In this document: positions 1 to 64,000 of the stretch, piece by piece
Layout: the number at the start of each line of letters is the position of its first letter
Numbering within the stretch: the stretch's first letter is position 1
Assembly: GCA_013306675.1 (NCBI GenBank)
Contig: JABLUY010000146.1
Span: 1-64,000, forward strand
Length of the DNA: 64,000 nt
Direction: 5' to 3'
Origin: Thraustochytrium sp. TN22
Lineage: Eukaryota > Sar > Bigyra > Thraustochytrida > Thraustochytriidae
Notes under the pieces: generated by a model
Told to the model about the DNA's origin: nothing
Seen by the model: only the letters and a program-made list of their open reading frames with translations
The model's database searches: none
Translations under genes and position numbers: made by a program

Positions 1-891
1 GAGCGCGCGCGCGGGCGGCCGGGTGGGCGGACGGATGGATGGATGTATGTTTGAATGGATGCGCGATTTGGATGCGCGACGACGACTTCGAAATTCGAAA
101 AGGCGACTGACTGCACCAGAGGCGCGCGCGCGCGAGCGGCCCTCGCGCCGAGGCCGGCGGCGCGGGCGGCGGCGGGCAGACGCGGCGCGGCGCGGGGCGA
201 GCCCGGGCGAGCCCAGGCGCGGCGCGAGGCGAGGCGCGAGGCGAGGCGAGGCGGCGATTTGGTTCCCCGCGGCTCTCGGGGCGAGCAGCTGCACGAGGCA
301 CGGGCGCGTCAGGCGAGGCCGAGGCGCGAGCTGGAGGCGCGCGGCGCTGGAGGCGGAAGAGGCCGCGCGGGCGAGGGCGCAGGGTCTGGAGTCTGGACGC
401 GACGAGCACAGCCTTGGCAGCGAATATCAGGCGGAGCGTGGCGTCACGTCGAGTTTGACGTGCCTGCGGAGGTACATGTAGTACAGCTGCAGCGTGCACG
501 GCCCTTCTCTTGTCATCGTCATCAGGCTGCATGTACTTAAGGCCTAGACTACTGGTGGTGGCACTGGGACCCTACCACCCGGTACCCCTGGAACCATACC
601 GAGAAAGGCTGGGTGGTGGAAACGTGTGGAGACTTGGCCTGGAGAAGCGTGTCTTGCAAGATCGATCGACTGGGATCGTTGTGAAGAGCGTCGGCGTGGG
701 GGAGGAGATGGGCCAGCTCGGGCTCCAAGTCTGGGGTGCGTGTTGCGGATCAAGAAAGAGGTCACTGTGACACTGACTGACTCATCACGATTCACGGCCC
801 TCATCAGAGGACACGGACACATGGCGGCGGCCAGTAATAGACGAGCAAGCCCTGCGCACAAGCCACGGCGCGCGAGCCACGGCGCGCGAGC
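1..891. other. Intergenic, upstream of the TilS-like gene; no supported gene
   Basis: GC-rich sequence with GGCGA/GCGAG runs near 215-255 and GATG repeats near 30-60. Open frames here have R/A-rich compositions typical of non-coding GC-rich DNA. One short stretch from about 541 could encode a tryptophan-rich peptide (WWWHWDP, RYPWNH) next to a possible AG acceptor, but I could not place it in a gene. The last 130 bp before the ATG at 892 probably hold the promoter. Confidence 0.5.
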
Positions 892-3150
892 ATGGGCGAG
901 GAGCTGGCGGAGCTGGCGGAGCACGTGCTGCAGGTGTGGTTCGGGTCGGGCCGCGCACGCGAGCTGGAGGCGCGGCGGCGCGAGCTGTGGTTTGCAGGCG
1001 ATGGCGAGGCCAGGGCCAAGGCGGACGCGCTGGTGGAGCGCGAGCTAGGCGAGGCCTTCCGGGCGGCGCGCGAGGCGGACGGCGACCTGGTGCGCGCGTG
1101 GGGCGGGCCGCGCGCGAGCGCCAGGCAGCGGCTGGCGCTCGTGGTGCTACTGGACCAAGCCTCGCGGCACCTGCTGCGCGGGCAGGAGGCCGAGATCGAC
1201 GCCTGCACGCGCGAGGCCGTGCAGCATGCGCGCGCGGCGCTGGAGGCCGGGCTCGACCGGCACCTGCGCGCCGCGGAGTTCTGCTTCCTGATGCTCCCGC
1301 TGCGCCACTTTCTCAAACGCATGCCGGACGACGAGGCCTGCCCAGCGCTGCGCGCCCTGCTCAAAGCGCGCGGCGATGAGCGCCAGGAAGACGAGGACGC
1401 GCACATGCGCGCGCTGGAGCGCTTCGACACAGCGACGGCAGCCTCGGACGTGCTCAGCGCGCGGAGCTCCGCGCAGCGCCCGCCCGAGTTCTCGGCCGCC
1501 GACGTGCTGGAGGACGGCGAAGCCATGGCGGCCCAGGTCGACGCGCCGCTGCAGGACGAGGACCTTGCGCGCATCGCCAAGGACCGCGTCTACGCGCTGG
1601 TGGCCGCCTTTCTAGATGCGCGCGTTGGCCGCGACGACGCGCTCTTCGTCTCGCTCTCGGGTGGTGTCGACAGCATGGTCATCGCCAAATGTCTGGCCGT
1701 GTACGCGCAGCAGCAGCCGCCGCCGCCGGCGGCCGGGCCCGCCATCAGGAGAAAGAAGGCGCGGCATGAGGCGCCCGCGCCGGACGCCGACGCCAACGCC
1801 GACGCCGTGCCGGCCGCAGCGCCCCGGGACCGGCGGCGCGTCGTGGCCGTGCACATCGACTACGGGAACCGGCCCGAGAGCGGCGCCGAGGCGGACGTGG
1901 TGCGGCGCTGGTGCGCGGCGCACGGCATCGAGTGCCGCGTCAAGGCCATCACCGAGGTGCGGCGCGGCGCGACGCCGCGCGACGAGTACGAGAAGCGGTC
2001 GCGCGAGCTGCGCTTCAGCGCGTACCGGGACGCCATGGCAGCGGACGATGCGCGCGAGTCCGGCATCATGTTTGGCCACCACCGCGGCGACCTGCAGGAG
2101 AACGTGCTGAGCAACGCGCTCAAGGGCGTCGGCGTGCTGGAGCTCTCGGGCATGGCCGCCGAGAGCCGCATCGACGGCGTGCGCGTGTGGCGGCCGCTGC
2201 TGGCGCTCAACAAGGACGCCATCTACGAGTTCGCGCAGCGGCACCACGTGCCGTGGTTCAAGGACACGACGCCGCGCTGGTCGACGCGCGGCAAGCTGCG
2301 CAACCGGCTGTGGCCGGCGCTCGCGCTGGTGTACGGCTCGGGCTTTGGCACGCCGCTCGCGTCGCTGGCGCTGCAGTCGGACGAGCTCAACGCCATGCTG
2401 CGCGCCGACCTCTTTGAGCCGTTCTGGAGGTCCATCGCGTACGGCGCGCTCGGCGCGTGGATCCCGCTCTCGCAGCGCGAGTGGGACCGCGCGGCCTTCT
2501 TTTGGCGCCACGCGCTGCGCCACGTGAGCCGCCAGCTCGGCGCGCCCACCTTCCGCGAGCAGCCCGTGGCGCGCCTGGTGGGCGTGCTGCAGCGGCGCAA
2601 GTTCCAGGGCAAGAACAAGGACCTCGAGGGCGTTTGGGTCGACCTGCGCCAGCAGAACCCGACGCTGCTCCTGGGCCGAGGCCGCGCGCTCTGCATCTTT
2701 CGCGAGGAGGCGCACATCTCGCCCAGCGCCACGCAGCCGCCCAGCGTGCAGCACCCGGGCATATGGGACCGCCTGGGCCTGGCCGGCTCCCTGCCGCGCC
2801 TCTTGCCGGACGGCTCCTCGCACCGGTTCGGCGCCTACCGCGTGCGCATCGCGGCCGCCGGCCCGGCGGCGGCTCTGGCCCTGGCCCCGGAGGAGGAGGG
2901 CGGCGGCGGCGGCGCACCTGCGTCCTTTGACCTCGCGACCTGGGTCGCCACAGGCGCGCTCTGCTACGAGCTCCCGCCCGCCGCGGCCTACGTCGCCTGC
3001 AAGCAGTACGGCCGCGACGTGCCGTTTTTCCACGGCGTCGACCGCAAGGTGCGCGCCATGATCCCCACCTTTGTCCCGGATGGCAAGCCTCTGGCGCAGG
3101 GCGCGCCCGTGCGCGTGCACATCGAGTTCGCCCCGCCGCCGCCGCAGTGA
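892..3150 (+). CDS. DUF924 domain fused to tRNA(Ile)-lysidine synthase-like PP-loop ATPase
   Basis: 752 residues, no intron seen. Residues ~5-150 fit DUF924 (VLQVWFG at the start, then a long helical stretch with LALVVLLDQASRHLLRGQ). A PP-loop N-type ATP pyrophosphatase follows: SGGVDS at 256-261, a low-complexity insert (~273-317), GHHRGDLQENVL from ~395, and KDTTPRWSTRGKLRNRLWPAL-type C-terminal signature. TilS enzymes join lysine to C34 of tRNA-Ile(CAU) using ATP. The family is bacterial and organellar, so a mitochondrial role is the natural inference, but no clear presequence is visible. The ~300 residues after the catalytic core are not recognised. The ATG at 892 is the first that includes the DUF924 motif. 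It could instead act on another tRNA base through the same PP-loop chemistry. The PP-loop assignment is firm; the substrate is inferred. Confidence 0.8.
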   Translation: MGEELAELAEHVLQVWFGSGRARELEARRRELWFAGDGEARAKADALVERELGEAFRAAREADGDLVRAWGGPRASARQRLALVVLLDQASRHLLRGQEAEIDACTREAVQHARAALEAGLDRHLRAAEFCFLMLPLRHFLKRMPDDEACPALRALLKARGDERQEDEDAHMRALERFDTATAASDVLSARSSAQRPPEFSAADVLEDGEAMAAQVDAPLQDEDLARIAKDRVYALVAAFLDARVGRDDALFVSLSGGVDSMVIAKCLAVYAQQQPPPPAAGPAIRRKKARHEAPAPDADANADAVPAAAPRDRRRVVAVHIDYGNRPESGAEADVVRRWCAAHGIECRVKAITEVRRGATPRDEYEKRSRELRFSAYRDAMAADDARESGIMFGHHRGDLQENVLSNALKGVGVLELSGMAAESRIDGVRVWRPLLALNKDAIYEFAQRHHVPWFKDTTPRWSTRGKLRNRLWPALALVYGSGFGTPLASLALQSDELNAMLRADLFEPFWRSIAYGALGAWIPLSQREWDRAAFFWRHALRHVSRQLGAPTFREQPVARLVGVLQRRKFQGKNKDLEGVWVDLRQQNPTLLLGRGRALCIFREEAHISPSATQPPSVQHPGIWDRLGLAGSLPRLLPDGSSHRFGAYRVRIAAAGPAAALALAPEEEGGGGGAPASFDLATWVATGALCYELPPAAAYVACKQYGRDVPFFHGVDRKVRAMIPTFVPDGKPLAQGAPVRVHIEFAPPPPQ

Positions 3151-3269
3151 CCTCGTCCTCCTCGGAGGCTCCTCTGACTGCCTCTGACTCTTACACGTGT
3201 GGCCACGTGTGTGTGTGTAAAGTAAGTTACGAGTACTTTGTCCTTTCCTCTGTCAGCCTCAAGGCCTGG

Positions 3270-3938
3270 CTACGCGGCCGGCTCGGCCGCCGCAGCGCCG
3301 TCCGCTTGCTGCTCGTACGGAGACGTGGTCTTGACAAAGCCCTCGGCAGGGCAAACGAGCATGACGGAGTTGCCACGGCACACCACGAGCCCCAGCGCGC
3401 GCGTCTTGTCGGTCGTCAGGCTCGGGTCCTCCGGGTCGCGCAGGAACTCCACCGTATCCTCCAGCACAATGTTCACCAGCTGGTCGTAGCCCTTGAGCGT
3501 GCCCACCACTGCGCGCAGCTCCCCGTGCGTCAGCCTCCGCCCTCCCTCGCCGCCTTCTCCCGCCTCCGCAACGTACCCTCTCGCCCGCCCTGGAATCGCA
3601 CGTGCACCTTCTTGTTGACATGATCTTTCAAATCGAGGATATCTCGCCTCTGCTGCTCGCCGCGCGCCGCGTTCTCTCCAGCGTCAGTCCTCCTCGCTCC
3701 GCCCGGCGCTCCGCTCTCCCTCCCTCCCTCCCTCCCTCGCCGCCCCGCGCGCGCGCGTCGCCTCTCGCGCCAACGTCCGTCGCAGGGCTGCCTGCCTGCG
3801 GCCTCGCCGCCGCGCCTCGCCGCGCCTCGCCTCGCCGCGCCCGCCGCGCCCGCCGCGCCTCGCGCGCCTGCTCTCGGGCGCGCCGGCGCGCCTCTCCTCC
3901 CTCCCTCCTCCCCGCCGCCGCCGCCGCGCGCACGCACC
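3270..3938 (-). CDS. LSM7: LSM7, U6 snRNA-associated Sm-like protein
   Basis: Proposed exons: 3936-3938, 3577-3652 and 3270-3508, giving 105 residues, close to the usual ~103. Exon 2 gives [22 protein letters not shown] and exon 3 gives [18 protein letters not shown] and [16 protein letters not shown], the Sm1 and Sm2 signatures of LSM7. It would sit in the Lsm1-7 (mRNA decay) and Lsm2-8 (U6 snRNP) rings. Intron 2 (3509-3576) is GTACGT..CAG with CTGAC inside. The only nearby start is an ATG at 3938 followed directly by GTGCGT, so exon 1 may be just the initiator codon. The exon 2 acceptor is ambiguous by 3 nt (3652 or 3649). Divergent from RPL23A. Exons 2 and 3 are firm; exon 1 is inferred. 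Confidence 0.85.
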
Positions 3939-4286
3939 ATCCTCCCGCGCCCGCGCGCCGCCGCGCGCCGCTCCGCTCCGCTCTGCTCTGCTCTCCTCCC
4001 GCCCAGCTGCCGCGCCCGCCGGCCCGCCCTGCGTCCGCCGCGCGCGCGCCCCCCCCGCGCCCCGGTGTGCGCCGCGCACACGCGCGCACACCGCCGGCCG
4101 CGGGCGGGCGCCGGCGCCCGCGCGCGCCGCAGTCGCGCTACCCTAGGCGGCGGCGCGCGATCGGTGGCCGCGGCGCCCGGCGCAAGCAGGGGGAACGCGG
4201 GGCGCGCGCGAGGGGCGGCGGCGCGGCTGGCGGCGGCGGCGGCGGCGCGCGCGGCAGACAGGGAGCGGCGAGCGACGCGAGGCACC
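3939..4286. promoter_or_regulatory. Divergent promoter region between LSM7 and RPL23A
   Basis: About 350 bp of extremely GC-rich DNA separate the two start codons. Both genes serve RNA metabolism or translation, so co-regulation from one region is plausible. No TATA-like box or discrete operator is evident. Confidence 0.45.
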
Positions 4287-4931
4287 ATGGCGCGCGGTAC
4301 GTGGCGGCGGCGGCGGCGGCGGCGGCGCGGGCGGCGCGGAGGCGGGGCGCGCGGGCGCCGGCCCGGCCCGGCCCGGCGCGGAGGGAGGGAGGGGGCCGGG
4401 AGCCCGAGGAGAGGGCGAGGAAGAGCGCGAGGGAGAGGGAGAGGAAGGCGGCGAGGAAGAGGCGGGAGACTGACGGAGGCGCGGGACGCGAGAGGCGACG
4501 CAGAGCAGAAGAGCAAGGCGCAGGATGCGGCCAACGCGCACCGCGGCTCGAAGAGCAGCAAGAAGGTGACGCTGCGCACCAAGGCCCACTTCTACCGGCC
4601 CAAGACCAAGGTGACGCGCAAGGCCCCCACCTATGCGCGCAAGTCCAAGGCCGGCCAGCAGGTCGCCAAGATGGACAAGTACCGCATCATCCGCGCGCCC
4701 TTGTCAACCGAGTCCGCCATGAAGAAGATCGAGGACCACAACACCCTCGTCTTCATCGTCGATATCCTCGCCAACAAGCGCCAGATCAAGGCCGCCGCCA
4801 AGGAGCTCTACGACATCCAGGCCGAGAAGGTCAACACCCTCATCCGCCCGGACGGCCAGAAGAAGGCCTACGTCAAGCTCACCCAGGACTACGATGCTCT
4901 CGAGATCGCCAACCGCATCGGCATCATCTAA
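4287..4931 (+). CDS. RPL23A: Ribosomal protein L23a (uL23), cytosolic large subunit
   Basis: Exon 1 is only 10 nt (4287-4296: Met-Ala-Arg plus one base). The intron 4297-4503 starts GTACGT, holds CTGAC near 4470 and ends GCAG. Exon 2 is 4504-4931. The spliced product is 145 residues: [14 protein letters not shown], a basic [11 protein letters not shown] stretch, then the diagnostic [20 protein letters not shown]-like block (here [15 protein letters not shown]), [14 protein letters not shown] and [14 protein letters not shown] at the C-terminus. uL23 lies at the polypeptide exit tunnel and binds 26S/28S rRNA; chaperones and SRP dock there. The exon join restores phase exactly (G + AG). The C-terminal exon match is unambiguous. 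Confidence 0.95.
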
Positions 4932-6084
4932 CCTATTCCTGCTGTGCGCCTTTTGCTTTGGCTTGATGATGATTTGCTTCTCCCGGCCAGGCAGTCAAGA
5001 CGTGCGGTCTTGGTGAGCTAGCTAGGCAGCTATTGACCTGCCAAGTTGCGCTCGAGACGCCATGTTGCACCGTGCTGCGTCTCTAGTGTGCAAGGCAGAG
5101 GGACGCTAGCCTTGTGTTGTTCCTTTCACAAGCATGTTGTCTCCTACTTTTCGTTCACACCTGAGCGAGAGCTGTCGAAGCGAGAGCTGTCGAAGCGAGA
5201 GCGATTGAAGCGAGAGAGCGATTGAAGTGAAAGTGATTTTAAAGCGACCGCGATTCAAGCGACAGCGGTATTGAAGCGACCGCGATTCAAGCGACCGCGA
5301 TTCAAGCGACAGCTATATTGAAGTGAGAGGTTATCGTGTGACTGGATCATGAGTTACACGTGGCTGGAGGGAGACGGTGCAACGCCTTGCAGCACAAGTT
5401 GCTTCTCTAAGCCTACACTGGCGCATTCTCTTTCAATGCAGCGGCTTGCTGACTGGCTGCAACAAAGCAACCTGTACCCTTTTGGCATAACCTTACGCGG
5501 CAGCTACTTGGTTGCGTGCCATTCCTCTTTGCTTGTGCTCTTTGGCTCCCGTTTTCCTTGAGCAGGGTTTCTATCTTCATGTTAGCTAAAGGTCGTAGGT
5601 CGTCGTCATCGCCGTCGTCGTCTCAATGGTCTCCATTTTGCTAAACTTGACAAGGTGGTCGGCACGCAAGAGCCCGCCTCACCTGAGAAGCACCATTCAA
5701 CGCTGCCTGAGACCCAGCTGCTTTTCCCAAATCGTCAAGACCAGTCGCGGAGAGTGCGCAGACGGTATGCGCAGATGGCAAGGCGCAGATGGCAAGGCGG
5801 GACAGCATAGGCTTGCCTCGAAATCCCCCATCAAGACGTGCGTCAACTCGTACGAAACAAGCGTCAACTTGTGCACATTGCTCCTCCGTTTGTTTGGGGG
5901 TGACTACTTTAGAAAAGCGCGCTTGGCACTCAGAGCGCATGCATGCCGCAGGGAAAAACGATGGTTGCTCGCAAACGTCAGGCTCAGGATTTCTCTCTGC
6001 GCCAGAATGTGCTCTGTCATCGTCGTTCGTGCCAAGCTTGCCACGGTAGGTGCGACGGGACCAGGCTCCACGCTCCGTTTCCCT
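4932..6084. other. Intergenic between RPL23A and the 77-aa protein; no supported gene
   Basis: Two converging genes end here. Base composition is less GC-rich than elsewhere. It contains a degenerate tandem repeat (separate entry). The open frames present show no recognisable domains or splice-consistent structure. Confidence 0.5.
5164..5330. repeat. Degenerate GCGA(C/G)-GATT-AA tandem repeat
   Basis: About 165 bp of imperfect units such as GCGACCGCGATTCAA and GCGAGAGCTGTCGAA, each about 15 bp, repeated roughly ten times with substitutions. It lies in the RPL23A 3' flank. Confidence 0.8.
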
Positions 6085-6519
6085 TTAAACCTCGGGGTCC
6101 ACGCCGATCTTCTTCCATCGCCGCGAGGGCTTGTTGTCCGGGCTGCAGTCGTACTCAATCTGTGTCACATCAAGCGCATTGCCAGTGGATCGTCAGTGAG
6201 GGCCGCGCGCCACGAAGAAGACGCCTGGGTCTGCGAGCACGCAACGTACGACGTAGGGCTCGCTGAGCGCAGCGGCGGTCATGACGATGCCGACCGCGAG
6301 GCCGAAACCGATGACCGTGTTGCGCTTCCAGAACGGGGTGTCATACCACCAGCTGCGCAGCGTCTCGCCCTCGTCCGTCAGTCCCCCGCGCTGCCTCCCC
6401 GCGGCCGCCTCCGCCGCCCATCCTCGCGAGTCGTCTCCTCCTTCCCCCCGCCTCCCAACCTACCCGCCCGCCGGCGACCAGACCCATTTCGGGGTAGCGT
6501 AGCGCGGCCCGCCGCCCAT
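6085..6519 (-). CDS. Small single-TM protein of the MGGGPRY/KWVWSP type, probably mitochondrial
   Basis: Three exons: 6464-6519, 6250-6352 and 6085-6159, giving 77 residues. Exon 1 reads MGGGPRYATPKWVWSPAGG, exon 2 WWYDTPFWKRNTVIGFGLAV and a hydrophobic span ending LSEPYV, exon 3 NKPSRRWKKIGVDPEV. Donors are GTAGGT and GTACGT; both introns hold CTGAC before the acceptor, and reading phase closes exactly. I recall plant proteins with the same N-terminus (MGGGPRYP-PKWVWSPSGGW), a tryptophan/WKRNT block, one membrane helix and a basic C-terminal tail. They are small mitochondrial proteins, possibly respiratory-chain accessory subunits. That function is from memory and is uncertain. Each exon is too short to be seen as an open frame of its own. 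Divergent from mitochondrial uL1m, which fits a mitochondrial role. Confidence 0.82.
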
Positions 6520-7028
6520 GCTGCTCTCCCTCCCGCTGTCGCTCGCTGCCTTGTGCTGCCTGCGTCGTCCGTGCGCGCCGCGTCGTCGTCGTCGTCGTCG
6601 CCCTCGCCCTCGTCAGTCATCCCTCGCGCCTCCCTCCCCCGCCGCGCGGCGCCCGGCCTCGCCTCGCGGCGCCTGGCCTCGCCTGGCCTCGCCGCCTCGC
6701 CCCGCCCCGCCTCGCCTCGCACCTACGCGCCGCAAGCCGCTCTGCGCGCCGCCCGCGCGCCGCCGCGCGCCTCCGCCTCCTCCCTCCCGCGCGCCGCGAG
6801 CAGCGGCGGCAGCGGCGCGCGCCTTAAGCGGCGCCTTAAGCGGCGCAAGGGGCACAATTGAAGGGCCCGGCGGCCGGCGGGCACAATTGAAGGGCCGGCA
6901 AGGGGCACATTTGAAGGGCCGGGCGAGGGGAGAGGAGGAGAGGGAGAGGAGGAGAGGCGTGGCTGGCAGGCGCAGGCGCAGCGGCCGCGCGCGAAATTCA
7001 AACGCGCAGCGGCGCGCGGCGCGGCGCG
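6520..7028. promoter_or_regulatory. Divergent promoter between the 77-aa protein and uL1m
   Basis: About 510 bp hold a triple 18-bp direct repeat (6850-6920) and two GCGCCTTAAGCG elements just upstream (~6820-6846). The rest is C-rich or G-rich sequence with no supported coding. Confidence 0.55.
6850..6920. repeat. Three 18-bp direct repeats, GGGCACAATTGAAGGGCC type
   Basis: Copies at 6850-6867 and 6879-6896 are identical; the third at 6903-6920 differs by one base (ACATTTG for ACAATTG). Start-to-start spacing is 29 and 24 bp. They sit 110-180 bp upstream of the uL1m start codon, within the divergent promoter. The A/T-containing cores stand out in a very GC-rich background, which suggests protein-binding sites. 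Confidence 0.75.
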
Positions 7029-8192
7029 ATGCTGGCGGCGGCGGCGCGCGCGGCGCGGCCCGCGGGGCGCGGCGCGGCCAGGTGGCTGAGCGAGGCCAGG
7101 GGCGCGGCGACGGGCGCGGAGGCGGCGAGGGCCGCGGCGGCGGCGGCGACGACCACGGCGACCGCGGCGACGACTGCGGCGACGACTGCGGCGACGGGCG
7201 GCGAGACGGAGCATGCCGCGCACGAGGGAATGAGGGTGGACGCGGAGAGGGACGACGTGGAGAAGGTGATGTTTGAGGAGGAAGCGCTGGAGGAGACGGC
7301 GGCCTTGGCCGAGGCCAGGGGCGTCGGGGAGGAGGCTGCGGCAAAGGGCGCCGGCGTGGCAAGGTCGCTGTTTGCGGACGAGGACGAGGCGGCGCTGCGC
7401 GTGAAGCGGCCGCCGCCGCCGCCCAAGCCGGTGTCCAAGCAGCATCTCATGATGCGCGAGGACCCCGAGTACGAGAAGGTGGTCAAGAAGGTGGCCTTGA
7501 CGCCGCGCCACGCCCTGGGCCTGGCCCGGCACTTCCAGGATCGCTTCTTCAAGAAGCATGGGGCGCTCGATATCACCGTGAAGCTCAACCTGGACGTGCG
7601 CAAGGCCGACCAGGTCATCCGCACCTCGGTCGTCCTGCCCAAGCCGACCGGCTCCATCAAGCGCGTGGCCGTCTTCGCCGGCCCCGGCCTCGCCGACGAG
7701 GCGCGCGAGGCCGGCGCCGTCCTCGTGGGCTCCGAGGACCTGCTGGACCGGGTGCGCAACACCAAGAAGGTCAACCGCCTCATGGACGTCTGTCTCGCTA
7801 CGCCCGACCAGGTGCCCGTTGTGCGCCAGCTCGCGCGCGTGCTCGGCCCCAAGGGCCTCCTGCCCAACGAGAAGGTCGGCACCATCACCTCCGAGCTCGC
7901 CCGGGACGTTCCATTATTTGCTACGCGCACCGTGGAGATGCGTACCGACAAGTTTGGTCTCCTGCACGCGCGCTTCGCCTCGCTCACCATGGATGACGAG
8001 GACATCCTCGCCAACTTCCGCGCCTACATGAAGGCTGTCACCGACAACAAGCCCTCCGGCGCCAAGGGCCGCTACATCACTGCCATTTCCATCGCCACGG
8101 CTCAAGGTCCGGGCATCTGGGTCGACATGGACTATGGCTCGCCCACCAGCGCGCACTTTATGCGTGACGACCCCCTCCCCCCCAAAAACTGA
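7029..8192 (+). CDS. MRPL1: Mitochondrial large ribosomal subunit protein uL1m
   Basis: 387 residues without a visible intron. The first ~110 residues are Ala/Arg-rich and low in acids at the very N-terminus ([13 protein letters not shown]), as expected for a mitochondrial presequence. The L1 fold follows: ALDITVKLNLDVRKADQVIR, SVVLPKPTGSIKRVAVFA, EAGAVLVGSEDLLDRV, CLATPDQVPVVRQLARVLG, PKGLLPNEKVGTIT. L1 forms the mobile stalk of the large subunit and helps release deacylated tRNA. The LGPKGLLPNEKVGT block matches the family signature (GPRGLMPNPKxGT). Shares a promoter region with a second likely mitochondrial gene. Confidence 0.93.
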   Translation: MLAAAARAARPAGRGAARWLSEARGAATGAEAARAAAAAATTTATAATTAATTAATGGETEHAAHEGMRVDAERDDVEKVMFEEEALEETAALAEARGVGEEAAAKGAGVARSLFADEDEAALRVKRPPPPPKPVSKQHLMMREDPEYEKVVKKVALTPRHALGLARHFQDRFFKKHGALDITVKLNLDVRKADQVIRTSVVLPKPTGSIKRVAVFAGPGLADEAREAGAVLVGSEDLLDRVRNTKKVNRLMDVCLATPDQVPVVRQLARVLGPKGLLPNEKVGTITSELARDVPLFATRTVEMRTDKFGLLHARFASLTMDDEDILANFRAYMKAVTDNKPSGAKGRYITAISIATAQGPGIWVDMDYGSPTSAHFMRDDPLPPKN

Positions 8193-8680
8193 ACGTGAAT
8201 CCGCGCGTGCCTCTCCATGCGTGCGTGCACGTCGCATTGCGCGGCTGCCCTCTTTTCTTTTTCAGTGGGCATTTTGGCCTAGCTAGAGCCTGGTGCAAAG
8301 AAAAAAATCCTTGGAAGGAGGTTAGCTTGTCTCTCTCTCTCTGTGTGTGTGTGCGTCCAAATGACACCATGCTTCGCTTGCTTGGCGCGCGAGCAAGTCG
8401 AGTGAGTCGAGCGAGCGAGCGAGCGAGCATTGATCCCATGCGTGCCATGCTCATGCTGCGCGCAGCGTGACACGCGCGCCCTCACTGGCACTGTCAGGCT
8501 TGCAGTGCTGTGACTCGGAGCCAAGTGGCAGCGTAACGGCTCCGCCAGCCGGGCTTGCACTCGAATTCGGACTCGCACTCGGACTCAGACATCATCAACT
8601 CAATCGACAGAACGCTTGCCGCGCACGCGCACGCGCGCGCACGCGCACGTGCTGCGCGTGCGCAAGCTTTCTGCCGGCCC
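8193..8680. other. Intergenic; CT/TG microsatellite, no supported gene
   Basis: Holds a CTCTCTCTCTCTGTGTGTGTGTG microsatellite near 8328-8352 and GAGC repeats near 8405-8430. Short open frames overlap these repeats and lack any recognisable features. Confidence 0.5.
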
Positions 8681-10366
8681 ATGGCGCGCGTTGGCGAGGG
8701 CGATGGCATCCTATGCGCAAGCCTGGAAGGCGCGCGAGGGCTGCCAAGGCCCACGCGAGCCATGGTGAGGGTCGCCTACGTGGAGCCCGGCGCGCCGGGC
8801 GACAACGTGCTCTTCCGCAGCAAGCAGGTGGTGCACGAGACCGAAGCGACGCGCGAGGCCAGCCTCGAGCCGCGCTGGGAAGCGGCCGCCTTCGAGTACG
8901 AGGTGTATTGCCCGGCCAGCGGCGACTGGCGCGACCTCGAGGGCGACCTGCTCTTCACGCTGTACGAGGACCAGGGCCAGCGCCGCGTCTTTGCAGGCCA
9001 GGCGCTCGTCCCGCTCGTCCACCTGCTCGACTACGACGGTCCGCTCGGCGCGCGCCCGCTGCACGGCGGCACGCAGCGCACCGACCTCGAGCTCCTCGAC
9101 CTCGTCGACCGCGACGGTTCGCCAACACCGGGCGCCCTGCTCGTGCGCCTCCGGCTCGAGCTGCCGCCCGAAGAGCCCCGCACGCCACCGCCTGGCGAGG
9201 ACGCCACCACCTCGTGCACCGAGAGCGAGACGCTCTCGAGCTCCACGCCCTCTGCTGGCGTCGGCAAGAGGGACAAGGCAGGGTCTCGCAGCGGCCGCCG
9301 CGCCTCCCGCACTGCTGCTCCGCACGTGCACCCGTCCGAGGCGCGGGAGCGGCATCTGCGCCGGGTCCGGCAGCGCCAGCAGGAGCAGATCGACCGCGAG
9401 AATCGCCGCCTGCAGGAGCGTATTCGCCAAGTACAGAGCCACACACGTACCCTTGCCCTTGGCCTTGGCGGCAGCGCCAGTGCTGCAGCCGCAGCTGCAG
9501 CTGCTGCTGCCGCGGCTACTGCTGGGGCCTGGACCGAGACCAAGACGTCCGAGGCGTGGCGCCATCAGCACAAGCTCGCCGGCGCCGGGGGCTCGCAGAC
9601 CGAGCTGCACAAGCTGAACGAGGAGGCAGGGCGCCTTCGGCAGCGCGCCGCGGACCTGGAGACGGAAATCACGCGGACCAAGTCGGCCGTGGCCCACGAC
9701 GAAAACTTGCTGCGGCGGCAACAGCAGGCCGCCCGCGAGGCGGCCGCCGTCTCGTCCCGGGCGGGCCGTCCCAAGAGCGCGGGGAGACGGCGGCGCAGCG
9801 AGTACGAGGGCGGTGGCGACGGCGACGGCGACGAACACCTGGCGCCAGGGCACGACCTGCGCGCGTTGCGGTATCGTGCGTGCCGCGCGCTTGAGGCGCA
9901 CCGCAAGCTGCACCAGGAGGCGCAGAGCCTGCTGGCGCGGCGCAAGCGCGCGCAGCGGGACCTGGCGGAGAGCGCCGAGGCAGTGGAGGAGGCCGAGGCG
10001 GCACTGCAGGCGGCGCAGGAGACGCACAAGGCGCACCTCGAGCAGCTGCGCGAGGGCCGGCCCCGCGACGCCCAAGTGCACGAGGCGCGCGTCGCGCTGT
10101 CCGTGGCCGAGGAGCAGCTGTCGCTGCGGCAGCGCGAGCTCGCGCACCGCGAGGACCTGATCCGCGACGACGTGCGTCGGCTGGAAGCGAAGCTGGAGCG
10201 CAAGACCGCCAAGCTGCGGCGTGCGCAGGAAGAGCTCGCAGACCTGGTCCGCGCGCGTGAGGCCGGCGACGAGGCGCGCAGGCGCGCAGGCGAGGCGGCC
10301 GCGGCGGAGATGGCCACGCTCCAGGCGGCCACCGCGTACCTAGAGGCCGCGGCCGAGCGCCTGTGA
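8681..10366 (+). CDS. C2-like domain plus long coiled-coil protein
   Basis: 561 residues from the ATG at 8681, which begins MARVGEGDGILCASLEGARGL. An in-frame extension to 8555 has His/Arg/Ala low complexity and is probably leader. Residues ~5-165 resemble a C2 beta-sandwich (GDLLFTLYEDQGQRRVFAGQ, then ALVPLVHLL). After a Pro/Ser linker, residues ~220 to the end are heptad-rich coiled coil (RQRQQEQIDRENRRLQERIRQ, then ETEITRTKSAVAHDENLLRR and others), interrupted by an Ala run at ~270. C2-plus-coiled-coil layouts are common in centrosomal and ciliary scaffolds; that role is inferred. The final 75 bp including the stop are duplicated immediately downstream. Confidence 0.72.
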   Translation: MARVGEGDGILCASLEGARGLPRPTRAMVRVAYVEPGAPGDNVLFRSKQVVHETEATREASLEPRWEAAAFEYEVYCPASGDWRDLEGDLLFTLYEDQGQRRVFAGQALVPLVHLLDYDGPLGARPLHGGTQRTDLELLDLVDRDGSPTPGALLVRLRLELPPEEPRTPPPGEDATTSCTESETLSSSTPSAGVGKRDKAGSRSGRRASRTAAPHVHPSEARERHLRRVRQRQQEQIDRENRRLQERIRQVQSHTRTLALGLGGSASAAAAAAAAAAAATAGAWTETKTSEAWRHQHKLAGAGGSQTELHKLNEEAGRLRQRAADLETEITRTKSAVAHDENLLRRQQQAAREAAAVSSRAGRPKSAGRRRRSEYEGGGDGDGDEHLAPGHDLRALRYRACRALEAHRKLHQEAQSLLARRKRAQRDLAESAEAVEEAEAALQAAQETHKAHLEQLREGRPRDAQVHEARVALSVAEEQLSLRQRELAHREDLIRDDVRRLEAKLERKTAKLRRAQEELADLVRAREAGDEARRRAGEAAAAEMATLQAATAYLEAAAERL

Positions 10367-10456
10367 TGAAACGAGGAGAACGAGATGGCCACGCTCCAGG
10401 CGGCCAACGCGTACCTAGAGGCCGCGGCCGAGCGCCTGTGATGAAACGAGGAGAAC
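10307..10456. repeat. 75-bp tandem duplication spanning the stop codon of the C2 gene
   Basis: Unit 10307-10381 is repeated at 10382-10456 with one base difference (ACCGCG/AACGCG). The period is 25 codons, and the unit carries the double stop TGATGA, so the second copy lies in the 3' UTR and the protein is not lengthened. Near-identity suggests a recent event. Confidence 0.9.
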
Positions 10457-10491
10457 GAGAAACTCCGGTTTTACTTACCTCTTGTGTTTGA

Positions 10492-10533
10492 GGTGGGGTG
10501 GGTGGGTGGGTGGGTGGGTGGGTGGGTGGGTGG
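10492..10533 (+). repeat. (GGGT)n tract with G-quadruplex potential
   Basis: About nine GGGT units in a row between the 3' ends of two converging genes. Four or more G3 runs with 1-nt loops is the strongest class of predicted G-quadruplex. On the other strand it lies 3' of the triosephosphate isomerase stop, within its likely UTR or terminator region. Confidence 0.75.
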
Positions 10534-10629
10534 AGAAAACTTGGTTTGCAAATGAAATATTTCCATGCACATCTTGATGGAGAGAGCGTGTGACGGCGAC
10601 GACGCCGCGTGGTCTCACAGTCAGCTCAC

Positions 10630-11403
10630 TCACATCTTGGCCTTGACGGAGCTGGACGCGATAATGTCCTTGAACTCCGACTTGAGCGAGGCGCCACCGA
10701 CGAGGAAGCCGTCAATGTCGTTCTTCTTGATGAGCTCCTGGCAGTTGTTGGCCTTGACGCTGCCGCCGTAGATGATGCGCAGGCTCTGCGCGGCGTCCTC
10801 GCCGATGCTGGTCTTGAGGTACTCGCGCAGCTGCTCGTGCGTCTCCTGCGCCTGCTCGGGCGAGGCAGTGACGCCCGTGCCGATGGCCCAGACCGGCTCG
10901 TAGGCCAGCACCACGTTGCCAATGGCGCCCGAAGGCACGGCGGCAATGATGGGGTCGAGCTGCTCCTTGCAGACCTCCATGGTCTTGTCAGCCTCGCGGT
11001 CCGAGAGCTGCTCGCCGATGCAGGCGATGACCTTCATGCCGGCCTCGAGCGCGATCTTGACCTTCTGGCCGACGATCTCGGGCGTCTCGCCACAGTAGGC
11101 GCGGCGCTCGCTGTGGCCCAGGATGCACCACTCGATGCCGAAGTCCTTGACGATGTCCACGGTCAGCTCGCCGGTCCACGCGCCGGCCTCCGGCTCCTTC
11201 CACACGTTCTGCACGGCCACGCCCACGTCCTTGCGCAGGCCGGCCAGCGCCTCGCCCACGTGCAGCGCCGTGGGCGCCACCACCACCTCCGCGTTGCTCG
11301 GGAACTCGCCGGCCTCGTTCAGCATGCCGACCAGCTCCTTGACGACGGCGCGCGTCCCGTTGCACTTCCAGTTCCCGCCCACGAACACCTTCTTGCCGGC
11401 CAT
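10630..11403 (-). CDS. TPI1: Triosephosphate isomerase
   Basis: 257 residues, normal for the family (~250). Interconverts dihydroxyacetone phosphate and glyceraldehyde 3-phosphate. Active-site elements are intact: GNWKCNG with Lys13, ILGHSERR with His97, YEPVWAIGTG with Glu169, and the phosphate loop IIYGGSVKANN plus GFLVGGASLK. The start at MAGKKVFVGGNWK matches normal family N-termini. An in-frame extension (MPVSGRAEEHQPESEQQ) exists upstream but is acidic and not transit-peptide-like, so a cytosolic enzyme is favoured. No fusion to glyceraldehyde-3-phosphate dehydrogenase, which is known for mitochondrial copies in stramenopiles. No intron. Confidence 0.97.
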   Translation of the reverse strand: MAGKKVFVGGNWKCNGTRAVVKELVGMLNEAGEFPSNAEVVVAPTALHVGEALAGLRKDVGVAVQNVWKEPEAGAWTGELTVDIVKDFGIEWCILGHSERRAYCGETPEIVGQKVKIALEAGMKVIACIGEQLSDREADKTMEVCKEQLDPIIAAVPSGAIGNVVLAYEPVWAIGTGVTASPEQAQETHEQLREYLKTSIGEDAAQSLRIIYGGSVKANNCQELIKKNDIDGFLVGGASLKSEFKDIIASSSVKAKM

Positions 11404-11919
11404 CTCGCCCTCCTTGCGCGCGCGCTTCGCCGTCCGCCCCTGCGCCTCCTGCTGCTCCGACTCCGGCTGATGCTCCTCCGCTCGACCCGAAACAGGCATG
11501 CACGACTGCCGCCGCCCGCGGGGTGCTCCGCTCCGCCCGCCGACACGCCGCCGCCGCCGCCGCCGACGACACAAACACGCGCGACCCTCCGCGACCCAGC
11601 GGACTGCCGCGCCCGCGCCGCGCCGCGACACTCGAGGCGCAGCCGAGAAGCCGCCGCCAAAGATCCTAGCTAGCGCAGTCAAGGTCCAAGTCAAGATCAA
11701 GATCAAATCAAAGTCGGCTTTTATTTGATCAGCCAGAGAGGACACTGCCAGTGCACGCAGGACGACACGACTGAGCTTCACGTCGGCGACTTGCGCTGCA
11801 CGCACGTCGAGTCGGGCAGGAGCGCGGAGCAGCGCGGAGCACGACATCATGATGCCTGCCTCAGGCTCTTCAGCCTGTACTGCACGAGCGCGGACGTACT
11901 GCACGCGGGCGCGAGCTTG
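11404..11919. promoter_or_regulatory. Divergent promoter between TPI and the 488-aa protein
   Basis: About 515 bp with a CGCCGC run near 11545-11570 and a short A/T-containing AAGTCAAGATCAAGATCAAA repeat near 11685-11710. No supported gene. Confidence 0.45.
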
Positions 11920-13386
11920 ATGCCGAAGACGAGGCGGATGCTGAGAGAGGAGGTAAGCGGCGGCGGCGGCGGCGGCGGCGGCGACAGCGGCGACAGCAGC
12001 GACAGCAGGGACAAGAAGAAGCCCCGCGTGGCGGCCAGCACCAGCATCCGCGCCGCAATCAAGAGAGTGGCCAGCTCGCCGGAGATCTGCCTGACCGGCA
12101 TGGCGAGAGAGCTCCGGCTGCACCTCCCGGCGAATCAGGAGCGCTTCATGGCCGTGCTGGCCACCAACGACAAGCTCGTCAAGTTCGACTGCACCCGCGC
12201 CTGCAACGAGGTCCTCGAGCTGGTGCCCCCGTCGCCGACCATGCCGGGGATTCTGCGCCGCGTGGACGCCAGGCATGGCTACGAGCACTGGGCGCGCGAC
12301 CTGCACGATTTCCTCCAGACGCGCGTCATCCCGGCCGTCCTGAGCAAGCCCACGCTCGTGGAGGCCACTGTCTGCTGCTGCACGCTATCGTACTACAAGA
12401 TTTCAAGCCAGACGCCTAAGCTGGAAGTCGCCGCGGCGCTTCGCTTCGTGACCCATCTGGCTCCGTCGATCCGCAAGCTCCATGTGATGGACTACCCGCA
12501 TACACTCGCCGACCTGTTTCGTCTCTCGCACGCAGGCGAGTTCGCGAACCTCGAGGAGCTCGAAGTCACGACCATGGCCAGGACCAGCTGGTGTGCCGTT
12601 GGCCAGAACGAGACGAACGCTGATGCTACGAGTACATGTGTCCACCTCACCAAGACCATGGCGGCCGCACCGAATATTAGGACGTTGCGCATGCACGGAT
12701 TCGGCGCGAACAACGCGCAGCGCAGGCGCACGGCCCCTAACGCGGCGTTCATCGCCCTGTTCACGCTGTGGGCGATCTCGGAGACCACGTCCGGCTGCTC
12801 GCTCACCGAGATCATCACGCCAGACTGCGCCCTGGAGGCCATTCCGAACGACTCGGGGACCATGCCACCGCCTGCATCCGGGATATTAAAGGCGCTTCTC
12901 GAGCAGCGGGTCTCGCTCGCGTTCATCACCGGGTCCAATCTCGGGGTGGACAGCAAGACCCTCGATGCGATGGCCCCGCTCATGCACATGAACGCGGAGC
13001 GGTCAAGGATGTACGACCTGATCCGGGCCAGGCGCGCCGTGAGCGCGAAGATCGTCGACTTTCTCGTCAAGAGCGCGCCGGGGCGAAGCTTGGTGGCCAA
13101 GGCCTCGCTGGGCAACTCGTTCTCGGACGCGACGACGTTCGAGGCGTACTGGAACCGACGGGGATCCGAGCTGGTCAACGAGGCGCACAAGCAACCGGGG
13201 GCCGGGCCTGGACTCATCACCGCGCTCAAGCTGCCGCCGAACATCGCGGCCGCCAAGTCGTTTCGCGAGGTCGCGAAACTCCCGCTCGAGGAGTTCCGGC
13301 GCCAAGGCGAGGCCGCGGCGAACCGGTATCGCGAGCTCTGCGACTTGAACCCGGTCGTCCCTTTCCTGTTTCCACGCGTGGGCTGA
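11920..13386 (+). CDS. Protein of unknown function, weakly LRR-like
   Basis: 488 residues from the ATG at 11920 (MPKTRRMLREEV); the frame is open further upstream but has no in-frame ATG. A Gly8/Asp-Ser stretch lies at ~14-30, then RDKKKPR. The middle (~150-330) shows leucine-spaced segments like a degenerate leucine-rich or RNI-like solenoid (SIRKLHVMDYPHTLADLF, NLEELEVTTM, APNIRTLRMHGF). The C-terminal ~120 residues look helical and end VVPFLFPRVG. Not recognised. A GTAAGC right after GAGGAG near 11953 could be a donor, but no good branch point or acceptor follows. Coding is supported by codon pattern and amino-acid balance unlike the R/A-rich shadows nearby. Confidence 0.65.
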   Translation: MPKTRRMLREEVSGGGGGGGGDSGDSSDSRDKKKPRVAASTSIRAAIKRVASSPEICLTGMARELRLHLPANQERFMAVLATNDKLVKFDCTRACNEVLELVPPSPTMPGILRRVDARHGYEHWARDLHDFLQTRVIPAVLSKPTLVEATVCCCTLSYYKISSQTPKLEVAAALRFVTHLAPSIRKLHVMDYPHTLADLFRLSHAGEFANLEELEVTTMARTSWCAVGQNETNADATSTCVHLTKTMAAAPNIRTLRMHGFGANNAQRRRTAPNAAFIALFTLWAISETTSGCSLTEIITPDCALEAIPNDSGTMPPPASGILKALLEQRVSLAFITGSNLGVDSKTLDAMAPLMHMNAERSRMYDLIRARRAVSAKIVDFLVKSAPGRSLVAKASLGNSFSDATTFEAYWNRRGSELVNEAHKQPGAGPGLITALKLPPNIAAAKSFREVAKLPLEEFRRQGEAAANRYRELCDLNPVVPFLFPRVG

Positions 13387-14044
13387 TGAGGCGCGGTGTG
13401 ATACCTGGCCTCCGAGCCAAATCAAAATCGAGGCCCCTGGCAAGTCAAATCGAATCGAAACGAATCAAATCAAATTAAGTTGTTGTTGCCGCTGCTTTTG
13501 TTTGTATATGTGTGTAGCGACTGCCCTTTTTTGTCCTCGTGCTCGTGGCCATGGTCGACGATATTGTTCACCGCGAAAACGCCCGCCGTAAAGAGCGCGC
13601 TCAGGAGCAGCACGGCGTCGACCCAGGGGTCGAGCTGCTGTGCGCCGAACGCGAACTTGAGCGCGATGCGCAGCAGCTCGTCCGTGACGCTGACCGCCTC
13701 CGCCGCGGTCGTCGGCGCGCTCGTGGGCGCCAGGGTCGGCGCCATGGTCGGGTCCGGCGCCCAGCGGTTCGTCTCGAACAGGTAGCGGGAAGTTGTCGGA
13801 CGCTCGCTGGCAGTCACCGACGTAATAAAGGAGGACGCCGGGGACGGGGAGGAGAGAGGCGAACGGAGAGCTGGGAGGACGAGCGAGAGGGAGCGCGCGA
13901 GGAGAGCGCAGAAGCGAGATCGCCGACAGGGAGGAGACCGTGGCCAGGTGACCAGGTGACCTTTGTCTTTCGGCGGCGCGCGTGAACAGGTGAAACATGC
14001 TTGAAGATCTTGTAAGGTTGTAACTATTTCTTGTGCACCGCCAC
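13387..14044. other. Intergenic between the unknown gene and the dynein 3' end
   Basis: An A/T-containing CAAATCGAATCGAAACGAATC repeat near 13445-13475 follows the upstream gene. It also holds a possible small minus-strand membrane protein (next entry). Confidence 0.4.
13470..13742 (-). CDS. Possible small single-pass membrane protein with APT repeats
   Basis: From the ATG at 13742 the frame gives 90 residues: MAPTLAPTSAPTTAA, a helix-prone stretch, one hydrophobic segment (AVLLLSALFTAGVFAVNNIV) and a charged, His-rich tail (DHGHEHEDKK). The same frame is open about 75 nt further upstream (ASERPTTSRYLFETNRWAPDP), so the real start may be in an unseen 5' exon. The AP(T/S)-type repeat resembles the PT-rich linker of the PAN/VWA protein in this window. 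It lies 3' of the dynein gene on the same strand. No family recognised, and it could be spurious. Confidence 0.35.
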   Translation of the reverse strand, partial: APTLAPTSAPTTAAEAVSVTDELLRIALKFAFGAQQLDPWVDAVLLLSALFTAGVFAVNNIVDHGHEHEDKKGQSLHTYTNKSSGNNNLI

Positions 14045-17000
14045 TTAGTCGTCAAGGGCACAGAGCATGGCGACGCCGCGCTTGACCCAAAAGGGCGCGG
14101 GCTGGTCGCTGACGGGGAGGTTGAGGAACATGACGAAGTTGGAGGAGTGGCCGGTGGTGGCGAGGACACCACGGCGCTCGGAGGTCTTGTAGACCGGGCA
14201 CTCGTAGTCATCAGTGGGCTTGATGTTGGAGACCTCGGTGGGGAGGAGGCGAATGCAAGGCATGGCGACGAAGAGCTCCTTGGGGCGCGAGTCGACGAGG
14301 ACACGGTCGTCGTCGTGCCAACCCGCACCCTGGAGGTGCAGGCCGGTGATGAAGTGGCCGTCAGCGAGGCGCTCAGAGCAGTCGGCGTCACGGAGCATGA
14401 CCTCGTTGGTGTACTTGATGAGGTCGATGGCGACCTTGTGCTTGCGCGCATAGTTCTGGCGCACACCGGTGGTGAAACCGGGAATCCAGAAGAGGTAGGA
14501 GATGACGACGACCGGCGGCGTGCCCTCGTCCATCCAGCGGTTGAAGAAGTTGAGGCGGTCAAGGAGGTCGTTGACCCAGGAAGAGAGCGGCTTGAGGCTC
14601 GGGTAGGCAGCGCGCGACCACATGGCGGGCACGAGCATGTTGGTCATGGAATTGCCCATGGCCTCCAGCTCGCTGCTCATGACGACGAGGCCGCGAATGG
14701 CGAGCTGGACGTCCTTGAGCGAGCGCTTGACGACGACGAGCAGGTTGTTGAAGCGTTCGAGCTCCTGGCGCAGCGTGGAGTTCATGGACTCCTCGTAGAG
14801 CACGGGGAAGCGCACGGCAGCGACCTCGAGGTCGAAGAGGTCCGGGATGCGCTTCTCGATGTCGCTGGCGAGCTCCATGAGCTGCTCGGCCCAGGACATG
14901 CCCGAGCCGCCGCTCGTGCGCGGCTGGAGCTCGAGAGCCGCCACCATGAGCGCGTTCGTGCTCTTGATGGCCGTGGTGATCTCCGCGTTCTCGTGCAGGC
15001 CAAAGACCTCAGGCAGCTCCGTAAACGGTAGCTTGTTGATGTACTCGACGTAGGTCTCGATGCCGCCCTCCGGAGGCGCGTAGTAGATACCGGACGGACT
15101 GTAGCGGTGCGCGTCGTCGAGGACAACGGGCCGGTAAAAGTCGGCCACGATCGTGTCCAGACAGCGGCGATCCTTGTCGTCGGTGACGCGGCCGCCGTAG
15201 TTGCAGGCGGACGTCAGGTAGTGCAGCATGGCCCACGGGATCTGCTCGTAGTCGTTGAGGAAGAGGTGCAGCTGGTCCAGCGAAATGCGCTGGTCGCTGG
15301 CGGAGAACTCGTACGGGATGTTCCAGCCGAGTGGGCCAAACTTGCAGCGCTCGCGCACGAGCGCGTGCAAAAACGTAATGCCGAAACAGATCTTGTGGAA
15401 GGCCTCCGGCTTGAGGCAGGAGTCGAACCAGTCCTTGTCGAGGGCTGCGAAGGAGCCCTTGAGGTTGGCGCGCAGGCCCTTGGGCGGCTCGAGCGTCATC
15501 TTGATGCCGTTCTGCAGCACCGAAACCGGGAACTCCTTGCACGGGAGCGCGGTGAGCCACATGCGGAAGTCCTCGTGCACCACGTCTGGGTGCAAATCCT
15601 CGACGATCTTCTCGAGCATCTCAAACCAGGACGGCATCACATGCAGGTTCTCGAGCGCCACCCAGCCGCCCTTGTCGCGCGCCTCGGCGATGGACCGCTC
15701 CGCGATGGGGCCCTGACCCTGGCCCATGGACACGGACGAGAGCTTCTGGTCCATGCCAAGCTCCTCCGCGACGCGAATGAGCTCCGTCATGGCGTCCGCA
15801 CCGGGCGTCAGCACGAAGAGCAGCGGCGTGGTGCAGGAGGAGTCGCGGAAGCCGGCGCCCAGGTCGAAGGGCGGCGGTTCGATGAACTTCTGGCCGATCT
15901 TGGCCATGATGAACTCCATGAGCGCCGGAATGACCTTGTCCAGACGGATGCAGCGCAGCAGCAGCAGCTGCTGAAAGAGCGAGTAGCGCTCGCTGTACTT
16001 GCCCTTGATGAGCTGCAGCGGGTCCTGCGCATTGTACAGGTCCTCCCAGAAACCGAGGTCCTGCGCGATCTCCTCGTGGAAGTGCGAGAAGACGCCGTTC
16101 GGAATCTCGTGCAGGCCCAGCATGTCGGCCCAGCTCTTGTCCGACAGGAAGCGGCCCTCGGTGTCCGGGTTCGGCTCGCTCAGGTCGACGGCCGTGGAGC
16201 CCGTGAGGAAGAAGCGCAGCTCGCCGGCGTCCATCTCGTCGCGTAGCTGCAGCATCTTGATGCACAGCAGGAAACTGAAGAGCAGCTTGTCCTTCTCGAA
16301 GAGGCTGCGGCACACGTTCACGTAGAGGATCTCCGCGAAGGTCTCGGTGAGCGCCTTGAGCCGCTCGTTCAGGTTGCTGCTCTTGGCGGCGCGGTCAATG
16401 GCAAGGTTGTACAGCTTCGCGTACCAGTCGAGACTGAACTGGTACATGGGGTCGACGCCGGCCAGGTCGGCGACGCAGAAGAAGAGGTTCGAGCTGACGC
16501 GCGCCACCGGCACGTAGCCGGCGCGCGCCGCCTCGATCTTGACGGCCGTCTTCTCCGCAATGGCCACCTGCTTCATGATCTGGTCCGAGGTGGCCTTGGA
16601 CTCCGACAGGGTGTTGATGAGCACCTCGTCATCCAAAATGTTACCCTCCGCCTTGGCCAGCAGCTCAAGAATCTTGTCCTCGAGCTCCTTGAGAATGCGC
16701 TTGTTCTCAGCGTCCTCCACCACGAGCTGCTCGCGCTGCGCCTCCAGGTCGGGCGTCTCGCGCTTCACTGTGATGCCGAGCATCTGGTCCTTGAGGCCCT
16801 CTTCGTTTGCCACGAAGTTGATGAGCGTCACCTTGACCACGGTCTCCGGCGAGTAGTGCGGGTTGCGCAGCTTCGTCGTCATGTAGAAGCGGAAGCGCGG
16901 GTCGTACTCCACCACGCTATCGCCCAGCTGCATGGTCATGGAGCCACCCTTGTTGACAATCTGCTTCGTCAGCACGGGCTCCAAGATCGGGTCCAGACTC

Positions 17001-20000
17001 TCGCCGACGTTCTCCAGCAGCACGGGCAGACCGAAGGAGACAGCGTTCTCCAGGGTGCGCACAAAGTCCGACTGCGTCTGCTTGATCACCTTGAGCCCGT
17101 TATCCGCCTCCACGTGGCGCACCCAGCGGTTCGCCTGCCCCTGCGGGTCAATCATGAGCGGCCAGCGGTTCGACGCGTACAACATGATGGCGTTGTCGAT
17201 GGAGAATCCGTCATTCGGCAGCTTCGCAATGGTCCACGCGCGGATCTTGACCGGCTCGCCCAGCGTCTGGTTCAAAGAGAAGGGCGTCGTCGACGGGATC
17301 GAGTTACGGGCCAGCTGGCTGGCCCACTCCTCAATGCACGTCGACCGGTACAGCTGCGTGAAGACGCCCAGGTAGGCGATGACGCCCGAGGACAGCAGGA
17401 TGTCGCCCACCGCGTTCTCGTACTGCACACCAAGGTCTGCGACGAACTGCGTCCAGCGCGTCTTCTCGCCGCCCAGACCGCCAATCAGGCGCGAGGCGCG
17501 GTCCAGCTTGGTGGCGCAGTCCTTGACCTGCTGCTCGAGCGCCTCCTTCTTGTCCATGGTGTCCTGCAGCTCGTCCTGCAGCTTCTGCAGGTTGTCCAGG
17601 ACCGCCTGGAGCTCCGCCTGCTTGGCGTGCAGCTTGCCCATGGCCTCGGCCAGGTCGGCGTTGGCCTTGGCCAGAGCCTCGCGCTTGGGTGCCACCACGC
17701 GCGCAATGCGCTCGTACACCACCATGGCATGCACCCACTTACACAGACCAGCGGCTGCCACGGACGACTTCTTGATCACCTCCGGTCGGAAGTCGTCGCG
17801 CTCCGTGAACGGGCGCACCTTTTCGATGGTCTCCACCGAGATGTTGTCCTTGTCGAACTCCACCAGGCGCTGCAAAAAGCGCGGATCGTTCAGGAGCTCC
17901 TTCTTGGCCGGCTCCCAGTAGTCGTCCACCTTACCCTTGCCGTTCGGGTTGGGCACCTTGAGCGGCTTGACCTGCATCATCAGGCAGACGGCCTCCAGCG
18001 TCAGCTTCACACCGGCGGGCGGCGTCTTGAGCGACTTCACCTCGGTAATGTCGTTCTTGCTCAGCGTCGACAGCGCCTTGACGGCACCTTCCAGCGCCGG
18101 GATGGCCTCAGCCAGCATCTCCTCGCACTCGGCCTTGTCCTTCTCGCACGAGGCGGCCTGCTCCTTGGCCTGCGCCTCGTCCTTCTGCACGAGCTCCTTC
18201 TGCTGGTCCGCCTCCTTCTGCTTGCCCTGCACCATGTTCAGCTTGGCGTCCGTCTCCTTCTGCGCGATCACCAGCTTGGGCTGGAGCGCCTCCAGCTCCT
18301 GCCGCATCTCCGCCACCTGCTGCGCGGTCTCCTCCAGCTTCTGCAGGCCGTTTGCGTACCGCGATCGCTTCTCAGAGATGGCCGTGCGCTGCTTCTGAAT
18401 GAGCGTCTTGAACGTGTTGATCAGCTCTAGATACGAGGTCGGCGTCACGTAGTAGTACCGCCCCATCTCCTGCAAGAAGCGCACTGCCATGCGCGACGTG
18501 CGCTGCTGCATGTCCACGCAGACGTCGACGATGCCCTTCTTGATGGACTCATCCAGCTGGATGGCGCTCAGGAAGTGGTGCGCCACGCTCACCAGAGCGT
18601 CCTCAGGCCACTCCGTGAACCAGTCAATCGCGCAGCAGTTCACCAGCGACGGGAAGCGGCGCAGGCGGTCGCGGAAGGAATCGCCCACCGGCGAAAAGGC
18701 CAGCACCACGTGCAGGTTCTGCCGGCACCGCTTCACAAAGTACTGCATGACCTCTGCTTGCGTGTTGAGCTCGAGACCGCGCTTCTCCGCAACGGGCCGC
18801 ACGGCCTCCACGATCTCCGTCTGGTCCTCCAGGTTGAAGAGGTTCGGCACCTCGCCCGTGTTGAGGATGTTGTTGATGTCCTCCACGAAGCCCTCGTTCA
18901 CCACCTGCGTGTCGGCGAAGAGAAAGACCGTCGACTTGCCCTCCACACCGGCCATCTTGAGCATGCGCCGCAGGTCGTCGCGCCACTCCGCCATGCCGTA
19001 CACCTTGGAAATCTCGATCTGGAAGAGCTTTTGCTCGTTCAGCGAGACCGCCAGCGTGGTGAGCGACTTGCGGCCGGAGCCGCCCACGCCCACCAGCAGC
19101 GCGTTGCCCAGCGATTGGCACAGGATGCGGCTGATGCGCGCCACGTGCTCGATGGCGTTCATGAAAAGCACCAGGTTCATCTTCTTGGACGACATGTTGT
19201 TGTAGTCCTCCAGGTAGCCCTCCATGACCTCCTTGAGCACGGCCATGTCGTCCAGCTCGTCGTAGATGCGCGACTCCACAAGCTGCGTTGGGTCGATAAA
19301 GTTGCCGTAGATGAGCGGGCGCCCGCGTGGCAAGATCTTGGTCCAGTCCGCGCTGAAGTGCTCCGACACCTTGGCGGTGATCGCCTCCGAGAACCAATCG
19401 CGGTCCTCATCGTTGGTCAGGCGGTCCTTGAAGACGCGCATGCACTCGTGGCCCCAGATGCGCACGAGCTGGTTCGTCTCCTTGATGCGCTCCGCGCTGC
19501 CCATGCAGATGCCCTGGAACACCTTGCTCAGGTCGCGCAGGTTAAAGGTGTAGTGCGACTTGGCGGGCGTCGGCAGCATCTCGCGCTCGATCTGCTCGTA
19601 CAGCGCGATGGTGGCCGACACCACGTTGGGCGCGTTCGTCTTGATCTTGGGGCCGAACGGCTTGACGAACCACTCCATGATGGTGCCGAAGATGACCGTG
19701 AGCGAGTTGTTGTCAAAGGGCAGCAGATTGAGCATCGAGTAGTGGCGCACGTAGCGCTGCGTGATCTGCGTGCGGCCGCCGCCGGGCGGGCCCATGGCGG
19801 CCACGAACTGGATGTCGATCAGCTTGCGGAAGGTGATCTCCTTACGATCATACCAGCCCTGGTGGTCCATCCACTGGCGCAGGATCTCAATGGGCGGCTG
19901 CGCGCCGTAGACCTCCTTGGCCGGCATGTTGAGGTCATCCACCATGATGACGATGCGCTTGCCGATGGGCGGCCCAAAGATGCCCTTGCGCCGCTTGTCC

Positions 20001-23000
20001 AGCTTGCCATCGATGATGTCCTGCGTCTGGTTCGCGCTCGTCTGAGCGCTAAAGTTGATGAACATGGGCTTGTACACGTTCTGGTCCAGCGCGATGTTGA
20101 GCACATTCTGCAGACTCACCGTCTTGCCCGTGCCGGTGGAGCCCGTGACCAGGACGGCCTGGTTGTGCTCCACGAGCCGCTGGATAATCCACTCGTTGCG
20201 CGTCGTGTCCATTGTGGGCACGAGAATGTCCTGGTACTCCGCGCCGGACGCCGGCATGAAGCGCGGCGTGATGTCGTTCCACGCCGTCCACACGCCCTTG
20301 TCGCAGAAGAAGACGTAGTCGAAGATGCTGCCCTGCTCGAACGGCATGGGCGTGCGCAGCTCGCGCGGTTCGTCCATGGCGTTCGCGTACGACGGGTTCT
20401 TGAGCACGAATTGCGCCCAGCACTGCTGGCCGTCCATGGTCCCGGTGATGAGCCTCTGGAAGAAGTCGTCCAGCGTGTGCCGGCCGCGCGCGTCCGTGAC
20501 GCCGCAGACGCCCCAGATGAGCGCAAAGAGAAAGGCGCCCTCCACGACGCGCAGCGGCTCCTTGGGCGGCTCCTTGCCGTCCTTGCCCGCGAAGGGGTCG
20601 AAGAGCGTGCTCAGCATGAGCCGCAGCACCGAGGCGCACAGCTCGCTGTCCGTGACGGGCGTCGGGATGGCGCAGGCGTCGCGCAGCTGGAAGACGAGAG
20701 GCTCAAAGTACGCGTCGAAGAGCGCGATGACCTCCTGGCCAGCGCCGGACTCGGCCAGCATGAGCGGCATGCGGTTGATCCACGACCGCACGAGCGGGCG
20801 CCAGCCGAGACGCTTCTGCTCCAAGAAGACCATGCCCACGCGGGACACGGTGGCCGGACTGGCCTCGTTCAGGTCCTCCGGCTCGAACATCATGGTCATG
20901 CGCGCCGACATCTTGACGATCTCACCGCTCTGCAGACAGAGCTTCTTGTTGTCGTCCAGCACCGTGTTCATATCCTCAATCCACACAGCGTCGACAGGGC
21001 CGTCGAACATGATCCACTGGCGGTCGTCCGAGGTGTCCTTGGAGCAGTTGCGGTACGTAATGGCCAGAATACCGTCTGTCCACTCGTGCGTGTTCTCGTC
21101 AAAGGAGCCGTACAGCTGGCCCTGGGTGATGGACTTGGGGTTCATGGTGTGGATGCGCACGGTGCCGGCAAACTTCGGGTCGTCCTGAATACGCGACATG
21201 GCCTTGGCCAGCGTGTGCGTGACGCAGGTCTTGCCCGAGAACGTCTCGCCCACCACCATGAGGCCGTGGCGGACCATGACGGTCTCGTAGAGCTGGATCA
21301 CGGCGCGCACAAAGGGCTCGTCCGGCTGCAGGTTGGCGTCCTCGCACACGTTGCGAATCGACTCCAGCAGCGTGCGGTAGTCCGGCGTCGGCAGCTCCAC
21401 GCCGGGGAAGAGATCCGAGGTGATGCCCTTGAAGAGCGGGATGTCCGCCGTGTTGAACTTGGGCAAGTTTACGTCTGTCACCGCGGACAGCACGATCATC
21501 GCCTCGGACCACACGTCGCCCAGATCCTGCCGCAGCTTGCCGGCGCGCACGAGAATCGAGAAGACCGCGCGCATGCCGTAATCGTAGTGCTTCTGCGAGC
21601 TGAGCTGCTCCGAGCACAGAATAAGCACCTGTGTCAGCTTGCGGGCAAGATTACGATTGTCCTCAAAGCCGAACGAGAAGAGCTTGATCTCCGCGATGAG
21701 CGCGTAGTCCGGGACCATCATTGCGCAGGGCCGGAAGAGAGCTTGCAGGTTGTCCGGAAGCTCCTGACGACCGGCGTAACCCGGGTTCATGGTGATGAAG
21801 GAGTTGGCATCCGGGTTGAGCGTCAGCGTGGATCCCTCAAAGTCGAAGCGCTTGGCGCGCGCGCGCTTCGCCTTGACGATGGTGAGGATCTGCTGCGCAA
21901 TCACGGAAAGCACCTCGAGCTCAATACGGTTGAACTCGTCGAAGCACGCCCAGGCGCCAGCCTGCGCGAGGCCCTTGAAGAACTTGGCCATGGCCAGGTA
22001 GTCGAGACCATCGGAGCAGTTGAAGACGACGCACTGCTTGGCGATAGCCTTGGAGAGATCCTTGGTGGTCTCCGTCTTGCCCGTACCGGCGGGTCCGGCG
22101 GGCGCTCCACCGTACAGGAGCGAGACAGCACCCATGAGCGTGCGGTAGCAGCGGTCAGTGAGTGGCGTGATGATGAGCCGCGAGGAATTACCGAGATACT
22201 CGTACGCGTACAGCTGCGTTGCGTTGAGAATACGCACCACCATGTTGTTTGGGTCCTTGCCGTAACGGTTGAAGTCATCATCGTGCAGCTCCCAGTAGTA
22301 GCGCAGCTGCGCCATCCACTCGAACTCGTTCGGGTCGCTGACCTTCTTCTCGGCCATCTCCGCCACAACGTCGCGCTGATGCACGTCAATCACCGAGAGC
22401 GCGCCCAAGGTCGTGCGCTCCATCTTGCTCAGCTTGCCGCGCACCAGGTGCACAATCTGCAGCAGCTGCTTGTTGAGCTGCTCCGTGTACTGGTCCAGCA
22501 TACCCTCCTGGATCGCCTCGGTGACCTCCTTGGTCCAGAAGAGCTGGCTCGCGTTCAGCACGACCTGGCCCGGCCAAGAGATCACCCACTTGGCGCGCTC
22601 CGGGTTCACGATGAAGTCCTGCATGATCGGGTATTCGCTGGCGGCCGCCTGCATGATCTCCTTGACGGTGATGCGCATGGACATCTCGAAGTCGCTGAGC
22701 CAGAGCTCCACGTTACCCTTGTTTGGGCCGGAGTTCGGGTCCACGACGATGGAGAGGTCCACGATCTCGCCCTCGTTCGAGATGAGCCGCGGGATGCGCA
22801 GATCTCCGGCGCCGCCGGCAATGAAGGGCTCGCCGCGGGGCGGGTTCTGCTCCTCGGGCGGCACCATGTCCTTGCCGAAGACGACCTGGCCCACGCCCTC
22901 GAAGCACTTGCCGAGGAACGGCTGCACGGCCTGCGGGTCCTTGGTTTGCGAGACGATCTCCAGCAGCTCGTCGTTACTGAGGAAGAAGAAGCGCGCAAAG

Positions 23001-26000
23001 GCCATGCGTTTCACCTCCAGGTAGTCGTTCAGGCCCTTTTGAATCTGGTCCAGGCGCTCGTTGGCCTGCTTGAACCGGTCCACGAGCGTCTCGTCGTTGG
23101 TGGTGTTCATTACGCCCGGCGACTCGTTGATGCGGCCCAAAACCTTGCGCCACACGCTGTCGACCGAGTTGAAACGGCGGCCCTCCGTGGGCATCTGGCG
23201 CATGATGTCGTCTGACCCAAAGATGGGCTCCAGGTACATCCAGGCGCGCTGGCACTTGAGCATCTCGTCGATGAGCGTCTGGATGTAAACCAGGCGCTTC
23301 TCCCATTGCACTGCCTTGTGCTTGATGGGCTTAATGTACGGGCTGCCCACCATGGTCTGGATCTTGACGATGTGGTCGTCGAGCAGCGCGATGACCTCGT
23401 CCGTGCCCTTGATCACAAAGGTGCCCGTGTTCTTGTACTCCATCGTGCCAAAGTCAATGCCGTTCCACTCGGCCGCCATGGCCTCGATGTTCTTCTCGAG
23501 TGCGAACTCCTTCTCCGCCTTGACCGTGATGGTTTCCACCTCTTCCATGCGGTCCATGATGTTGAGGTCGATGAGCCGCTGCAGCGTGAGGTCGTTCGGG
23601 CTGATCTCCTCCTTGATGAGCTCGCCCAGCGCGTTCCAGTGCCGGTCGCGCAGCGCCGGACTGGCCAGCGCGCGGATCAACGGCATGTAGCTCTTGAAGG
23701 CGTCCGAGTCCTCGCGCAGACGCTGTGCCACCGCAGCAGCGCCCTCATTGTCCGTGCCGAAGACCTTCATGAGCCGGTACGAGGTGGTCCACCACTCCGT
23801 CACCTGCTTCTCCACCTCGTCGCCGTTCACGTCGGAGAAGGGGCCGGTGAGCCATTCCTTGGTGGACGAGAGGAAGTCCGCAGACATGGTCCAGAGCTGG
23901 AAGAATGGCTCAAATTGCTTGCGGCACAGGTCCAGCGTCGGGTAGTCGCCCGTGTCGAAGTTGAAGGCGCGGTCGCGCAGGTTGAAGTTATCGATCTGCT
24001 CCGCTGCCTGGTTCAGCTTCTCCTCGATCGCGTACGCCTCCGACACGATGTCCTGCAGCTTGTCGTAGTCGTGGTGCTTCTCGAAGGCCTCCACCTCGAG
24101 CGCGTACTGGTCGAGCGCCACGTCAAACTGCTCCTTCTCGCGTGCCAGCGTCTCGATCATGACGACCTTGTCCACCTCGAGTGCGCGCATCGTGGCGGCC
24201 TGCGCCGCCAAAATACGGTTTGGCCACAGCTTGAGGCTCCACGCCAGCGTGAAGTCCTCCGCTGGGATATAGCAGCCGAACTCCTCGAGCATCCCGTTCC
24301 AGCTATGCACGTCAGCGACGGCCTCGCCGAGGCCCTCCATGCGCACCTTTGCGTCCTCGATGAACTCCTCGAGCGCCACCAGCTCGATCTCGTTCTTGGG
24401 CTTGGTCGCGATGCGTTGCAAGATCTTCTCGTAGACCTCGGTCAGGCCCTCGGCGCGATCGCGCTGCACGTCCAGGACATAGTCGGCGAATGCATCAATC
24501 TGCTCCTTGGCGCGTGCCACGAGCAGGTCCTTGACGGCGCTCGTATTGAGCAAGAAGGACCCGCACACCTCCTCGTGGAAGGTCTCGGTCGTGACCGCGT
24601 GCATGACCTCGTAGAATTTGCCAATCTCCTCGCGGAACTCATCGCGCGAGATGGCCACTTCAACGAGCTCATCGGCCTCTTCCTCCTCCTCCTCCTCCTC
24701 CTCCTCGGCCTCATTCGCACCACCGTCCTCGTCGTCCTCGTCGCCATCCTCGTCGCCGCCCCCCTGGGCGGCCTTGGCCGTCGTCGGTTCATCCGACTTG
24801 GCCGCGGCGCCGCCCTTGCCCCCCGCGGTGGCCGCCGTGGCATCCCCAGACGCCTCAGCGGCCTCCGCGGCGGCAGCTGCTGCGGCAGCAGCGGCGGCCT
24901 GCGCCTTGAGCTCCTTCTTGGAGACCAGGCGCGGCTGCGCGAAGGACACGACGTGGCCCACCGGGTCGGCGCGCAAGGTCTGCAAGAAGTGATCGTAGGC
25001 GCCCGCAATGCGCAGCGTGTCCTGGAAGTCGGCGCGCAGAAAGCCGGCGATCTCGTTGCGCACGCGCTGCAAGGTGGCGTTCACCTCGGCCACCATGGGA
25101 CGCTCCGCCTCGCAGACGGCCGTGCTGTCGTCCACGTACAGCAGCGGCTGCGGCTCGAGCTCGTGCAGGCTGAGCAGCTCGTGGTCAACCGAATTGAGGC
25201 CGCGAATGGCCTGCACCAGGTGGTTGATGACCTGCAGAATCTCGCCGAGCGTCTCCTCAATAGACGGCACGACCTGGATGGCGCCAGCGTCCGCCACGAG
25301 CTGCACGCGCAGAAAGGCGGCTGTGTCGCGCAGCGCCGAGCAGGTGGCTGAGGAGTCAAAGGTGGCGGACCAGGCGCGCAGCGAGCGCAGTGCAATGTCC
25401 TGGAGCTGGTGCGTCATTTGGATCTGGAAGCGGAGCAGCATCTTGGCGGTGTCCGAGGCACGAATGACCTCGAGGTCGTTCTCGTAGAAGTTGTAGTCGC
25501 TCGCCAGGTTGTCCAGCATGCTGTTGGCGACGCCCTGCCACCAGTTGCGCTGGAGCCGCTGCGCGGTGGCCGCGCAGTGCGCCGCCTGGCGCGCTGCGAA
25601 CTCGCGCACCTCGTAGGCCGCCTCGCTATTGGTCGGGTCGGCCAGCGCTGTGTCCACGAGTAGCGCGTGCGCAAACTCGTCGCGCCAGTTGTCCTCGAGG
25701 CCCGACACCGTGGTGGCCATGCCGCTGGTCCCGGACCAGTGCGCGCGGCTGATGACGGCGTGCGCGTCCACGAAGGGCAGAGCGTCGCTCGGCAGCTGCA
25801 GCTTGCCGAAGCGTGGCGCCGGCTCGGGCTCCGGGAACGCGGGCAGCCGGAGCTCCTGCATACGACGGCGCGTGTCCTCGTTGCGGCGCGCCGCCTCGCG
25901 CAGGATGACCTTCTGCATGGTACTAACGTACATGAGGTCCACGTCCTCAATGAGCGCGCGCGTAAGCGCCAGCTCCGCGTCCGCGAACGTGTGCGGGAGC

Positions 26001-26929
26001 TCCACGGCGGCCTTGCGGCGCTCCAGCCGCGCCGTGGCCATGTGGTACACGCGCTCCCATACCGTCTCGGTGAGCGGCGCGATCTCCTCGGCGTCCTGGC
26101 GCGAGGCGAAGTACTCGAGGCGCACCATGGCCTTGGAGAGCTCGCGCAGGTCGGTGCTGCGCTGCAGGCGGCGGAAGAAGGTCGCCTCATCCTCGGCGTC
26201 AAAGACGAGGTTGAGCCGCTTCACCCACTTGGCCTTGCCGGTCGCGCGGAAGATCACCTCGAACTGCGCGCGCGCCTCGTCGTAGGAGAGCACGTCACAC
26301 GGCGCCCAGGTCCACTCGCCGTCTACGTAGAGACGCGAGCGGCCCGTGGTGCAATGCGCGAGCCAGTCAGCCGGCGCGTGCTTCTCCAGGTCCGCGTCGT
26401 CGAAGCACTCCAGCGGCACCTTGCTCTGGTCAAGGCGCAGAAAGTCCTCGTCCTCCAGGCCATGCCGCTGCAGCGAGTCCTCGAAGCGCTGGCGTTCCTC
26501 GCTCTCGTGTCGCGCCTTGGCTTCGGCCGCCTCGCGCTCCGCCTGCAGCGAGCGCTGCACGCGCAGCTCCCTCGGGAAGGCCCGCACTTGCTCGGCCGGC
26601 AGCTGTCGCGCCGCTTTGGACTCCTGGTTATTGTTTCCATAGTTGGCCTTCCACTTGCGCGGGATGTTGGTGTGGTCCAGGGCCGAGTCCTCGCGGATGC
26701 CCTCCAGGCCGGCGGTGGACGCGCTCTTCTTGCCGCCCTTGAGCCGCCTCCCGCCCTTGCCGCCCTGCTGCGACCCGGGCGGGTGCTGCTGGCCGTCGCC
26801 CAGCGCCGGCAGCGACGCCACGGACGCCGCGCCACCCCCGGTCAGCATCTCCTGTGTGCTCTGCAGCTCCGCATTGGACCTCGCGCGTTTGATCTTGTCC
26901 TCGCGCTCGGCGCCGCTCCCGCGCAGCAT
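14045..26929 (-). CDS. Axonemal dynein heavy chain, inner-arm DNAH3/7/12-like, single exon
   Basis: 4294 residues from the ATG at 26929, normal for the family. No intron in 12.9 kb. The motor is complete: AAA1 GPAGTGKT (~1612-1619), AAA2 GETFSGKT (~1894), AAA3 GSTGTGKT (~2263), AAA4 GVGGSGRKSL (~2614), stalk coiled coil 1 (~2836-2946), microtubule-binding domain, coiled coil 2 (~3076-3156), then AAA5/6 and the C-terminal domain ending SERRGVLATTGHSSNFVMF. The CFDEFNRIELEVLSVIAQQ block and that C-terminus most resemble DNAH7/DNAH3/DNAH12, the single-headed inner arms; subtype is from memory. A low-complexity insert (Ala run ~675-693, Asp/Glu run ~700-750) interrupts the tail. It powers microtubule sliding in motile flagella, so the organism should have a flagellated stage. 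All four P-loops look intact. Confidence 0.95.
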   Translation of the reverse strand: MLRGSGAEREDKIKRARSNAELQSTQEMLTGGGAASVASLPALGDGQQHPPGSQQGGKGGRRLKGGKKSASTAGLEGIREDSALDHTNIPRKWKANYGNNNQESKAARQLPAEQVRAFPRELRVQRSLQAEREAAEAKARHESEERQRFEDSLQRHGLEDEDFLRLDQSKVPLECFDDADLEKHAPADWLAHCTTGRSRLYVDGEWTWAPCDVLSYDEARAQFEVIFRATGKAKWVKRLNLVFDAEDEATFFRRLQRSTDLRELSKAMVRLEYFASRQDAEEIAPLTETVWERVYHMATARLERRKAAVELPHTFADAELALTRALIEDVDLMYVSTMQKVILREAARRNEDTRRRMQELRLPAFPEPEPAPRFGKLQLPSDALPFVDAHAVISRAHWSGTSGMATTVSGLEDNWRDEFAHALLVDTALADPTNSEAAYEVREFAARQAAHCAATAQRLQRNWWQGVANSMLDNLASDYNFYENDLEVIRASDTAKMLLRFQIQMTHQLQDIALRSLRAWSATFDSSATCSALRDTAAFLRVQLVADAGAIQVVPSIEETLGEILQVINHLVQAIRGLNSVDHELLSLHELEPQPLLYVDDSTAVCEAERPMVAEVNATLQRVRNEIAGFLRADFQDTLRIAGAYDHFLQTLRADPVGHVVSFAQPRLVSKKELKAQAAAAAAAAAAAEAAEASGDATAATAGGKGGAAAKSDEPTTAKAAQGGGDEDGDEDDEDGGANEAEEEEEEEEEEADELVEVAISRDEFREEIGKFYEVMHAVTTETFHEEVCGSFLLNTSAVKDLLVARAKEQIDAFADYVLDVQRDRAEGLTEVYEKILQRIATKPKNEIELVALEEFIEDAKVRMEGLGEAVADVHSWNGMLEEFGCYIPAEDFTLAWSLKLWPNRILAAQAATMRALEVDKVVMIETLAREKEQFDVALDQYALEVEAFEKHHDYDKLQDIVSEAYAIEEKLNQAAEQIDNFNLRDRAFNFDTGDYPTLDLCRKQFEPFFQLWTMSADFLSSTKEWLTGPFSDVNGDEVEKQVTEWWTTSYRLMKVFGTDNEGAAAVAQRLREDSDAFKSYMPLIRALASPALRDRHWNALGELIKEEISPNDLTLQRLIDLNIMDRMEEVETITVKAEKEFALEKNIEAMAAEWNGIDFGTMEYKNTGTFVIKGTDEVIALLDDHIVKIQTMVGSPYIKPIKHKAVQWEKRLVYIQTLIDEMLKCQRAWMYLEPIFGSDDIMRQMPTEGRRFNSVDSVWRKVLGRINESPGVMNTTNDETLVDRFKQANERLDQIQKGLNDYLEVKRMAFARFFFLSNDELLEIVSQTKDPQAVQPFLGKCFEGVGQVVFGKDMVPPEEQNPPRGEPFIAGGAGDLRIPRLISNEGEIVDLSIVVDPNSGPNKGNVELWLSDFEMSMRITVKEIMQAAASEYPIMQDFIVNPERAKWVISWPGQVVLNASQLFWTKEVTEAIQEGMLDQYTEQLNKQLLQIVHLVRGKLSKMERTTLGALSVIDVHQRDVVAEMAEKKVSDPNEFEWMAQLRYYWELHDDDFNRYGKDPNNMVVRILNATQLYAYEYLGNSSRLIITPLTDRCYRTLMGAVSLLYGGAPAGPAGTGKTETTKDLSKAIAKQCVVFNCSDGLDYLAMAKFFKGLAQAGAWACFDEFNRIELEVLSVIAQQILTIVKAKRARAKRFDFEGSTLTLNPDANSFITMNPGYAGRQELPDNLQALFRPCAMMVPDYALIAEIKLFSFGFEDNRNLARKLTQVLILCSEQLSSQKHYDYGMRAVFSILVRAGKLRQDLGDVWSEAMIVLSAVTDVNLPKFNTADIPLFKGITSDLFPGVELPTPDYRTLLESIRNVCEDANLQPDEPFVRAVIQLYETVMVRHGLMVVGETFSGKTCVTHTLAKAMSRIQDDPKFAGTVRIHTMNPKSITQGQLYGSFDENTHEWTDGILAITYRNCSKDTSDDRQWIMFDGPVDAVWIEDMNTVLDDNKKLCLQSGEIVKMSARMTMMFEPEDLNEASPATVSRVGMVFLEQKRLGWRPLVRSWINRMPLMLAESGAGQEVIALFDAYFEPLVFQLRDACAIPTPVTDSELCASVLRLMLSTLFDPFAGKDGKEPPKEPLRVVEGAFLFALIWGVCGVTDARGRHTLDDFFQRLITGTMDGQQCWAQFVLKNPSYANAMDEPRELRTPMPFEQGSIFDYVFFCDKGVWTAWNDITPRFMPASGAEYQDILVPTMDTTRNEWIIQRLVEHNQAVLVTGSTGTGKTVSLQNVLNIALDQNVYKPMFINFSAQTSANQTQDIIDGKLDKRRKGIFGPPIGKRIVIMVDDLNMPAKEVYGAQPPIEILRQWMDHQGWYDRKEITFRKLIDIQFVAAMGPPGGGRTQITQRYVRHYSMLNLLPFDNNSLTVIFGTIMEWFVKPFGPKIKTNAPNVVSATIALYEQIEREMLPTPAKSHYTFNLRDLSKVFQGICMGSAERIKETNQLVRIWGHECMRVFKDRLTNDEDRDWFSEAITAKVSEHFSADWTKILPRGRPLIYGNFIDPTQLVESRIYDELDDMAVLKEVMEGYLEDYNNMSSKKMNLVLFMNAIEHVARISRILCQSLGNALLVGVGGSGRKSLTTLAVSLNEQKLFQIEISKVYGMAEWRDDLRRMLKMAGVEGKSTVFLFADTQVVNEGFVEDINNILNTGEVPNLFNLEDQTEIVEAVRPVAEKRGLELNTQAEVMQYFVKRCRQNLHVVLAFSPVGDSFRDRLRRFPSLVNCCAIDWFTEWPEDALVSVAHHFLSAIQLDESIKKGIVDVCVDMQQRTSRMAVRFLQEMGRYYYVTPTSYLELINTFKTLIQKQRTAISEKRSRYANGLQKLEETAQQVAEMRQELEALQPKLVIAQKETDAKLNMVQGKQKEADQQKELVQKDEAQAKEQAASCEKDKAECEEMLAEAIPALEGAVKALSTLSKNDITEVKSLKTPPAGVKLTLEAVCLMMQVKPLKVPNPNGKGKVDDYWEPAKKELLNDPRFLQRLVEFDKDNISVETIEKVRPFTERDDFRPEVIKKSSVAAAGLCKWVHAMVVYERIARVVAPKREALAKANADLAEAMGKLHAKQAELQAVLDNLQKLQDELQDTMDKKEALEQQVKDCATKLDRASRLIGGLGGEKTRWTQFVADLGVQYENAVGDILLSSGVIAYLGVFTQLYRSTCIEEWASQLARNSIPSTTPFSLNQTLGEPVKIRAWTIAKLPNDGFSIDNAIMLYASNRWPLMIDPQGQANRWVRHVEADNGLKVIKQTQSDFVRTLENAVSFGLPVLLENVGESLDPILEPVLTKQIVNKGGSMTMQLGDSVVEYDPRFRFYMTTKLRNPHYSPETVVKVTLINFVANEEGLKDQMLGITVKRETPDLEAQREQLVVEDAENKRILKELEDKILELLAKAEGNILDDEVLINTLSESKATSDQIMKQVAIAEKTAVKIEAARAGYVPVARVSSNLFFCVADLAGVDPMYQFSLDWYAKLYNLAIDRAAKSSNLNERLKALTETFAEILYVNVCRSLFEKDKLLFSFLLCIKMLQLRDEMDAGELRFFLTGSTAVDLSEPNPDTEGRFLSDKSWADMLGLHEIPNGVFSHFHEEIAQDLGFWEDLYNAQDPLQLIKGKYSERYSLFQQLLLLRCIRLDKVIPALMEFIMAKIGQKFIEPPPFDLGAGFRDSSCTTPLLFVLTPGADAMTELIRVAEELGMDQKLSSVSMGQGQGPIAERSIAEARDKGGWVALENLHVMPSWFEMLEKIVEDLHPDVVHEDFRMWLTALPCKEFPVSVLQNGIKMTLEPPKGLRANLKGSFAALDKDWFDSCLKPEAFHKICFGITFLHALVRERCKFGPLGWNIPYEFSASDQRISLDQLHLFLNDYEQIPWAMLHYLTSACNYGGRVTDDKDRRCLDTIVADFYRPVVLDDAHRYSPSGIYYAPPEGGIETYVEYINKLPFTELPEVFGLHENAEITTAIKSTNALMVAALELQPRTSGGSGMSWAEQLMELASDIEKRIPDLFDLEVAAVRFPVLYEESMNSTLRQELERFNNLLVVVKRSLKDVQLAIRGLVVMSSELEAMGNSMTNMLVPAMWSRAAYPSLKPLSSWVNDLLDRLNFFNRWMDEGTPPVVVISYLFWIPGFTTGVRQNYARKHKVAIDLIKYTNEVMLRDADCSERLADGHFITGLHLQGAGWHDDDRVLVDSRPKELFVAMPCIRLLPTEVSNIKPTDDYECPVYKTSERRGVLATTGHSSNFVMFLNLPVSDQPAPFWVKRGVAMLCALDD

Positions 26930-27862
26930 CCTCTCGCCAGGCGCCTGGCCTGCCTGCGCCCGCGCCCCGAGCGCGAGCGCCGCTGCTCTGCTGCTCCTTG
27001 CGCTGCTACCGCTGCCGCCGCCGCCGCTGCCGCTGCACGCAAGCAAGCGCCGGCGCCCTCGCCCTAGGTCCTAGCGTAGTAGACTAGGCGCGAGCGAACC
27101 GTTCAAAAAAGGCACACGGTGCTGGCCGGCGAGCCTTGCTTGCAGCGGCCACGGCCGGTGGCGGCACGCAGGCGTCGCGTCGGGCACTTGCGCGGCTCGC
27201 TGCGTGCCGCCCGTGCGTCTCGCCGCGCCTCGCCGCGCCCGCTGCGCAGCGCGTCTGCCGCCTCGGCCTGCCTCCCTCGTGCCGCTGCTCGCCTGCTGCT
27301 CGCCGCTCGCCGCGCCCCGGCCGCGGCCTCGGCGGCCTCGGAGCGGCGCGGCGGGGCCCGGGGCGGGCGGAGCACGCGCGGCCGGCCGGGCGACGCGCCG
27401 GCGCGAGTCAGAAGCGCGACGGGGCGGCCGAGGCGGGGGGAAGAGGAGCGCGCCCCGGCCCGCCTGGGTCTGTCTGTCTGCCCCTCTTCCCAAGCGCGCG
27501 CGTCGGCGCGGCGCACGGAGGACCCAACGGCTTGGGTTCGCGGACGGGCCCCGCGTTCGCGCACCGGCGCGCACCCGCGCCACCGGGCTCCGCTTTGCAG
27601 CCTGCCTGCTCCGGCGCCGCATTCACTCAAAGCTCGTGCTGCCGCTGCCCGCGCGCGCGCGGCCGCGCTCCGGCGCAGGCGGGACCGGCGGCGGCGGCGC
27701 AGGAGGCCGCGGCGCGAGGGCGCGCCCCCCGCGCGGCGGCGGAGGCGCCGGCGGCGGAGGCGAGGGACGCCGGAGCGGCCCTGCGCGCGCCAGACTGGGC
27801 TCGCGACGCTCGGCGCGGCCGACAACGACGAGGAGGAGGACCGCGAGGACGGCCTCGCGACG
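26930..27862. promoter_or_regulatory. Divergent promoter between dynein heavy chain and Oxa1-like gene
   Basis: About 930 bp of GC-rich DNA. The frame of the Oxa1-like gene stays open upstream to 27119 but is R/A/P-rich and has no ATG, so it is treated as leader. No discrete element stands out. Confidence 0.45.
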
Positions 27863-29056
27863 ATGATCCGGAGCAGGGCGCTCGTGGCGAGCGCCGCAGC
27901 GCTGCGCGCCCCGCGCCCGCACGCGGCGGCGCGGCGGCAGAGCGGCCTCGCGGCGGCGCGGCCATGGGCGATGCAGCAGACCAGGGGCGGGGCGCGGCAG
28001 CAGCTGCTGCTGCGGCACGGCGCGCCGGCGACCGCGGCGCCGCTGGCGCTGTCGACGCTCCGCAGGCGCGCGGCGGCCGCGGCGGTCGCGGCGCCACCGC
28101 GGGACGCGAGCACCGGCAGCAGCGGCGCCTTGGCGGCGGCCGCCACCTCGGTGTCGCCGCCACTGCAGGTGGTGCAGGCGAGCCTCTTTGCGCTGCACGG
28201 CGTCCTGGGCGGGCCGTGGTGGGCCACGATCGTGTCCGGGACGCTGCTGCTGCGCTCTGCACTTGTGCCGGTCTCGCTGTGGCAGATGCGCACCACGCGC
28301 CGCATGCTCGGCGGCCCGGTCGCCGGTCACATGCAGCACCTCGGCAAGCTGTACAGCAAGGAGCTGCAGGACCCGACGTCCAACCGCCTGCGCCTCACGC
28401 AGCTCTACCTCAAGGGCATGCGCAACATCTTCCGCAAGTTCAAGGTCAACCCGCTCGCACTCGTCGCCGTGCCCATCACGCAGGTGGCCGTGCTCATTAC
28501 CTACGTCTACGCGACGCGCAACCTGGTCTCCAGCGGTGCGCTTGACCTCTCCAGTCAGGGCACGCTCTGGTTTATGGACCTCGGCGCCAAGGACGTCACC
28601 ATGATATTGCCGCTCGCCGCCGTCGCGCTCTCCTATTCCGCCTTGGAGCGCTCCTTTGGCCGCACCGTGCAGGTGCCCGGCCAGCCGCCCACCATCACGG
28701 CTGCGGATGTCGTGCGCGAGCTGCTGCAGTCCTTTTTGGTCTTCGGCTTCCCCTTTGTGGCCCAGCTCCCGGCCGGTATCTTCATGTATTGGATCCCGTC
28801 TGCTGCCTTTGGCATCGCACAGACCTCCGTGCTGCGCATGCCTGCCGTGCGCTCCGCGCTCGGCCTCGGCCCGGCGCCGCGCCTCAATGCCGTGCCCATC
28901 GTGAAGCCCATCCCCAAGAACCCGGAGGTCCTCCAGCAGCGCCCGCCCAAGGCTCCCGCGGTGTCCGACGCCGCGCCACCGTCCTCCTCAGCATCATCAG
29001 GCTCTCCTCCTCCGACACCTCCTCCTCCCCCACCCTCAGCAGGTGGTGGCCCTTGA
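27863..29056 (+). CDS. YidC/Oxa1/COX18-family membrane protein insertase, mitochondrial
   Basis: 397 residues from MIRSRALVASAAALRAPRPHAAARR, a good mitochondrial presequence. The family core follows: SLFALHGVLGGPWWATIVSGTLLLRS, a basic matrix loop with KGMRNIFRKFKVNP, then hydrophobic segments (LALVAVPITQVAVLITYVY, MILPLAAVALSYSALE, LVFGFPFVAQLPAGIFMYWIPSA). The GGPWWATI..LLLRSALVPVSL motif is typical of Oxa1/COX18 proteins. These insert mitochondrially encoded subunits into the inner membrane. The tail after ~335 is Pro/Ser-rich and disordered, unlike the basic ribosome-binding tail of Oxa1, which leans toward COX18, but this is not decisive. Single exon. Confidence 0.88.
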   Translation: MIRSRALVASAAALRAPRPHAAARRQSGLAAARPWAMQQTRGGARQQLLLRHGAPATAAPLALSTLRRRAAAAAVAAPPRDASTGSSGALAAAATSVSPPLQVVQASLFALHGVLGGPWWATIVSGTLLLRSALVPVSLWQMRTTRRMLGGPVAGHMQHLGKLYSKELQDPTSNRLRLTQLYLKGMRNIFRKFKVNPLALVAVPITQVAVLITYVYATRNLVSSGALDLSSQGTLWFMDLGAKDVTMILPLAAVALSYSALERSFGRTVQVPGQPPTITAADVVRELLQSFLVFGFPFVAQLPAGIFMYWIPSAAFGIAQTSVLRMPAVRSALGLGPAPRLNAVPIVKPIPKNPEVLQQRPPKAPAVSDAAPPSSSASSGSPPPTPPPPPPSAGGGP

Positions 29057-29323
29057 GGCTTCAGACTTAAAACTTGAAGGAAGGTTTTTCTTATGTGTGC
29101 TGCCATCATCATCGCCTTGGCAAGGTAAGGTCACGGTCACGCTACCACCTCTGCGCCCGTAGTACATCTTCCGCCTTGGTGTGCGAATGCACTATTATGC
29201 ACGTCTGACTGACCACGTCACTCGCTGTCAGCGCCAAGTCCGAGTCACTCTTCGCTGCCAGGCCAGACCATGAACACGTGCGTCGTCCTGCCAATTTGAA
29301 CCGAGCCGCGAGCGAGGGACTTC

Positions 29324-31332
29324 ATGGCACGGGCGGCGGCGGCGGCCGCGCGGCCGCGCGGCGGCGCGGCGGCGGTTCTCGCCTGCGCGGGTCTGGCGGC
29401 GCTCGCGCTGACCCGGCTGGCGGCAGCAGCCTGCGTGTGCAGCGAGGTCGATGGCCCGCTCGCAATGCGCTGCTTCGGCTGCGAGGCGTTTCCCGCCTTC
29501 GAGCCCGCCTTTGAGCAAGTCACTAGCCTGTGCGTGCGGTGTTGCCCTCGAGCGCGCGCAGCTTGACTAGAACTGACGTGACCTGGACGCGAGCGCCTCC
29601 GCAGCACCGTGTTTGGCTCGTCGGAAACCTCGCTCACGACCGTGCCTCCGACGATCGCGCTCTTCTCTTCGCTGGAGTCGCTGACAATAACTTCCCATCA
29701 CGAGCTCCACTCGCTTCCCGACGCACTTGGCAACCTCTCCGCGCTCACCACACTGTATGTCACCATGGTTACATGACAGTGAGTCCGAGTCGTTGCCAGC
29801 AGGAGCACTCACAGTTTAAACACAGCTCCCTCAGCCGGAACCAGCTCTACTCGCTGCCCGAGGGCATCAGTAGGCTGCAGGGTCTCCGTGAACTGTACGT
29901 CACGTCCGCCGATGCTGACCTGGCTATGAACCGACCGCGCTCACGACGCCTTCCACGCAGCTCGGTGACGCGGAATCAGCTCACAGCCCTGCCCGAGGGC
30001 TTGAGTGGACTTGAGAACCTCGAGCTCCTGTAGGTGAACCTGTGGACATCGGCGTGTGAACTGTTTGAGGCTGACAGGCTGCCTTCTCTTGGCACGCAGG
30101 GAGCTCTTCAACAACAACCTCACCGAGTTGCCGGACGTCCTCGATGGCCTCGCGTCGCTCACAGAGCTGTACGTTCCGATCGTGACCGGGCCGTGCGGCT
30201 TGTGCTGACGTCTCGCAGAAAGTTGCAAGTCAACGAACTCAACTCCCTTCCGCCGTCCACCACGGGGCTCTCAACTCTCGAAAAGCTGTGAGTCTCTGTG
30301 GTTTTGCTCGACCGCGACGTGGATAGCTCACAACTCGAGCTGTGGCGAAACAGCTTTCTTGTCGGTAACCCTCTCTCTACGCTTCCTGACGCGGTGCTGA
30401 GCCTTACGCAGCTCACCTGGCTGTGAGTTTGTTCCCGGCGGAGCTGGCGCAGGGTTTAAAGACCGAAACACATCAGAGCGAGCCAACTAACCCCTTTGCA
30501 GGATCCTCCAATTCGCTGAGCTCACCTCACTGCCAGAGGGTATAAGCGCGCTCTCCAGACTGGGCTCCATGTGAGTCGCTATGCTCCGCCCCCGGCCTCC
30601 TTCCACGAATGCTGACGAGTGACCATGCCTTCTCCCGCAGCAACCTATCGTACAACCAGCTCACGGCGCTCCCAACGAGCATCTCGGCACTCACGCAGCT
30701 CACTTCGCTGTAAGTGTCCTTGGCCCCTGCCGCCCACGCCCGCGCATGTGCGCACGCACAGCACATACCTAATGTAGACGTTGGTGCCAATTCGCAGCGG
30801 GCTCGAGGTGAACAACCTTACTGCACTTCCGGATGGCCTCGGCCAGCTCACCAGTCTGACCTACTTGCGCCTTGACAACAACGACGGGCTTTCGCAGCTT
30901 CCCCTCTCGCTCACAAATCTCGTGGCGCTCAAGTACCTCTACACCTTCGACTTGCCGCTGGAGGGCCCACAACCGAACATGGATCTCTTGGCGCTGCAGA
31001 TCGAGGGGCCAAACCGAGACTGGGCCAGTTACGGGGATACCTCGAGCCCAACGACCGACAGCAGCCCGACCCGATCGCCAGACTCCTTCTCAGCCTCTAC
31101 TCTTCCCGTTGGCGCCAGCGTGGGGATCGCCGCCGCAGTAACACTTTTCTTCGTGCTGCTTTGCGTGCGCTACTGCCCATGTTGTGTGCGCTGCAGAAAT
31201 CCGTGGCTGCGCGAAGTCGGCCGGAACGCTGGTGGCACCATCGACGCCGTGGACGACATCCCCTTGGCCGTGCCGGTAGAAGACAAGCCGCTCGAGGCCG
31301 GCGCCCAGATCGTGGGTAAGCACAAGGACTAG
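29324..31332 (+). CDS. LRR type I membrane protein with one LRR per exon (10 exons)
   Basis: Exons: 29324-29529, 29605-29754, 29826-29894, 29961-30029, 30100-30168, 30219-30287, 30354-30422, 30502-30570, 30641-30709, 30798-31332. Total 457 residues. Exon 1 encodes a signal peptide (VLACAGLAALALTRLAAAAC) and a Cys-containing cap. Exons 3-9 are each exactly 69 nt, one 23-residue LRR (LSLSRNQLYSLPEGISRLQG type), and all nine introns are phase 2 after a CT/AT dinucleotide. The last exon adds two repeats, a Ser/Thr/Pro stalk, a membrane helix (~383-403, VGIAAAVTLFFVLLCV), Cys-rich juxtamembrane residues and a ~50-residue cytosolic tail. Donors are GTGCGT, GTACGT or GTGAGT-like; most introns contain CTGAC. 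Probable surface receptor or adhesion protein; ligand unknown. Confidence 0.92.
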
Positions 31333-31650
31333 CCAGGCCTAGGCTGTAAGACTCTGAAAGGCGCTGCAAGGCACTGTTATTATGGACCTTTTCACAGGAT
31401 GCAGAAGATTTTTCCCATCGCTGTTGCCTGTCTACCGTGCACGACAAGTCCCAACGGATCGATCGGATCAATTCGAGCAGCGCGTACCTGCACGTGCTCG
31501 CTCACTGGCAGGCTGCGGCGCTCGTGCGTGGGGTAAGACGCACGAGCTCGCGGGCGGCGCGAGGGCCAGGCCCAAGCGCGGCGCTGCGCGGCGCGGCGCT
31601 GCGCTGCGCGACGCGTCGCGTCGCGGCGCGGCGCTGCGTGGGCAAGCGCC
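31333..31650. other. Intergenic, LRR gene to IQ gene
   Basis: About 320 bp. The last 100 bp are a GCGGCGCTGCGCGGC-type simple repeat directly before the IQ-protein ATG. No gene seen. Confidence 0.45.
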
Positions 31651-34600
31651 ATGTTCAAGGCGTTCACGATCGACTACGGCGCAGACACGCCGGGCCAGCG
31701 CACGGAGCGGCAGCGCCAGGAGCACCGCGACTGCGGCTGCCTGCGCGGGCGCGCCTGCTCCTGCAACGCGAACCCGTCGGTCGCGCGCGCCTCGCTCGCG
31801 TACTGCGGACGATGCGCAAACTGCAGGCAAAACAAACGCAGCCTCCAGCGCAGGGGCCGCATGGGCCGCCGCAAATGCGACAATCCGCCAGGCGAGCGGG
31901 ACCAGTGGATTCGCGTGCGCGTGGGTCGTTCTGTCGTCAAGCTGCCCCGCGCTCAGCTCGAGACGCTGCAGCGCGACTCGCCTGTGCTCGTGCGTCAGGC
32001 GACGGCCCTCAGTCCTGTGTTGACGCAGCCCTCCTTGCACGAGCTCGGGCTCGATGACCCGATCTCGGGACAGCGTAGCCCCGGGTATGCAAGCGTGGGC
32101 AGCGCGCCAGGGAGCCCTGACGCTGACTCCGTCTCGGCAGCAAGCCCTGGCTCGCAAACCTTTGCATCCGTCGCCTGGAAGCAAATTCATCTCATGCGCG
32201 AAGGTCACCGTCGGCGTGCCGCGGAGTTGGTGGATGCCGCCGCTTCGAGCGCAGCCCAGCTCGCCCAGCTGCAGGAGGAGCTGGCCGGCCTCCCTGAAAA
32301 GGTTGTTCGGGTGGGCGCCAACGGCGTCCCGCACGTGGACACCATGATCAGTCATGCGGTGTGGCAGCGCGTCCCGCTGCCGGTGGCGGAGGCAGCGTTC
32401 CGCGAACGCATTTCGGCAGCCGAGGCAGCGCTCAAAGACGCTCAGGAGGAGCTCGACGACATTAACGTCGGCCTCAACGCGCGCGCCTCCACCATGATGC
32501 AGCGCTGGATCCGAGCGACCTTCAAACGTACCGAGCCGGAGCGCATGGAGCGCGCTCGCGTCGAGAAGAACAACGACGATTCGGCGGTCGCCGTGCAGCG
32601 ACTCTACAGGGGGCACCGGGGTCGCCGGCGCGCCGCCTTCTTTCGAAAGCGCAGGCGTGACGGCGCCGCGCGGCGAGTGCAGCGAATCGTGCGAGGTCAT
32701 CTTGGTCGATGCGCCGCCCGCCGCTGCGTCGTGGAGCGGGCCGAGGAGGGCCGCGAGGAGGCGGCTCAGCGCATCCAACACTTTGTGCGCCAGTCGCGAC
32801 GCACGGCCATTGCGCGGGTGCAGCGACAGGCAGTGGCCGAGGCGAAGCAGGCCGCGACCCAGGATGTGCAGGCGCGCATCATTCAGCGTATCGCGAGAGG
32901 CTACCTGGCGCGCAAGCAAAGGCACGCGCGCCGGACAGAACTGCGCCTTGGGCCGCGCGTACGTGAGCTGGCCAACCGCTACATTGCGCGAGGCGATCTC
33001 TTCTCCTTCTTGCACGCCATCAATCGCGATTACGAGCTCCACATGGCCCAGCAGGAGAAGCTCCGCAAGCTGGAGATGGAGAACGCTGCGACCTTTATCG
33101 AGGAGGTGCTCGCGCATCGAGAGCGCCTCGTGCGCGAGCGTTGGCTGCAGTGGGAGCGGCAGAAGGCGGCAATGCGGACCACGGACGAGGCGATCCGCGT
33201 CTACGAGGCCAAGGCCGCGCAGGGCATCGAGGAGGGTACACGGGCCTCGCTCAGCTCACACACTGCCTCGTCCTGGACGGATCCCTCTTCGCCATCGCGG
33301 CAACAGCAGCAGCGCCAGCAGCATTCACATCACCAGCACTCGCAGCGGGAGCAGCACGCGGGCCGACGTCAGTTGCGCGCTGGCCAGCGTCGCCCTCGCG
33401 CTCTCAAGAGCCTAGGTAGGCCACACGAGAGCAGTCGGGGCGGCGCGACGAGGCTGGCCAAGCGTCCTCCCTATTTGCCCAACGCTCTCGAGGCGCTGCA
33501 GGAGCAGCGCTACAAGGAGGCGATGCAGCAGCCAGGAATCGGCCGCGGCCGCCGCAAGCAGCGCCCCGGCCGGCGCGCTCGTGGTGTCGTCGGCAAGACC
33601 GGCCCCGATACGCGTCGTGCAGACGCCAGGGACGGCCAACAGCTTTTGGAGGAGCTGGACGCCGCCCTTGAGCAGGACCCTGGCGAGGTTCCGCACATTG
33701 TGGCCGTGCCGGCGCGTACCGCCGTGGTGCGTGACCCGCTCGCCAAGCCAGAAGCCCCGGAACAGTCGGTGCTGGAACTCAAGCATCAGGCCTTCAGCCG
33801 CCGGGTGGCGCCAGAGGTCCTGGCGCGCGCTGCCTTTGCCACACAGCTGCGCGCCACGGAGATCCCGAGCCTGAATTTGCCCATTGATAACCTCGTCTTC
33901 CAGGCTGCGCTTCGTGACCGCGTGCAAAAGATGCGTTTTGGCGACGCGGGCAACTCCACCGAGGCAAATCTGGAACAGTTCGTCTTCTCCGCACCGGCCA
34001 CGCTGCGCATTGCCGTCGAGGAGGAAGCGCTGCAACTCTCTGCGCCACTGGTCGCCGGATTTCGCGCGCGAGGCGTGGAGACGTGTCGGCAGCTGCAAGA
34101 GGTTGCCGCCCGCTTCGAAAGCGAGTACTTTGTGCCACCGTCCCTCGCTCATGGCTTGCGTACCCTCCTCGGTGTGGCCGCCCAGACCATTGAGTACATG
34201 CGCCCAAGCTGCGTTCAAAATCAATGGGAGCATATTTTGGAGGCCACCGCCGAGGGTGCAGCAACAGAGCCTGCTCCAGGGGCGAAGCTATTGCCTGCGG
34301 CGAGCCGCGCCAGCAGCACCAGCACCGCTAGCACCAAACCCAACTGCACGAGCAGCACGAGCAGCAACAACAACAACAGCAGTCATGAAGACGACGACAA
34401 CAAGAATGGCAACCAGAACAACAACGAGGGTCAAGATAGCGGCCAACTCGGCACGAACAACACGAAGTGCCCGCTCGAGATCGCGACACAAAAGGCACAG
34501 TCGGCTGCAGCGGAGCTTGAGGCCAACCTCTATGCGCAACCGGACGCTGGGTCGACCATGCTCGGCCACTTTGGCGTTGCTGAAGCTGAGCGGCCCCGCA

Positions 34601-35913
34601 CCTCGCCGCACGTGCAGGGTGCACTTTTTGAGGAGAGCCTCCGACCTGGCACTGCAGCACTGCGGGACTGGGACTGGCGCGGCAACATGGGCCTTCCTAC
34701 GGAGCTCGCCGCTTTGCAGGCTGAAGACGAGAACAACGACGAGCGGAGGCCTGGCACAGCGGCGGCGGCGCTCGGGGGCTGGAGATCGTCGAGCGACCGA
34801 AGTCTACTGCGACGGCCGTCAACACAGTCGTCTATGGCGTCACGCAGCTCATCCGGCACGCGTGTGACCTTTGCGGCGGACGTCGTGGACCGTCCCTCGA
34901 CGCAGGCCTCGCTGTTCTCAACGACTTCAGATGCCTCCCGCCCGCCGAGTCGCGCGAGCTACGCATCAACCCTGGCGACGGTGGATTGGAACCACGGAGC
35001 TGTCATGGGCGAGGGCGAGGGCGTTGATGGCAACGTTCAAATCTGGAAGTCTGACGCAGACGGGCAGGAGCAGCAGTCGCCCACCGAGGAGGCTGATTGT
35101 GCGCGGACCGCCAAGGACTCGAGCGAGTCGCTGCTCCCAGAGGAGCTCCGCGCCGCATTTACAGAGCGCGTACGGCGTGGCATCGCGCATTTTGGGCCAG
35201 AGGACTCCATCCACGAGCTGCTGACACACATCTTCATGGACGCGGACTCGTCCATGCAGACGTTCGCGGGCACAGATCTCGGCTCGCTGCTCGAAGATTT
35301 GGCGCGCCTGCCGCCCGAGGCCGAGGTGGCGCGGCGCGAGATGCTGCGCGCACACTACCGAGCCGCGGCGCAGGCCGCTGCGCCTGTCGCGGAGGATCTG
35401 GCCCGCGCGGGGTTTTTGAGCATCAGCTCGTTAGCAGCCTGCCCGCTCCGATCGCTAGGGGTGCCGGACGAGGTGGCCGCCGCCCTGCAGCGCGAATGCA
35501 TGAGGATTTTGAAGGCGGTACAGCCCGCGGTGGCGCGGGACTTTGACGCTCGCTATGCGCGGAGCAGCACGGGGCCATTTGGCAGTGCGACGCTCCGCGC
35601 GCCGCTGGACCCGGTTCGCTTCGGACGGGCGCGAGCGACTGGCCATGAGGCTGGTGAGCACGACGACAGCCTGAGGTGCCCAGTCTCGCCGGGCCCTCGT
35701 CGCGAGCAGCTCGTCGCGCGCGTGCTGCACCGCCGCGACCAGCTGGCCCAGGCCAGCATGGTGCCCGTGGCCGATGCATCGGCGGCCGACATTGACCAGG
35801 AGCTGACGTACGCTGAGTGGAAGGCCGCAGGCCCCAAGGTTGGGCTCGACGCGGTGGTGGCGACGCACGAGGAAGCGGACAGCATCCGCGGGTGGCACCC
35901 ATTTCCCCGATGA
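31651..35913 (+). CDS. Large IQ-motif protein, probable calmodulin-binding scaffold
   Basis: 1420 residues, one exon. The N-terminus is Cys-rich (CGCLRGRACSC, CGRCANC) and may bind metal. IQ-type repeats lie at ~310-425: AVQRLYRGHRGRRR, RVQRIVRGHLGRC, RIQHFVRQSRR, IIQRIARGYLARKQ. A helical region follows, then disordered stretches with His/Gln and Asn/Ser/Asp repeats (~880-930). RVTFAADVV (~1070) matches the RVxF phosphatase-1 docking pattern. The C-terminal part (~1150-1290) is ordered and ends in a small helical module (LSISSLAACPLRSLGVPDEV) resembling a SAM or HhH fold. IQ arrays bind calmodulin or myosin-light-chain-like proteins; many such protist proteins are ciliary. The stop codon falls in the first unit of a TGACGC repeat. 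Confidence 0.75.
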   Translation: MFKAFTIDYGADTPGQRTERQRQEHRDCGCLRGRACSCNANPSVARASLAYCGRCANCRQNKRSLQRRGRMGRRKCDNPPGERDQWIRVRVGRSVVKLPRAQLETLQRDSPVLVRQATALSPVLTQPSLHELGLDDPISGQRSPGYASVGSAPGSPDADSVSAASPGSQTFASVAWKQIHLMREGHRRRAAELVDAAASSAAQLAQLQEELAGLPEKVVRVGANGVPHVDTMISHAVWQRVPLPVAEAAFRERISAAEAALKDAQEELDDINVGLNARASTMMQRWIRATFKRTEPERMERARVEKNNDDSAVAVQRLYRGHRGRRRAAFFRKRRRDGAARRVQRIVRGHLGRCAARRCVVERAEEGREEAAQRIQHFVRQSRRTAIARVQRQAVAEAKQAATQDVQARIIQRIARGYLARKQRHARRTELRLGPRVRELANRYIARGDLFSFLHAINRDYELHMAQQEKLRKLEMENAATFIEEVLAHRERLVRERWLQWERQKAAMRTTDEAIRVYEAKAAQGIEEGTRASLSSHTASSWTDPSSPSRQQQQRQQHSHHQHSQREQHAGRRQLRAGQRRPRALKSLGRPHESSRGGATRLAKRPPYLPNALEALQEQRYKEAMQQPGIGRGRRKQRPGRRARGVVGKTGPDTRRADARDGQQLLEELDAALEQDPGEVPHIVAVPARTAVVRDPLAKPEAPEQSVLELKHQAFSRRVAPEVLARAAFATQLRATEIPSLNLPIDNLVFQAALRDRVQKMRFGDAGNSTEANLEQFVFSAPATLRIAVEEEALQLSAPLVAGFRARGVETCRQLQEVAARFESEYFVPPSLAHGLRTLLGVAAQTIEYMRPSCVQNQWEHILEATAEGAATEPAPGAKLLPAASRASSTSTASTKPNCTSSTSSNNNNSSHEDDDNKNGNQNNNEGQDSGQLGTNNTKCPLEIATQKAQSAAAELEANLYAQPDAGSTMLGHFGVAEAERPRTSPHVQGALFEESLRPGTAALRDWDWRGNMGLPTELAALQAEDENNDERRPGTAAAALGGWRSSSDRSLLRRPSTQSSMASRSSSGTRVTFAADVVDRPSTQASLFSTTSDASRPPSRASYASTLATVDWNHGAVMGEGEGVDGNVQIWKSDADGQEQQSPTEEADCARTAKDSSESLLPEELRAAFTERVRRGIAHFGPEDSIHELLTHIFMDADSSMQTFAGTDLGSLLEDLARLPPEAEVARREMLRAHYRAAAQAAAPVAEDLARAGFLSISSLAACPLRSLGVPDEVAAALQRECMRILKAVQPAVARDFDARYARSSTGPFGSATLRAPLDPVRFGRARATGHEAGEHDDSLRCPVSPGPRREQLVARVLHRRDQLAQASMVPVADASAADIDQELTYAEWKAAGPKVGLDAVVATHEEADSIRGWHPFPR

Positions 35914-35980
35914 CGCTGACGCTGACGCTGACGCTGACACTGACGCTGACATGACATGGCATGGCATGACTTGACTTGAC
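35911..35980 (+). repeat. (TGACGC)n then (ATGACATGGC)-type repeat
   Basis: Five to six TGACGC units followed by ATGGC/TTGAC repeats. The first TGA is the stop codon of the IQ gene, so unit-number change would not lengthen the protein. Confidence 0.85.
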
Positions 35981-36159
35981 AATAGGCATCCCACAACCTC
36001 TGTGATTTCTTATATGTTTGTCAGGCGACGCGCGCATGGTCGCACAATGAAGGTGTATGGTATGGTCTACAGCGCGAGCAAAGCCAGGCCAGGCCAGGCC
36101 CGGCCGGGCTGGGTGAGCAGGCAGGCGGGCTTTTGAGCGATGAAGTGGAAGTGACAAAG

Positions 36160-37575
36160 TCAGAATGACCTGAGAAAGGAGTCGGAGTCCTTGAGAAACT
36201 GACTGTGACGATCGAGCACATCGTGCGAGCGATTGTTGGAGCACAGGCAGGTCTGCGTAGCGAGCGCGCCGTGCTGCAGGTCCTGCACGGCGGCGGCGAT
36301 GGCTGCCCTGTCAGAGCGGCGCTTGATGCCCATGTTGCGCAGGTCGCGCTCCTCCATTTGCACGAGCATGGGGCCGTCGACGTGGGCGTCCTCAAAGTGC
36401 ACGCTGAGGAAATCGCCGCCGGCCACGTGGTCGCGCACCCAGGTGGCGACCTGGCGGGAGGTCCAGTCGGCGACCGGGTGGCAAACGTAGCAGTCAAGGT
36501 CGTCGGCGGAGACGGGCATGGAGAGGCCAGCGCGGCGGAGGCCGGCGGAGTCGAGCGAGGAGGAGAAGGACATCTCGTTCAGATACGAGTCGAGCTCGTC
36601 CATGTCGCCATCCGCGTAGGATGAATACTCGGATGAATACTCGTACCTGGCTGGCGGGTAGGTGTAGTTGAAGCCGCCAAAGTCCGCGGCGGCCTGGTCG
36701 TCGTAGATGGACTGGCGCTCCTTGCGACGCAGCAGGTCCTGCAGCTCCTTGCGCGTGAGCGGCACGGGGCGGAACTCTTGCAAGTCGCCGTCCCAGAGCT
36801 CGTCGTGCTCGGGCGCCGGCTCCCACGGGCCCTTGCGCGAGCGCTTGGCCGCCGTGAGCTCGTGGCCCGGCATGTGGTGTACGGTGGCCATACGGTTGAA
36901 GGTGACGCGGCGGCGGCCCTTGTTCGGGTTGCGGTCCAGCGGCGCCTTGGCCGTGCTAAGGATACCGCGGACCTGCTTTGCGCCGACGGACTTGCTGCGG
37001 ACACCGAGGCCGCGGTGGCCCTTGGCAGAGCTGCTCACATCTTCCGCCTTGGACTCTTCGTCCTCGCCGCGCGCCAGCCCGCGCGGGTCGCTCTGCGTAC
37101 GCGAGCGCCCAGACCCATACTTGGCCAGCAGCGCGCGAAGCTCATGCTCGTCGGCGTCAGTGTCGGTGTCCGTATCGCCGTCCACCACGGTCGAGGCCTC
37201 CCGGGCGCGGCTCTGGGTCAGGTCCAAGCTGTCGCGGCGCGACAGCGGTGGCTTGCCGGCCTTGCGGGTGGCGGTCCCCAGCAGTGCGCTGCCCCCAACG
37301 CTAATGGACTTGCTGGAGCTGGAGCTGGAGCTCAAGGCGCTGCTGCTGCTGCTGCTGCTACTGCTGCCGCCGCTGCTGCTGCGCGACGCCTTGCGCTGCT
37401 TGGACAACGACGCTGTGCCGGTCGTGAGGGAGGATGACGTTGGCCGCGCCGGCGGCTTGCCGCTGCTGGTCTTGGAGGAGGATACCGTGCGTGAGGACCG
37501 CGAGGACGAGCTGCTGCTGCCCAAGGCGGCGTGCTTGGCGCGGTACGCCGCCGTGAACATGGTGGAGGCCGACAT
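36160..37575 (-). CDS. SAM-domain protein with Ser-rich N-terminus and an RVxF motif
   Basis: 471 residues from MSASTMFTAAYRAKHAALG. Residues ~20-90 are serine runs. RRRVTFNRMATVHHMPGHE (~215-235) contains RVTF, which fits the protein phosphatase 1 docking consensus; the surrounding block (MPGHELTAAKRSRKGPWEP) looks conserved in composition. FGGFNYTYPPARYEYSSEYS is an aromatic stretch. A SAM domain lies at ~365-435 (VADWTSRQVATWVRDHVAGG, DGPMLVQMEERDLRNMGI). SAM domains mediate protein-protein or RNA contact. No enzyme domain, so a phosphatase-targeting adaptor is a reasonable inference only. An in-frame extension upstream is leucine/serine low complexity, and the ATG at 37575 is preferred. 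Converges with the IQ gene. Confidence 0.75.
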   Translation of the reverse strand: MSASTMFTAAYRAKHAALGSSSSSSRSSRTVSSSKTSSGKPPARPTSSSLTTGTASLSKQRKASRSSSGGSSSSSSSSSALSSSSSSSKSISVGGSALLGTATRKAGKPPLSRRDSLDLTQSRAREASTVVDGDTDTDTDADEHELRALLAKYGSGRSRTQSDPRGLARGEDEESKAEDVSSSAKGHRGLGVRSKSVGAKQVRGILSTAKAPLDRNPNKGRRRVTFNRMATVHHMPGHELTAAKRSRKGPWEPAPEHDELWDGDLQEFRPVPLTRKELQDLLRRKERQSIYDDQAAADFGGFNYTYPPARYEYSSEYSSYADGDMDELDSYLNEMSFSSSLDSAGLRRAGLSMPVSADDLDCYVCHPVADWTSRQVATWVRDHVAGGDFLSVHFEDAHVDGPMLVQMEERDLRNMGIKRRSDRAAIAAAVQDLQHGALATQTCLCSNNRSHDVLDRHSQFLKDSDSFLRSF

Positions 37576-38857
37576 GCGCGAGCGATTGCGTGAGAGAGAG
37601 AGAGAAAGAATGAGTGAGTGATTGAGCGAGCGAGTGAGCGAATAGAGCAAGCGAGGAAGGGAGCACGCGTCTCCTTTCTCTTGGCCCTCACGCTTCTGCC
37701 CTTGCTGCCGTCCGCCACCGCCGCCGACACTCGCGAGCACGGCACCGAGCGAGCTCGCAGGAGCACGCCAGCCCGAGCACGCGGCGGCAAAGCAGCACGC
37801 CGCTGCGAGCGAGCGAGCAAGCAAGCAAGCAAGCGATGAAGCAAGCAAGCAAGCAAGCACGCAGCGAGCGAGCGCTTCGGTTTGCTACGGCCTCCGCTCT
37901 CGCCGGTCGCTTGGCGTGCCAACGTTTGCTTGCAGAACGTCTGCTGCGCGCGTGCCGCGTTCAACTCAAATGCTGCACCGTGCGAAAGGACTATCCATCA
38001 TTTGCGCCGAGGGAGTTCGACTATGAGCGCAACACGGCACTGACAATTGCTGGAAGGGCCACGCGTATCGGCAACGGATATGGTGGTTCACACACCGAGC
38101 AACCAAGCAACCTAGCAACCAACGAAAAGCCGAGTTAGCCAGCCAAGAAAGCAGGTGCGGCGGGAGAAGGCCAAGCCGCGCTTCGCATTCGAGGTTGGTC
38201 GGTGAAGCACAGGCGCGTGGCCGGCGGCAGCCTTGCGGCGGCGCGGGATCCAACGGCGTCCGTGTTGGGGTGTGCGCGGGCCGATGTGGACGGCGCCATC
38301 ACCCGTATTCGACCTTGGCGACTCCGCGGCGGACGGAATGGAGTGAGTCGCACGAGGTTCGTCGGCCAGCTGCTGCCTGCTCGCGCGTAGCTCGTACCCT
38401 ATCATTTGCACTTGAGTCTTGATTGGATTTCGCAGTGCGTCAACTTGAAGGTGTGTGCTCGAGAACGCAAGGTCACGCACAAGTGCGCGGCACCGCGCGC
38501 TGCCAGTGCGCTGTGCTGCGCTGCGCTGCGCTGCCAGTGCGGGATCGCTGTGGGCCTATGCGAGCCAGGCGCCATTTGGACAGGGGAAAAGTACAGGCCA
38601 GGCCACTGCAAGAGAGGCAGGCCCGAGAGCCTGCGTGAGATAAAATGGAGGCGGCGGAGGCAGAAGGTTGGACGGATGGACTGGAAGCCTCCGCGGCGGC
38701 GCGGCGCGGGCCTGCGCGCGTGGCGCGGCCCATCTGGGCCGAACGGGACTCAGAGTTCGTGGACACGAGCAGGCTTGCGCAGTAAGCCTGGCCGCAGACC
38801 CAGATTGGCGGCTCGGTTGCGGCAGCTGATCGAAGACAAGCGCGAGCGCGACGTGAG
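37576..38857. other. Intergenic between SAM gene and PAN/VWA gene; repeats only
   Basis: About 1.3 kb shared by two divergent genes. Contains GAGA and GAGC runs (37590-37640), an (AAGC)n tract (37805-37860) and TGCGCTGCGC repeats near 38510-38545. Open frames across it show no domain or splice-consistent structure. Confidence 0.5.
37805..37860. repeat. (GAGC/AAGC)n microsatellite
   Basis: GAGCGAGCGAGCAAGCAAGC units in an uninterrupted run upstream of the SAM gene. Confidence 0.85.
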
Positions 38858-40531
38858 ATGGTGGGCTCGTGGCGGGCGTCCGCCATGGTGGCGCTGGGCG
38901 CCGTGGTCTACGTGGCGGCCGGACAGCGGCTGACGGACCTGCGGTCGCTGGTGGACGAGGCGGAACCGCGATTGTGCCTGGAGAAGAACGTGCGGCTGGA
39001 CGGCGATACGCTGTCGGTTCATGACGGCGTGGACGACATGGAGGACTGCCGCGACCTGTGCCTTGGCACGAGCGCGTGCGAGCACTGGGTGTTCTACGAG
39101 TGGTACACCTTCAACAAGTGCAAGCTCCTGACGAGCGTGACAGAGGTGGACACGTCCTCGTGCCACATGTCTGGGTCGAAGACGTGCGTGACGGCCACGC
39201 CGACTGCGTTGCCGACGGAGCTGCCGACTGAGGCGCCAACCGCGTTGCCGACGGAGCTGCCGACTGCGGCGCCGACGGACCTGCCGACTGAGGCGCCGAC
39301 GGCCTACCCGACGCGGCTGCCGACGCGGAGCCCGACGGGCTCGCCGACCGAGGAGCGTACGGTGGAGGAGGAGGAGGTGTGCCACGTGAGCGGGCACATG
39401 TACACGGGCGGCAAGAACATCGGGAAGCTCAGCGGCATCGCGAGCGTGGATGACTGCCGGGCCGAGTGCCTCAAGCAGACCAACTGCGAAGGCTACTCGT
39501 ACGGCACGAAGAACAAGAAGTGCTACCTCAAGGGCAAGTCGTACAAGCTCAAGCTGAAGTCCGACTTTGTGGCCGGCCCGCGCACGTGCTCGCCCCTGAG
39601 CGCCGAATGCGACAGCCAGTTCTTCGAGTACATGGGCACATCGATCAAGACGATCAAGAACGTGGCGTCCCCCAAGGTGTGCGCGCAGGAGTGCATAAAT
39701 ACCGCTTCGTGCGAGTCGTGGACTGTGCGCCAGGACAAGAAGAAGTGCGAGCTTCGCAAGGATGTTCATGCGGAGCCTGAGGAGCGCAACGCGTACTACC
39801 ACACCGGCCTGGTGAGCGGGTGCGAGAGCGTTATCGTGGCGACGGCGAGCCCGACGTCCGAGCCGGCGATGCCGACGCTGCCGCCTGTGATCTCGTGCCA
39901 CCACAAGACCACGGACGTGCTCTTTGTGGTGGATGCATCGTCGTCCATCGATCTGGAGGAGTGGGCCCACCTCAAGCTGTTCGTGCGGCAGCTGGCCAGC
40001 GCCTTTGACGTCGGCACGGGCGCCTACCAGTCGCGCCTGACCATGATGAACTACTCCACGACCGTGGACCTGCTGTGGGACTTTTCGTCTCCGATTGCGA
40101 CGGACCAGGACGAGTTCCAGTCCCACGTGCACGCGATCGTCCCGGAGCAGCGCGCCACCGGCACGGGCCCGGCGCTCGTGGAGGCCATCAACCTGTTCTG
40201 GCCGCTCGAGGTGCGCGATAACCTTGACCACCGCGTCGTCATCATCGCCACGGACGGCAACCCGAACCAGCTCGAAGGCTGCAAGGCTGCGGGCTTCTCC
40301 AACTCGGCCAAGAAGTGCCCCAAGGAGGCCGCCGAGGCGCTCCGCAAGGGCCCGGACGGCGTCCTCGGCACCGAAGACGACGTCTACCTCGTCTACGTGC
40401 GCGTCGGAGACCGCGTCAAGGCTGGTGTCTTCGACTTCGTCGAGGACCTCCAGGTCAACAGCGAGCCCGAGGACCTCTACACCATCGCTGACGCCATCAT
40501 CTACGACGTCTGCGGTGCCAGCACCGGCTAA
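38858..40531 (+). CDS. Secreted PAN/Apple and von Willebrand A domain protein
   Basis: 557 residues. Signal peptide MVGSWRASAMVALGAVVYVAAGQ. Three cysteine-rich PAN/Apple-like modules: ~28-113 (CLEKNVRLDG, CRDLCLGTSACEHWVFYEW, CKLL), ~175-245 (CHVSGHMYTGG, CRAECLKQTNCEGYSY, CYLKG) and ~250-325 (CDSQFFEYMG, CAQECINTASCESWTV, CELRK). A Pro-Thr repeat linker (~114-165, ALPTELPTEAPT) separates the first two. A VWA domain starts at ~352: DVLFVVDASSSID (DxSxS of the MIDAS), GTGPAL with the MIDAS Thr, and ATDGNPN with the Asp, so metal binding looks intact. No membrane anchor at the C-terminus. Likely secreted or wall-associated adhesive. PT linkers of this kind are common in stramenopiles. Start has the signal peptide directly after it. 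Confidence 0.88.
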   Translation: MVGSWRASAMVALGAVVYVAAGQRLTDLRSLVDEAEPRLCLEKNVRLDGDTLSVHDGVDDMEDCRDLCLGTSACEHWVFYEWYTFNKCKLLTSVTEVDTSSCHMSGSKTCVTATPTALPTELPTEAPTALPTELPTAAPTDLPTEAPTAYPTRLPTRSPTGSPTEERTVEEEEVCHVSGHMYTGGKNIGKLSGIASVDDCRAECLKQTNCEGYSYGTKNKKCYLKGKSYKLKLKSDFVAGPRTCSPLSAECDSQFFEYMGTSIKTIKNVASPKVCAQECINTASCESWTVRQDKKKCELRKDVHAEPEERNAYYHTGLVSGCESVIVATASPTSEPAMPTLPPVISCHHKTTDVLFVVDASSSIDLEEWAHLKLFVRQLASAFDVGTGAYQSRLTMMNYSTTVDLLWDFSSPIATDQDEFQSHVHAIVPEQRATGTGPALVEAINLFWPLEVRDNLDHRVVIIATDGNPNQLEGCKAAGFSNSAKKCPKEAAEALRKGPDGVLGTEDDVYLVYVRVGDRVKAGVFDFVEDLQVNSEPEDLYTIADAIIYDVCGASTG

Positions 40532-41187
40532 GTTTTGGCCCCTCCTCACTCCCAGTAGCCTACCACTCTAGCTAAGTTAGCTCAGAAGAAAAGCAGCCCA
40601 ACCCGTTGCCATCCACCAGCGCCTTGTTCCAAGATCGCGGCCCCGCAGCCAGACACTGCAACCAACCAACCAACCAACCAAATAAAATCGCCTTGGAGAG
40701 CTTCGCGAGACCAACCAAGCAACCAGGGCAAGCAAGCCCGGGGCCAGACCGTGACTGACTTGCCTCGGGCACCGCAGCATGCCAAGCAAGCCCGCCAGCT
40801 CGCCGGGCGCGGCAGCTCGGCTCCCGCCTCGCGACCCGGGGCCGCTGCGGCTCCGAAGACCGCGGAATTGTCCTGGCTCAGCTCGCTGGAGCCTTCGCGA
40901 CGCTGGAGCCCGGATCCGAGGCGCCCTCCGAGGCCGGGGCTGCCTTGCCTTCTAGCTCGCAAGCTAGCTGGCCTTGCCCTGATGCCTGGCCTTGGCCGCC
41001 TTGTGCTTCTGTTCAGGGCTTGTTTGCCCTGCCTCGCCTCGCCTTGCCTTGTAGGTCTGCGCCGGCGCGGCGGCCGCCCAGGCCAGAACCCGGACGGACG
41101 CCCGCGCGGGCGGCGAGCGCGAGCGCGCGGCGGCGGCGGCGGCGTTGTTGGCGCTGGCGGCGGCGGCCTCGAGGGGCGCCGCGCCGG
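40532..41187. other. Intergenic; possible poly(A) signal and ACCA repeat
   Basis: AATAAA occurs at 40681-40686, about 150 nt after the PAN/VWA stop, following an (ACCA)n run at ~40660-40680. The remainder is the upstream region of the RING-CH gene. The frame of the RING-CH gene is open back to 40945 but lacks convincing sequence. Confidence 0.45.
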
Positions 41188-42057
41188 ATGAGCATGGACG
41201 GCGGCGCGGCGGCGGCGGCGACGGCGGCGGCCGCGGAGAAGAAGCGCGACGCGCGCGCGGCGCTCGGCGCGGCGGCCGCCGACCGCGGCGACGCCGACAA
41301 GGCCGCGCGAGCGGACGACCGAGCGGACGACCGCCACGACGGAGACGCTGCGGGCGCCGGCGCCGCGAAGGCCGCCGAGAGCGACGAGCCCACCACGTCT
41401 GGGGCGACGAGCGACGGGGCCCGGGACGCCAAGGAGGAGGAGGAGGATGACGACCGCATGTGCAGGTTCTGCTTTGAGGGCGAGGAGGAGGAGGCGCTGT
41501 GCAAGGACGTGTGCGCGTGCAAGGGCGACCAGCGGTACGTGCACATGGGGTGCCTGCGGCGGTGGCAGCGCATGGTGCTGGTGAGCCAGCCGACGCACCC
41601 GGCGTTCTACCGGGACGACATGCGGCACCACGTGTGCGGCGTGTGCAAGAGCAAGTTCACGTGTCCGCCGCCGACGCGGCTGGAGCTGATGCAGAGCTTC
41701 ACGGGCGCGGAGATCGCCGCGCTGGTGGGCGAGGGCCGCTTCATCGCGGCACGCTCCATGTTCTCGGAGATGATGAAGCGCGAGGCGATGGAGCAGCCCA
41801 TGCTCACCATCATGGGCTCGTACGCGCATTGGATCGATGGCGCCTACCTGATCACGCGCGTCGAGGAGGACCGCGGCTGCTTCGAGCTCGAGGTTGTTTC
41901 CGAGGCGCAGCTGCGCACCTTTCGCGAGCTGTGTGCGAGGGCCGGCGGGCTGGACTCGGACGAGTCTGGCTCGGATTCAGACTCGGACTCGGACGCGGAC
42001 TCGAACGCAGACCTGAATGCCGAGTCGCAGGCGGAGACGCAGGCGGGCAGCCGCGGT

Positions 42058-42097
<40 letters not shown>

Positions 42098-43035
42098 CAG
42101 CAACACCGCCAGCCGCGCCGACATCGCCTGCGCCGATGGAGCGGCCCTCACTGCAGATCCGCGGGCGCGTCTTCAACCTGATGCCGGAGGGCTCGCTGGA
42201 GGGCGTGCCGGAGTCGGACCTGGGGTCGGCCCTGGCGAACCTGCACGCGCCGTGCACCGTGGTGCTGCGCACTGCGCTGAGCTGCGCGGAAGACACGGTG
42301 CAAGCGGTGAACTTGACGCGCCCGTTCTCGGAGCCGTCACCGCGGTGGGTGCGGTCGGCGGTGGCGGCTGCGCGCGCCACGGCGCGGGAGACGTGCCCAA
42401 CGGCGGCCGACGTGGCCGTCGTGTGCTACCGCGGCGGGCCCTGCGAGGAGGACGAAGTGAGTGCGTGCATCGTGTTTGGCGGGGACGGGGGCTACGAGGT
42501 GGTGTACTCCCTGGTGGACGCCATGGTGGCTGCGGGACGGCGCGCGGCACCGGAGGCTGCTGTGGAGGGCCTGGTCGCCGGGCAGCTCGCGGAGCTGCAC
42601 GGGCTGACGCAGGCGACGCAGCACAACGGGGCGCGCGGCGTGCTGGAGTCCTTTGACGCGGCCGGCGAGCGTTGGCACGTGCGGCTCACGGGCGGCGCGC
42701 TTGTGCGCGCGCGGCCAGCGAACGTGCGCGGGTTGTCGGCCGGCGAGAAGGGCCGCGTGCTGGCGTTCTTCGGGTACGCGGGGTGGAGCCGCGCGCAGCT
42801 GCTGGGCGAGATCGCGCGCGGGCACTGGGGGCTCTGCCACTCGTGCCTGCAAGACATTTGCTGCGCCCCGGAGGACTGCCGCGCCAGCCTCGAGTCGCGA
42901 CTCGTGTACGCGCCTGAGTCGGAGATGACGGACGAGTACATCAAAGAGCAGCAGCGGCAGATGGAGGCCTTGCGCGGCGAGGCCCAGCAGGCCACCTCGC
43001 ACGCCGGCGGCGCTGCCAATGCGAGGCGTTCATGA
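41188..43035 (+). CDS. RING-CH (MARCH-type) protein fused to a YqgE/UPF0301-like domain
   Basis: 615 residues from MSMDGG. After an Ala/Asp-rich leader, a RING-CH finger: CRFC (92-95), then CACKGDQRYVHMGC with the exact C-x-C-x7-H-x2-C spacing, then CGVC (~151-154). These proteins are usually E3 ubiquitin ligases. An acidic stretch and poly-Gln (~292-303) follow. From ~325 a second ordered region appears: GRVFNLMPEG, VVCYRGGPCEEDEVSACIV and FFGYAGWSRAQLLGEIARGHWGLC. The last two resemble the GGPV and GYAGWGPGQLE-E signatures of the YqgE/AlgH (UPF0301) family. A short SH3-like piece (GVLESFDAAGERWHVRLTGG) is inserted between them. No membrane segments, unlike most MARCH proteins. The RING-CH call is firm; the YqgE call is moderately confident from motif spacing. 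Confidence 0.82.
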
Positions 43036-43609
43036 TGTTGATGATGAAGGTACCAGTACGTACGTCTTGAATCGCGCTTCGTTTCGTTTCGAGTCGAGTC
43101 GAGTCGAGTGGCGGCCGCTCCGCTCGGAGCCAGAGGTGGTGCTGCTGGCTGCGCGAGATGGAGGCACTCTTTCCGAGACCTTGCTTGTGCTTGGCTTGTT
43201 CTTCTCGAGAGAAGAGCACCCTAACCACGCACATTTGACGCACGTGCCGGGCCTCGTGTACCCTTTCCTTTCCTTTTTCACACCACACAAAGACGACAAG
43301 CGCGCTGCAGGCCTGACCTGACAAGCGCGAGAGCGTGCGGGGATACTATTATAAGACAAAAGTTTGCTTGATTGGAGTCGACAGGCAGGTATCGAGTTCA
43401 TAAAAGCGGGCGAGGCCACGAGGCTCCCGCACGAAGTTTGGGTGTAGAGAGGGGCTCTTCGTGCGCGCGCATCTCAAGCCAATTTTCGCCGGCGGCGCAA
43501 GCGTTCCAAACACTTGCGTCCGGCGGGAGAAGAAGATAGGCGAGGCGGGCACGAGAAGGGAAGAGAGAGAAAGAGAGAGACCGCGCGGGCGCATGCTCGC
43601 GCGGCGGAA
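43036..43609. other. Intergenic between convergent 3' ends; no gene
   Basis: Contains a short (TCGAG)n run at 43091-43109, the same pentamer expanded upstream of the next gene. Open frames present are short and unremarkable. Confidence 0.5.
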
Positions 43610-44545
43610 TCAGTTGACAAAGTGGTGGAGGCGCTCGGACATGCCGTAGGCACGGCGGTCGACAGCGCGCAGGTAGTCGGCGAGATCCGAGCCGCAAAAG
43701 TCGCGCATGCAGGCGAAGCAGCGCTGGTCCTGCAGGTTTTCGGCCTTTTGGTTGCGCAGCTCGGTGAGCTGGCCCGTGCGGATGTTGAAGGCGACGCGCT
43801 GGCACATGTCGAGCGCAGGCTGGGCGGCATCGTCCGAGCCCGCGTCCGAGTCGGCCTCGGCCATGATCATCTCGGTGGGGCCGCGCGGCGAGGCGCTGGC
43901 CACGGCCACAGCGGCGCGAGAGGCCTCGGCGGAGTCGTCGTCGTCCGTCTCCATGGCGTCGGGGATGTCGGTGGCGGCGCCGCCAGCGTTGGCGGCGGTC
44001 GGCGCGCGCAGTGCGGCGTCGAGCGCCTGCTTGCACAGCTGGAAGCGCTCGACGACGCGCGACTTGTCGCGGGCCACCTCCGTGGCGCGGATCTTGGCGC
44101 CGATCTCGTCGAGCGTGGTGCGCACCTCGGCTTCGGACGCGAAGGCGCGCGCGCAGACGCTGCAGCAGCCGCCGGCCTCGGCGTCCTCGTGCTGGTCCGC
44201 GAGCAGCTGGATGGCGCCGGCGAAGATGCTGATGTCGCGCTCCATGTCGGTCTTGATGTCCAGGAGCGTCTTGTATTGGTCATACGCGTCTTCCGGGTCG
44301 CCGTACTCCTCGAGCAGTTCCTTCAGCTCGGCCGACGACTCCACCAGCGCGCTCAGCTGCGCCTTGATCAGGCCTCCACGGCCTGCCGGCGCATCCAGCG
44401 TGGCGCACGGCGGCAGCAGCACCTGCTGCTGCTGCTGCTGCTGCTGCTGCTTGTTGCCGCCCTGCGCCGCCGGGGGCTGCGCGCCCGCCTGCTGCAGCTC
44501 CGCCGCCGACGCGCACAGGGGCGTCTGGCCGGACGGCGGCGCCAT
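43610..44545 (-). CDS. Coiled-coil protein with two C-x2-C motifs, unknown function
   Basis: 311 residues from MAPPSGQTPLCASAAELQQ. Gln run at ~33-41. Residues ~58-200 are mostly helical and acidic. CSVCARAF at 128-135 sits between two helices, an arrangement like the Rad50 zinc hook (CPxC at a coiled-coil apex). A second motif of the same form, CFACMRDF, lies at 276-283. Two C-x2-C pairs could together form one zinc site, or two proteins could pair across hooks. An acidic linker (DAMETDDDDS) separates them. No ATPase segments, so it is not Rad50 itself. Not recognised as a known family. Single exon; ATG 44545 is preferred because the upstream open frame runs through the GAGTC repeat. Confidence 0.65.
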   Translation of the reverse strand: MAPPSGQTPLCASAAELQQAGAQPPAAQGGNKQQQQQQQQQVLLPPCATLDAPAGRGGLIKAQLSALVESSAELKELLEEYGDPEDAYDQYKTLLDIKTDMERDISIFAGAIQLLADQHEDAEAGGCCSVCARAFASEAEVRTTLDEIGAKIRATEVARDKSRVVERFQLCKQALDAALRAPTAANAGGAATDIPDAMETDDDDSAEASRAAVAVASASPRGPTEMIMAEADSDAGSDDAAQPALDMCQRVAFNIRTGQLTELRNQKAENLQDQRCFACMRDFCGSDLADYLRAVDRRAYGMSERLHHFVN

Positions 44546-44571
44546 GCTTGCGCTGCGCGAGCGCGAGCGGG

Positions 44572-44695
44572 GGTCGAGTCGAGTCGGGTCGCGTCGAGGC
44601 AGCACGAGGCAGCACGAGTCGAGTCGAGTCGGGACGAGAAGAGTTTGGTCTTCTTGTCGAGTCGAGTCGAGTCGAGTCGAGTCGAGTCGAGACGA
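44572..44695. repeat. (GAGTC)n pentanucleotide array with interruptions
   Basis: Several runs of TCGAG/GAGTC units separated by CAGCACGAGG-like interruptions, ending about 25 bp from the ATG at 44545, so probably in the 5' UTR or core promoter of the CxxC gene. Confidence 0.85.
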
Positions 44696-45083
44696 GACCT
44701 GACGCGAGGAGAGGAGAGGGCGAGCGCCAGGCGTCCGCGTGGCACGCAACCTCGCGCGGCCGAAGCCGGCGGCCGGCGCTGCGCTCGCGCGCGGGCCTAG
44801 ATGATGCTCTTTGTTTTGTTTGAATCCCGGGCGAGCGAGCACAGTCACGCCTCGCCTCCTCGCCGCCGCTGCTGCTCGCCGCTCTCCGCCGCCGCTGCCT
44901 GCGCCGGCGCGCGGCTGCTGGGCGCTCCGCGGCGGCGCGGCGGGCGCGGAGGCGGGCGCGGCGGGGCGGCGCGGCCGGGCGGGCGGGCGGGCGCGAGCGC
45001 GAGCGCGAAGGCGAGATGGAATAGAAACCAGCGGGAAGGAGGCGCGCTCCGAGCGCAGGCAGGAGAAGCGACTCTACTGTGCG

Positions 45084-45167
45084 GCGCGCGGGCCCCACTT
45101 GCGGGCGCGCCGGCCCCACTTGCAGGCGCGCCAGCGCCACTTGCAAGCGCGCAAGCGCCACTTGCGG
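45084..45167. repeat. Four copies of a 21-bp repeat
   Basis: Units begin at 45084, 45105, 45126 and 45147 and read GCGCGC-GG/AG-CCCACTTGC with small changes. The CCACTTGC core is constant, which may mark a binding site about 0.7 kb upstream of the mitochondrial-like gene. Confidence 0.8.
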
Positions 45168-45877
45168 CGGACGCGCGGCCGGCGCCCAAGTGCGCTTTCG
45201 CGGGCGCGCGCAGGATGCGCCGCCTCTGCGCCCAAGCCGCGCAGCGGGGCGGGGGGGGCGCCGCACTGGGGCGGGCCGGCGCCGGGAGGGGGGGCTGCGG
45301 GAGAAGGGCGAGGGGGGGGCGCGCGGGTGGGGGGACGGGGGGATGCGAGGGCGGGGGCGCGGCCGCGCGGTCAGTCAGGTGCGGGGAACGGCGGCGCGGG
45401 AGACGCGCGGGAGAAGGGCAGTGGCGGAGGATTCGAGGGATCCGCGCGCAGAGGGGCGCAGGGGCGGCGGATTGCCGATCCCCGCCGCGTTCGCGCGAAG
45501 CGCCCCCCCACGCAGCGGCCCGCAGCCACGCGGCGCGCGTTCGGCCGTCCTCCGCGCGCTCTGCGCGGCGGCGCCGCGGCGCCCCCCGCCAGGCGCGCCA
45601 GTGGGCGCGGTCGCGGAGTCTCCGAGAGGAACGGCTAGCCCCCACGGATTCGCCGGTGCCGCCGGCGGCGCTGACTGGCGCGCGGTTGGGCCGGAAAATA
45701 GGCCGCTTAGCGGTACCGCGCGGCGGTACCGCGCGGCGCGGCGGGAGGCGGACGCAGGGCGGGCTGCGCAGGCGCGCAGGCGAGGCCAGGCAGATCCGGA
45801 GACGGCGGAGAGGCCGAGCGCGCGCGGGAGAGGCGCGGCGCCGGCGCGCGGGCGGAGACGCGGCGGAGGAGCGCGGG

Positions 45878-46426
45878 ATGACGGGCGCGCTGGCGGCAGG
45901 CCTGCGCGGCGCGGCGCGGCGCGGCGCGGCGCGGCCCATGGCGGCCATGGGCATCGCGCAGACGCGGGCGCAGACGCGGGCGCAGGCGCAGACGCAGGCG
46001 CACGCGCAGGCGCAGGCGCAGGCGCGCGCGCTGGGAGGCTGGGCGGCCACGGCTCGGGTCGGCCAGGCGCACGCGCGGGGATGGACGGCCGCGCAGCTTG
46101 CGCCGCGAGGCGTCTCCGTGCGCGCCATGTCGACGGGGCTCTCGCAGGATGACCTGCGCAAGCGCTCCGGCGAGTTTCAGGACGACTTCGCGGAGGCGCG
46201 CCTGTGCCTGGGCGACGCCATGGACTCCATGGAGACTGTGTACTTTGAGGAGGACCTCGAGGAGGCCCAGAACGCCGTCGCCGCCTGCCTCGACTCGTAC
46301 AAGGCCCTTATCGCTGACCTGTCGGAGGAGCAGGCTGGCGCCTTTAAGCGCGAGAATGGACTCAAGGTCGAGCAGCTCAAGGGCGAGCTGGACGCCCTGA
46401 TGAAGAGTCTCATCGAGGACCACTGA
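45878..46426 (+). CDS. Small helical protein with mitochondrial presequence, unknown function
   Basis: 182 residues from [20 protein letters not shown]. The first ~85 residues are Arg/Ala/Gln-rich with AQTRAQAQ repeats and nearly free of acids (presequence-like, unusually long). The mature part from ~90 is acidic and helical: EFQDDFAEARLCLGDAMDSM, VYFEEDLEEAQNAVAACL, SYKALIADLSEEQAGAFKRENGLKVEQLKGEL. The sequence looks conserved in composition, but I cannot name a family. Possible matrix assembly factor or respiratory accessory protein; this is a guess. Single exon. Confidence 0.7.
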   Translation: MTGALAAGLRGAARRGAARPMAAMGIAQTRAQTRAQAQTQAHAQAQAQARALGGWAATARVGQAHARGWTAAQLAPRGVSVRAMSTGLSQDDLRKRSGEFQDDFAEARLCLGDAMDSMETVYFEEDLEEAQNAVAACLDSYKALIADLSEEQAGAFKRENGLKVEQLKGELDALMKSLIEDH

Positions 46427-47319
46427 TTGCCTGGCTGTGAAGACGGGTGAGCCACGCGAGGCTGAGCCGAGTTGGCCAGCCAGCCAGCCTTGGCCTCGAA
46501 AGGCCAGGTGCGCACGCAGCGTCGCAGGCAGGCAGGTTGGCAAGCGACAAAGAGTGTATCCTGCCGTCATGTCAAAAAGTAGGTTGGCCTCTGTTTTGGG
46601 GAAAAAATCCCTTGGAGAGGTCGCGTAACAGAATTCTTCATCCAAGCGCTTTTCCTTCATGTCCTTTTCCTTCTTAGTCCAGCCGTCGGCCGCGCGGCGA
46701 TGGCAGGCAGCAGGCACGACATCACCCTGCCTCACAGTTTGCTCTCCCTCTCGACCTTCACGACCCTCTCCGGCCTCTCGGCCCTCTCGGCCCTCTCGGC
46801 CCCGCGTGGCCAGTTCCGGATTTGCCTTGCGTGGCCAGTTCCGGTTTTGCCTTGGATGCTTGCAAACGTTGAGAGCGAGGAGGTTGCGAGGAGTGTCGCC
46901 AAGCCTTCATCATCGCCGGTTGCAACGTACTTCAAATGAGCAAGAGTGGCGCGCGCTCGCGGCATGACATGTGCAGCGAAGGAGGCGACTTCTGTTCTGG
47001 CGACCGTGGCGAACGGATGCACGCGCCCTGGGTGCCGCGCCAGCCCAGTTGCCTGAGTCAGCCTGACGATGGCGATGATGCGAAGAACCGGACTCAATAA
47101 CAACGTCTAACGGTCGCGCTGCTCGCCATCCCAGCCAGGGTCGCGAAGGCGCGTTCAAGGCGGGCTCGCGGCGGCAATCAAGAAACTCCCGCGCAGGCGC
47201 GGCGGCGGCGGCGGCGAGGCGCGGCAGCGGCGGCGGCGGCGGCGGCGGCGGCGGAGCTTGAGCTTGCTCGGCGGCGGCCCGCGGCCCGGCGCTCGCGCGC
47301 GCGGCCGGAGGCGGCGGGG
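46427..47319. other. Intergenic before TBCE; small tandem repeats, no gene
   Basis: About 890 bp. Contains three CTCTCGGCC 9-mers (46775-46801) and two copies of a 25-bp GCGTGGCCAGTTCCGG unit (46804-46853). Short open frames lack features. Confidence 0.5.
46775..46853. repeat. 9-bp and 25-bp tandem repeats
   Basis: CTCTCGGCC x3 directly followed by two 25-bp units (starts 46804 and 46829) differing at one base. Confidence 0.8.
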
Positions 47320-49695
47320 ATGGCGGCCTTCGAGGTGGGCGGCGTCGTGGTGGACGAGGAGGGCCACCGCGGCTGGGTGCGCTACGTGGGGCCCGTCGCG
47401 ACGGCCAAGAAGAAGGAAGCCGTGTGGGTCGGCGTGGAGTGGGAGACGGCGGGGCGCGGCAAGCATGACGGCGCCGTCAAGGACAAGGCGAGCGGGGAGG
47501 AGACGAGGTATTTCACGTGCGCCGAGGGCCAGGGGTCCTTCGTCAAGCCGCAGTTCCTGCGCGCCGGCGTGACCTTCGCGGACGCACTCATCACCAGATA
47601 CGAGCCCGAGGCCGCGCAGCGCGAGGCCGAGGATGGCGAGGGCGCCGGCGCGGGCGGCGAGGGCGACGACGGCGAGGCTGGGCCCCGGCGGCGCAACGGC
47701 GAGGTCGTGGAGATCGAGGCCGTCGGCATGGACCAGATCCGCGGCAAGCAGCGCATCCACAAGCTCCGCGAGGTGTCGCTGGCATCGTGCGTCGTGGTGT
47801 CCGCCGGCCGCGCCGGCTGGATCCGCGAGAACTGCCCGCACGTGCACGAGCTGGACCTGTCGGACAACCTGATCGACTCGTGGGCCACGGTCGGCGAGGT
47901 GGCGCAGCAGCTCGACCAGCTCGAGCACCTGTCGCTGGCGCGCAACCACCTGCGCTCCGGCCTGCCCATCAACCCGATCGAGCCGCTCCCGGCGCCGCTC
48001 AAGGTGCCCATGGCGGCGCTTCGCGTGCTGGTGCTCAACCGCACCGGCACCACCTTCTCGCAGGTGCAGCGCCTGGACGAGGAGGGCGTGCTGCCGGTGC
48101 TGGAGGAGCTCGTGCTGGGTGACAATGACCTGACCTCGCTCGACCCCATCGGCAGCCTCAAGTCCGCCGAGGTGGCGCACCCCAAGGGCTCCTACGCCGC
48201 CTGGGCGCAGGAGCAGATCAAGCTGGTCGACCGCAAGGGCTTCACGCCGGAGTCCTTCGCCAAGGGCTTTGCGTGCCTGCGCAAGATCGACATCTCGCGC
48301 AACAAGCTCGCGACCTGGTCCGAGGTCTGGCGTCTCGCGCGCCTCCCGGCGCTGCGCCACATCAACGCGAGCGACAACCCAATCGAGGAGGTCTTCTTCG
48401 ACCCGCCCGCTGCCGTCGCCGCCACGGATCTCAGCGAGGGTGGCCAGGAGCAGCAGCAGCAGCAATCGGAGGGAGAGGAGGCCTGCTGCGGCGCCGAGGG
48501 CGGCGCCTGCGCCCCGCCCGCGCCGGCGCCACGCACCGAGAACGAGCTGCAGCAGTCGCGCCTCGAGGCCGCACAGGCCTTTGAGCGCGGGCTCGCGCCG
48601 GACGCCGCCTCGCCGCAGCCCGTGGCCGAGTCCGAGTCCGAGGGGGGGAGCCCTGAGCCGCAGGACGCCGAGCGCAAGGCAGAGGACGGGGCAGCCCCCG
48701 CCGACGCGCGGTCCGCCGACGGCAAGAAGCCGTCCCGCTTCGTGGAGGAGCTGGACATCGTCATGAGCAACGGCATGGTGATCCCCATGCTCGAGAAGCG
48801 CGAGCGCGCTCGCTACACCGAGGCGCGCCTCTTCCGCGGCTCCGGCAAGGTGGGCGGCTCGCAGCCCTTTAGCGCGCTCGAGACGCTCCTCCTCTGCAGG
48901 ACGCGCATTGCGGCCTGGTCCAGCGTCGACGCGCTCAACGCCTTCCCTGCGCTCAAGGAGCTGCGCCTGCAGGGCTCGCCCGTCATCGCCGCGGCCGGCA
49001 ACGCCGGCGCCGCGCGCCAGACCACCATTGCGCGCGTGCGCGGCCTCGAGCGCCTCAACGGGTCCGAGGTCGCCCCGCGCGAGCGCTCCGACGCCGAGCG
49101 CCTCTACCTCAAGCGTGTCGCCGTCGCGCTCACCGACCTGGCGCCGCCCGCGCGCGACGCCAAGCTCGCTGAGCACCCGCGCTACGCCGAGCTCGTCGCC
49201 GAGCACGGCGACCCGGCCGAGGCCGCGCGCCGCGCCAAGGCCGCGCAGGAGGCTGACGGCTCGCTCGCCTCCAACAGCGCCAAGGTCACCATCCGCAGCT
49301 TCGATCCGCGCACCTGTACGGCGCCGCCCGTCACCAAGCGCCTCCCGCTCGCCATGACCGTCAAGGAGCTCAAGCTGCTCTGCCAGCGCCTCTTTAGCGT
49401 CGACACCGATCTGCAGACGCTCTTTTACCGCGAGACCGGCAAGGACTTTGGCCACCCCGTCGCGCTCGACGAGGACGGCATGTCCATCGTCGACTTTGGC
49501 GTCAAGCCCGGCGGCGAGATCATTATGGAGGCGCGCGACCCGGAGAAGGACAAGGCAGACGCTGACAAGCGTGCCGCCCGCGACGCGCAGCGCATGAAGG
49601 ACCAGGAGTCCCGCGCTGAGCGTGAGGCTGCCATCAAGCGCGACGAGATCCAGCAGCTCAAGGACTCCGTTCTCTCTGGCGGCCCGGCCAGTTAG
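47320..49695 (+). CDS. TBCE: Tubulin-specific chaperone E (tubulin folding cofactor E)
   Basis: 791 residues, longer than the usual ~530. CAP-Gly domain at ~5-95 (GWVRYVGPV, VGVEWETAGRGKHDGAVKD, FVKPQFL), an LRR region (LREVSLASCVVVS, VHELDLSDNLIDSWATVG, LEHLSLARNHL, LRKIDISRNKLATWSEV) and a C-terminal ubiquitin-like domain at ~650-745 (LAMTVKELKLLCQRLFSVDT, VDFGVKPGGEI). This order is diagnostic of TBCE, which acts with TBCC, TBCD and TBCB in making and breaking alpha/beta-tubulin dimers. Extra length comes from a Gln/Glu/Pro-rich insert at ~370-475 and a charged coil after the Ubl (KDKADADKRAARDAQRMKDQ). The CAP-Gly GKNDG motif reads GKHDG. Single exon. Confidence 0.95.
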   Translation: MAAFEVGGVVVDEEGHRGWVRYVGPVATAKKKEAVWVGVEWETAGRGKHDGAVKDKASGEETRYFTCAEGQGSFVKPQFLRAGVTFADALITRYEPEAAQREAEDGEGAGAGGEGDDGEAGPRRRNGEVVEIEAVGMDQIRGKQRIHKLREVSLASCVVVSAGRAGWIRENCPHVHELDLSDNLIDSWATVGEVAQQLDQLEHLSLARNHLRSGLPINPIEPLPAPLKVPMAALRVLVLNRTGTTFSQVQRLDEEGVLPVLEELVLGDNDLTSLDPIGSLKSAEVAHPKGSYAAWAQEQIKLVDRKGFTPESFAKGFACLRKIDISRNKLATWSEVWRLARLPALRHINASDNPIEEVFFDPPAAVAATDLSEGGQEQQQQQSEGEEACCGAEGGACAPPAPAPRTENELQQSRLEAAQAFERGLAPDAASPQPVAESESEGGSPEPQDAERKAEDGAAPADARSADGKKPSRFVEELDIVMSNGMVIPMLEKRERARYTEARLFRGSGKVGGSQPFSALETLLLCRTRIAAWSSVDALNAFPALKELRLQGSPVIAAAGNAGAARQTTIARVRGLERLNGSEVAPRERSDAERLYLKRVAVALTDLAPPARDAKLAEHPRYAELVAEHGDPAEAARRAKAAQEADGSLASNSAKVTIRSFDPRTCTAPPVTKRLPLAMTVKELKLLCQRLFSVDTDLQTLFYRETGKDFGHPVALDEDGMSIVDFGVKPGGEIIMEARDPEKDKADADKRAARDAQRMKDQESRAEREAAIKRDEIQQLKDSVLSGGPAS

Positions 49696-50028
49696 TTCTA
49701 GAAGTCTGTGCGTTATTGGCTCGTGCGTAGAGCCCGACAAGTTGTGGTAACCTAACTCTTTGTTGCAAACAAATCTGTGGTAGAAGAAAAGAAAAGAAGC
49801 TTCGATCAAAGTACCATAGTTCGCTCCTTGGCATTGACAGAGATGACCTTGGCCAGAACACGGACAGACCCTGGGTGTAAGCCCTCCGCGTCTCCTCTCT
49901 CCTTTGCGGCTCGATACGCGAGCGACCGTGACAGCCTCGTGTGTGTGCAAGTCCAAAAAAAGAAAATTACATCGTTTCCCATGGATCAAAAGCATCTTCT
50001 ACTTGAGTTGTCTTGAGTTACTGGACAG
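49696..50028. other. Intergenic between convergent genes; nothing seen
   Basis: About 330 bp of more balanced base composition between the TBCE stop and the LRR-protein stop. Confidence 0.5.
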
Positions 50029-51498
50029 TTACTGCTGCTGGAGGCCATCCAGCGCCACAATCAACGTGGGCCGAGCAGCGCGGAACTGCTCCGCAAGCTC
50101 CTTACCGTCGCCTAGGTCATTGCCACCGAGCTCCAGGACGCGCAGGCCATCGCCTTCCGAGGCAGCTAGAACCTGGATGAGCGCCTCGGCACCAGGTCGA
50201 GTCAGACCGACACCACCAAGGGCCAGCGTGCGCAGCGCGCCCTCGCCCTCGCCGTTAGCGAGCGCAGCGCACACCAGAGCGGCGCCATCGTCGCCCAGCG
50301 CATTGCCCATGAGGCGCAGCTCCTCGAGAGAATTGGCCGAGAGCGCGAGGCGGACCGCCTCGGCGAAGGCCGCGCTCTTTTCGCTGTCATTGCCGCTGCG
50401 AGGCGCCACCGGATCCTCCTCCTCCTCCTCGTCGTCGCCGGCCTGGTTGCCCTTTTGCAGACCGATTCCGACGCTAGTTAGGTTGAGGCGAGCGAGCGTC
50501 GGGGCGCTGGCCGCAGCGAGAGCCGCCGCGAGCGCACGCAAGCCGTCCAAACCGACTGGGTTGGCCCGAATGTCGAGGTCCTCGAGCTGCGTCGCGCAGG
50601 CCGCCGCGGCCGCCTCGTCCACAGCGCTGATCTCATTGCGACCGGCCGCCAAGACGCGCAGCGTGCGAAAGCGAGAGCCGGGCCGCGCCGCCGCCGCGCA
50701 GGCCGCCGCAAAGCCAGCCGTACCGAGACCGCAGCCGTCCACGTGCAGCTCCCGCACGCCGTGCTCGTGCTCCTGGGCAGCCTCGGGGCCTTCGTCCTCC
50801 TCCCCTTGCTGCTGCTGCTGCTGCTCCAGTTGGTCGGAGCCGCTCGAGCCCACGAGCGCGGCGACGCCCTGGTCGCCCACGGACGGGTTGTCGCTGAGCA
50901 CGAGGCGCAGGCCGGCGTTGCCCTTGGCAGCGGCGCGCAGCGCGAGGCCGAGCGCGCGGCAGCCGTCCACGCCGAGCCCCGTGGCGTTGAGCTCGAGATT
51001 GCGCAGGAGCGCGGGCGCGTCGCGCAGGCCGGCGGCGAGCGCGGCGACGCCCTCATCGCCGAGCGCGTTGCGGCCCAGGCGCACGTCCTGCAGCGCGTGC
51101 GAGGGCGTCGCCAGCACTCGCGCGAGCGAGGCCATGCCGGGCGGGCCGATGCTCTTGAGCTCCAGGTCGAGCGCCTCGAGCGTCGGGTTGTCCCAGGCGT
51201 CCAGCAGCGCGTGCAGCTCGTCGTCGCCAAAGGCCGCGCACCCGAGCGCCAGCCTGCGCAGGCGCCTGTTCCTGCGCAGCGCGGCGCCGATCCTGCGCGC
51301 GGCCTCAGGCGTCACGCTGTGTCCCGAGCAGAGCAGCTCGTCCAGCGAGGTGTTGTCCGCGAGCGCGTCGGCGAGCGCGGCCAGCCCTGCCTCGTCCACC
51401 TTGCGCAGGCTCAGCACCAGCATCGCCGGCCCGGTCTCGTTGGCGCGCAGCTTCGCGACCAGGTCGTCCACGCCGCGCCGCGGCTGGCCCCACGCCAT
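50029..51498 (-). CDS. Ribonuclease-inhibitor-type leucine-rich repeat protein
   Basis: 489 residues from MAWGQPRRGVDDLVAKL. It is made almost entirely of ~27-30-residue LRRs of the RNI/NOD type: LDELLCSGHSVTPEAARRIG, LRRLALGCAAFGDDELHALL, LEALDLELKSIGPPGMASLA, LQDVRLGRNALGDEGVAALA, LELNATGLGVDGCRALGLAL, LRVLELGGNDLGDGKEL at the end. A short Gln/Glu insert (~225-240) and a Glu/Asp insert (~395) interrupt the solenoid. No NACHT, membrane or signal segment, so a cytosolic or ciliary scaffold is likely. Its start is only 203 bp from the divergent TOG gene. Function not inferable beyond protein binding. Confidence 0.85.
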   Translation of the reverse strand: MAWGQPRRGVDDLVAKLRANETGPAMLVLSLRKVDEAGLAALADALADNTSLDELLCSGHSVTPEAARRIGAALRRNRRLRRLALGCAAFGDDELHALLDAWDNPTLEALDLELKSIGPPGMASLARVLATPSHALQDVRLGRNALGDEGVAALAAGLRDAPALLRNLELNATGLGVDGCRALGLALRAAAKGNAGLRLVLSDNPSVGDQGVAALVGSSGSDQLEQQQQQQGEEDEGPEAAQEHEHGVRELHVDGCGLGTAGFAAACAAAARPGSRFRTLRVLAAGRNEISAVDEAAAAACATQLEDLDIRANPVGLDGLRALAAALAAASAPTLARLNLTSVGIGLQKGNQAGDDEEEEEDPVAPRSGNDSEKSAAFAEAVRLALSANSLEELRLMGNALGDDGAALVCAALANGEGEGALRTLALGGVGLTRPGAEALIQVLAASEGDGLRVLELGGNDLGDGKELAEQFRAARPTLIVALDGLQQQ

Positions 51499-51701
51499 CC
51501 TGCCTCGCCGAGCGCTCTGCGAGCGACGCGCGCGTGCGCAGCCGGGGCCCGCCTGGAGCCCGGGCAAGCTGTGGTTCTGCGCAGCGGCGGCCGCGCGGCG
51601 CAACGCCGGCCGCGGCGTGCGCAACGCCGGCCCAACGGACCGCAGGCGGCGTCGAGCCCGCAAAGCGCGACAGAGCGCGAGTGGGGCGCGCGCGGCGGCG
51701 C

Positions 51702-53471
51702 ATGGGGCCCGCGCGCGAGGGCGATGCGGAGGCGGAGGAGGAGCTGGCGGGCGCCAGCTGGGACGAGCAGGAGGCGCGCGCGCGCGCGAGGGCGTGCGTG
51801 GCGCTGCTGCGCAGCAAGGAGGACTGGCAGCGCCAGGCGAGGGGCCTGCGCACGCTGCGCGCGCTGGCGGAGAGGGCGCCGCAGGTGCTGCGCGAGGACG
51901 CAGCGCTGTACAGGACGCTCCTGGGCTGGGCCGTGCGCTGCCTGGCGTCGCTGCGGTCCGCCGTGTCCAAGGGCGCCGCGCAGACGCTGTCGGAGCTCTT
52001 CGGCCGCCTCGGCGCCGACCTCAACCTCCCGCTCGCCGACGAGCTCGTGCCAGCGCTCCTCAAGCGCGCCTGTGACAACACCAGCGAGTTCATACGTCTG
52101 CACGCCGACCAGGCGCTCGCCGTCTTTTGCGCGCACTGCGCCTCGCGGGACGTCCTCGCGCGGCTCCTGCGCTACGTGCAGCACGCCAACCCCATGGTGC
52201 GAGAGACCGCGCTCGTGGCCATCGCCCGCTGCTTGCGCGCGGCGCCCGCGCTCCGCGACGCCCCGGGCTTGGCGCCCGCTGTCGACACGGCGCGTGCCGA
52301 CGCCAGCCCGCAGGTGAGGCGTGCGGCCTCGGACCTGCGAAGCCTGCTCGGCGCCGTCACGCCGGAGAACTTTTTGCCCCCGCGCTCCGCGCGTTCGCCC
52401 GTTTCCAAGCCAGCCGCGGCGGCGCCCGTTTCCAAGCCGGCCACGGCGGCAGCGATGAAGCCGTCCTTTCTCCCGAGGCTGGGCGGCAAGCCGCCCGCGT
52501 CCTCGTCCTCGTCCTCGTCCTCGGCAGTCCCGAGCCTGCCGGTGCGCGAGGCGAGGCTATCCAGCGCCGCGCCCGCCACGGACGATGAGCTCGGCACGCA
52601 GCACAGCATGTCCATGGACACCTGGCGGCGCGCGCGCGCGGAGCAGGCCCGCTTGCCGTCGCCCATCAAGCAGGGGCGCCAGTCTTCGCCGATGCGGCAA
52701 GGACGAGGGCCGCCGGGGAGCCCAACCAAGCTGGCGTCGCGAGGGGTCGCTTCGCCCTTGGTCCACGCTCCGCGCCGCCCTGCAGCAGGCTCCCGCGAGC
52801 GCCAGGAGCCGCACTGCAAGCCGCGTCTGCGGCCGCTGGCCTCTTCGGATCCGCGCCAAAGGCCGCACGCGCCACGGGCGCCGCAGCTCTCCGCGCCGCA
52901 CAACATGCGGCCGAGCAAGCCGCAGGCCGACCTGAGCCTCCCGCCGACCGACATTGGGGCGTACGCCTTTGACTACCACCAGATGTCGAACCAGCAAGCG
53001 TCGCTCCCGCGGATGCAGCAGCGATTGCCGTCCATGCCCGCCGAACGGGACCCACCTGCCGCACTGGGCACGACCGTGCATGCGGCCGCCCAGGCTGCCG
53101 TGCCCGCCGCGCCCGTAGCGCTGCAGGCGCCGAGACCGGTCCAACTGCGCGGAATTGTGACGCCAGCGGCCACGGGCGCGGCAGCGATGGCGGACGACAT
53201 CTGGGCGCCTGTGCCCGAGACGGACGTCTCGCTGCCGACGACGGTGCAGAGGCCGCCGAACCAGGACGCCGACGAGCGCCGCCTGTGGCGCGAGATTGCC
53301 GACCTGGAGCAACGCTTGGCCCAGGTCCGTGCGCGCTCGCACCTGCGTCGCGTGCGGGTTGCTGGCGGCGTGGACGCCGCGCCTCCGGAGCTTGGGCTCA
53401 GCCCCATGGGCGCTGCGATCTACGCCCGTGCCGTCACCGAGGCGCCGCCATACAAGGATCTCCGCAGATGA
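51702..53471 (+). CDS. TOG-domain microtubule-associated protein (CLASP/TOGARAM-like)
   Basis: 589 residues from MGPAREGDAEAEEELAG. Residues ~15-225 form HEAT-type helices typical of a TOG domain: SKEDWQRQARGLRTLRALAE, LRSAVSKGAAQTLSELFGRL, LADELVPALLKRACDNTSEF, VRETALVAIARCL. The SLR.AVSKGA...EL and ELVPALLKRA blocks match the CLASP_N signature. The rest (~230-520) is Ser/Pro/Arg-rich and disordered, with a short coiled segment near 540 (RRLWREIADLEQRLAQVRAR). TOG domains bind tubulin and regulate microtubule growth; TOGARAM proteins act in cilia. One TOG domain is fewer than in CLASP. Divergent, closely spaced with the LRR gene, suggesting shared control. Confidence 0.85.
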   Translation: MGPAREGDAEAEEELAGASWDEQEARARARACVALLRSKEDWQRQARGLRTLRALAERAPQVLREDAALYRTLLGWAVRCLASLRSAVSKGAAQTLSELFGRLGADLNLPLADELVPALLKRACDNTSEFIRLHADQALAVFCAHCASRDVLARLLRYVQHANPMVRETALVAIARCLRAAPALRDAPGLAPAVDTARADASPQVRRAASDLRSLLGAVTPENFLPPRSARSPVSKPAAAAPVSKPATAAAMKPSFLPRLGGKPPASSSSSSSSAVPSLPVREARLSSAAPATDDELGTQHSMSMDTWRRARAEQARLPSPIKQGRQSSPMRQGRGPPGSPTKLASRGVASPLVHAPRRPAAGSRERQEPHCKPRLRPLASSDPRQRPHAPRAPQLSAPHNMRPSKPQADLSLPPTDIGAYAFDYHQMSNQQASLPRMQQRLPSMPAERDPPAALGTTVHAAAQAAVPAAPVALQAPRPVQLRGIVTPAATGAAAMADDIWAPVPETDVSLPTTVQRPPNQDADERRLWREIADLEQRLAQVRARSHLRRVRVAGGVDAAPPELGLSPMGAAIYARAVTEAPPYKDLRR

Positions 53472-54651
53472 ATGTTGTCTTCGGCGCCAAGGCACACGCT
53501 CGCTCTGCAAAGCTCCGGCAGGGCTGTCGGTCTTGGTCTCGCCGAAGAGCAAACCTCGCCCGCCCTGGAGCTCATTGTACTCTTAATATCAACGAGACTG
53601 AAATCTGATTCGTGGTCGCTTTCGGCCCGAACGTCCAAACTTATGCTGGTAGTCGTCCACGGCAGCCAGCGCATTCCCTCGATACGCGAGCGTCTCAGCA
53701 CGCAAGAGCCGCCAAGAGCCGCTCCGTGCTTGCGCTCCCTCGCGCTCCCTCATCATATAAGCCTCGTTCCCTATGCTCGCTTGCTCCGTGCTTCAGCTAG
53801 CTCGCTAGCCTCGTCCCGGCCCGACGGCCGCAACGAACCGCGGCCCGGCGCCGACGTCGAGCCCTCGGCGCCCGAACCCAGGTCGGCCGACGTCCAGCGG
53901 CCGCCGCCGCCGCGCGACCCGGGCCCGAGCTCCACGATTTCAGAGGCCGCTGACAGTGAGGTGCGCGCGTGCACTGGCAGGGCCGCGCAGGGCAGTGACG
54001 TTGAAGTTGTGTGCGGTCCCAATGCGCGCGGCGCAGGGCCCCGAGTCGGAGTCCGAGTCCGAGTCCGGGTCTGTAACGCAGTACTGCCGCGACGTGCGCT
54101 GACAGTGATCATGAGAGCGGGCACTGCAGGCCGTCACTGTTACTAGCGCAGCCTGGTGCCACTGAAGTCGGCGGCGCGGCGGCGCGCGGGGGACGCGACG
54201 GCGGTACTGCTTCGGCAGCCGGCAGCGCGGCGGTACATAACTCCGTGCCGCGTGGCCGCCAGCCTGATGAGGTTGATACGCTGCAAGCATGCACAACGAA
54301 CGAGGGCGGCGGTCCGGGAAGCACCTGGGGGAGCAGACCGGGTCCTCGGGTGACGTCGCACGCGCGGCCGGAGCTGCCTCTTAGCTCTTACTAACTAGGA
54401 ACCTGAGGTCCGGACAAGTCCTGTCCTCTCGAGCATTCCTGAGAGCGAGAGAGAGCGCTCCGTCCGTGTGCAAAAGAGCAGCCAGCGGGCCGCCGCAATC
54501 ACCTCTGGCTGGCTGCAGGGTTGTCTGACTGTCCCTGAGCAATCGTAGCTCCCTTGTGCTCATCGTCGTGGCGTCACTGGCAGGGCTGCGCGCGGCTGGC
54601 GGCCAGCAGTACGGAAACCTCCCTGACCAAGCGCAACAAGAGCCGCACGTT
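53472..54651. other. Intergenic or unresolved 5' region of the dioxygenase gene
   Basis: About 1.2 kb. An open stretch (~53644-53957) ending at a GAG|GTGCGC possible donor, several CTGAC motifs and a TTACTAAC near 54386 could belong to 5' exons of the downstream gene, but no splice set gives a convincing protein. GAGTCC repeats lie at ~54040-54070. Confidence 0.4.
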
Positions 54652-55773
54652 ATGATGATGGCGATGGGCCAGCAGCACGAGCAAAAGGCGCACCAGGAAG
54701 AACTCCTCAAGGGCGGCAAGTCCCCTGGCGTGGAGGTAGGAGAGGTGCCGCGCACGAACGTGCCTACCTGGAGACTGCTCGCGGTGCTTGCCCTCTGTGT
54801 GTTGGCGGGGCTCTCCGCCGCCGCGCCCCTGCACAGCAAGCAAGGACACGTGGTGGAGTGGGGCCCGAAGAGCCTCCGTATCGAGCCCATGGCGGGCAAG
54901 AGCTTCGGCGCCGAGGTCTACGGGTTCGACCCGCGTGCCATGGCGACGGACCTCGAGATGATGGCGCGCGTGCGGACAGCACTGGAGAAGCACCTCGTGC
55001 TGCGCTTTCACAACGTGACTACGGAGCTAACGCCGGAGCTGCACTTGGCCTTTGGGCGCGGGCTAGGCCCCGTGGACGCGCGCATCTCGTCGCCGCCCGG
55101 CTACCTGCTCAAGGGCGTCTTCAACAGTCCGGCCCGCGTCAAGGAGGCGGCAGCCAAGGGCATCGACGCGCGCTCGCTGGGCCAGACGATGCGCGAGGCG
55201 ATGGCGGCGTCCCGCATGCCGCCCGAGATTACGCGCATCGTCAAAGAGCCGAGCGACGTGGCAGCCTTCGGCGAGGGCTGGCACTCGGACATTACCTACC
55301 AGAAAGCGCCGCCCTTTGCCGCGGCGCTCGCCTCTCGCGACCTGCCGCCCGTGGGCCAGGGCAACACCTGGTTCCTCGACATGCGTGCCGCCTATGACAG
55401 GTTGCCCGAGGACGTGCGCGCGCGTGTGGACGGCCGTGGCGCCAACCACACGGACGGGGACGAGCACTGGGCCGTGCACCCGGTGGTCCGCCACGACAAC
55501 GTGCAGGGCCGCCGCAGCCTCTTTGTGAACCGCGCCTTCTCGCGGCACTTGGTGCCTGCCAACACGCCGGGGGACGAGGGCTTGCTTGAGACCCTGCTCG
55601 CCCACGTGGACGCGCTGCCCGTGGAGTGCCCTGAGAGCTTCCTGGACCTCACGTGGCGCGACGGCCAGATGCTCATCTGGGACGAGCGCTTCACGCAGCA
55701 CGCCGCCATCGCGAACTACCACACGCGCCGCGAGATGCACCGCGTCCTCGTGTCAGGCACCATTCCATTTTGA
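54652..55773 (+). CDS. TauD/TfdA-family Fe(II)/2-oxoglutarate dioxygenase, membrane-anchored
   Basis: 373 residues from the ATG at 54652 (MMMAMGQQHEQKAHQEELL); the frame is open upstream without an ATG. One hydrophobic helix at ~39-58 (WRLLAVLALCVLAGLSAAAP) predicts a signal anchor facing the secretory pathway, unusual for this family. The catalytic fold follows: iron ligands in WHSDITYQ (His211, Asp213), the distal His at ~350 in QHAAIANYH, and the 2-oxoglutarate Arg in TRREMHR. GAEVYGFDPR near the domain start and HLVLRFHNV are also family-typical. TauD-type enzymes hydroxylate taurine, 2,4-D and other small acids; the substrate here is unknown. Active-site residues appear intact. Confidence 0.87.
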   Translation: MMMAMGQQHEQKAHQEELLKGGKSPGVEVGEVPRTNVPTWRLLAVLALCVLAGLSAAAPLHSKQGHVVEWGPKSLRIEPMAGKSFGAEVYGFDPRAMATDLEMMARVRTALEKHLVLRFHNVTTELTPELHLAFGRGLGPVDARISSPPGYLLKGVFNSPARVKEAAAKGIDARSLGQTMREAMAASRMPPEITRIVKEPSDVAAFGEGWHSDITYQKAPPFAAALASRDLPPVGQGNTWFLDMRAAYDRLPEDVRARVDGRGANHTDGDEHWAVHPVVRHDNVQGRRSLFVNRAFSRHLVPANTPGDEGLLETLLAHVDALPVECPESFLDLTWRDGQMLIWDERFTQHAAIANYHTRREMHRVLVSGTIPF

Positions 55774-55794
55774 TGGGGCCGACTGTGACGACCA

Positions 55795-55865
55795 AGAACT
55801 GTATGAATACAGTGCAATGCAAAATGCCATGCAATGCAGTGCAAAATGCAACGCAATGAAATATT
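55795..55865. repeat. Degenerate (AATGCA)n repeat in the dioxygenase 3' flank
   Basis: AATGCAAAATGCCATGCAAT units with variation, about 70 bp, starting 20 bp after the stop codon. Confidence 0.7.
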
Positions 55866-56011
55866 GTAAATGATTTGGTTCCTGGAAAGAGAGTCAAAGC
55901 GGGAGAGAACTTCGGTTGCTTTGCACCCGGCGCTCGCTCTGCCGCAGTCAATGCAACAGAGGCCGTGCGCCAGGTGGACGAAGAAAATTGAGCTACGTAC
56001 TGCGACTTGTA

Positions 56012-57649
56012 CTAGTGAAAGGAGCCACCCTGCTGGTAGCCGAGCTCCTTGGAGCGCAAAAGCGCCTGGTCGGCGCTCTCGACGTCGTCGAGGGCGGCAA
56101 AGACGCGCGCCAGGAGGTGCCACGCAGACGGGCTGTTCGGGTTGCGAAAGGTGCGCTCGCTGAGGTAGGCGCGTGCGAGCAGGAGCTGGCGGTCCGGGTC
56201 GGCGATGTTCTGCGCGAGCGGCTTGTCGGTATCGACGTCGATACGCGCGCTGCGCAGCAGGCTGTCGGCGTAGGTGGCCTCGATGAGCGCCACCTCACTG
56301 AGGCGGCCCGCGATGAGCGGCCAGTCGGCGCGAGAGCGCGCGAGAAGGTGCGCAGCGCGCGCGTGGTCGGCCCGCGAGTGGAGCAGAAAGCCTTCGCACA
56401 CGTCGCGCAGGCCGGTCGCGGGCGGCAGCGCCTCCACCATGGAGCTCGCGGCTGCGTCGTCACCGACGCCGAGCGCAACGATGAGGCGCTGCAGGTAGAG
56501 CAGGGGTTCGAGGCGCGGGTCGAGGTGTGGGTCGTCCGGGAGTGCCGCGGCGATCTTCTGGAAGCGGTCCGTGAGCGTGGGCGTGCGGCGGCGCGGGCCC
56601 TCGTCGTTGCCGGAGCGAAAGTACTTGCGCAGGTCGAAGGAGGGCTGGTCCTCGTCCAGCGCGGCGAACCAGCGGTCGGTGGCGCCGACCAGGCGCGCGC
56701 GCCACAGCAGCGAGGCGGCGAGCGGCCAGGAGGCGGGCCAGACCTGGTCCATGGAGAGCAGCGTGTCACAGTTCTGCACAGCCGGGCGCAGCTTGGCCGG
56801 CTCGATGGACGCGACGCCCTGCAGGTAGTAGAACTCCGCGGTGAGCGCCGAGGACGCCTTGAGGCCCTCTTCGTACACGTGCTCGAGCTCGCGCGCCAGC
56901 CGCACGCATTCGCGGAAGCGGTGCGAGGCGAGGAAACCGTGCGCCGTGCCGAGCGCCGCGACGCCACACATGGGCTCCAGCGAGAGGGCCTGGCCCGCGA
57001 CGCGCTCCGCCTCGGCCATGAAGCCACACTCAAAGAGCGCGTCGGCGCGTAGGGCCAGCACGGCCGGGTAGCTGGGCAGCTCCGGCACCCAGGCCACGAG
57101 TGCGCGCTCCACGCTGGCCAGCGCCTCGCGCGGCCGCCCGCGCCGCATGTGCGCGCCCTGCAGGCAGCGCAGCGCCAGCACGTGGTACGGGTTGTGCAGC
57201 AGGCGCTCCTCCCAGATGGCGCAGGCGCGTTCCGTCTCGCCCTCGTGCAGCGCCAGCGCCGAGTCCACCAGGCAGGCGGCGTCCTCCGAGACCGCGACGC
57301 TGGCCCCGCCGGCCTGCTGCCTGCGTTCCAGCAGCGCCGCCACGGCCGCCGCCAGCGCCTCCTTGGTGCTCACCGCCGGGCTGCGCTCGAAGACGGCGGC
57401 CAGCGCCCAGAGCGCCTCGGCCGACCCGCACTGCAGCGCCCCGCTGCTGGCCAGCTCCGCCGCCGCCTCGGCTGGCCGCCCGTAGCCGCACGCCAGCTGC
57501 GCCGCCGCCTCGCCGAAGGCGGCCACGCTCTGCGCCGCCGCCAAAACATCGCCGCCCGCCACCACGCGCACGCTGCTGTACGTGCAGACCGCCTCGCGCG
57601 CCTCCGCGCCTGCGCGCGAGCTCAGCCCGCGCCGCGCCGCGCGCCACAT
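56012..57649 (-). CDS. Tetratricopeptide-repeat protein, possibly mitochondrial
   Basis: 545 residues from MWRAARRGLSSRAGAEAREA, a basic N-terminus compatible with a presequence. The open frame continues upstream through a Ser run encoded by a GAG/GAC microsatellite; that extension is unlikely. The body is helical repeats with TPR-like spacing (HNPYHVLALRCLQGAHMRRG, YPAVLALRADALFECGFMAE, ADHARAAHLLARSRADWPLI, SPSAWHLLARVFAALDDVES). No enzyme domain. TPR arrays are protein-interaction scaffolds. Not recognised as a specific family; a general resemblance to TTC38-like proteins was considered but key motifs are missing. Confidence 0.72.
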   Translation of the reverse strand: MWRAARRGLSSRAGAEAREAVCTYSSVRVVAGGDVLAAAQSVAAFGEAAAQLACGYGRPAEAAAELASSGALQCGSAEALWALAAVFERSPAVSTKEALAAAVAALLERRQQAGGASVAVSEDAACLVDSALALHEGETERACAIWEERLLHNPYHVLALRCLQGAHMRRGRPREALASVERALVAWVPELPSYPAVLALRADALFECGFMAEAERVAGQALSLEPMCGVAALGTAHGFLASHRFRECVRLARELEHVYEEGLKASSALTAEFYYLQGVASIEPAKLRPAVQNCDTLLSMDQVWPASWPLAASLLWRARLVGATDRWFAALDEDQPSFDLRKYFRSGNDEGPRRRTPTLTDRFQKIAAALPDDPHLDPRLEPLLYLQRLIVALGVGDDAAASSMVEALPPATGLRDVCEGFLLHSRADHARAAHLLARSRADWPLIAGRLSEVALIEATYADSLLRSARIDVDTDKPLAQNIADPDRQLLLARAYLSERTFRNPNSPSAWHLLARVFAALDDVESADQALLRSKELGYQQGGSFH

Positions 57650-58074
57650 CCTGCCCGCGCGCCCCTTGAACTTGTGTTTCAAGTTGAGGGTCTGGACTCT
57701 GGACGCGCGCGACCACGAGAACGAGGACGAGGAGGACGAGGGAGAGGAGGAGGAGGAGGACGAGGACGAGGACGAAAATGACGACGACGACGAGGACGAC
57801 GACCAAAAGGAGGAGGAGGATCGCAGGGTGGCGTGCAGGGGACGAAGAGGACCAGGCTTGGTGGCGATGGCGAGGTCGAGATTGATGGCGCCGAGGTTGA
57901 GGTTTTCCTCAGCTCTGGCCTTCGACTTCAACGCCTCGACGCTAGTCTTGACGCTCAGACCAAGACTGGAGTGTGCGATTGAAGAGCGGTTCACGCCGCC
58001 TTGGTAGCTACGGAAAGTTTTGTGAGTATACTGTTACACGCTCAACACGGTGGACAGACAACTTGGGGACCCGA
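57650..58074. other. Intergenic with GAG/GAC microsatellite
   Basis: A GAGGACGAGGAC trinucleotide tract at ~57712-57815 upstream of the TPR gene. No supported gene. Confidence 0.5.
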
Positions 58075-58917
58075 TCAAACCAAGGCGACGCGGTCCGAGG
58101 TGTTGAGAGGCTCGACAAAGGAGAGCGGCGGGCGGTAAGAACCCTGATCGGCCTGCTGAACGAGCGGCGGAGGGGTGCCGGCGAGATCCCGGGCAGAAAC
58201 GGCGTCGCCTGCGGTGACGGCAGCGGTGGTGGCTGCGGTGTCCTCCGTGACAACAGGTGTGGCATCGAGTGGAGCGCGCTCGCCGCGGCCATAGCGGAGC
58301 ACGAAGCCAAGCTGCATGAGGCCAAACATGAGACCGACGAGGCTCTGCACGAGCGGCCAAAGATCGAAGTCAAAGTACAGGAAGATGCTCCACATGGAGT
58401 TGGAGATGATCTGCATGGTGAGGAAGCCGCGGTTGATGGAAGAGGCGTTGCGCGTGAGCATGATGACGCGCATGTTGCGCAGTGGCGAGGCGTAGGAAGC
58501 GCAGGTAGCCAGCAGGCTGTAGATGCCGACGGCCGAGGTGGCCTGCGCCCGGTTGAAGAGGCTCCAGACGACAAAGGCGGCGATGATGGAGAGCTGCATC
58601 AAGAAGATGATCTCCATGCGGCGGATGGCTTTGGAACGCGAGGATAGCTCGGCGACCGAGAGCAAGTAGAATGCGTTCATGATGACGCCGCCGATGGAGC
58701 CCAGCGTGTGGTAGTAGACGCCCGAAAGGCCGCCGTAGATGGACCAGAGGATGGCCTGTGGCATGGTCATGGCAAAGAGCACCGGGTCGAGGCTGCCGAG
58801 GTGGCCGCGCCTGCGTGCCTCTAGCACTGCGTACATGGGCCCCATGTGCAGGCCCTCTGTGCACACGAGGCCGAGGATGGGCGCCACGCGCGTCACGAAG
58901 AAGTCCGCGCTGCTCAT
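58075..58917 (-). CDS. SWEET/MtN3-type sugar transporter, array member 1
   Basis: 280 residues from MSSADFFVTRVAPILG. Seven predicted helices in two MtN3 repeats: SLDPVLFAMTMPQAILWSIYGG in the first, and ASPLRNMRVIMLTRNASSI with NSMWSIFLYFDFDLWPLVQS in the second, matching the SWEET pattern (ASPL..M..VI.T...). SWEETs are facilitators of mono- and disaccharide movement across membranes. The cytosolic tail ends SYRPPLSFVEP..DRVALV, shared with member 2. An in-frame upstream Met (58977) would add an Arg/Ala stretch and is less likely. It could be intracellular (SWEET/PQ-loop proteins also sit in lysosomes). Four paralogs lie head-to-tail on this strand. Confidence 0.88.
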   Translation of the reverse strand: MSSADFFVTRVAPILGLVCTEGLHMGPMYAVLEARRRGHLGSLDPVLFAMTMPQAILWSIYGGLSGVYYHTLGSIGGVIMNAFYLLSVAELSSRSKAIRRMEIIFLMQLSIIAAFVVWSLFNRAQATSAVGIYSLLATCASYASPLRNMRVIMLTRNASSINRGFLTMQIISNSMWSIFLYFDFDLWPLVQSLVGLMFGLMQLGFVLRYGRGERAPLDATPVVTEDTAATTAAVTAGDAVSARDLAGTPPPLVQQADQGSYRPPLSFVEPLNTSDRVALV

Positions 58918-59462
58918 GGCGGCTGTGCTGCGAGCGCGAGGGCGAGCGACCGTGCGAGCGACCGTGCGAGCGAGCAAGGAGGCAAGGCTGACAGGGCGTC
59001 TCAGCTTTGCGGGCGGGCGGCGTTGAACCCCAGCTCACCGCGCCGCGCCCCGCCCTCTTCTTGGGACGAGCTGCACTGGCCGCCGCAAGGTCGCAGCGGC
59101 GGCATCGGCCTGGGGCGCGCAGAACTCGCAGCCGCCGCCGGCGGCGGCGCGGCGCGGCGTGACCCTGGGACGGCCCAATTGCCCACAGTTCGTGGCTGCT
59201 ACCTTGCTTGCCAGTGGACGCGCAACTTGAAGAAAAGTACTGGTGGGAGCCTTTTACCGTGGCCAGCGAAAACCAGCCTGAGTTCGCACTGTAAGCCAAG
59301 CTAGCTAGCTAGCTAGTAGAGCGACGCCTAACGTTAGCGGACCGCCACGCGCTCCTGCTTCGTCTCACTTGGTTGGTGTTTTGTCAGTTGCACCTGGCTG
59401 TTCTTTTTTTTTCCTTCGATGCCGGGCTGCTGCAGACTGCACTGTCCTGGTAAAGATCACGA
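58918..59462. other. Spacer between SWEET members 1 and 2
   Basis: About 545 bp upstream of member 1. GCGACCGTGC repeats near 58945-58975, then G/C-rich sequence. GCTAGCTAGCTAG at ~59298-59315. No gene. Confidence 0.5.
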
Positions 59463-60302
59463 TCACACGAGGGCCACGCGGTCCGTCGTCTGCATCGGCT
59501 CGACGTAGGAAAGCGGAGGGCGGTATGAGCCCTCCGAGGCAGCAACGACGGACGGCAGGCCGGAAAGGTCCTCGGCCGCAACGGCCTCGGCCTCAGCAGC
59601 AGCTGCTGCTGCTGCTGCGGAGGCGGCGGAGGGCGGCGCTGTATCCGAGGTGCGCATGCCGCGGCCATAGCGAAGCACAAAGGCGACCTGGAGGACGCCA
59701 AAGAAGACGCCGATGACGCTCTGCACGAGCGGCCAAAGGTCAAAATCGAAGAAGAGGTAGACGCTCCACATGGTGTTGGAGAGGATGGACATGAAGAGGA
59801 AGCCGCGGTTAATGGAGGAGGCGTCGCGCGTAAGCATGATGAGCCGCAGGTTGCGCAGCGGCGAGCCGTAGGACGCGCAGGACGCGACGAGGCTGTAGAC
59901 GCCGACTGCCGTGGTGGCGCCGGCGCGGTCAAAGAGGCCCCAGACGACGAAGGCGCAGATGAGCGAGAGCTGCAGGAGCAGCACGGTCTCCATGCGGCGC
60001 ACCGCCGGGCTGCGCGTGGACACTTCGGCGGCGGAGAGCAAGTAAAAGGCGCCGAGGACAATGCCGCCGACGGATCCCAGGACATAGTAAATGTTGCCGG
60101 TGAGGCCGCCGTAGAGCACCCAGAGGATGGCCTGCGGCGTGGTCATGGCGAAGAGCACCGGGTCGAGGCTACCCAGGCGGCCGCGCTTGCGCGCCTCCAG
60201 GACCGCGTACATGGGCCCTAGGTGGAGGCCTGAGGTCACGATGACGCCAAGGACAGGCGCCACCTGCGTCGCGAAGACGCTGCTCACCTCACCCGTCGGC
60301 AT
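59463..60302 (-). CDS. SWEET/MtN3-type sugar transporter, array member 2
   Basis: 279 residues from MPTGEVSSVFATQVAPVLG. Closest by eye to member 1: both have MYAVLEAR(R/K)RG.LGSLDPVLFAM, PLRN(M/L)R(V/L)IMLTR.ASSINRGFL, FDFDLWPLVQS and the tail SYRPPLSYVEP..DRVALV. Between the last helix and the tail is an Ala/Glu run (~218-240). Same seven-helix layout and likely function, uptake or export of sugars. The strict conservation of the tail in two paralogs suggests it is a functional sorting or binding motif. Confidence 0.9.
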   Translation of the reverse strand: MPTGEVSSVFATQVAPVLGVIVTSGLHLGPMYAVLEARKRGRLGSLDPVLFAMTTPQAILWVLYGGLTGNIYYVLGSVGGIVLGAFYLLSAAEVSTRSPAVRRMETVLLLQLSLICAFVVWGLFDRAGATTAVGVYSLVASCASYGSPLRNLRLIMLTRDASSINRGFLFMSILSNTMWSVYLFFDFDLWPLVQSVIGVFFGVLQVAFVLRYGRGMRTSDTAPPSAASAAAAAAAAEAEAVAAEDLSGLPSVVAASEGSYRPPLSYVEPMQTTDRVALV

Positions 60303-61063
60303 GGCTGCTGCCGTGCGTGGGTGCCGGCCGCGCCGCTACTTGGTCGGCCGTCGAAGGGCGCCAGGGTTTTGGTCTGCCCACCACTGCAGCAACGTGAAGG
60401 CGTGGCAGCCGCTGCCTGCCAGGCGACGCACGGCCCGATCGGTCCATCACAGCAGCGCCTGCGCCTGCACCGGCCGCGGCAGTTTGGCCGCCGCGCGCGC
60501 GCTGCTGCATTATGAGAAGAGTACGCCCCGCAGCTCGTGCTCGCGAACCCGGAGGTGAACAACTCCTGGGCCCCGCTCAAGTGCGACTGCGTGCGCTCCC
60601 GGGGCGGGCCTAGCCTTAGTAGTTGAGTCCGAGTCAGGGCGGTTCGGCCGGCTCGGCGCGGCTCGGCGGCTCGGGGGCCAGTCGAAGGTTCTGCGCACGC
60701 TGCGAACCGCATGCAGGCGCAGGCTGAAGGCAGACTGCCCGCCGGTTCTTTGAAGCTGCAAACATGGGCGGAACTTGAGGCCGTCGCGCGCGCGCTGCCC
60801 GGTCGCCGTCTGGCTGTGAGGAAAGCAGCTCGTGTGCGGCTTGCAACAGGTAGCTGGCCGCGTGCAGGGTTCTGTTCTTGCGTGTAATACGGTTGACGCT
60901 GCAAGCATGGGCAAAGAGGCGCGTGAGTTACAACAAGGTTGAGCTCCCGGGCCGGCGGCGTCGGGACGGCGTCGGCCGACAGGCCCTGGCGTCAGCCTGC
61001 CGGAGCGTCTGTATTCTGTGTCGAGCTGCAAAATCTTTCAGGGGCGTCGTTACTTGGTCTTTG
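60303..61063. other. Spacer between SWEET members 2 and 3
   Basis: About 760 bp, GC-rich, no supported gene. GCTCGGCGCGGCTCGGCGG repeat near 60648-60672. Confidence 0.5.
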
Positions 61064-61963
61064 TCATACCTGCGTGACCACGACATGGTCGAGGCGGTGC
61101 TCGACCAGCCCGAGCGGCTGCGGCGGCGGCTGCATGGGGTCAAAGATGGCCTGCTCGACGGTGCTGTTGTGGTTCGCAGCTTCGTCCCGAAGGCGCAGCG
61201 CGCCAGCACCCGCGTGAGCGGCGCCCGAGGCGAGCGGGCGGGTCTCGTTGAGGTGCAGACAGCCGCGCATGGAGTTCACGAAGGATGCTGCACGGCCGCG
61301 GCCCTCTAGAGAGCCGTGCGAAGGCTTGTAGTAGACGATGACGAGGCCGAGCTGCACGAGGCCGAAGGCGAGCCCGAGCAGTGCCGGCACGAGCACGTAC
61401 GGGTCAAAGTCGAAGATGGAATAGACCGACCACATGACACCCGAGAGCAGCTGCATGAAGAGAAATCCAAGGTTGATGGACGAGGCGTCGCGCTCCCAGC
61501 AAATCTTGCGCAGGTTCAAAAAAGGCGTCGCGTAGAGTACGACGGACGCCACCAGGCTGTAGAGGCCGGCGGCCGTGACGCCGGCCTCGCGTTGGATGTA
61601 GCTGATGACGATGATGATGCAAATGACCACAAGCTGCACGAGCAGCACGCGCTCAATCTTTCGCGCAGTCACCACGCATGTGTTGAGCCGAGTGACGGTG
61701 AGCAGGTAGAAGGTCCCAATGATGATGCCGCCCAGCGAGCCCAGCACGTAATACATGTTGCCTGCAAGACCACCGTAGACGCACCACTGGATAGCCTGCG
61801 GCATGGCCATGGCGAAGAGCATGGGGTCCAGGGCGCCCAGCGCGCCCGCCTTGCGAGCCTGCAGCACCGCGGCCATGGGCCCCAGGTACAGCAGCTCCGT
61901 CAAAAGGGCGCCCAGGACGGGCGCCACTTGCTTTACAAAGACATCTCCGCCCGGCGTCGCCAT
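61064..61963 (-). CDS. SWEET/MtN3-type sugar transporter, array member 3
   Basis: 299 residues from MATPGGDVFVKQVAPVLGAL. Pairs with member 4 rather than 1 and 2: LLTELLYLGPMAAVLQARKAGALGALDPMLFAM, MPQAIQWCVYGGLAGNMYYV, TVTRLNTC, YATPFLNLRKICWERDASSI. Second repeat signature and YSIFDFDPYVLVP are intact. The C-terminal tail (~230-299) differs from 1 and 2 and ends VEHRLDHVVVTQV. Seven helices. Confidence 0.88.
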   Translation of the reverse strand: MATPGGDVFVKQVAPVLGALLTELLYLGPMAAVLQARKAGALGALDPMLFAMAMPQAIQWCVYGGLAGNMYYVLGSLGGIIIGTFYLLTVTRLNTCVVTARKIERVLLVQLVVICIIIVISYIQREAGVTAAGLYSLVASVVLYATPFLNLRKICWERDASSINLGFLFMQLLSGVMWSVYSIFDFDPYVLVPALLGLAFGLVQLGLVIVYYKPSHGSLEGRGRAASFVNSMRGCLHLNETRPLASGAAHAGAGALRLRDEAANHNSTVEQAIFDPMQPPPQPLGLVEHRLDHVVVTQV

Positions 61964-62882
61964 GCAGCAAACCTGACTTTCGCGGGGAGACCACGCTCGC
62001 CTCTTGCCTCAGCTCGGCTCGGCTCGGCTCGGCTCGGCTCGTATCGATTGCAATCTGCTCTCCACTCCCGACGCCGCGGCCGTGTCGCGCATCTGGGTCA
62101 CGGTCACGCGAACGTTGCTTGGCTGATGAAGTTGTGGTCGAGCGGACGTCTCGACGAGTCACTGCACCACCTGACAGGCTAGGCGGCGTCGGGCTCCCAT
62201 CCGAGAGGCCATGTTTCTCTGTCTCACTCTTCCACGAGGTTGGCCAGGCCAGCGGATCGCACTGCAAGCTTATCAAGTCCTTGAGGCGCGGCGAGCGGCG
62301 AGCGGCGAGCCGCGGCCAGAACTCCCAGCGCTCTGGATCGCGGCGACCCCCGGCGCCTCGAACCTGCACAGCGCCGTCGGCGCGTCGTCGGCCCCTGCGC
62401 CGAGAGCCCTGCCCAGCAGCCCAGCGTGAGTCACATCACGTCCACGGCTGGCGCGGAGGCGGCCTCGGAGGCCGGCCGACCAAGGCGAGGCGCGAGGCAG
62501 AGCTTGGCCGGCGAGCGTGATCGCGCAGTCAGACTTCGTTCACTGTCAAGGCGCGCCGCGCGCTGCTCGCCGCTGCCGGGCCGCTCGCGAGCTCGGCGAT
62601 CATCTCGGAACTTGGTGCTGGCCAGCCGTACGCCGCTCTGGGCGTCCGTACGACCCTCGTTCTACCGAAGGCAAGGCTGCTCGGCGCCGACCCGTGCAAG
62701 GGGCGGCAAAAAGCGAGGTTAGCCACTGCAGTGCCGGAGCGTGCGTGCGCGCTTATCATGATGACAACACGATACCAGCCACAAAGAAATCTTCTTTCTT
62801 TGATTGATTGATCAATGGTCAGGACATTTCAGGCTCGTAGGCCTAGTTCTCTTGGATTTCTTCCTCATCGCCATGCTCAGGC
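61964..62882. other. Spacer between SWEET members 3 and 4
   Basis: About 920 bp. (CGGCT)n run at ~62010-62040 just upstream of member 3. Open frames are short and R/S-rich. No gene supported. Confidence 0.5.
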
Positions 62883-63809
62883 TCATTGCAGCGCAATCTC
62901 GATGCTGGGCGAGGGCAAGATGGCCGGGAAAGCCTCCTCGGCGTGGCGGGCGCTGACGGGCACGTTGTGCGCGGCAGGCACGGAGTAGACGGGCAGGTCG
63001 ATGGAGGGGAGGCTCGGGATCGGCAGGTCGACCGAGGGCAGGCTCGGGAGCGTGAGGTCGATGGAGGGCAGGCTCGGGAGCGGGTCCGTCTTGCCGCGAC
63101 GGAAGAGACAGCTCCGCAGCGTGTCCAGCGGGTCCTTGCCCGGGTTGCCGTGCAGGTCGTGCTGCTGCGGCTTCCAGTAGACGAGCACGAGACCGAGCTG
63201 CACGACACCAAAGAGAAAACCGGTGAGGCTGGGCAGCATGAGGTAAAGGTCGAAGACGACGATGGCGTAGCAGGTCCACACGATGCCCGAGACGAGCTGC
63301 ATGAAGAGGAAGCCGCGGTTGATGGAAGAGGCGTCGCGCTCCTTGCAGATCTTGCGCAGGTTGTGAAAGGGCGTGGCATAGAGCACCATGGACGTGATGA
63401 GGCTGTTCAAGCCGGCGGCCGTGACGCCAGCGTGCAGGTCGATGAAGCTGATGACGATGATGATGCAGATGAGGATGAGCTGCGCGAGCAGCACGAGCTC
63501 CACCTTGCGCGCCGTGCGCTCGCACGTGTTGAGCCGCGTCACCGTGAGCAGGTAGAAGGTGCCGATGATGATGCCGCCCAGCGAGCCCAGCACATAGTAG
63601 GTGTTGCCGGCCAGGGCACCGTAGACCGTCCACTGGATGGCCTGTGGCATGACCATGGCGAAGAGCAAGGGGTCCACTGCGCCCAGAGCACCGGCCTTGC
63701 GTGCCTGCAGCACAGCCGTCATGGGGCCCAGGTACAGGAGCTCCGTGATGATGGCACCCAGCACGGGCGACACCTGCGTCATGAAGACATCGCGCGAGCT
63801 TGTGGACAT
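62883..63809 (-). CDS. SWEET/MtN3-type sugar transporter, array member 4
   Basis: 308 residues from MSTSSRDVFMTQVSPVLGAI. Paired with member 3 (LYLGPMTAVLQARKAGALGA, MPQAIQWTVYGALAGNTYYV, TVTRLNTC, ERDASSINRGFLFMQL). Seven helices. The tail contains three 10-residue repeats (LPSLPSIDLT/LPSLPSVDLP/IPSLPSIDLP), encoded by 30-bp DNA repeats, and ends LPSPSIEIALQ. This tail is unlike those of the other members. Confidence 0.88.
   Translation of the reverse strand: MSTSSRDVFMTQVSPVLGAIITELLYLGPMTAVLQARKAGALGAVDPLLFAMVMPQAIQWTVYGALAGNTYYVLGSLGGIIIGTFYLLTVTRLNTCERTARKVELVLLAQLILICIIIVISFIDLHAGVTAAGLNSLITSMVLYATPFHNLRKICKERDASSINRGFLFMQLVSGIVWTCYAIVVFDLYLMLPSLTGFLFGVVQLGLVLVYWKPQQHDLHGNPGKDPLDTLRSCLFRRGKTDPLPSLPSIDLTLPSLPSVDLPIPSLPSIDLPVYSVPAAHNVPVSARHAEEAFPAILPSPSIEIALQ
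62992..63081 (-). repeat. Three 30-bp coding repeats in the tail of SWEET member 4
   Basis: Units at 62992, 63022 and 63052, each 30 bp, encode the PSLPS(I/V)DL decapeptide. In frame and length-neutral for the reading frame. Confidence 0.85.
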
Positions 63810-64000
63810 GGTCAAACGCGAGGAGAGACTTGCCGAAGGCGGGAAGAGGTTGCGGGTCTGACTGCCTGCGGCGGCAGAATGATGCGCTCCTGCGAGTGAG
63901 GGGCTGCATGCGGCGGCATGGCATGATCCAAGCGAGGGGGGCCAACCTGCGCTCGAGAATCGCCGTCCCCGAAGTTGTTCAAGGCATGCACGCCGCGTGC
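63810..64000. other. Upstream region of SWEET member 4; window edge
   Basis: About 190 bp with CGGCGGCA repeats near 63870-63920. No gene seen before the window ends. Confidence 0.4.

What the first reader, a model, noticed from the sequence alone, without database searches (positions are those of the whole stretch)
29324..31332. LRR receptor-like gene built from identical 69-nt exons, one repeat each, all phase-2 introns
Seven consecutive internal exons are exactly 69 nt and each encodes one 23-residue LRR; all nine introns fall at the same place in the repeat (phase 2). Introns differ in length and sequence while exon length is fixed. This indicates growth by exon duplication, and any single exon could be skipped or gained without changing the frame. 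In a genome where a 12.9-kb dynein gene has no intron at all, the contrast is striking. Regulated exon skipping could create receptor variants.
Basis: seen in the sequence. Interest (0 to 1): 0.85.

Follow-up and report, generated by a model that had tools for sequence, protein, structure and literature searches.

The report
Membrane LRR gene, one-repeat exons
A predicted cell-surface protein gene of a GC-rich eukaryote has each of seven leucine-rich repeats on its own 69-base exon; the structure is real, but the same kind of gene layout is already described in plants, animals, brown algae and ciliates, so it is a new member of a known kind.

Summary
The gene has ten exons and nine GT-AG introns, all phase 2; exons 3-9 are exactly 69 nt and each encodes one 23-residue LRR. 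Donors read GTNNGT and acceptors CAG in 9 of 9. All nine introns split the same codon, the first hydrophobic residue of xxLxLxx. The 457-residue protein has a signal-peptide-like start, about 11 LRRs, one hydrophobic TM-like stretch and a short tail; Pfam shows no kinase. A strict scan of the window finds these seven exons and nothing else.

The exons are identical in length, not sequence (35-62% nt). Introns are unrelated. Synonymous agreement is at background overall; only exons 3 and 4 keep a weak trace of common descent. Exon duplication is likely but old, not shown. Regulated skipping has no evidence here and could not be tested.

Rice LRR kinases usually have introns at the same residue and phase; Tetrahymena, brown algae and vertebrates have similar arrays. 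Verdict: ordinary in kind, a clean example, lineage not identified.

The parts
29324..29529 (+). exon 1 (206 nt): signal-peptide-like segment, N-terminal Cys cluster (residues 37, 39, 50, 53), start of LRR domain
29530..29604 (+). intron 1, 75 nt, phase 2, GTGCGT..CAG
29605..29754 (+). exon 2 (150 nt): two LRRs of 26 and 24 residues, no intron between them
29755..29825 (+). intron 2, 71 nt, phase 2, GTATGT..CAG
29826..29894 (+). exon 3, 69 nt, one LRR
29895..29960 (+). intron 3, 66 nt, phase 2; the only intron open in frame if retained
29961..30029 (+). exon 4, 69 nt, one LRR; closest to exon 3 (62% nt)
30030..30099 (+). intron 4, 70 nt, phase 2; retention gives an immediate stop
30100..30168 (+). 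exon 5, 69 nt, one LRR
30169..30218 (+). intron 5, 50 nt, phase 2
30219..30287 (+). exon 6, 69 nt, one LRR
30288..30353 (+). intron 6, 66 nt, phase 2; retention gives an immediate stop
30354..30422 (+). exon 7, 69 nt, one LRR
30423..30501 (+). intron 7, 79 nt, phase 2; retention gives an immediate stop
30502..30570 (+). exon 8, 69 nt, one LRR
30571..30640 (+). intron 8, 70 nt, phase 2 (splits an Ile codon); retention gives an immediate stop
30641..30709 (+). exon 9, 69 nt, one LRR
30710..30797 (+). intron 9, 88 nt, phase 2; retention gives an immediate stop
30798..31332 (+). exon 10 (535 nt): two LRRs (23 and 24 residues), linker, hydrophobic TM-like stretch (19-residue windows covering residues 379-412), Cys at 402, 406, 408, 409, 412, short tail, stop TAG

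Best explanation
This is a single-pass membrane LRR protein (receptor-like protein without a kinase) whose ectodomain is encoded mostly as one-repeat exons. Each is cut at the codon of the first hydrophobic residue of xxLxLxx, where the beta strand of the repeat starts (LRR fold: general knowledge), after the second base. The array most likely grew by old tandem duplication of intron-plus-exon units (unequal crossing over), followed by divergence until only protein-level LRR constraints remain. Normal expression is splicing of all nine short introns into one 457-residue product; the repeats stack into a solenoid that binds an extracellular ligand, and the tail couples to unknown partners. Shown: exon-intron anatomy, phase, position, LRR pattern, hydrophobic stretches. 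Inferred: duplication, membrane topology, ligand binding, constitutive splicing.
For: Anatomy and splice signals. LRR families above curated cut-offs, best LRR_8 at 1e-24; best solved structures by sequence are LIC12759, LRRD1, LIC10831 and SHOC-2. Same residue and same phase nine times, although each 69-nt exon has 6-9 other hydrophobic codons. Used sites have CT (8) or AT (1) before the donor, never AG, so they do not look like independent gains at canonical proto-splice sites (the MAG|G consensus is recalled). All 7 intron-flanked repeats are 23 residues; of the 4 other repeats 3 differ (26, 24, 24), hypergeometric 0.024. Exons 3 and 4 share 9 of 12 same-residue codons, P 0.0025 alone and 0.028 over all pairs. 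Two other LRR genes in the window read through their LRRs in one ORF, so LRR coding sequence as such does not collect introns here. Rice LRR kinases usually have the same phase-2 cut at the first Leu of xxLxLxx, with the authors inferring exon duplication.
Against: No intron-to-intron similarity: 2 of 36 pairs at P<0.05, as chance gives; intron ends no more alike than shuffles, P 0.196. Synonymous agreement over all eight modules is at background, 100 against 98.4. Neighbouring modules are not more alike than distant ones (0.468 against 0.491). The proto-splice argument is weak, since only 1 MAG|G site exists in the seven exons to be avoided. Terminal repeats may deviate for capping reasons, so the 23-residue argument is confounded by position. 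No transcript, no intron-bearing relative and no own genome were available.
Confidence: 0.68

Rival explanations
1. Ancestral structure: the one-LRR-per-exon array with this exact cut is older than the lineage, shared by descent with LRR genes of plants and perhaps others, and little or no duplication happened in this gene's own line.
For: Same residue and phase as usual in rice LRR kinases; synonymous agreement at background; introns unrelated.
Against: The weak exon 3/4 resemblance suggests at least one later duplication. Brown algal LRR exons appear to be cut at another base of the codon and another place of the repeat (my reading of 'nucleotides 3 to 71'), so the cut is not universal.
Confidence: 0.17
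2. Parallel intron gain: an intron-less, bacterial-type 23-residue LRR gene was invaded nine times at the same site of the repeat, for example by introner-type elements.
For: Introns are unrelated. Intron-less prokaryotic LRR genes with 23-residue period and up to 45% identity (best segment) exist. Introners occur in many eukaryotes and show insertion biases, towards nucleosome linkers for instance.
Against: Introns match nothing else in the window beyond short stretches of 11-41 nt at E 0.01 or worse. No consistent target-site duplication: the longest direct repeats at the junctions are 4-6 nt at varying offsets, none in 3 of 9. Two other LRR genes nearby are untouched. Introner copies would be expected to resemble each other; these do not, though age could erase that.
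Confidence: 0.1
3. Regulated exon skipping makes receptor variants with different numbers of repeats.
For: Every 69-nt exon starts and ends in phase 2, so skipping keeps the frame. Brown algal ROCO genes with one-LRR exons and human NLRP3 are reported to be spliced alternatively. In three species, among them the brown alga Ectocarpus, exon skipping went with short exons and, unusually, short introns.
Against: Intron retention exceeded exon skipping in all but one species of a broad survey, Ectocarpus had low skipping frequencies, and high skipping is described as an animal trait. Introns here are only 50-88 nt. No transcript evidence either way.
Confidence: 0.1
4. Chance or pseudogene: the splice model is an artefact.
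For: Codon usage is atypical for the window: adaptation to dynein 0.47, the lowest against 22 other ORF segments (0.48-0.86), GC3 0.78 where only one other is lower (0.77). The crude gene finder missed 5 of 9 introns.
Against: Nine of nine consistent splice signals, an unbroken 457-residue frame, LRR families at 1e-24 after splicing, 7 scan hits against 0 in shuffles.
Confidence: 0.02

Closest known systems
Rice LRR-kinase genes with one-LRR exons (PMC3050792; passages and section 6 seen)
   Same: Phase-2 introns that usually split the first Leu of xxLxLxx and separate single repeats; 72-nt units most common (the sentence is garbled and I read it as exon length), 69 nt among the other exon sizes; exon duplication proposed.
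   Different: Rice units are mostly 72 nt and the proteins carry a kinase; here 69 nt and no kinase. The repeats here resemble SHOC-2 and bacterial LRR proteins most.
Brown algal ROCO LRR exons (PMC11378527; passages seen)
   Same: One LRR per exon of fixed length, all introns said to be in phase 2, proposed receptors, alternative splicing reported.
   Different: 72 nt, LRR-ROC-COR proteins; by the text nucleotides 3-71 of the exon encode the 23 residues, which contain LxxLxxLxxLxLxxNxL, so the cut seems to lie after another codon base and at another place of the repeat (my inference).
Tetrahymena 90-bp-exon LRR genes (PMC6564038; passages seen)
   Same: Tandem LRR exons of exactly one length, phase 2 with the first base of an exon completing the codon, exon duplication inferred.
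   Different: 90 nt, thousands of genes, nucleotide similarity still kept in the youngest group; here one gene seen, 69 nt, synonymous sites at background.
Human NLR and other LRR exon arrays (PMC6642158; passages seen)
   Same: Exons match LRR units and mostly keep frame on skipping.
   Different: Size range quoted is 75-200 bp; alternative splicing is shown there for NLRP3, not here.

Membership tests
One-LRR-per-exon genes as in rice LRR kinases | phase-2 introns between LRRs | tested here: met
   9 of 9 phase 2; rice description
One-LRR-per-exon genes as in rice LRR kinases | intron splits the first Leu (or its substitute) of xxLxLxx | tested here: met
   9 of 9, L in 8 and I in 1
LRR receptor-like kinases | cytoplasmic kinase domain | tested here: not met
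   Only LRR families above cut-off in Pfam; tail of about 55 residues
LRR receptor-like proteins (anatomy) | signal peptide, LRR ectodomain, one TM, short tail | tested here: inconclusive
   Hydropathy windows fit at residues 14-42 and 379-412 with LRRs between; no signal-peptide or topology predictor was available
Brown algal LRR-ROCO genes | ROC-COR domains | tested here: not met
   No such family in the Pfam scan
Brown algal LRR-ROCO genes | 72-nt LRR exons | tested here: not met
   69 nt in 7 of 7
Tetrahymena 90-bp LRR exon genes | exons of exactly 90 bp | tested here: not met
   69 nt
Introner-derived introns | introns alike in sequence in many copies | tested here: inconclusive
   No similarity among the nine or to the rest of the window; the whole genome was not held
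Exon-skipping receptor diversity | transcripts lacking one or more 69-nt exons | not testable with these tools
   No RNA data

The most novel reading that the evidence does not exclude
The lineage carries a family of surface LRR receptors whose 69-nt modules are exchanged among genes or skipped in transcripts, giving the organism a modular recognition repertoire; and the shared cut at the first Leu of xxLxLxx in plants and here goes back to one ancestral single-repeat LRR exon.
Probability: 0.12. Interest if true: 0.65.

Novelty: new member of a known kind. Interest (0 to 1): 0.33.

Why it matters
It adds a clean 69-nt example, from a lineage that I could not name, to the old question of why LRR exons in distant eukaryotes so often match single repeats with introns of one phase. 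Because the cut falls on the same residue as in rice, comparing it across eukaryotes could separate common descent from convergence. By itself it does not change what is known.

Tried and rejected
Relatives: two viral-contig scans found none (8 and 16 pattern matches, none confirmed); the one genome-contig scan returned 13 prokaryotic loci out of 139 pattern matches, used only as intron-less controls. These scans reach close relatives only. Recent expansion of the array: not supported, because synonymous agreement is at background and adjacent modules are no closer; the exception is exons 3/4. Introner origin: no support in the window. A likeness between the ends of introns 2 and 3 that I noticed by eye did not stand out: the best pair was 2/6 and P(max) was 0.196. 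A crude codon-usage gene finder recovered 4 of the 9 introns exactly, missed 5, drew wrong ones in and around this gene and likely false genes elsewhere; it was trained on window ORFs taken as single exons, which biases it towards intron-free models for those, so I use it only as rough context. Rfam gave no match at gathering thresholds. Organism: not identified; triosephosphate isomerase against solved structures was not informative. Literature: 9 of 10 searches; no listed title is about a 69-nt LRR exon array, but listings were partly capped (15 of 61 shown) and the library lacks most subscription journals. The original brown algal paper (Zambounis 2012) is not held; I saw only its citation. 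Papers seen as passages only: PMC6564038, PMC11378527, PMC6642158, PMC5296948, PMC9860276, PMC6142364; PMC3050792 as passages and one section.

Full report
What is there. The gene runs from ATG 29324 to the stop at 31332 on the + strand in ten exons. All nine introns are phase 2, 50-88 nt, GT-AG; exons 3 to 9 are each exactly 69 nt; the spliced frame is 457 residues plus stop. Donors read GTNNGT and acceptors CAG in 9 of 9. The split codon is always the first hydrophobic residue of the xxLxLxx motif, Leu in 8 and Ile in 1. Exon 2 (150 nt) carries two repeats of 26 and 24 residues and exon 10 carries two of 23 and 24, so three of twelve such starts have no intron (my count by eye on the output).

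Is it more than chance? A scan of both strands of the 64 kb for AG | 66, 69, 72 or 75 nt open LRR pattern | GT returned exactly the seven exons, none elsewhere, and none in 5 single-base shuffles of one strand. The pattern was modelled on this gene. In 13 prokaryotic loci with intron-less LRR arrays (78,786 bases, one strand) 1 module looked spliceable, beside 235 LRR-pattern modules of 69 nt counted without the splice requirement. A crude codon-based gene finder, not trained on this gene, drew 4 of the 9 introns at the same coordinates and missed 5.

The protein. In Pfam only LRR families pass their cut-offs, best LRR_8 at 1e-24. By sequence the best solved structures are LIC12759 (a Leptospira protein, recalled), LRRD1, LIC10831 and SHOC-2. 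Hydropathy gives an N-terminal hydrophobic stretch (19-residue windows starting at 14-24) and one TM-like stretch (windows starting at 379-394); four Cys lie after the first stretch (37, 39, 50, 53), five in or just after the second (402-412); four N-glycosylation motifs lie in the LRR part. This is receptor-like-protein anatomy without a kinase; topology is inferred, since no dedicated predictor was available.

Context. I scanned 25 other window ORFs in Pfam: 18 have a family above cut-off, 2 only below it, 5 none. Of the 18, the gene finder drew 13 without any intron, dynein included; the other five were merged with neighbours (the 60KD_IMP gene with this one, the CAP-Gly/LRR gene with the CLASP-like one, one SWEET with a TPR ORF) or given doubtful introns (LSM). 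It was trained on most of these ORFs as single exons, and its L23 model is truncated, so this is rough. Two other LRR genes, one CAP-Gly plus LRR (TBCE-like, a recalled label) and one LRR_6 (RI-like, recalled label), read through their LRRs in one ORF. The gene's codon usage is the least like dynein of the ORF segments compared (0.47 against 0.48-0.86 in 22 others; GC3 0.78, with only the ORF next door, 32254-35889, lower at 0.77), which fits low expression, a regional effect or a different origin; I did not separate these.

Duplication or insertion? For duplication: same codon, same base, nine times, with 6-9 other hydrophobic codons per exon available; CT or AT before the donor, never AG, although only 1 MAG|G site exists in the seven exons, so this point is weak; 23-residue length in 7 of 7 intron-flanked repeats against 1 of 4 others (hypergeometric 0.024, confounded by terminal position); and shared codons between exons 3 and 4 (9 of 12; P 0.0025 alone, 0.028 over all pairs), with a 57-nt direct repeat at 72% that includes the acceptor. 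Against, or neutral: introns unrelated (2 of 36 pairs at P<0.05; ends P 0.196), overall synonymous agreement at background (100 against 98.4, P 0.43), adjacent exons no closer than distant ones (0.468 against 0.491). 23-residue spacing also runs through intron-less prokaryotic arrays, so exon length by itself proves nothing once the intron position is set. My reading is old duplication with later saturation. Introner-type insertion has no support within the window, but the whole genome could not be searched.

Alternative splicing. Skipping any 69-nt exon keeps the frame. Retention would meet a stop in 8 of 9 introns, in 5 of them (4, 6, 7, 8, 9) in the second codon, made by the donor itself; only intron 3 (66 nt) is open and in frame. 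A broad comparison (PMC6142364, passages) says that intron retention exceeded exon skipping in all but one species and that animals are unusual in skipping. The same passages say that length effects on retention differ between lineages and that in Ectocarpus, Klebsormidium and B. natans skipping went with short exons and short introns, so short introns alone do not rule skipping out. Reported splice variants of brown algal LRR exons (PMC11378527, passages) and human NLRP3 (PMC6642158, passages) keep it open. Another possible reason for keeping the introns is expression: a paper on plant LRR-RLKs cites that several introns of ERECTA are needed for its expression (PMC5296948, passages).

What is known. 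Rice LRR kinases: phase-2 introns that usually split the first Leu of xxLxLxx and separate single repeats, 72-nt units most common with 69 among the other exon sizes, exon duplication proposed (PMC3050792, passages and section 6). This is the exact positional match. Tetrahymena: tens of thousands of 90-bp LRR exons with phase-2 introns, said by the authors to be unknown in that form from any other organism (PMC6564038, passages). Brown algae: 72-bp one-LRR exons in ROCO genes; the same paper states that gonadotrophin-receptor introns are all phase 2. From 'nucleotides 3 to 71' I infer that the brown algal cut is after the first base of the codon and elsewhere in the repeat, so it is a parallel, not the same position. 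The present gene is thus a new member of a known kind, in a lineage I could not name.

Verdict. Observation confirmed; interpretation partly supported; interest modest.

Noticed in passing
29751-29774 (+): An imperfect inverted repeat (25 nt aligned, 88%, E 0.01) spans the donor of intron 2; a hairpin there could hide the splice site.
   Followed up: no
892-3150 (+): One ORF joins DUF924 (N-terminal) with a PP-loop ATP_bind_3 domain (TilS-like, recalled label), which looks like an unusual fusion.
   Followed up: no
58078-63998 (-): Four consecutive SWEET (MtN3_slv) sugar-transporter ORFs in tandem on one strand.
   Followed up: no
40759-43032 (+): RING-variant and AlgH-like (DUF179) domains in one ORF.
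   Followed up: no
47320-49695 (+) and 50029-51498 (-): Two further LRR genes, one with CAP-Gly plus LRR and one LRR_6, both reading through their LRRs in one ORF.
   Followed up: partly
introns 1-5 versus 6-9, 29530-30797: Donors of introns 6-9 are GTGAGT or GTAAGT, those of 1-5 are GTGCGT, GTATGT, GTACGT, GTAGGT, GTACGT: the GTRAGT donors all lie in the 3' half.
   Followed up: no
31651-35913 (+): A 1420-residue ORF directly downstream has the same low codon adaptation as the LRR gene (0.48, GC3 0.77 over 32254-35889) and only a sub-threshold IQ motif.
   Followed up: no
10307-10460: A 75-nt unit repeated 2.1 times at 98% over the end of an ORF (8555-10366), followed by (GGGT)n at 10496-10533.
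   Followed up: no
38858-40531 (+): PAN domains, a VWA domain and a PT repeat in one ORF, another probable surface or secreted protein.
   Followed up: no
53856-53928 (-): ARAGORN reports one doubtful tRNA with a four-base anticodon (ggac).
   Followed up: no
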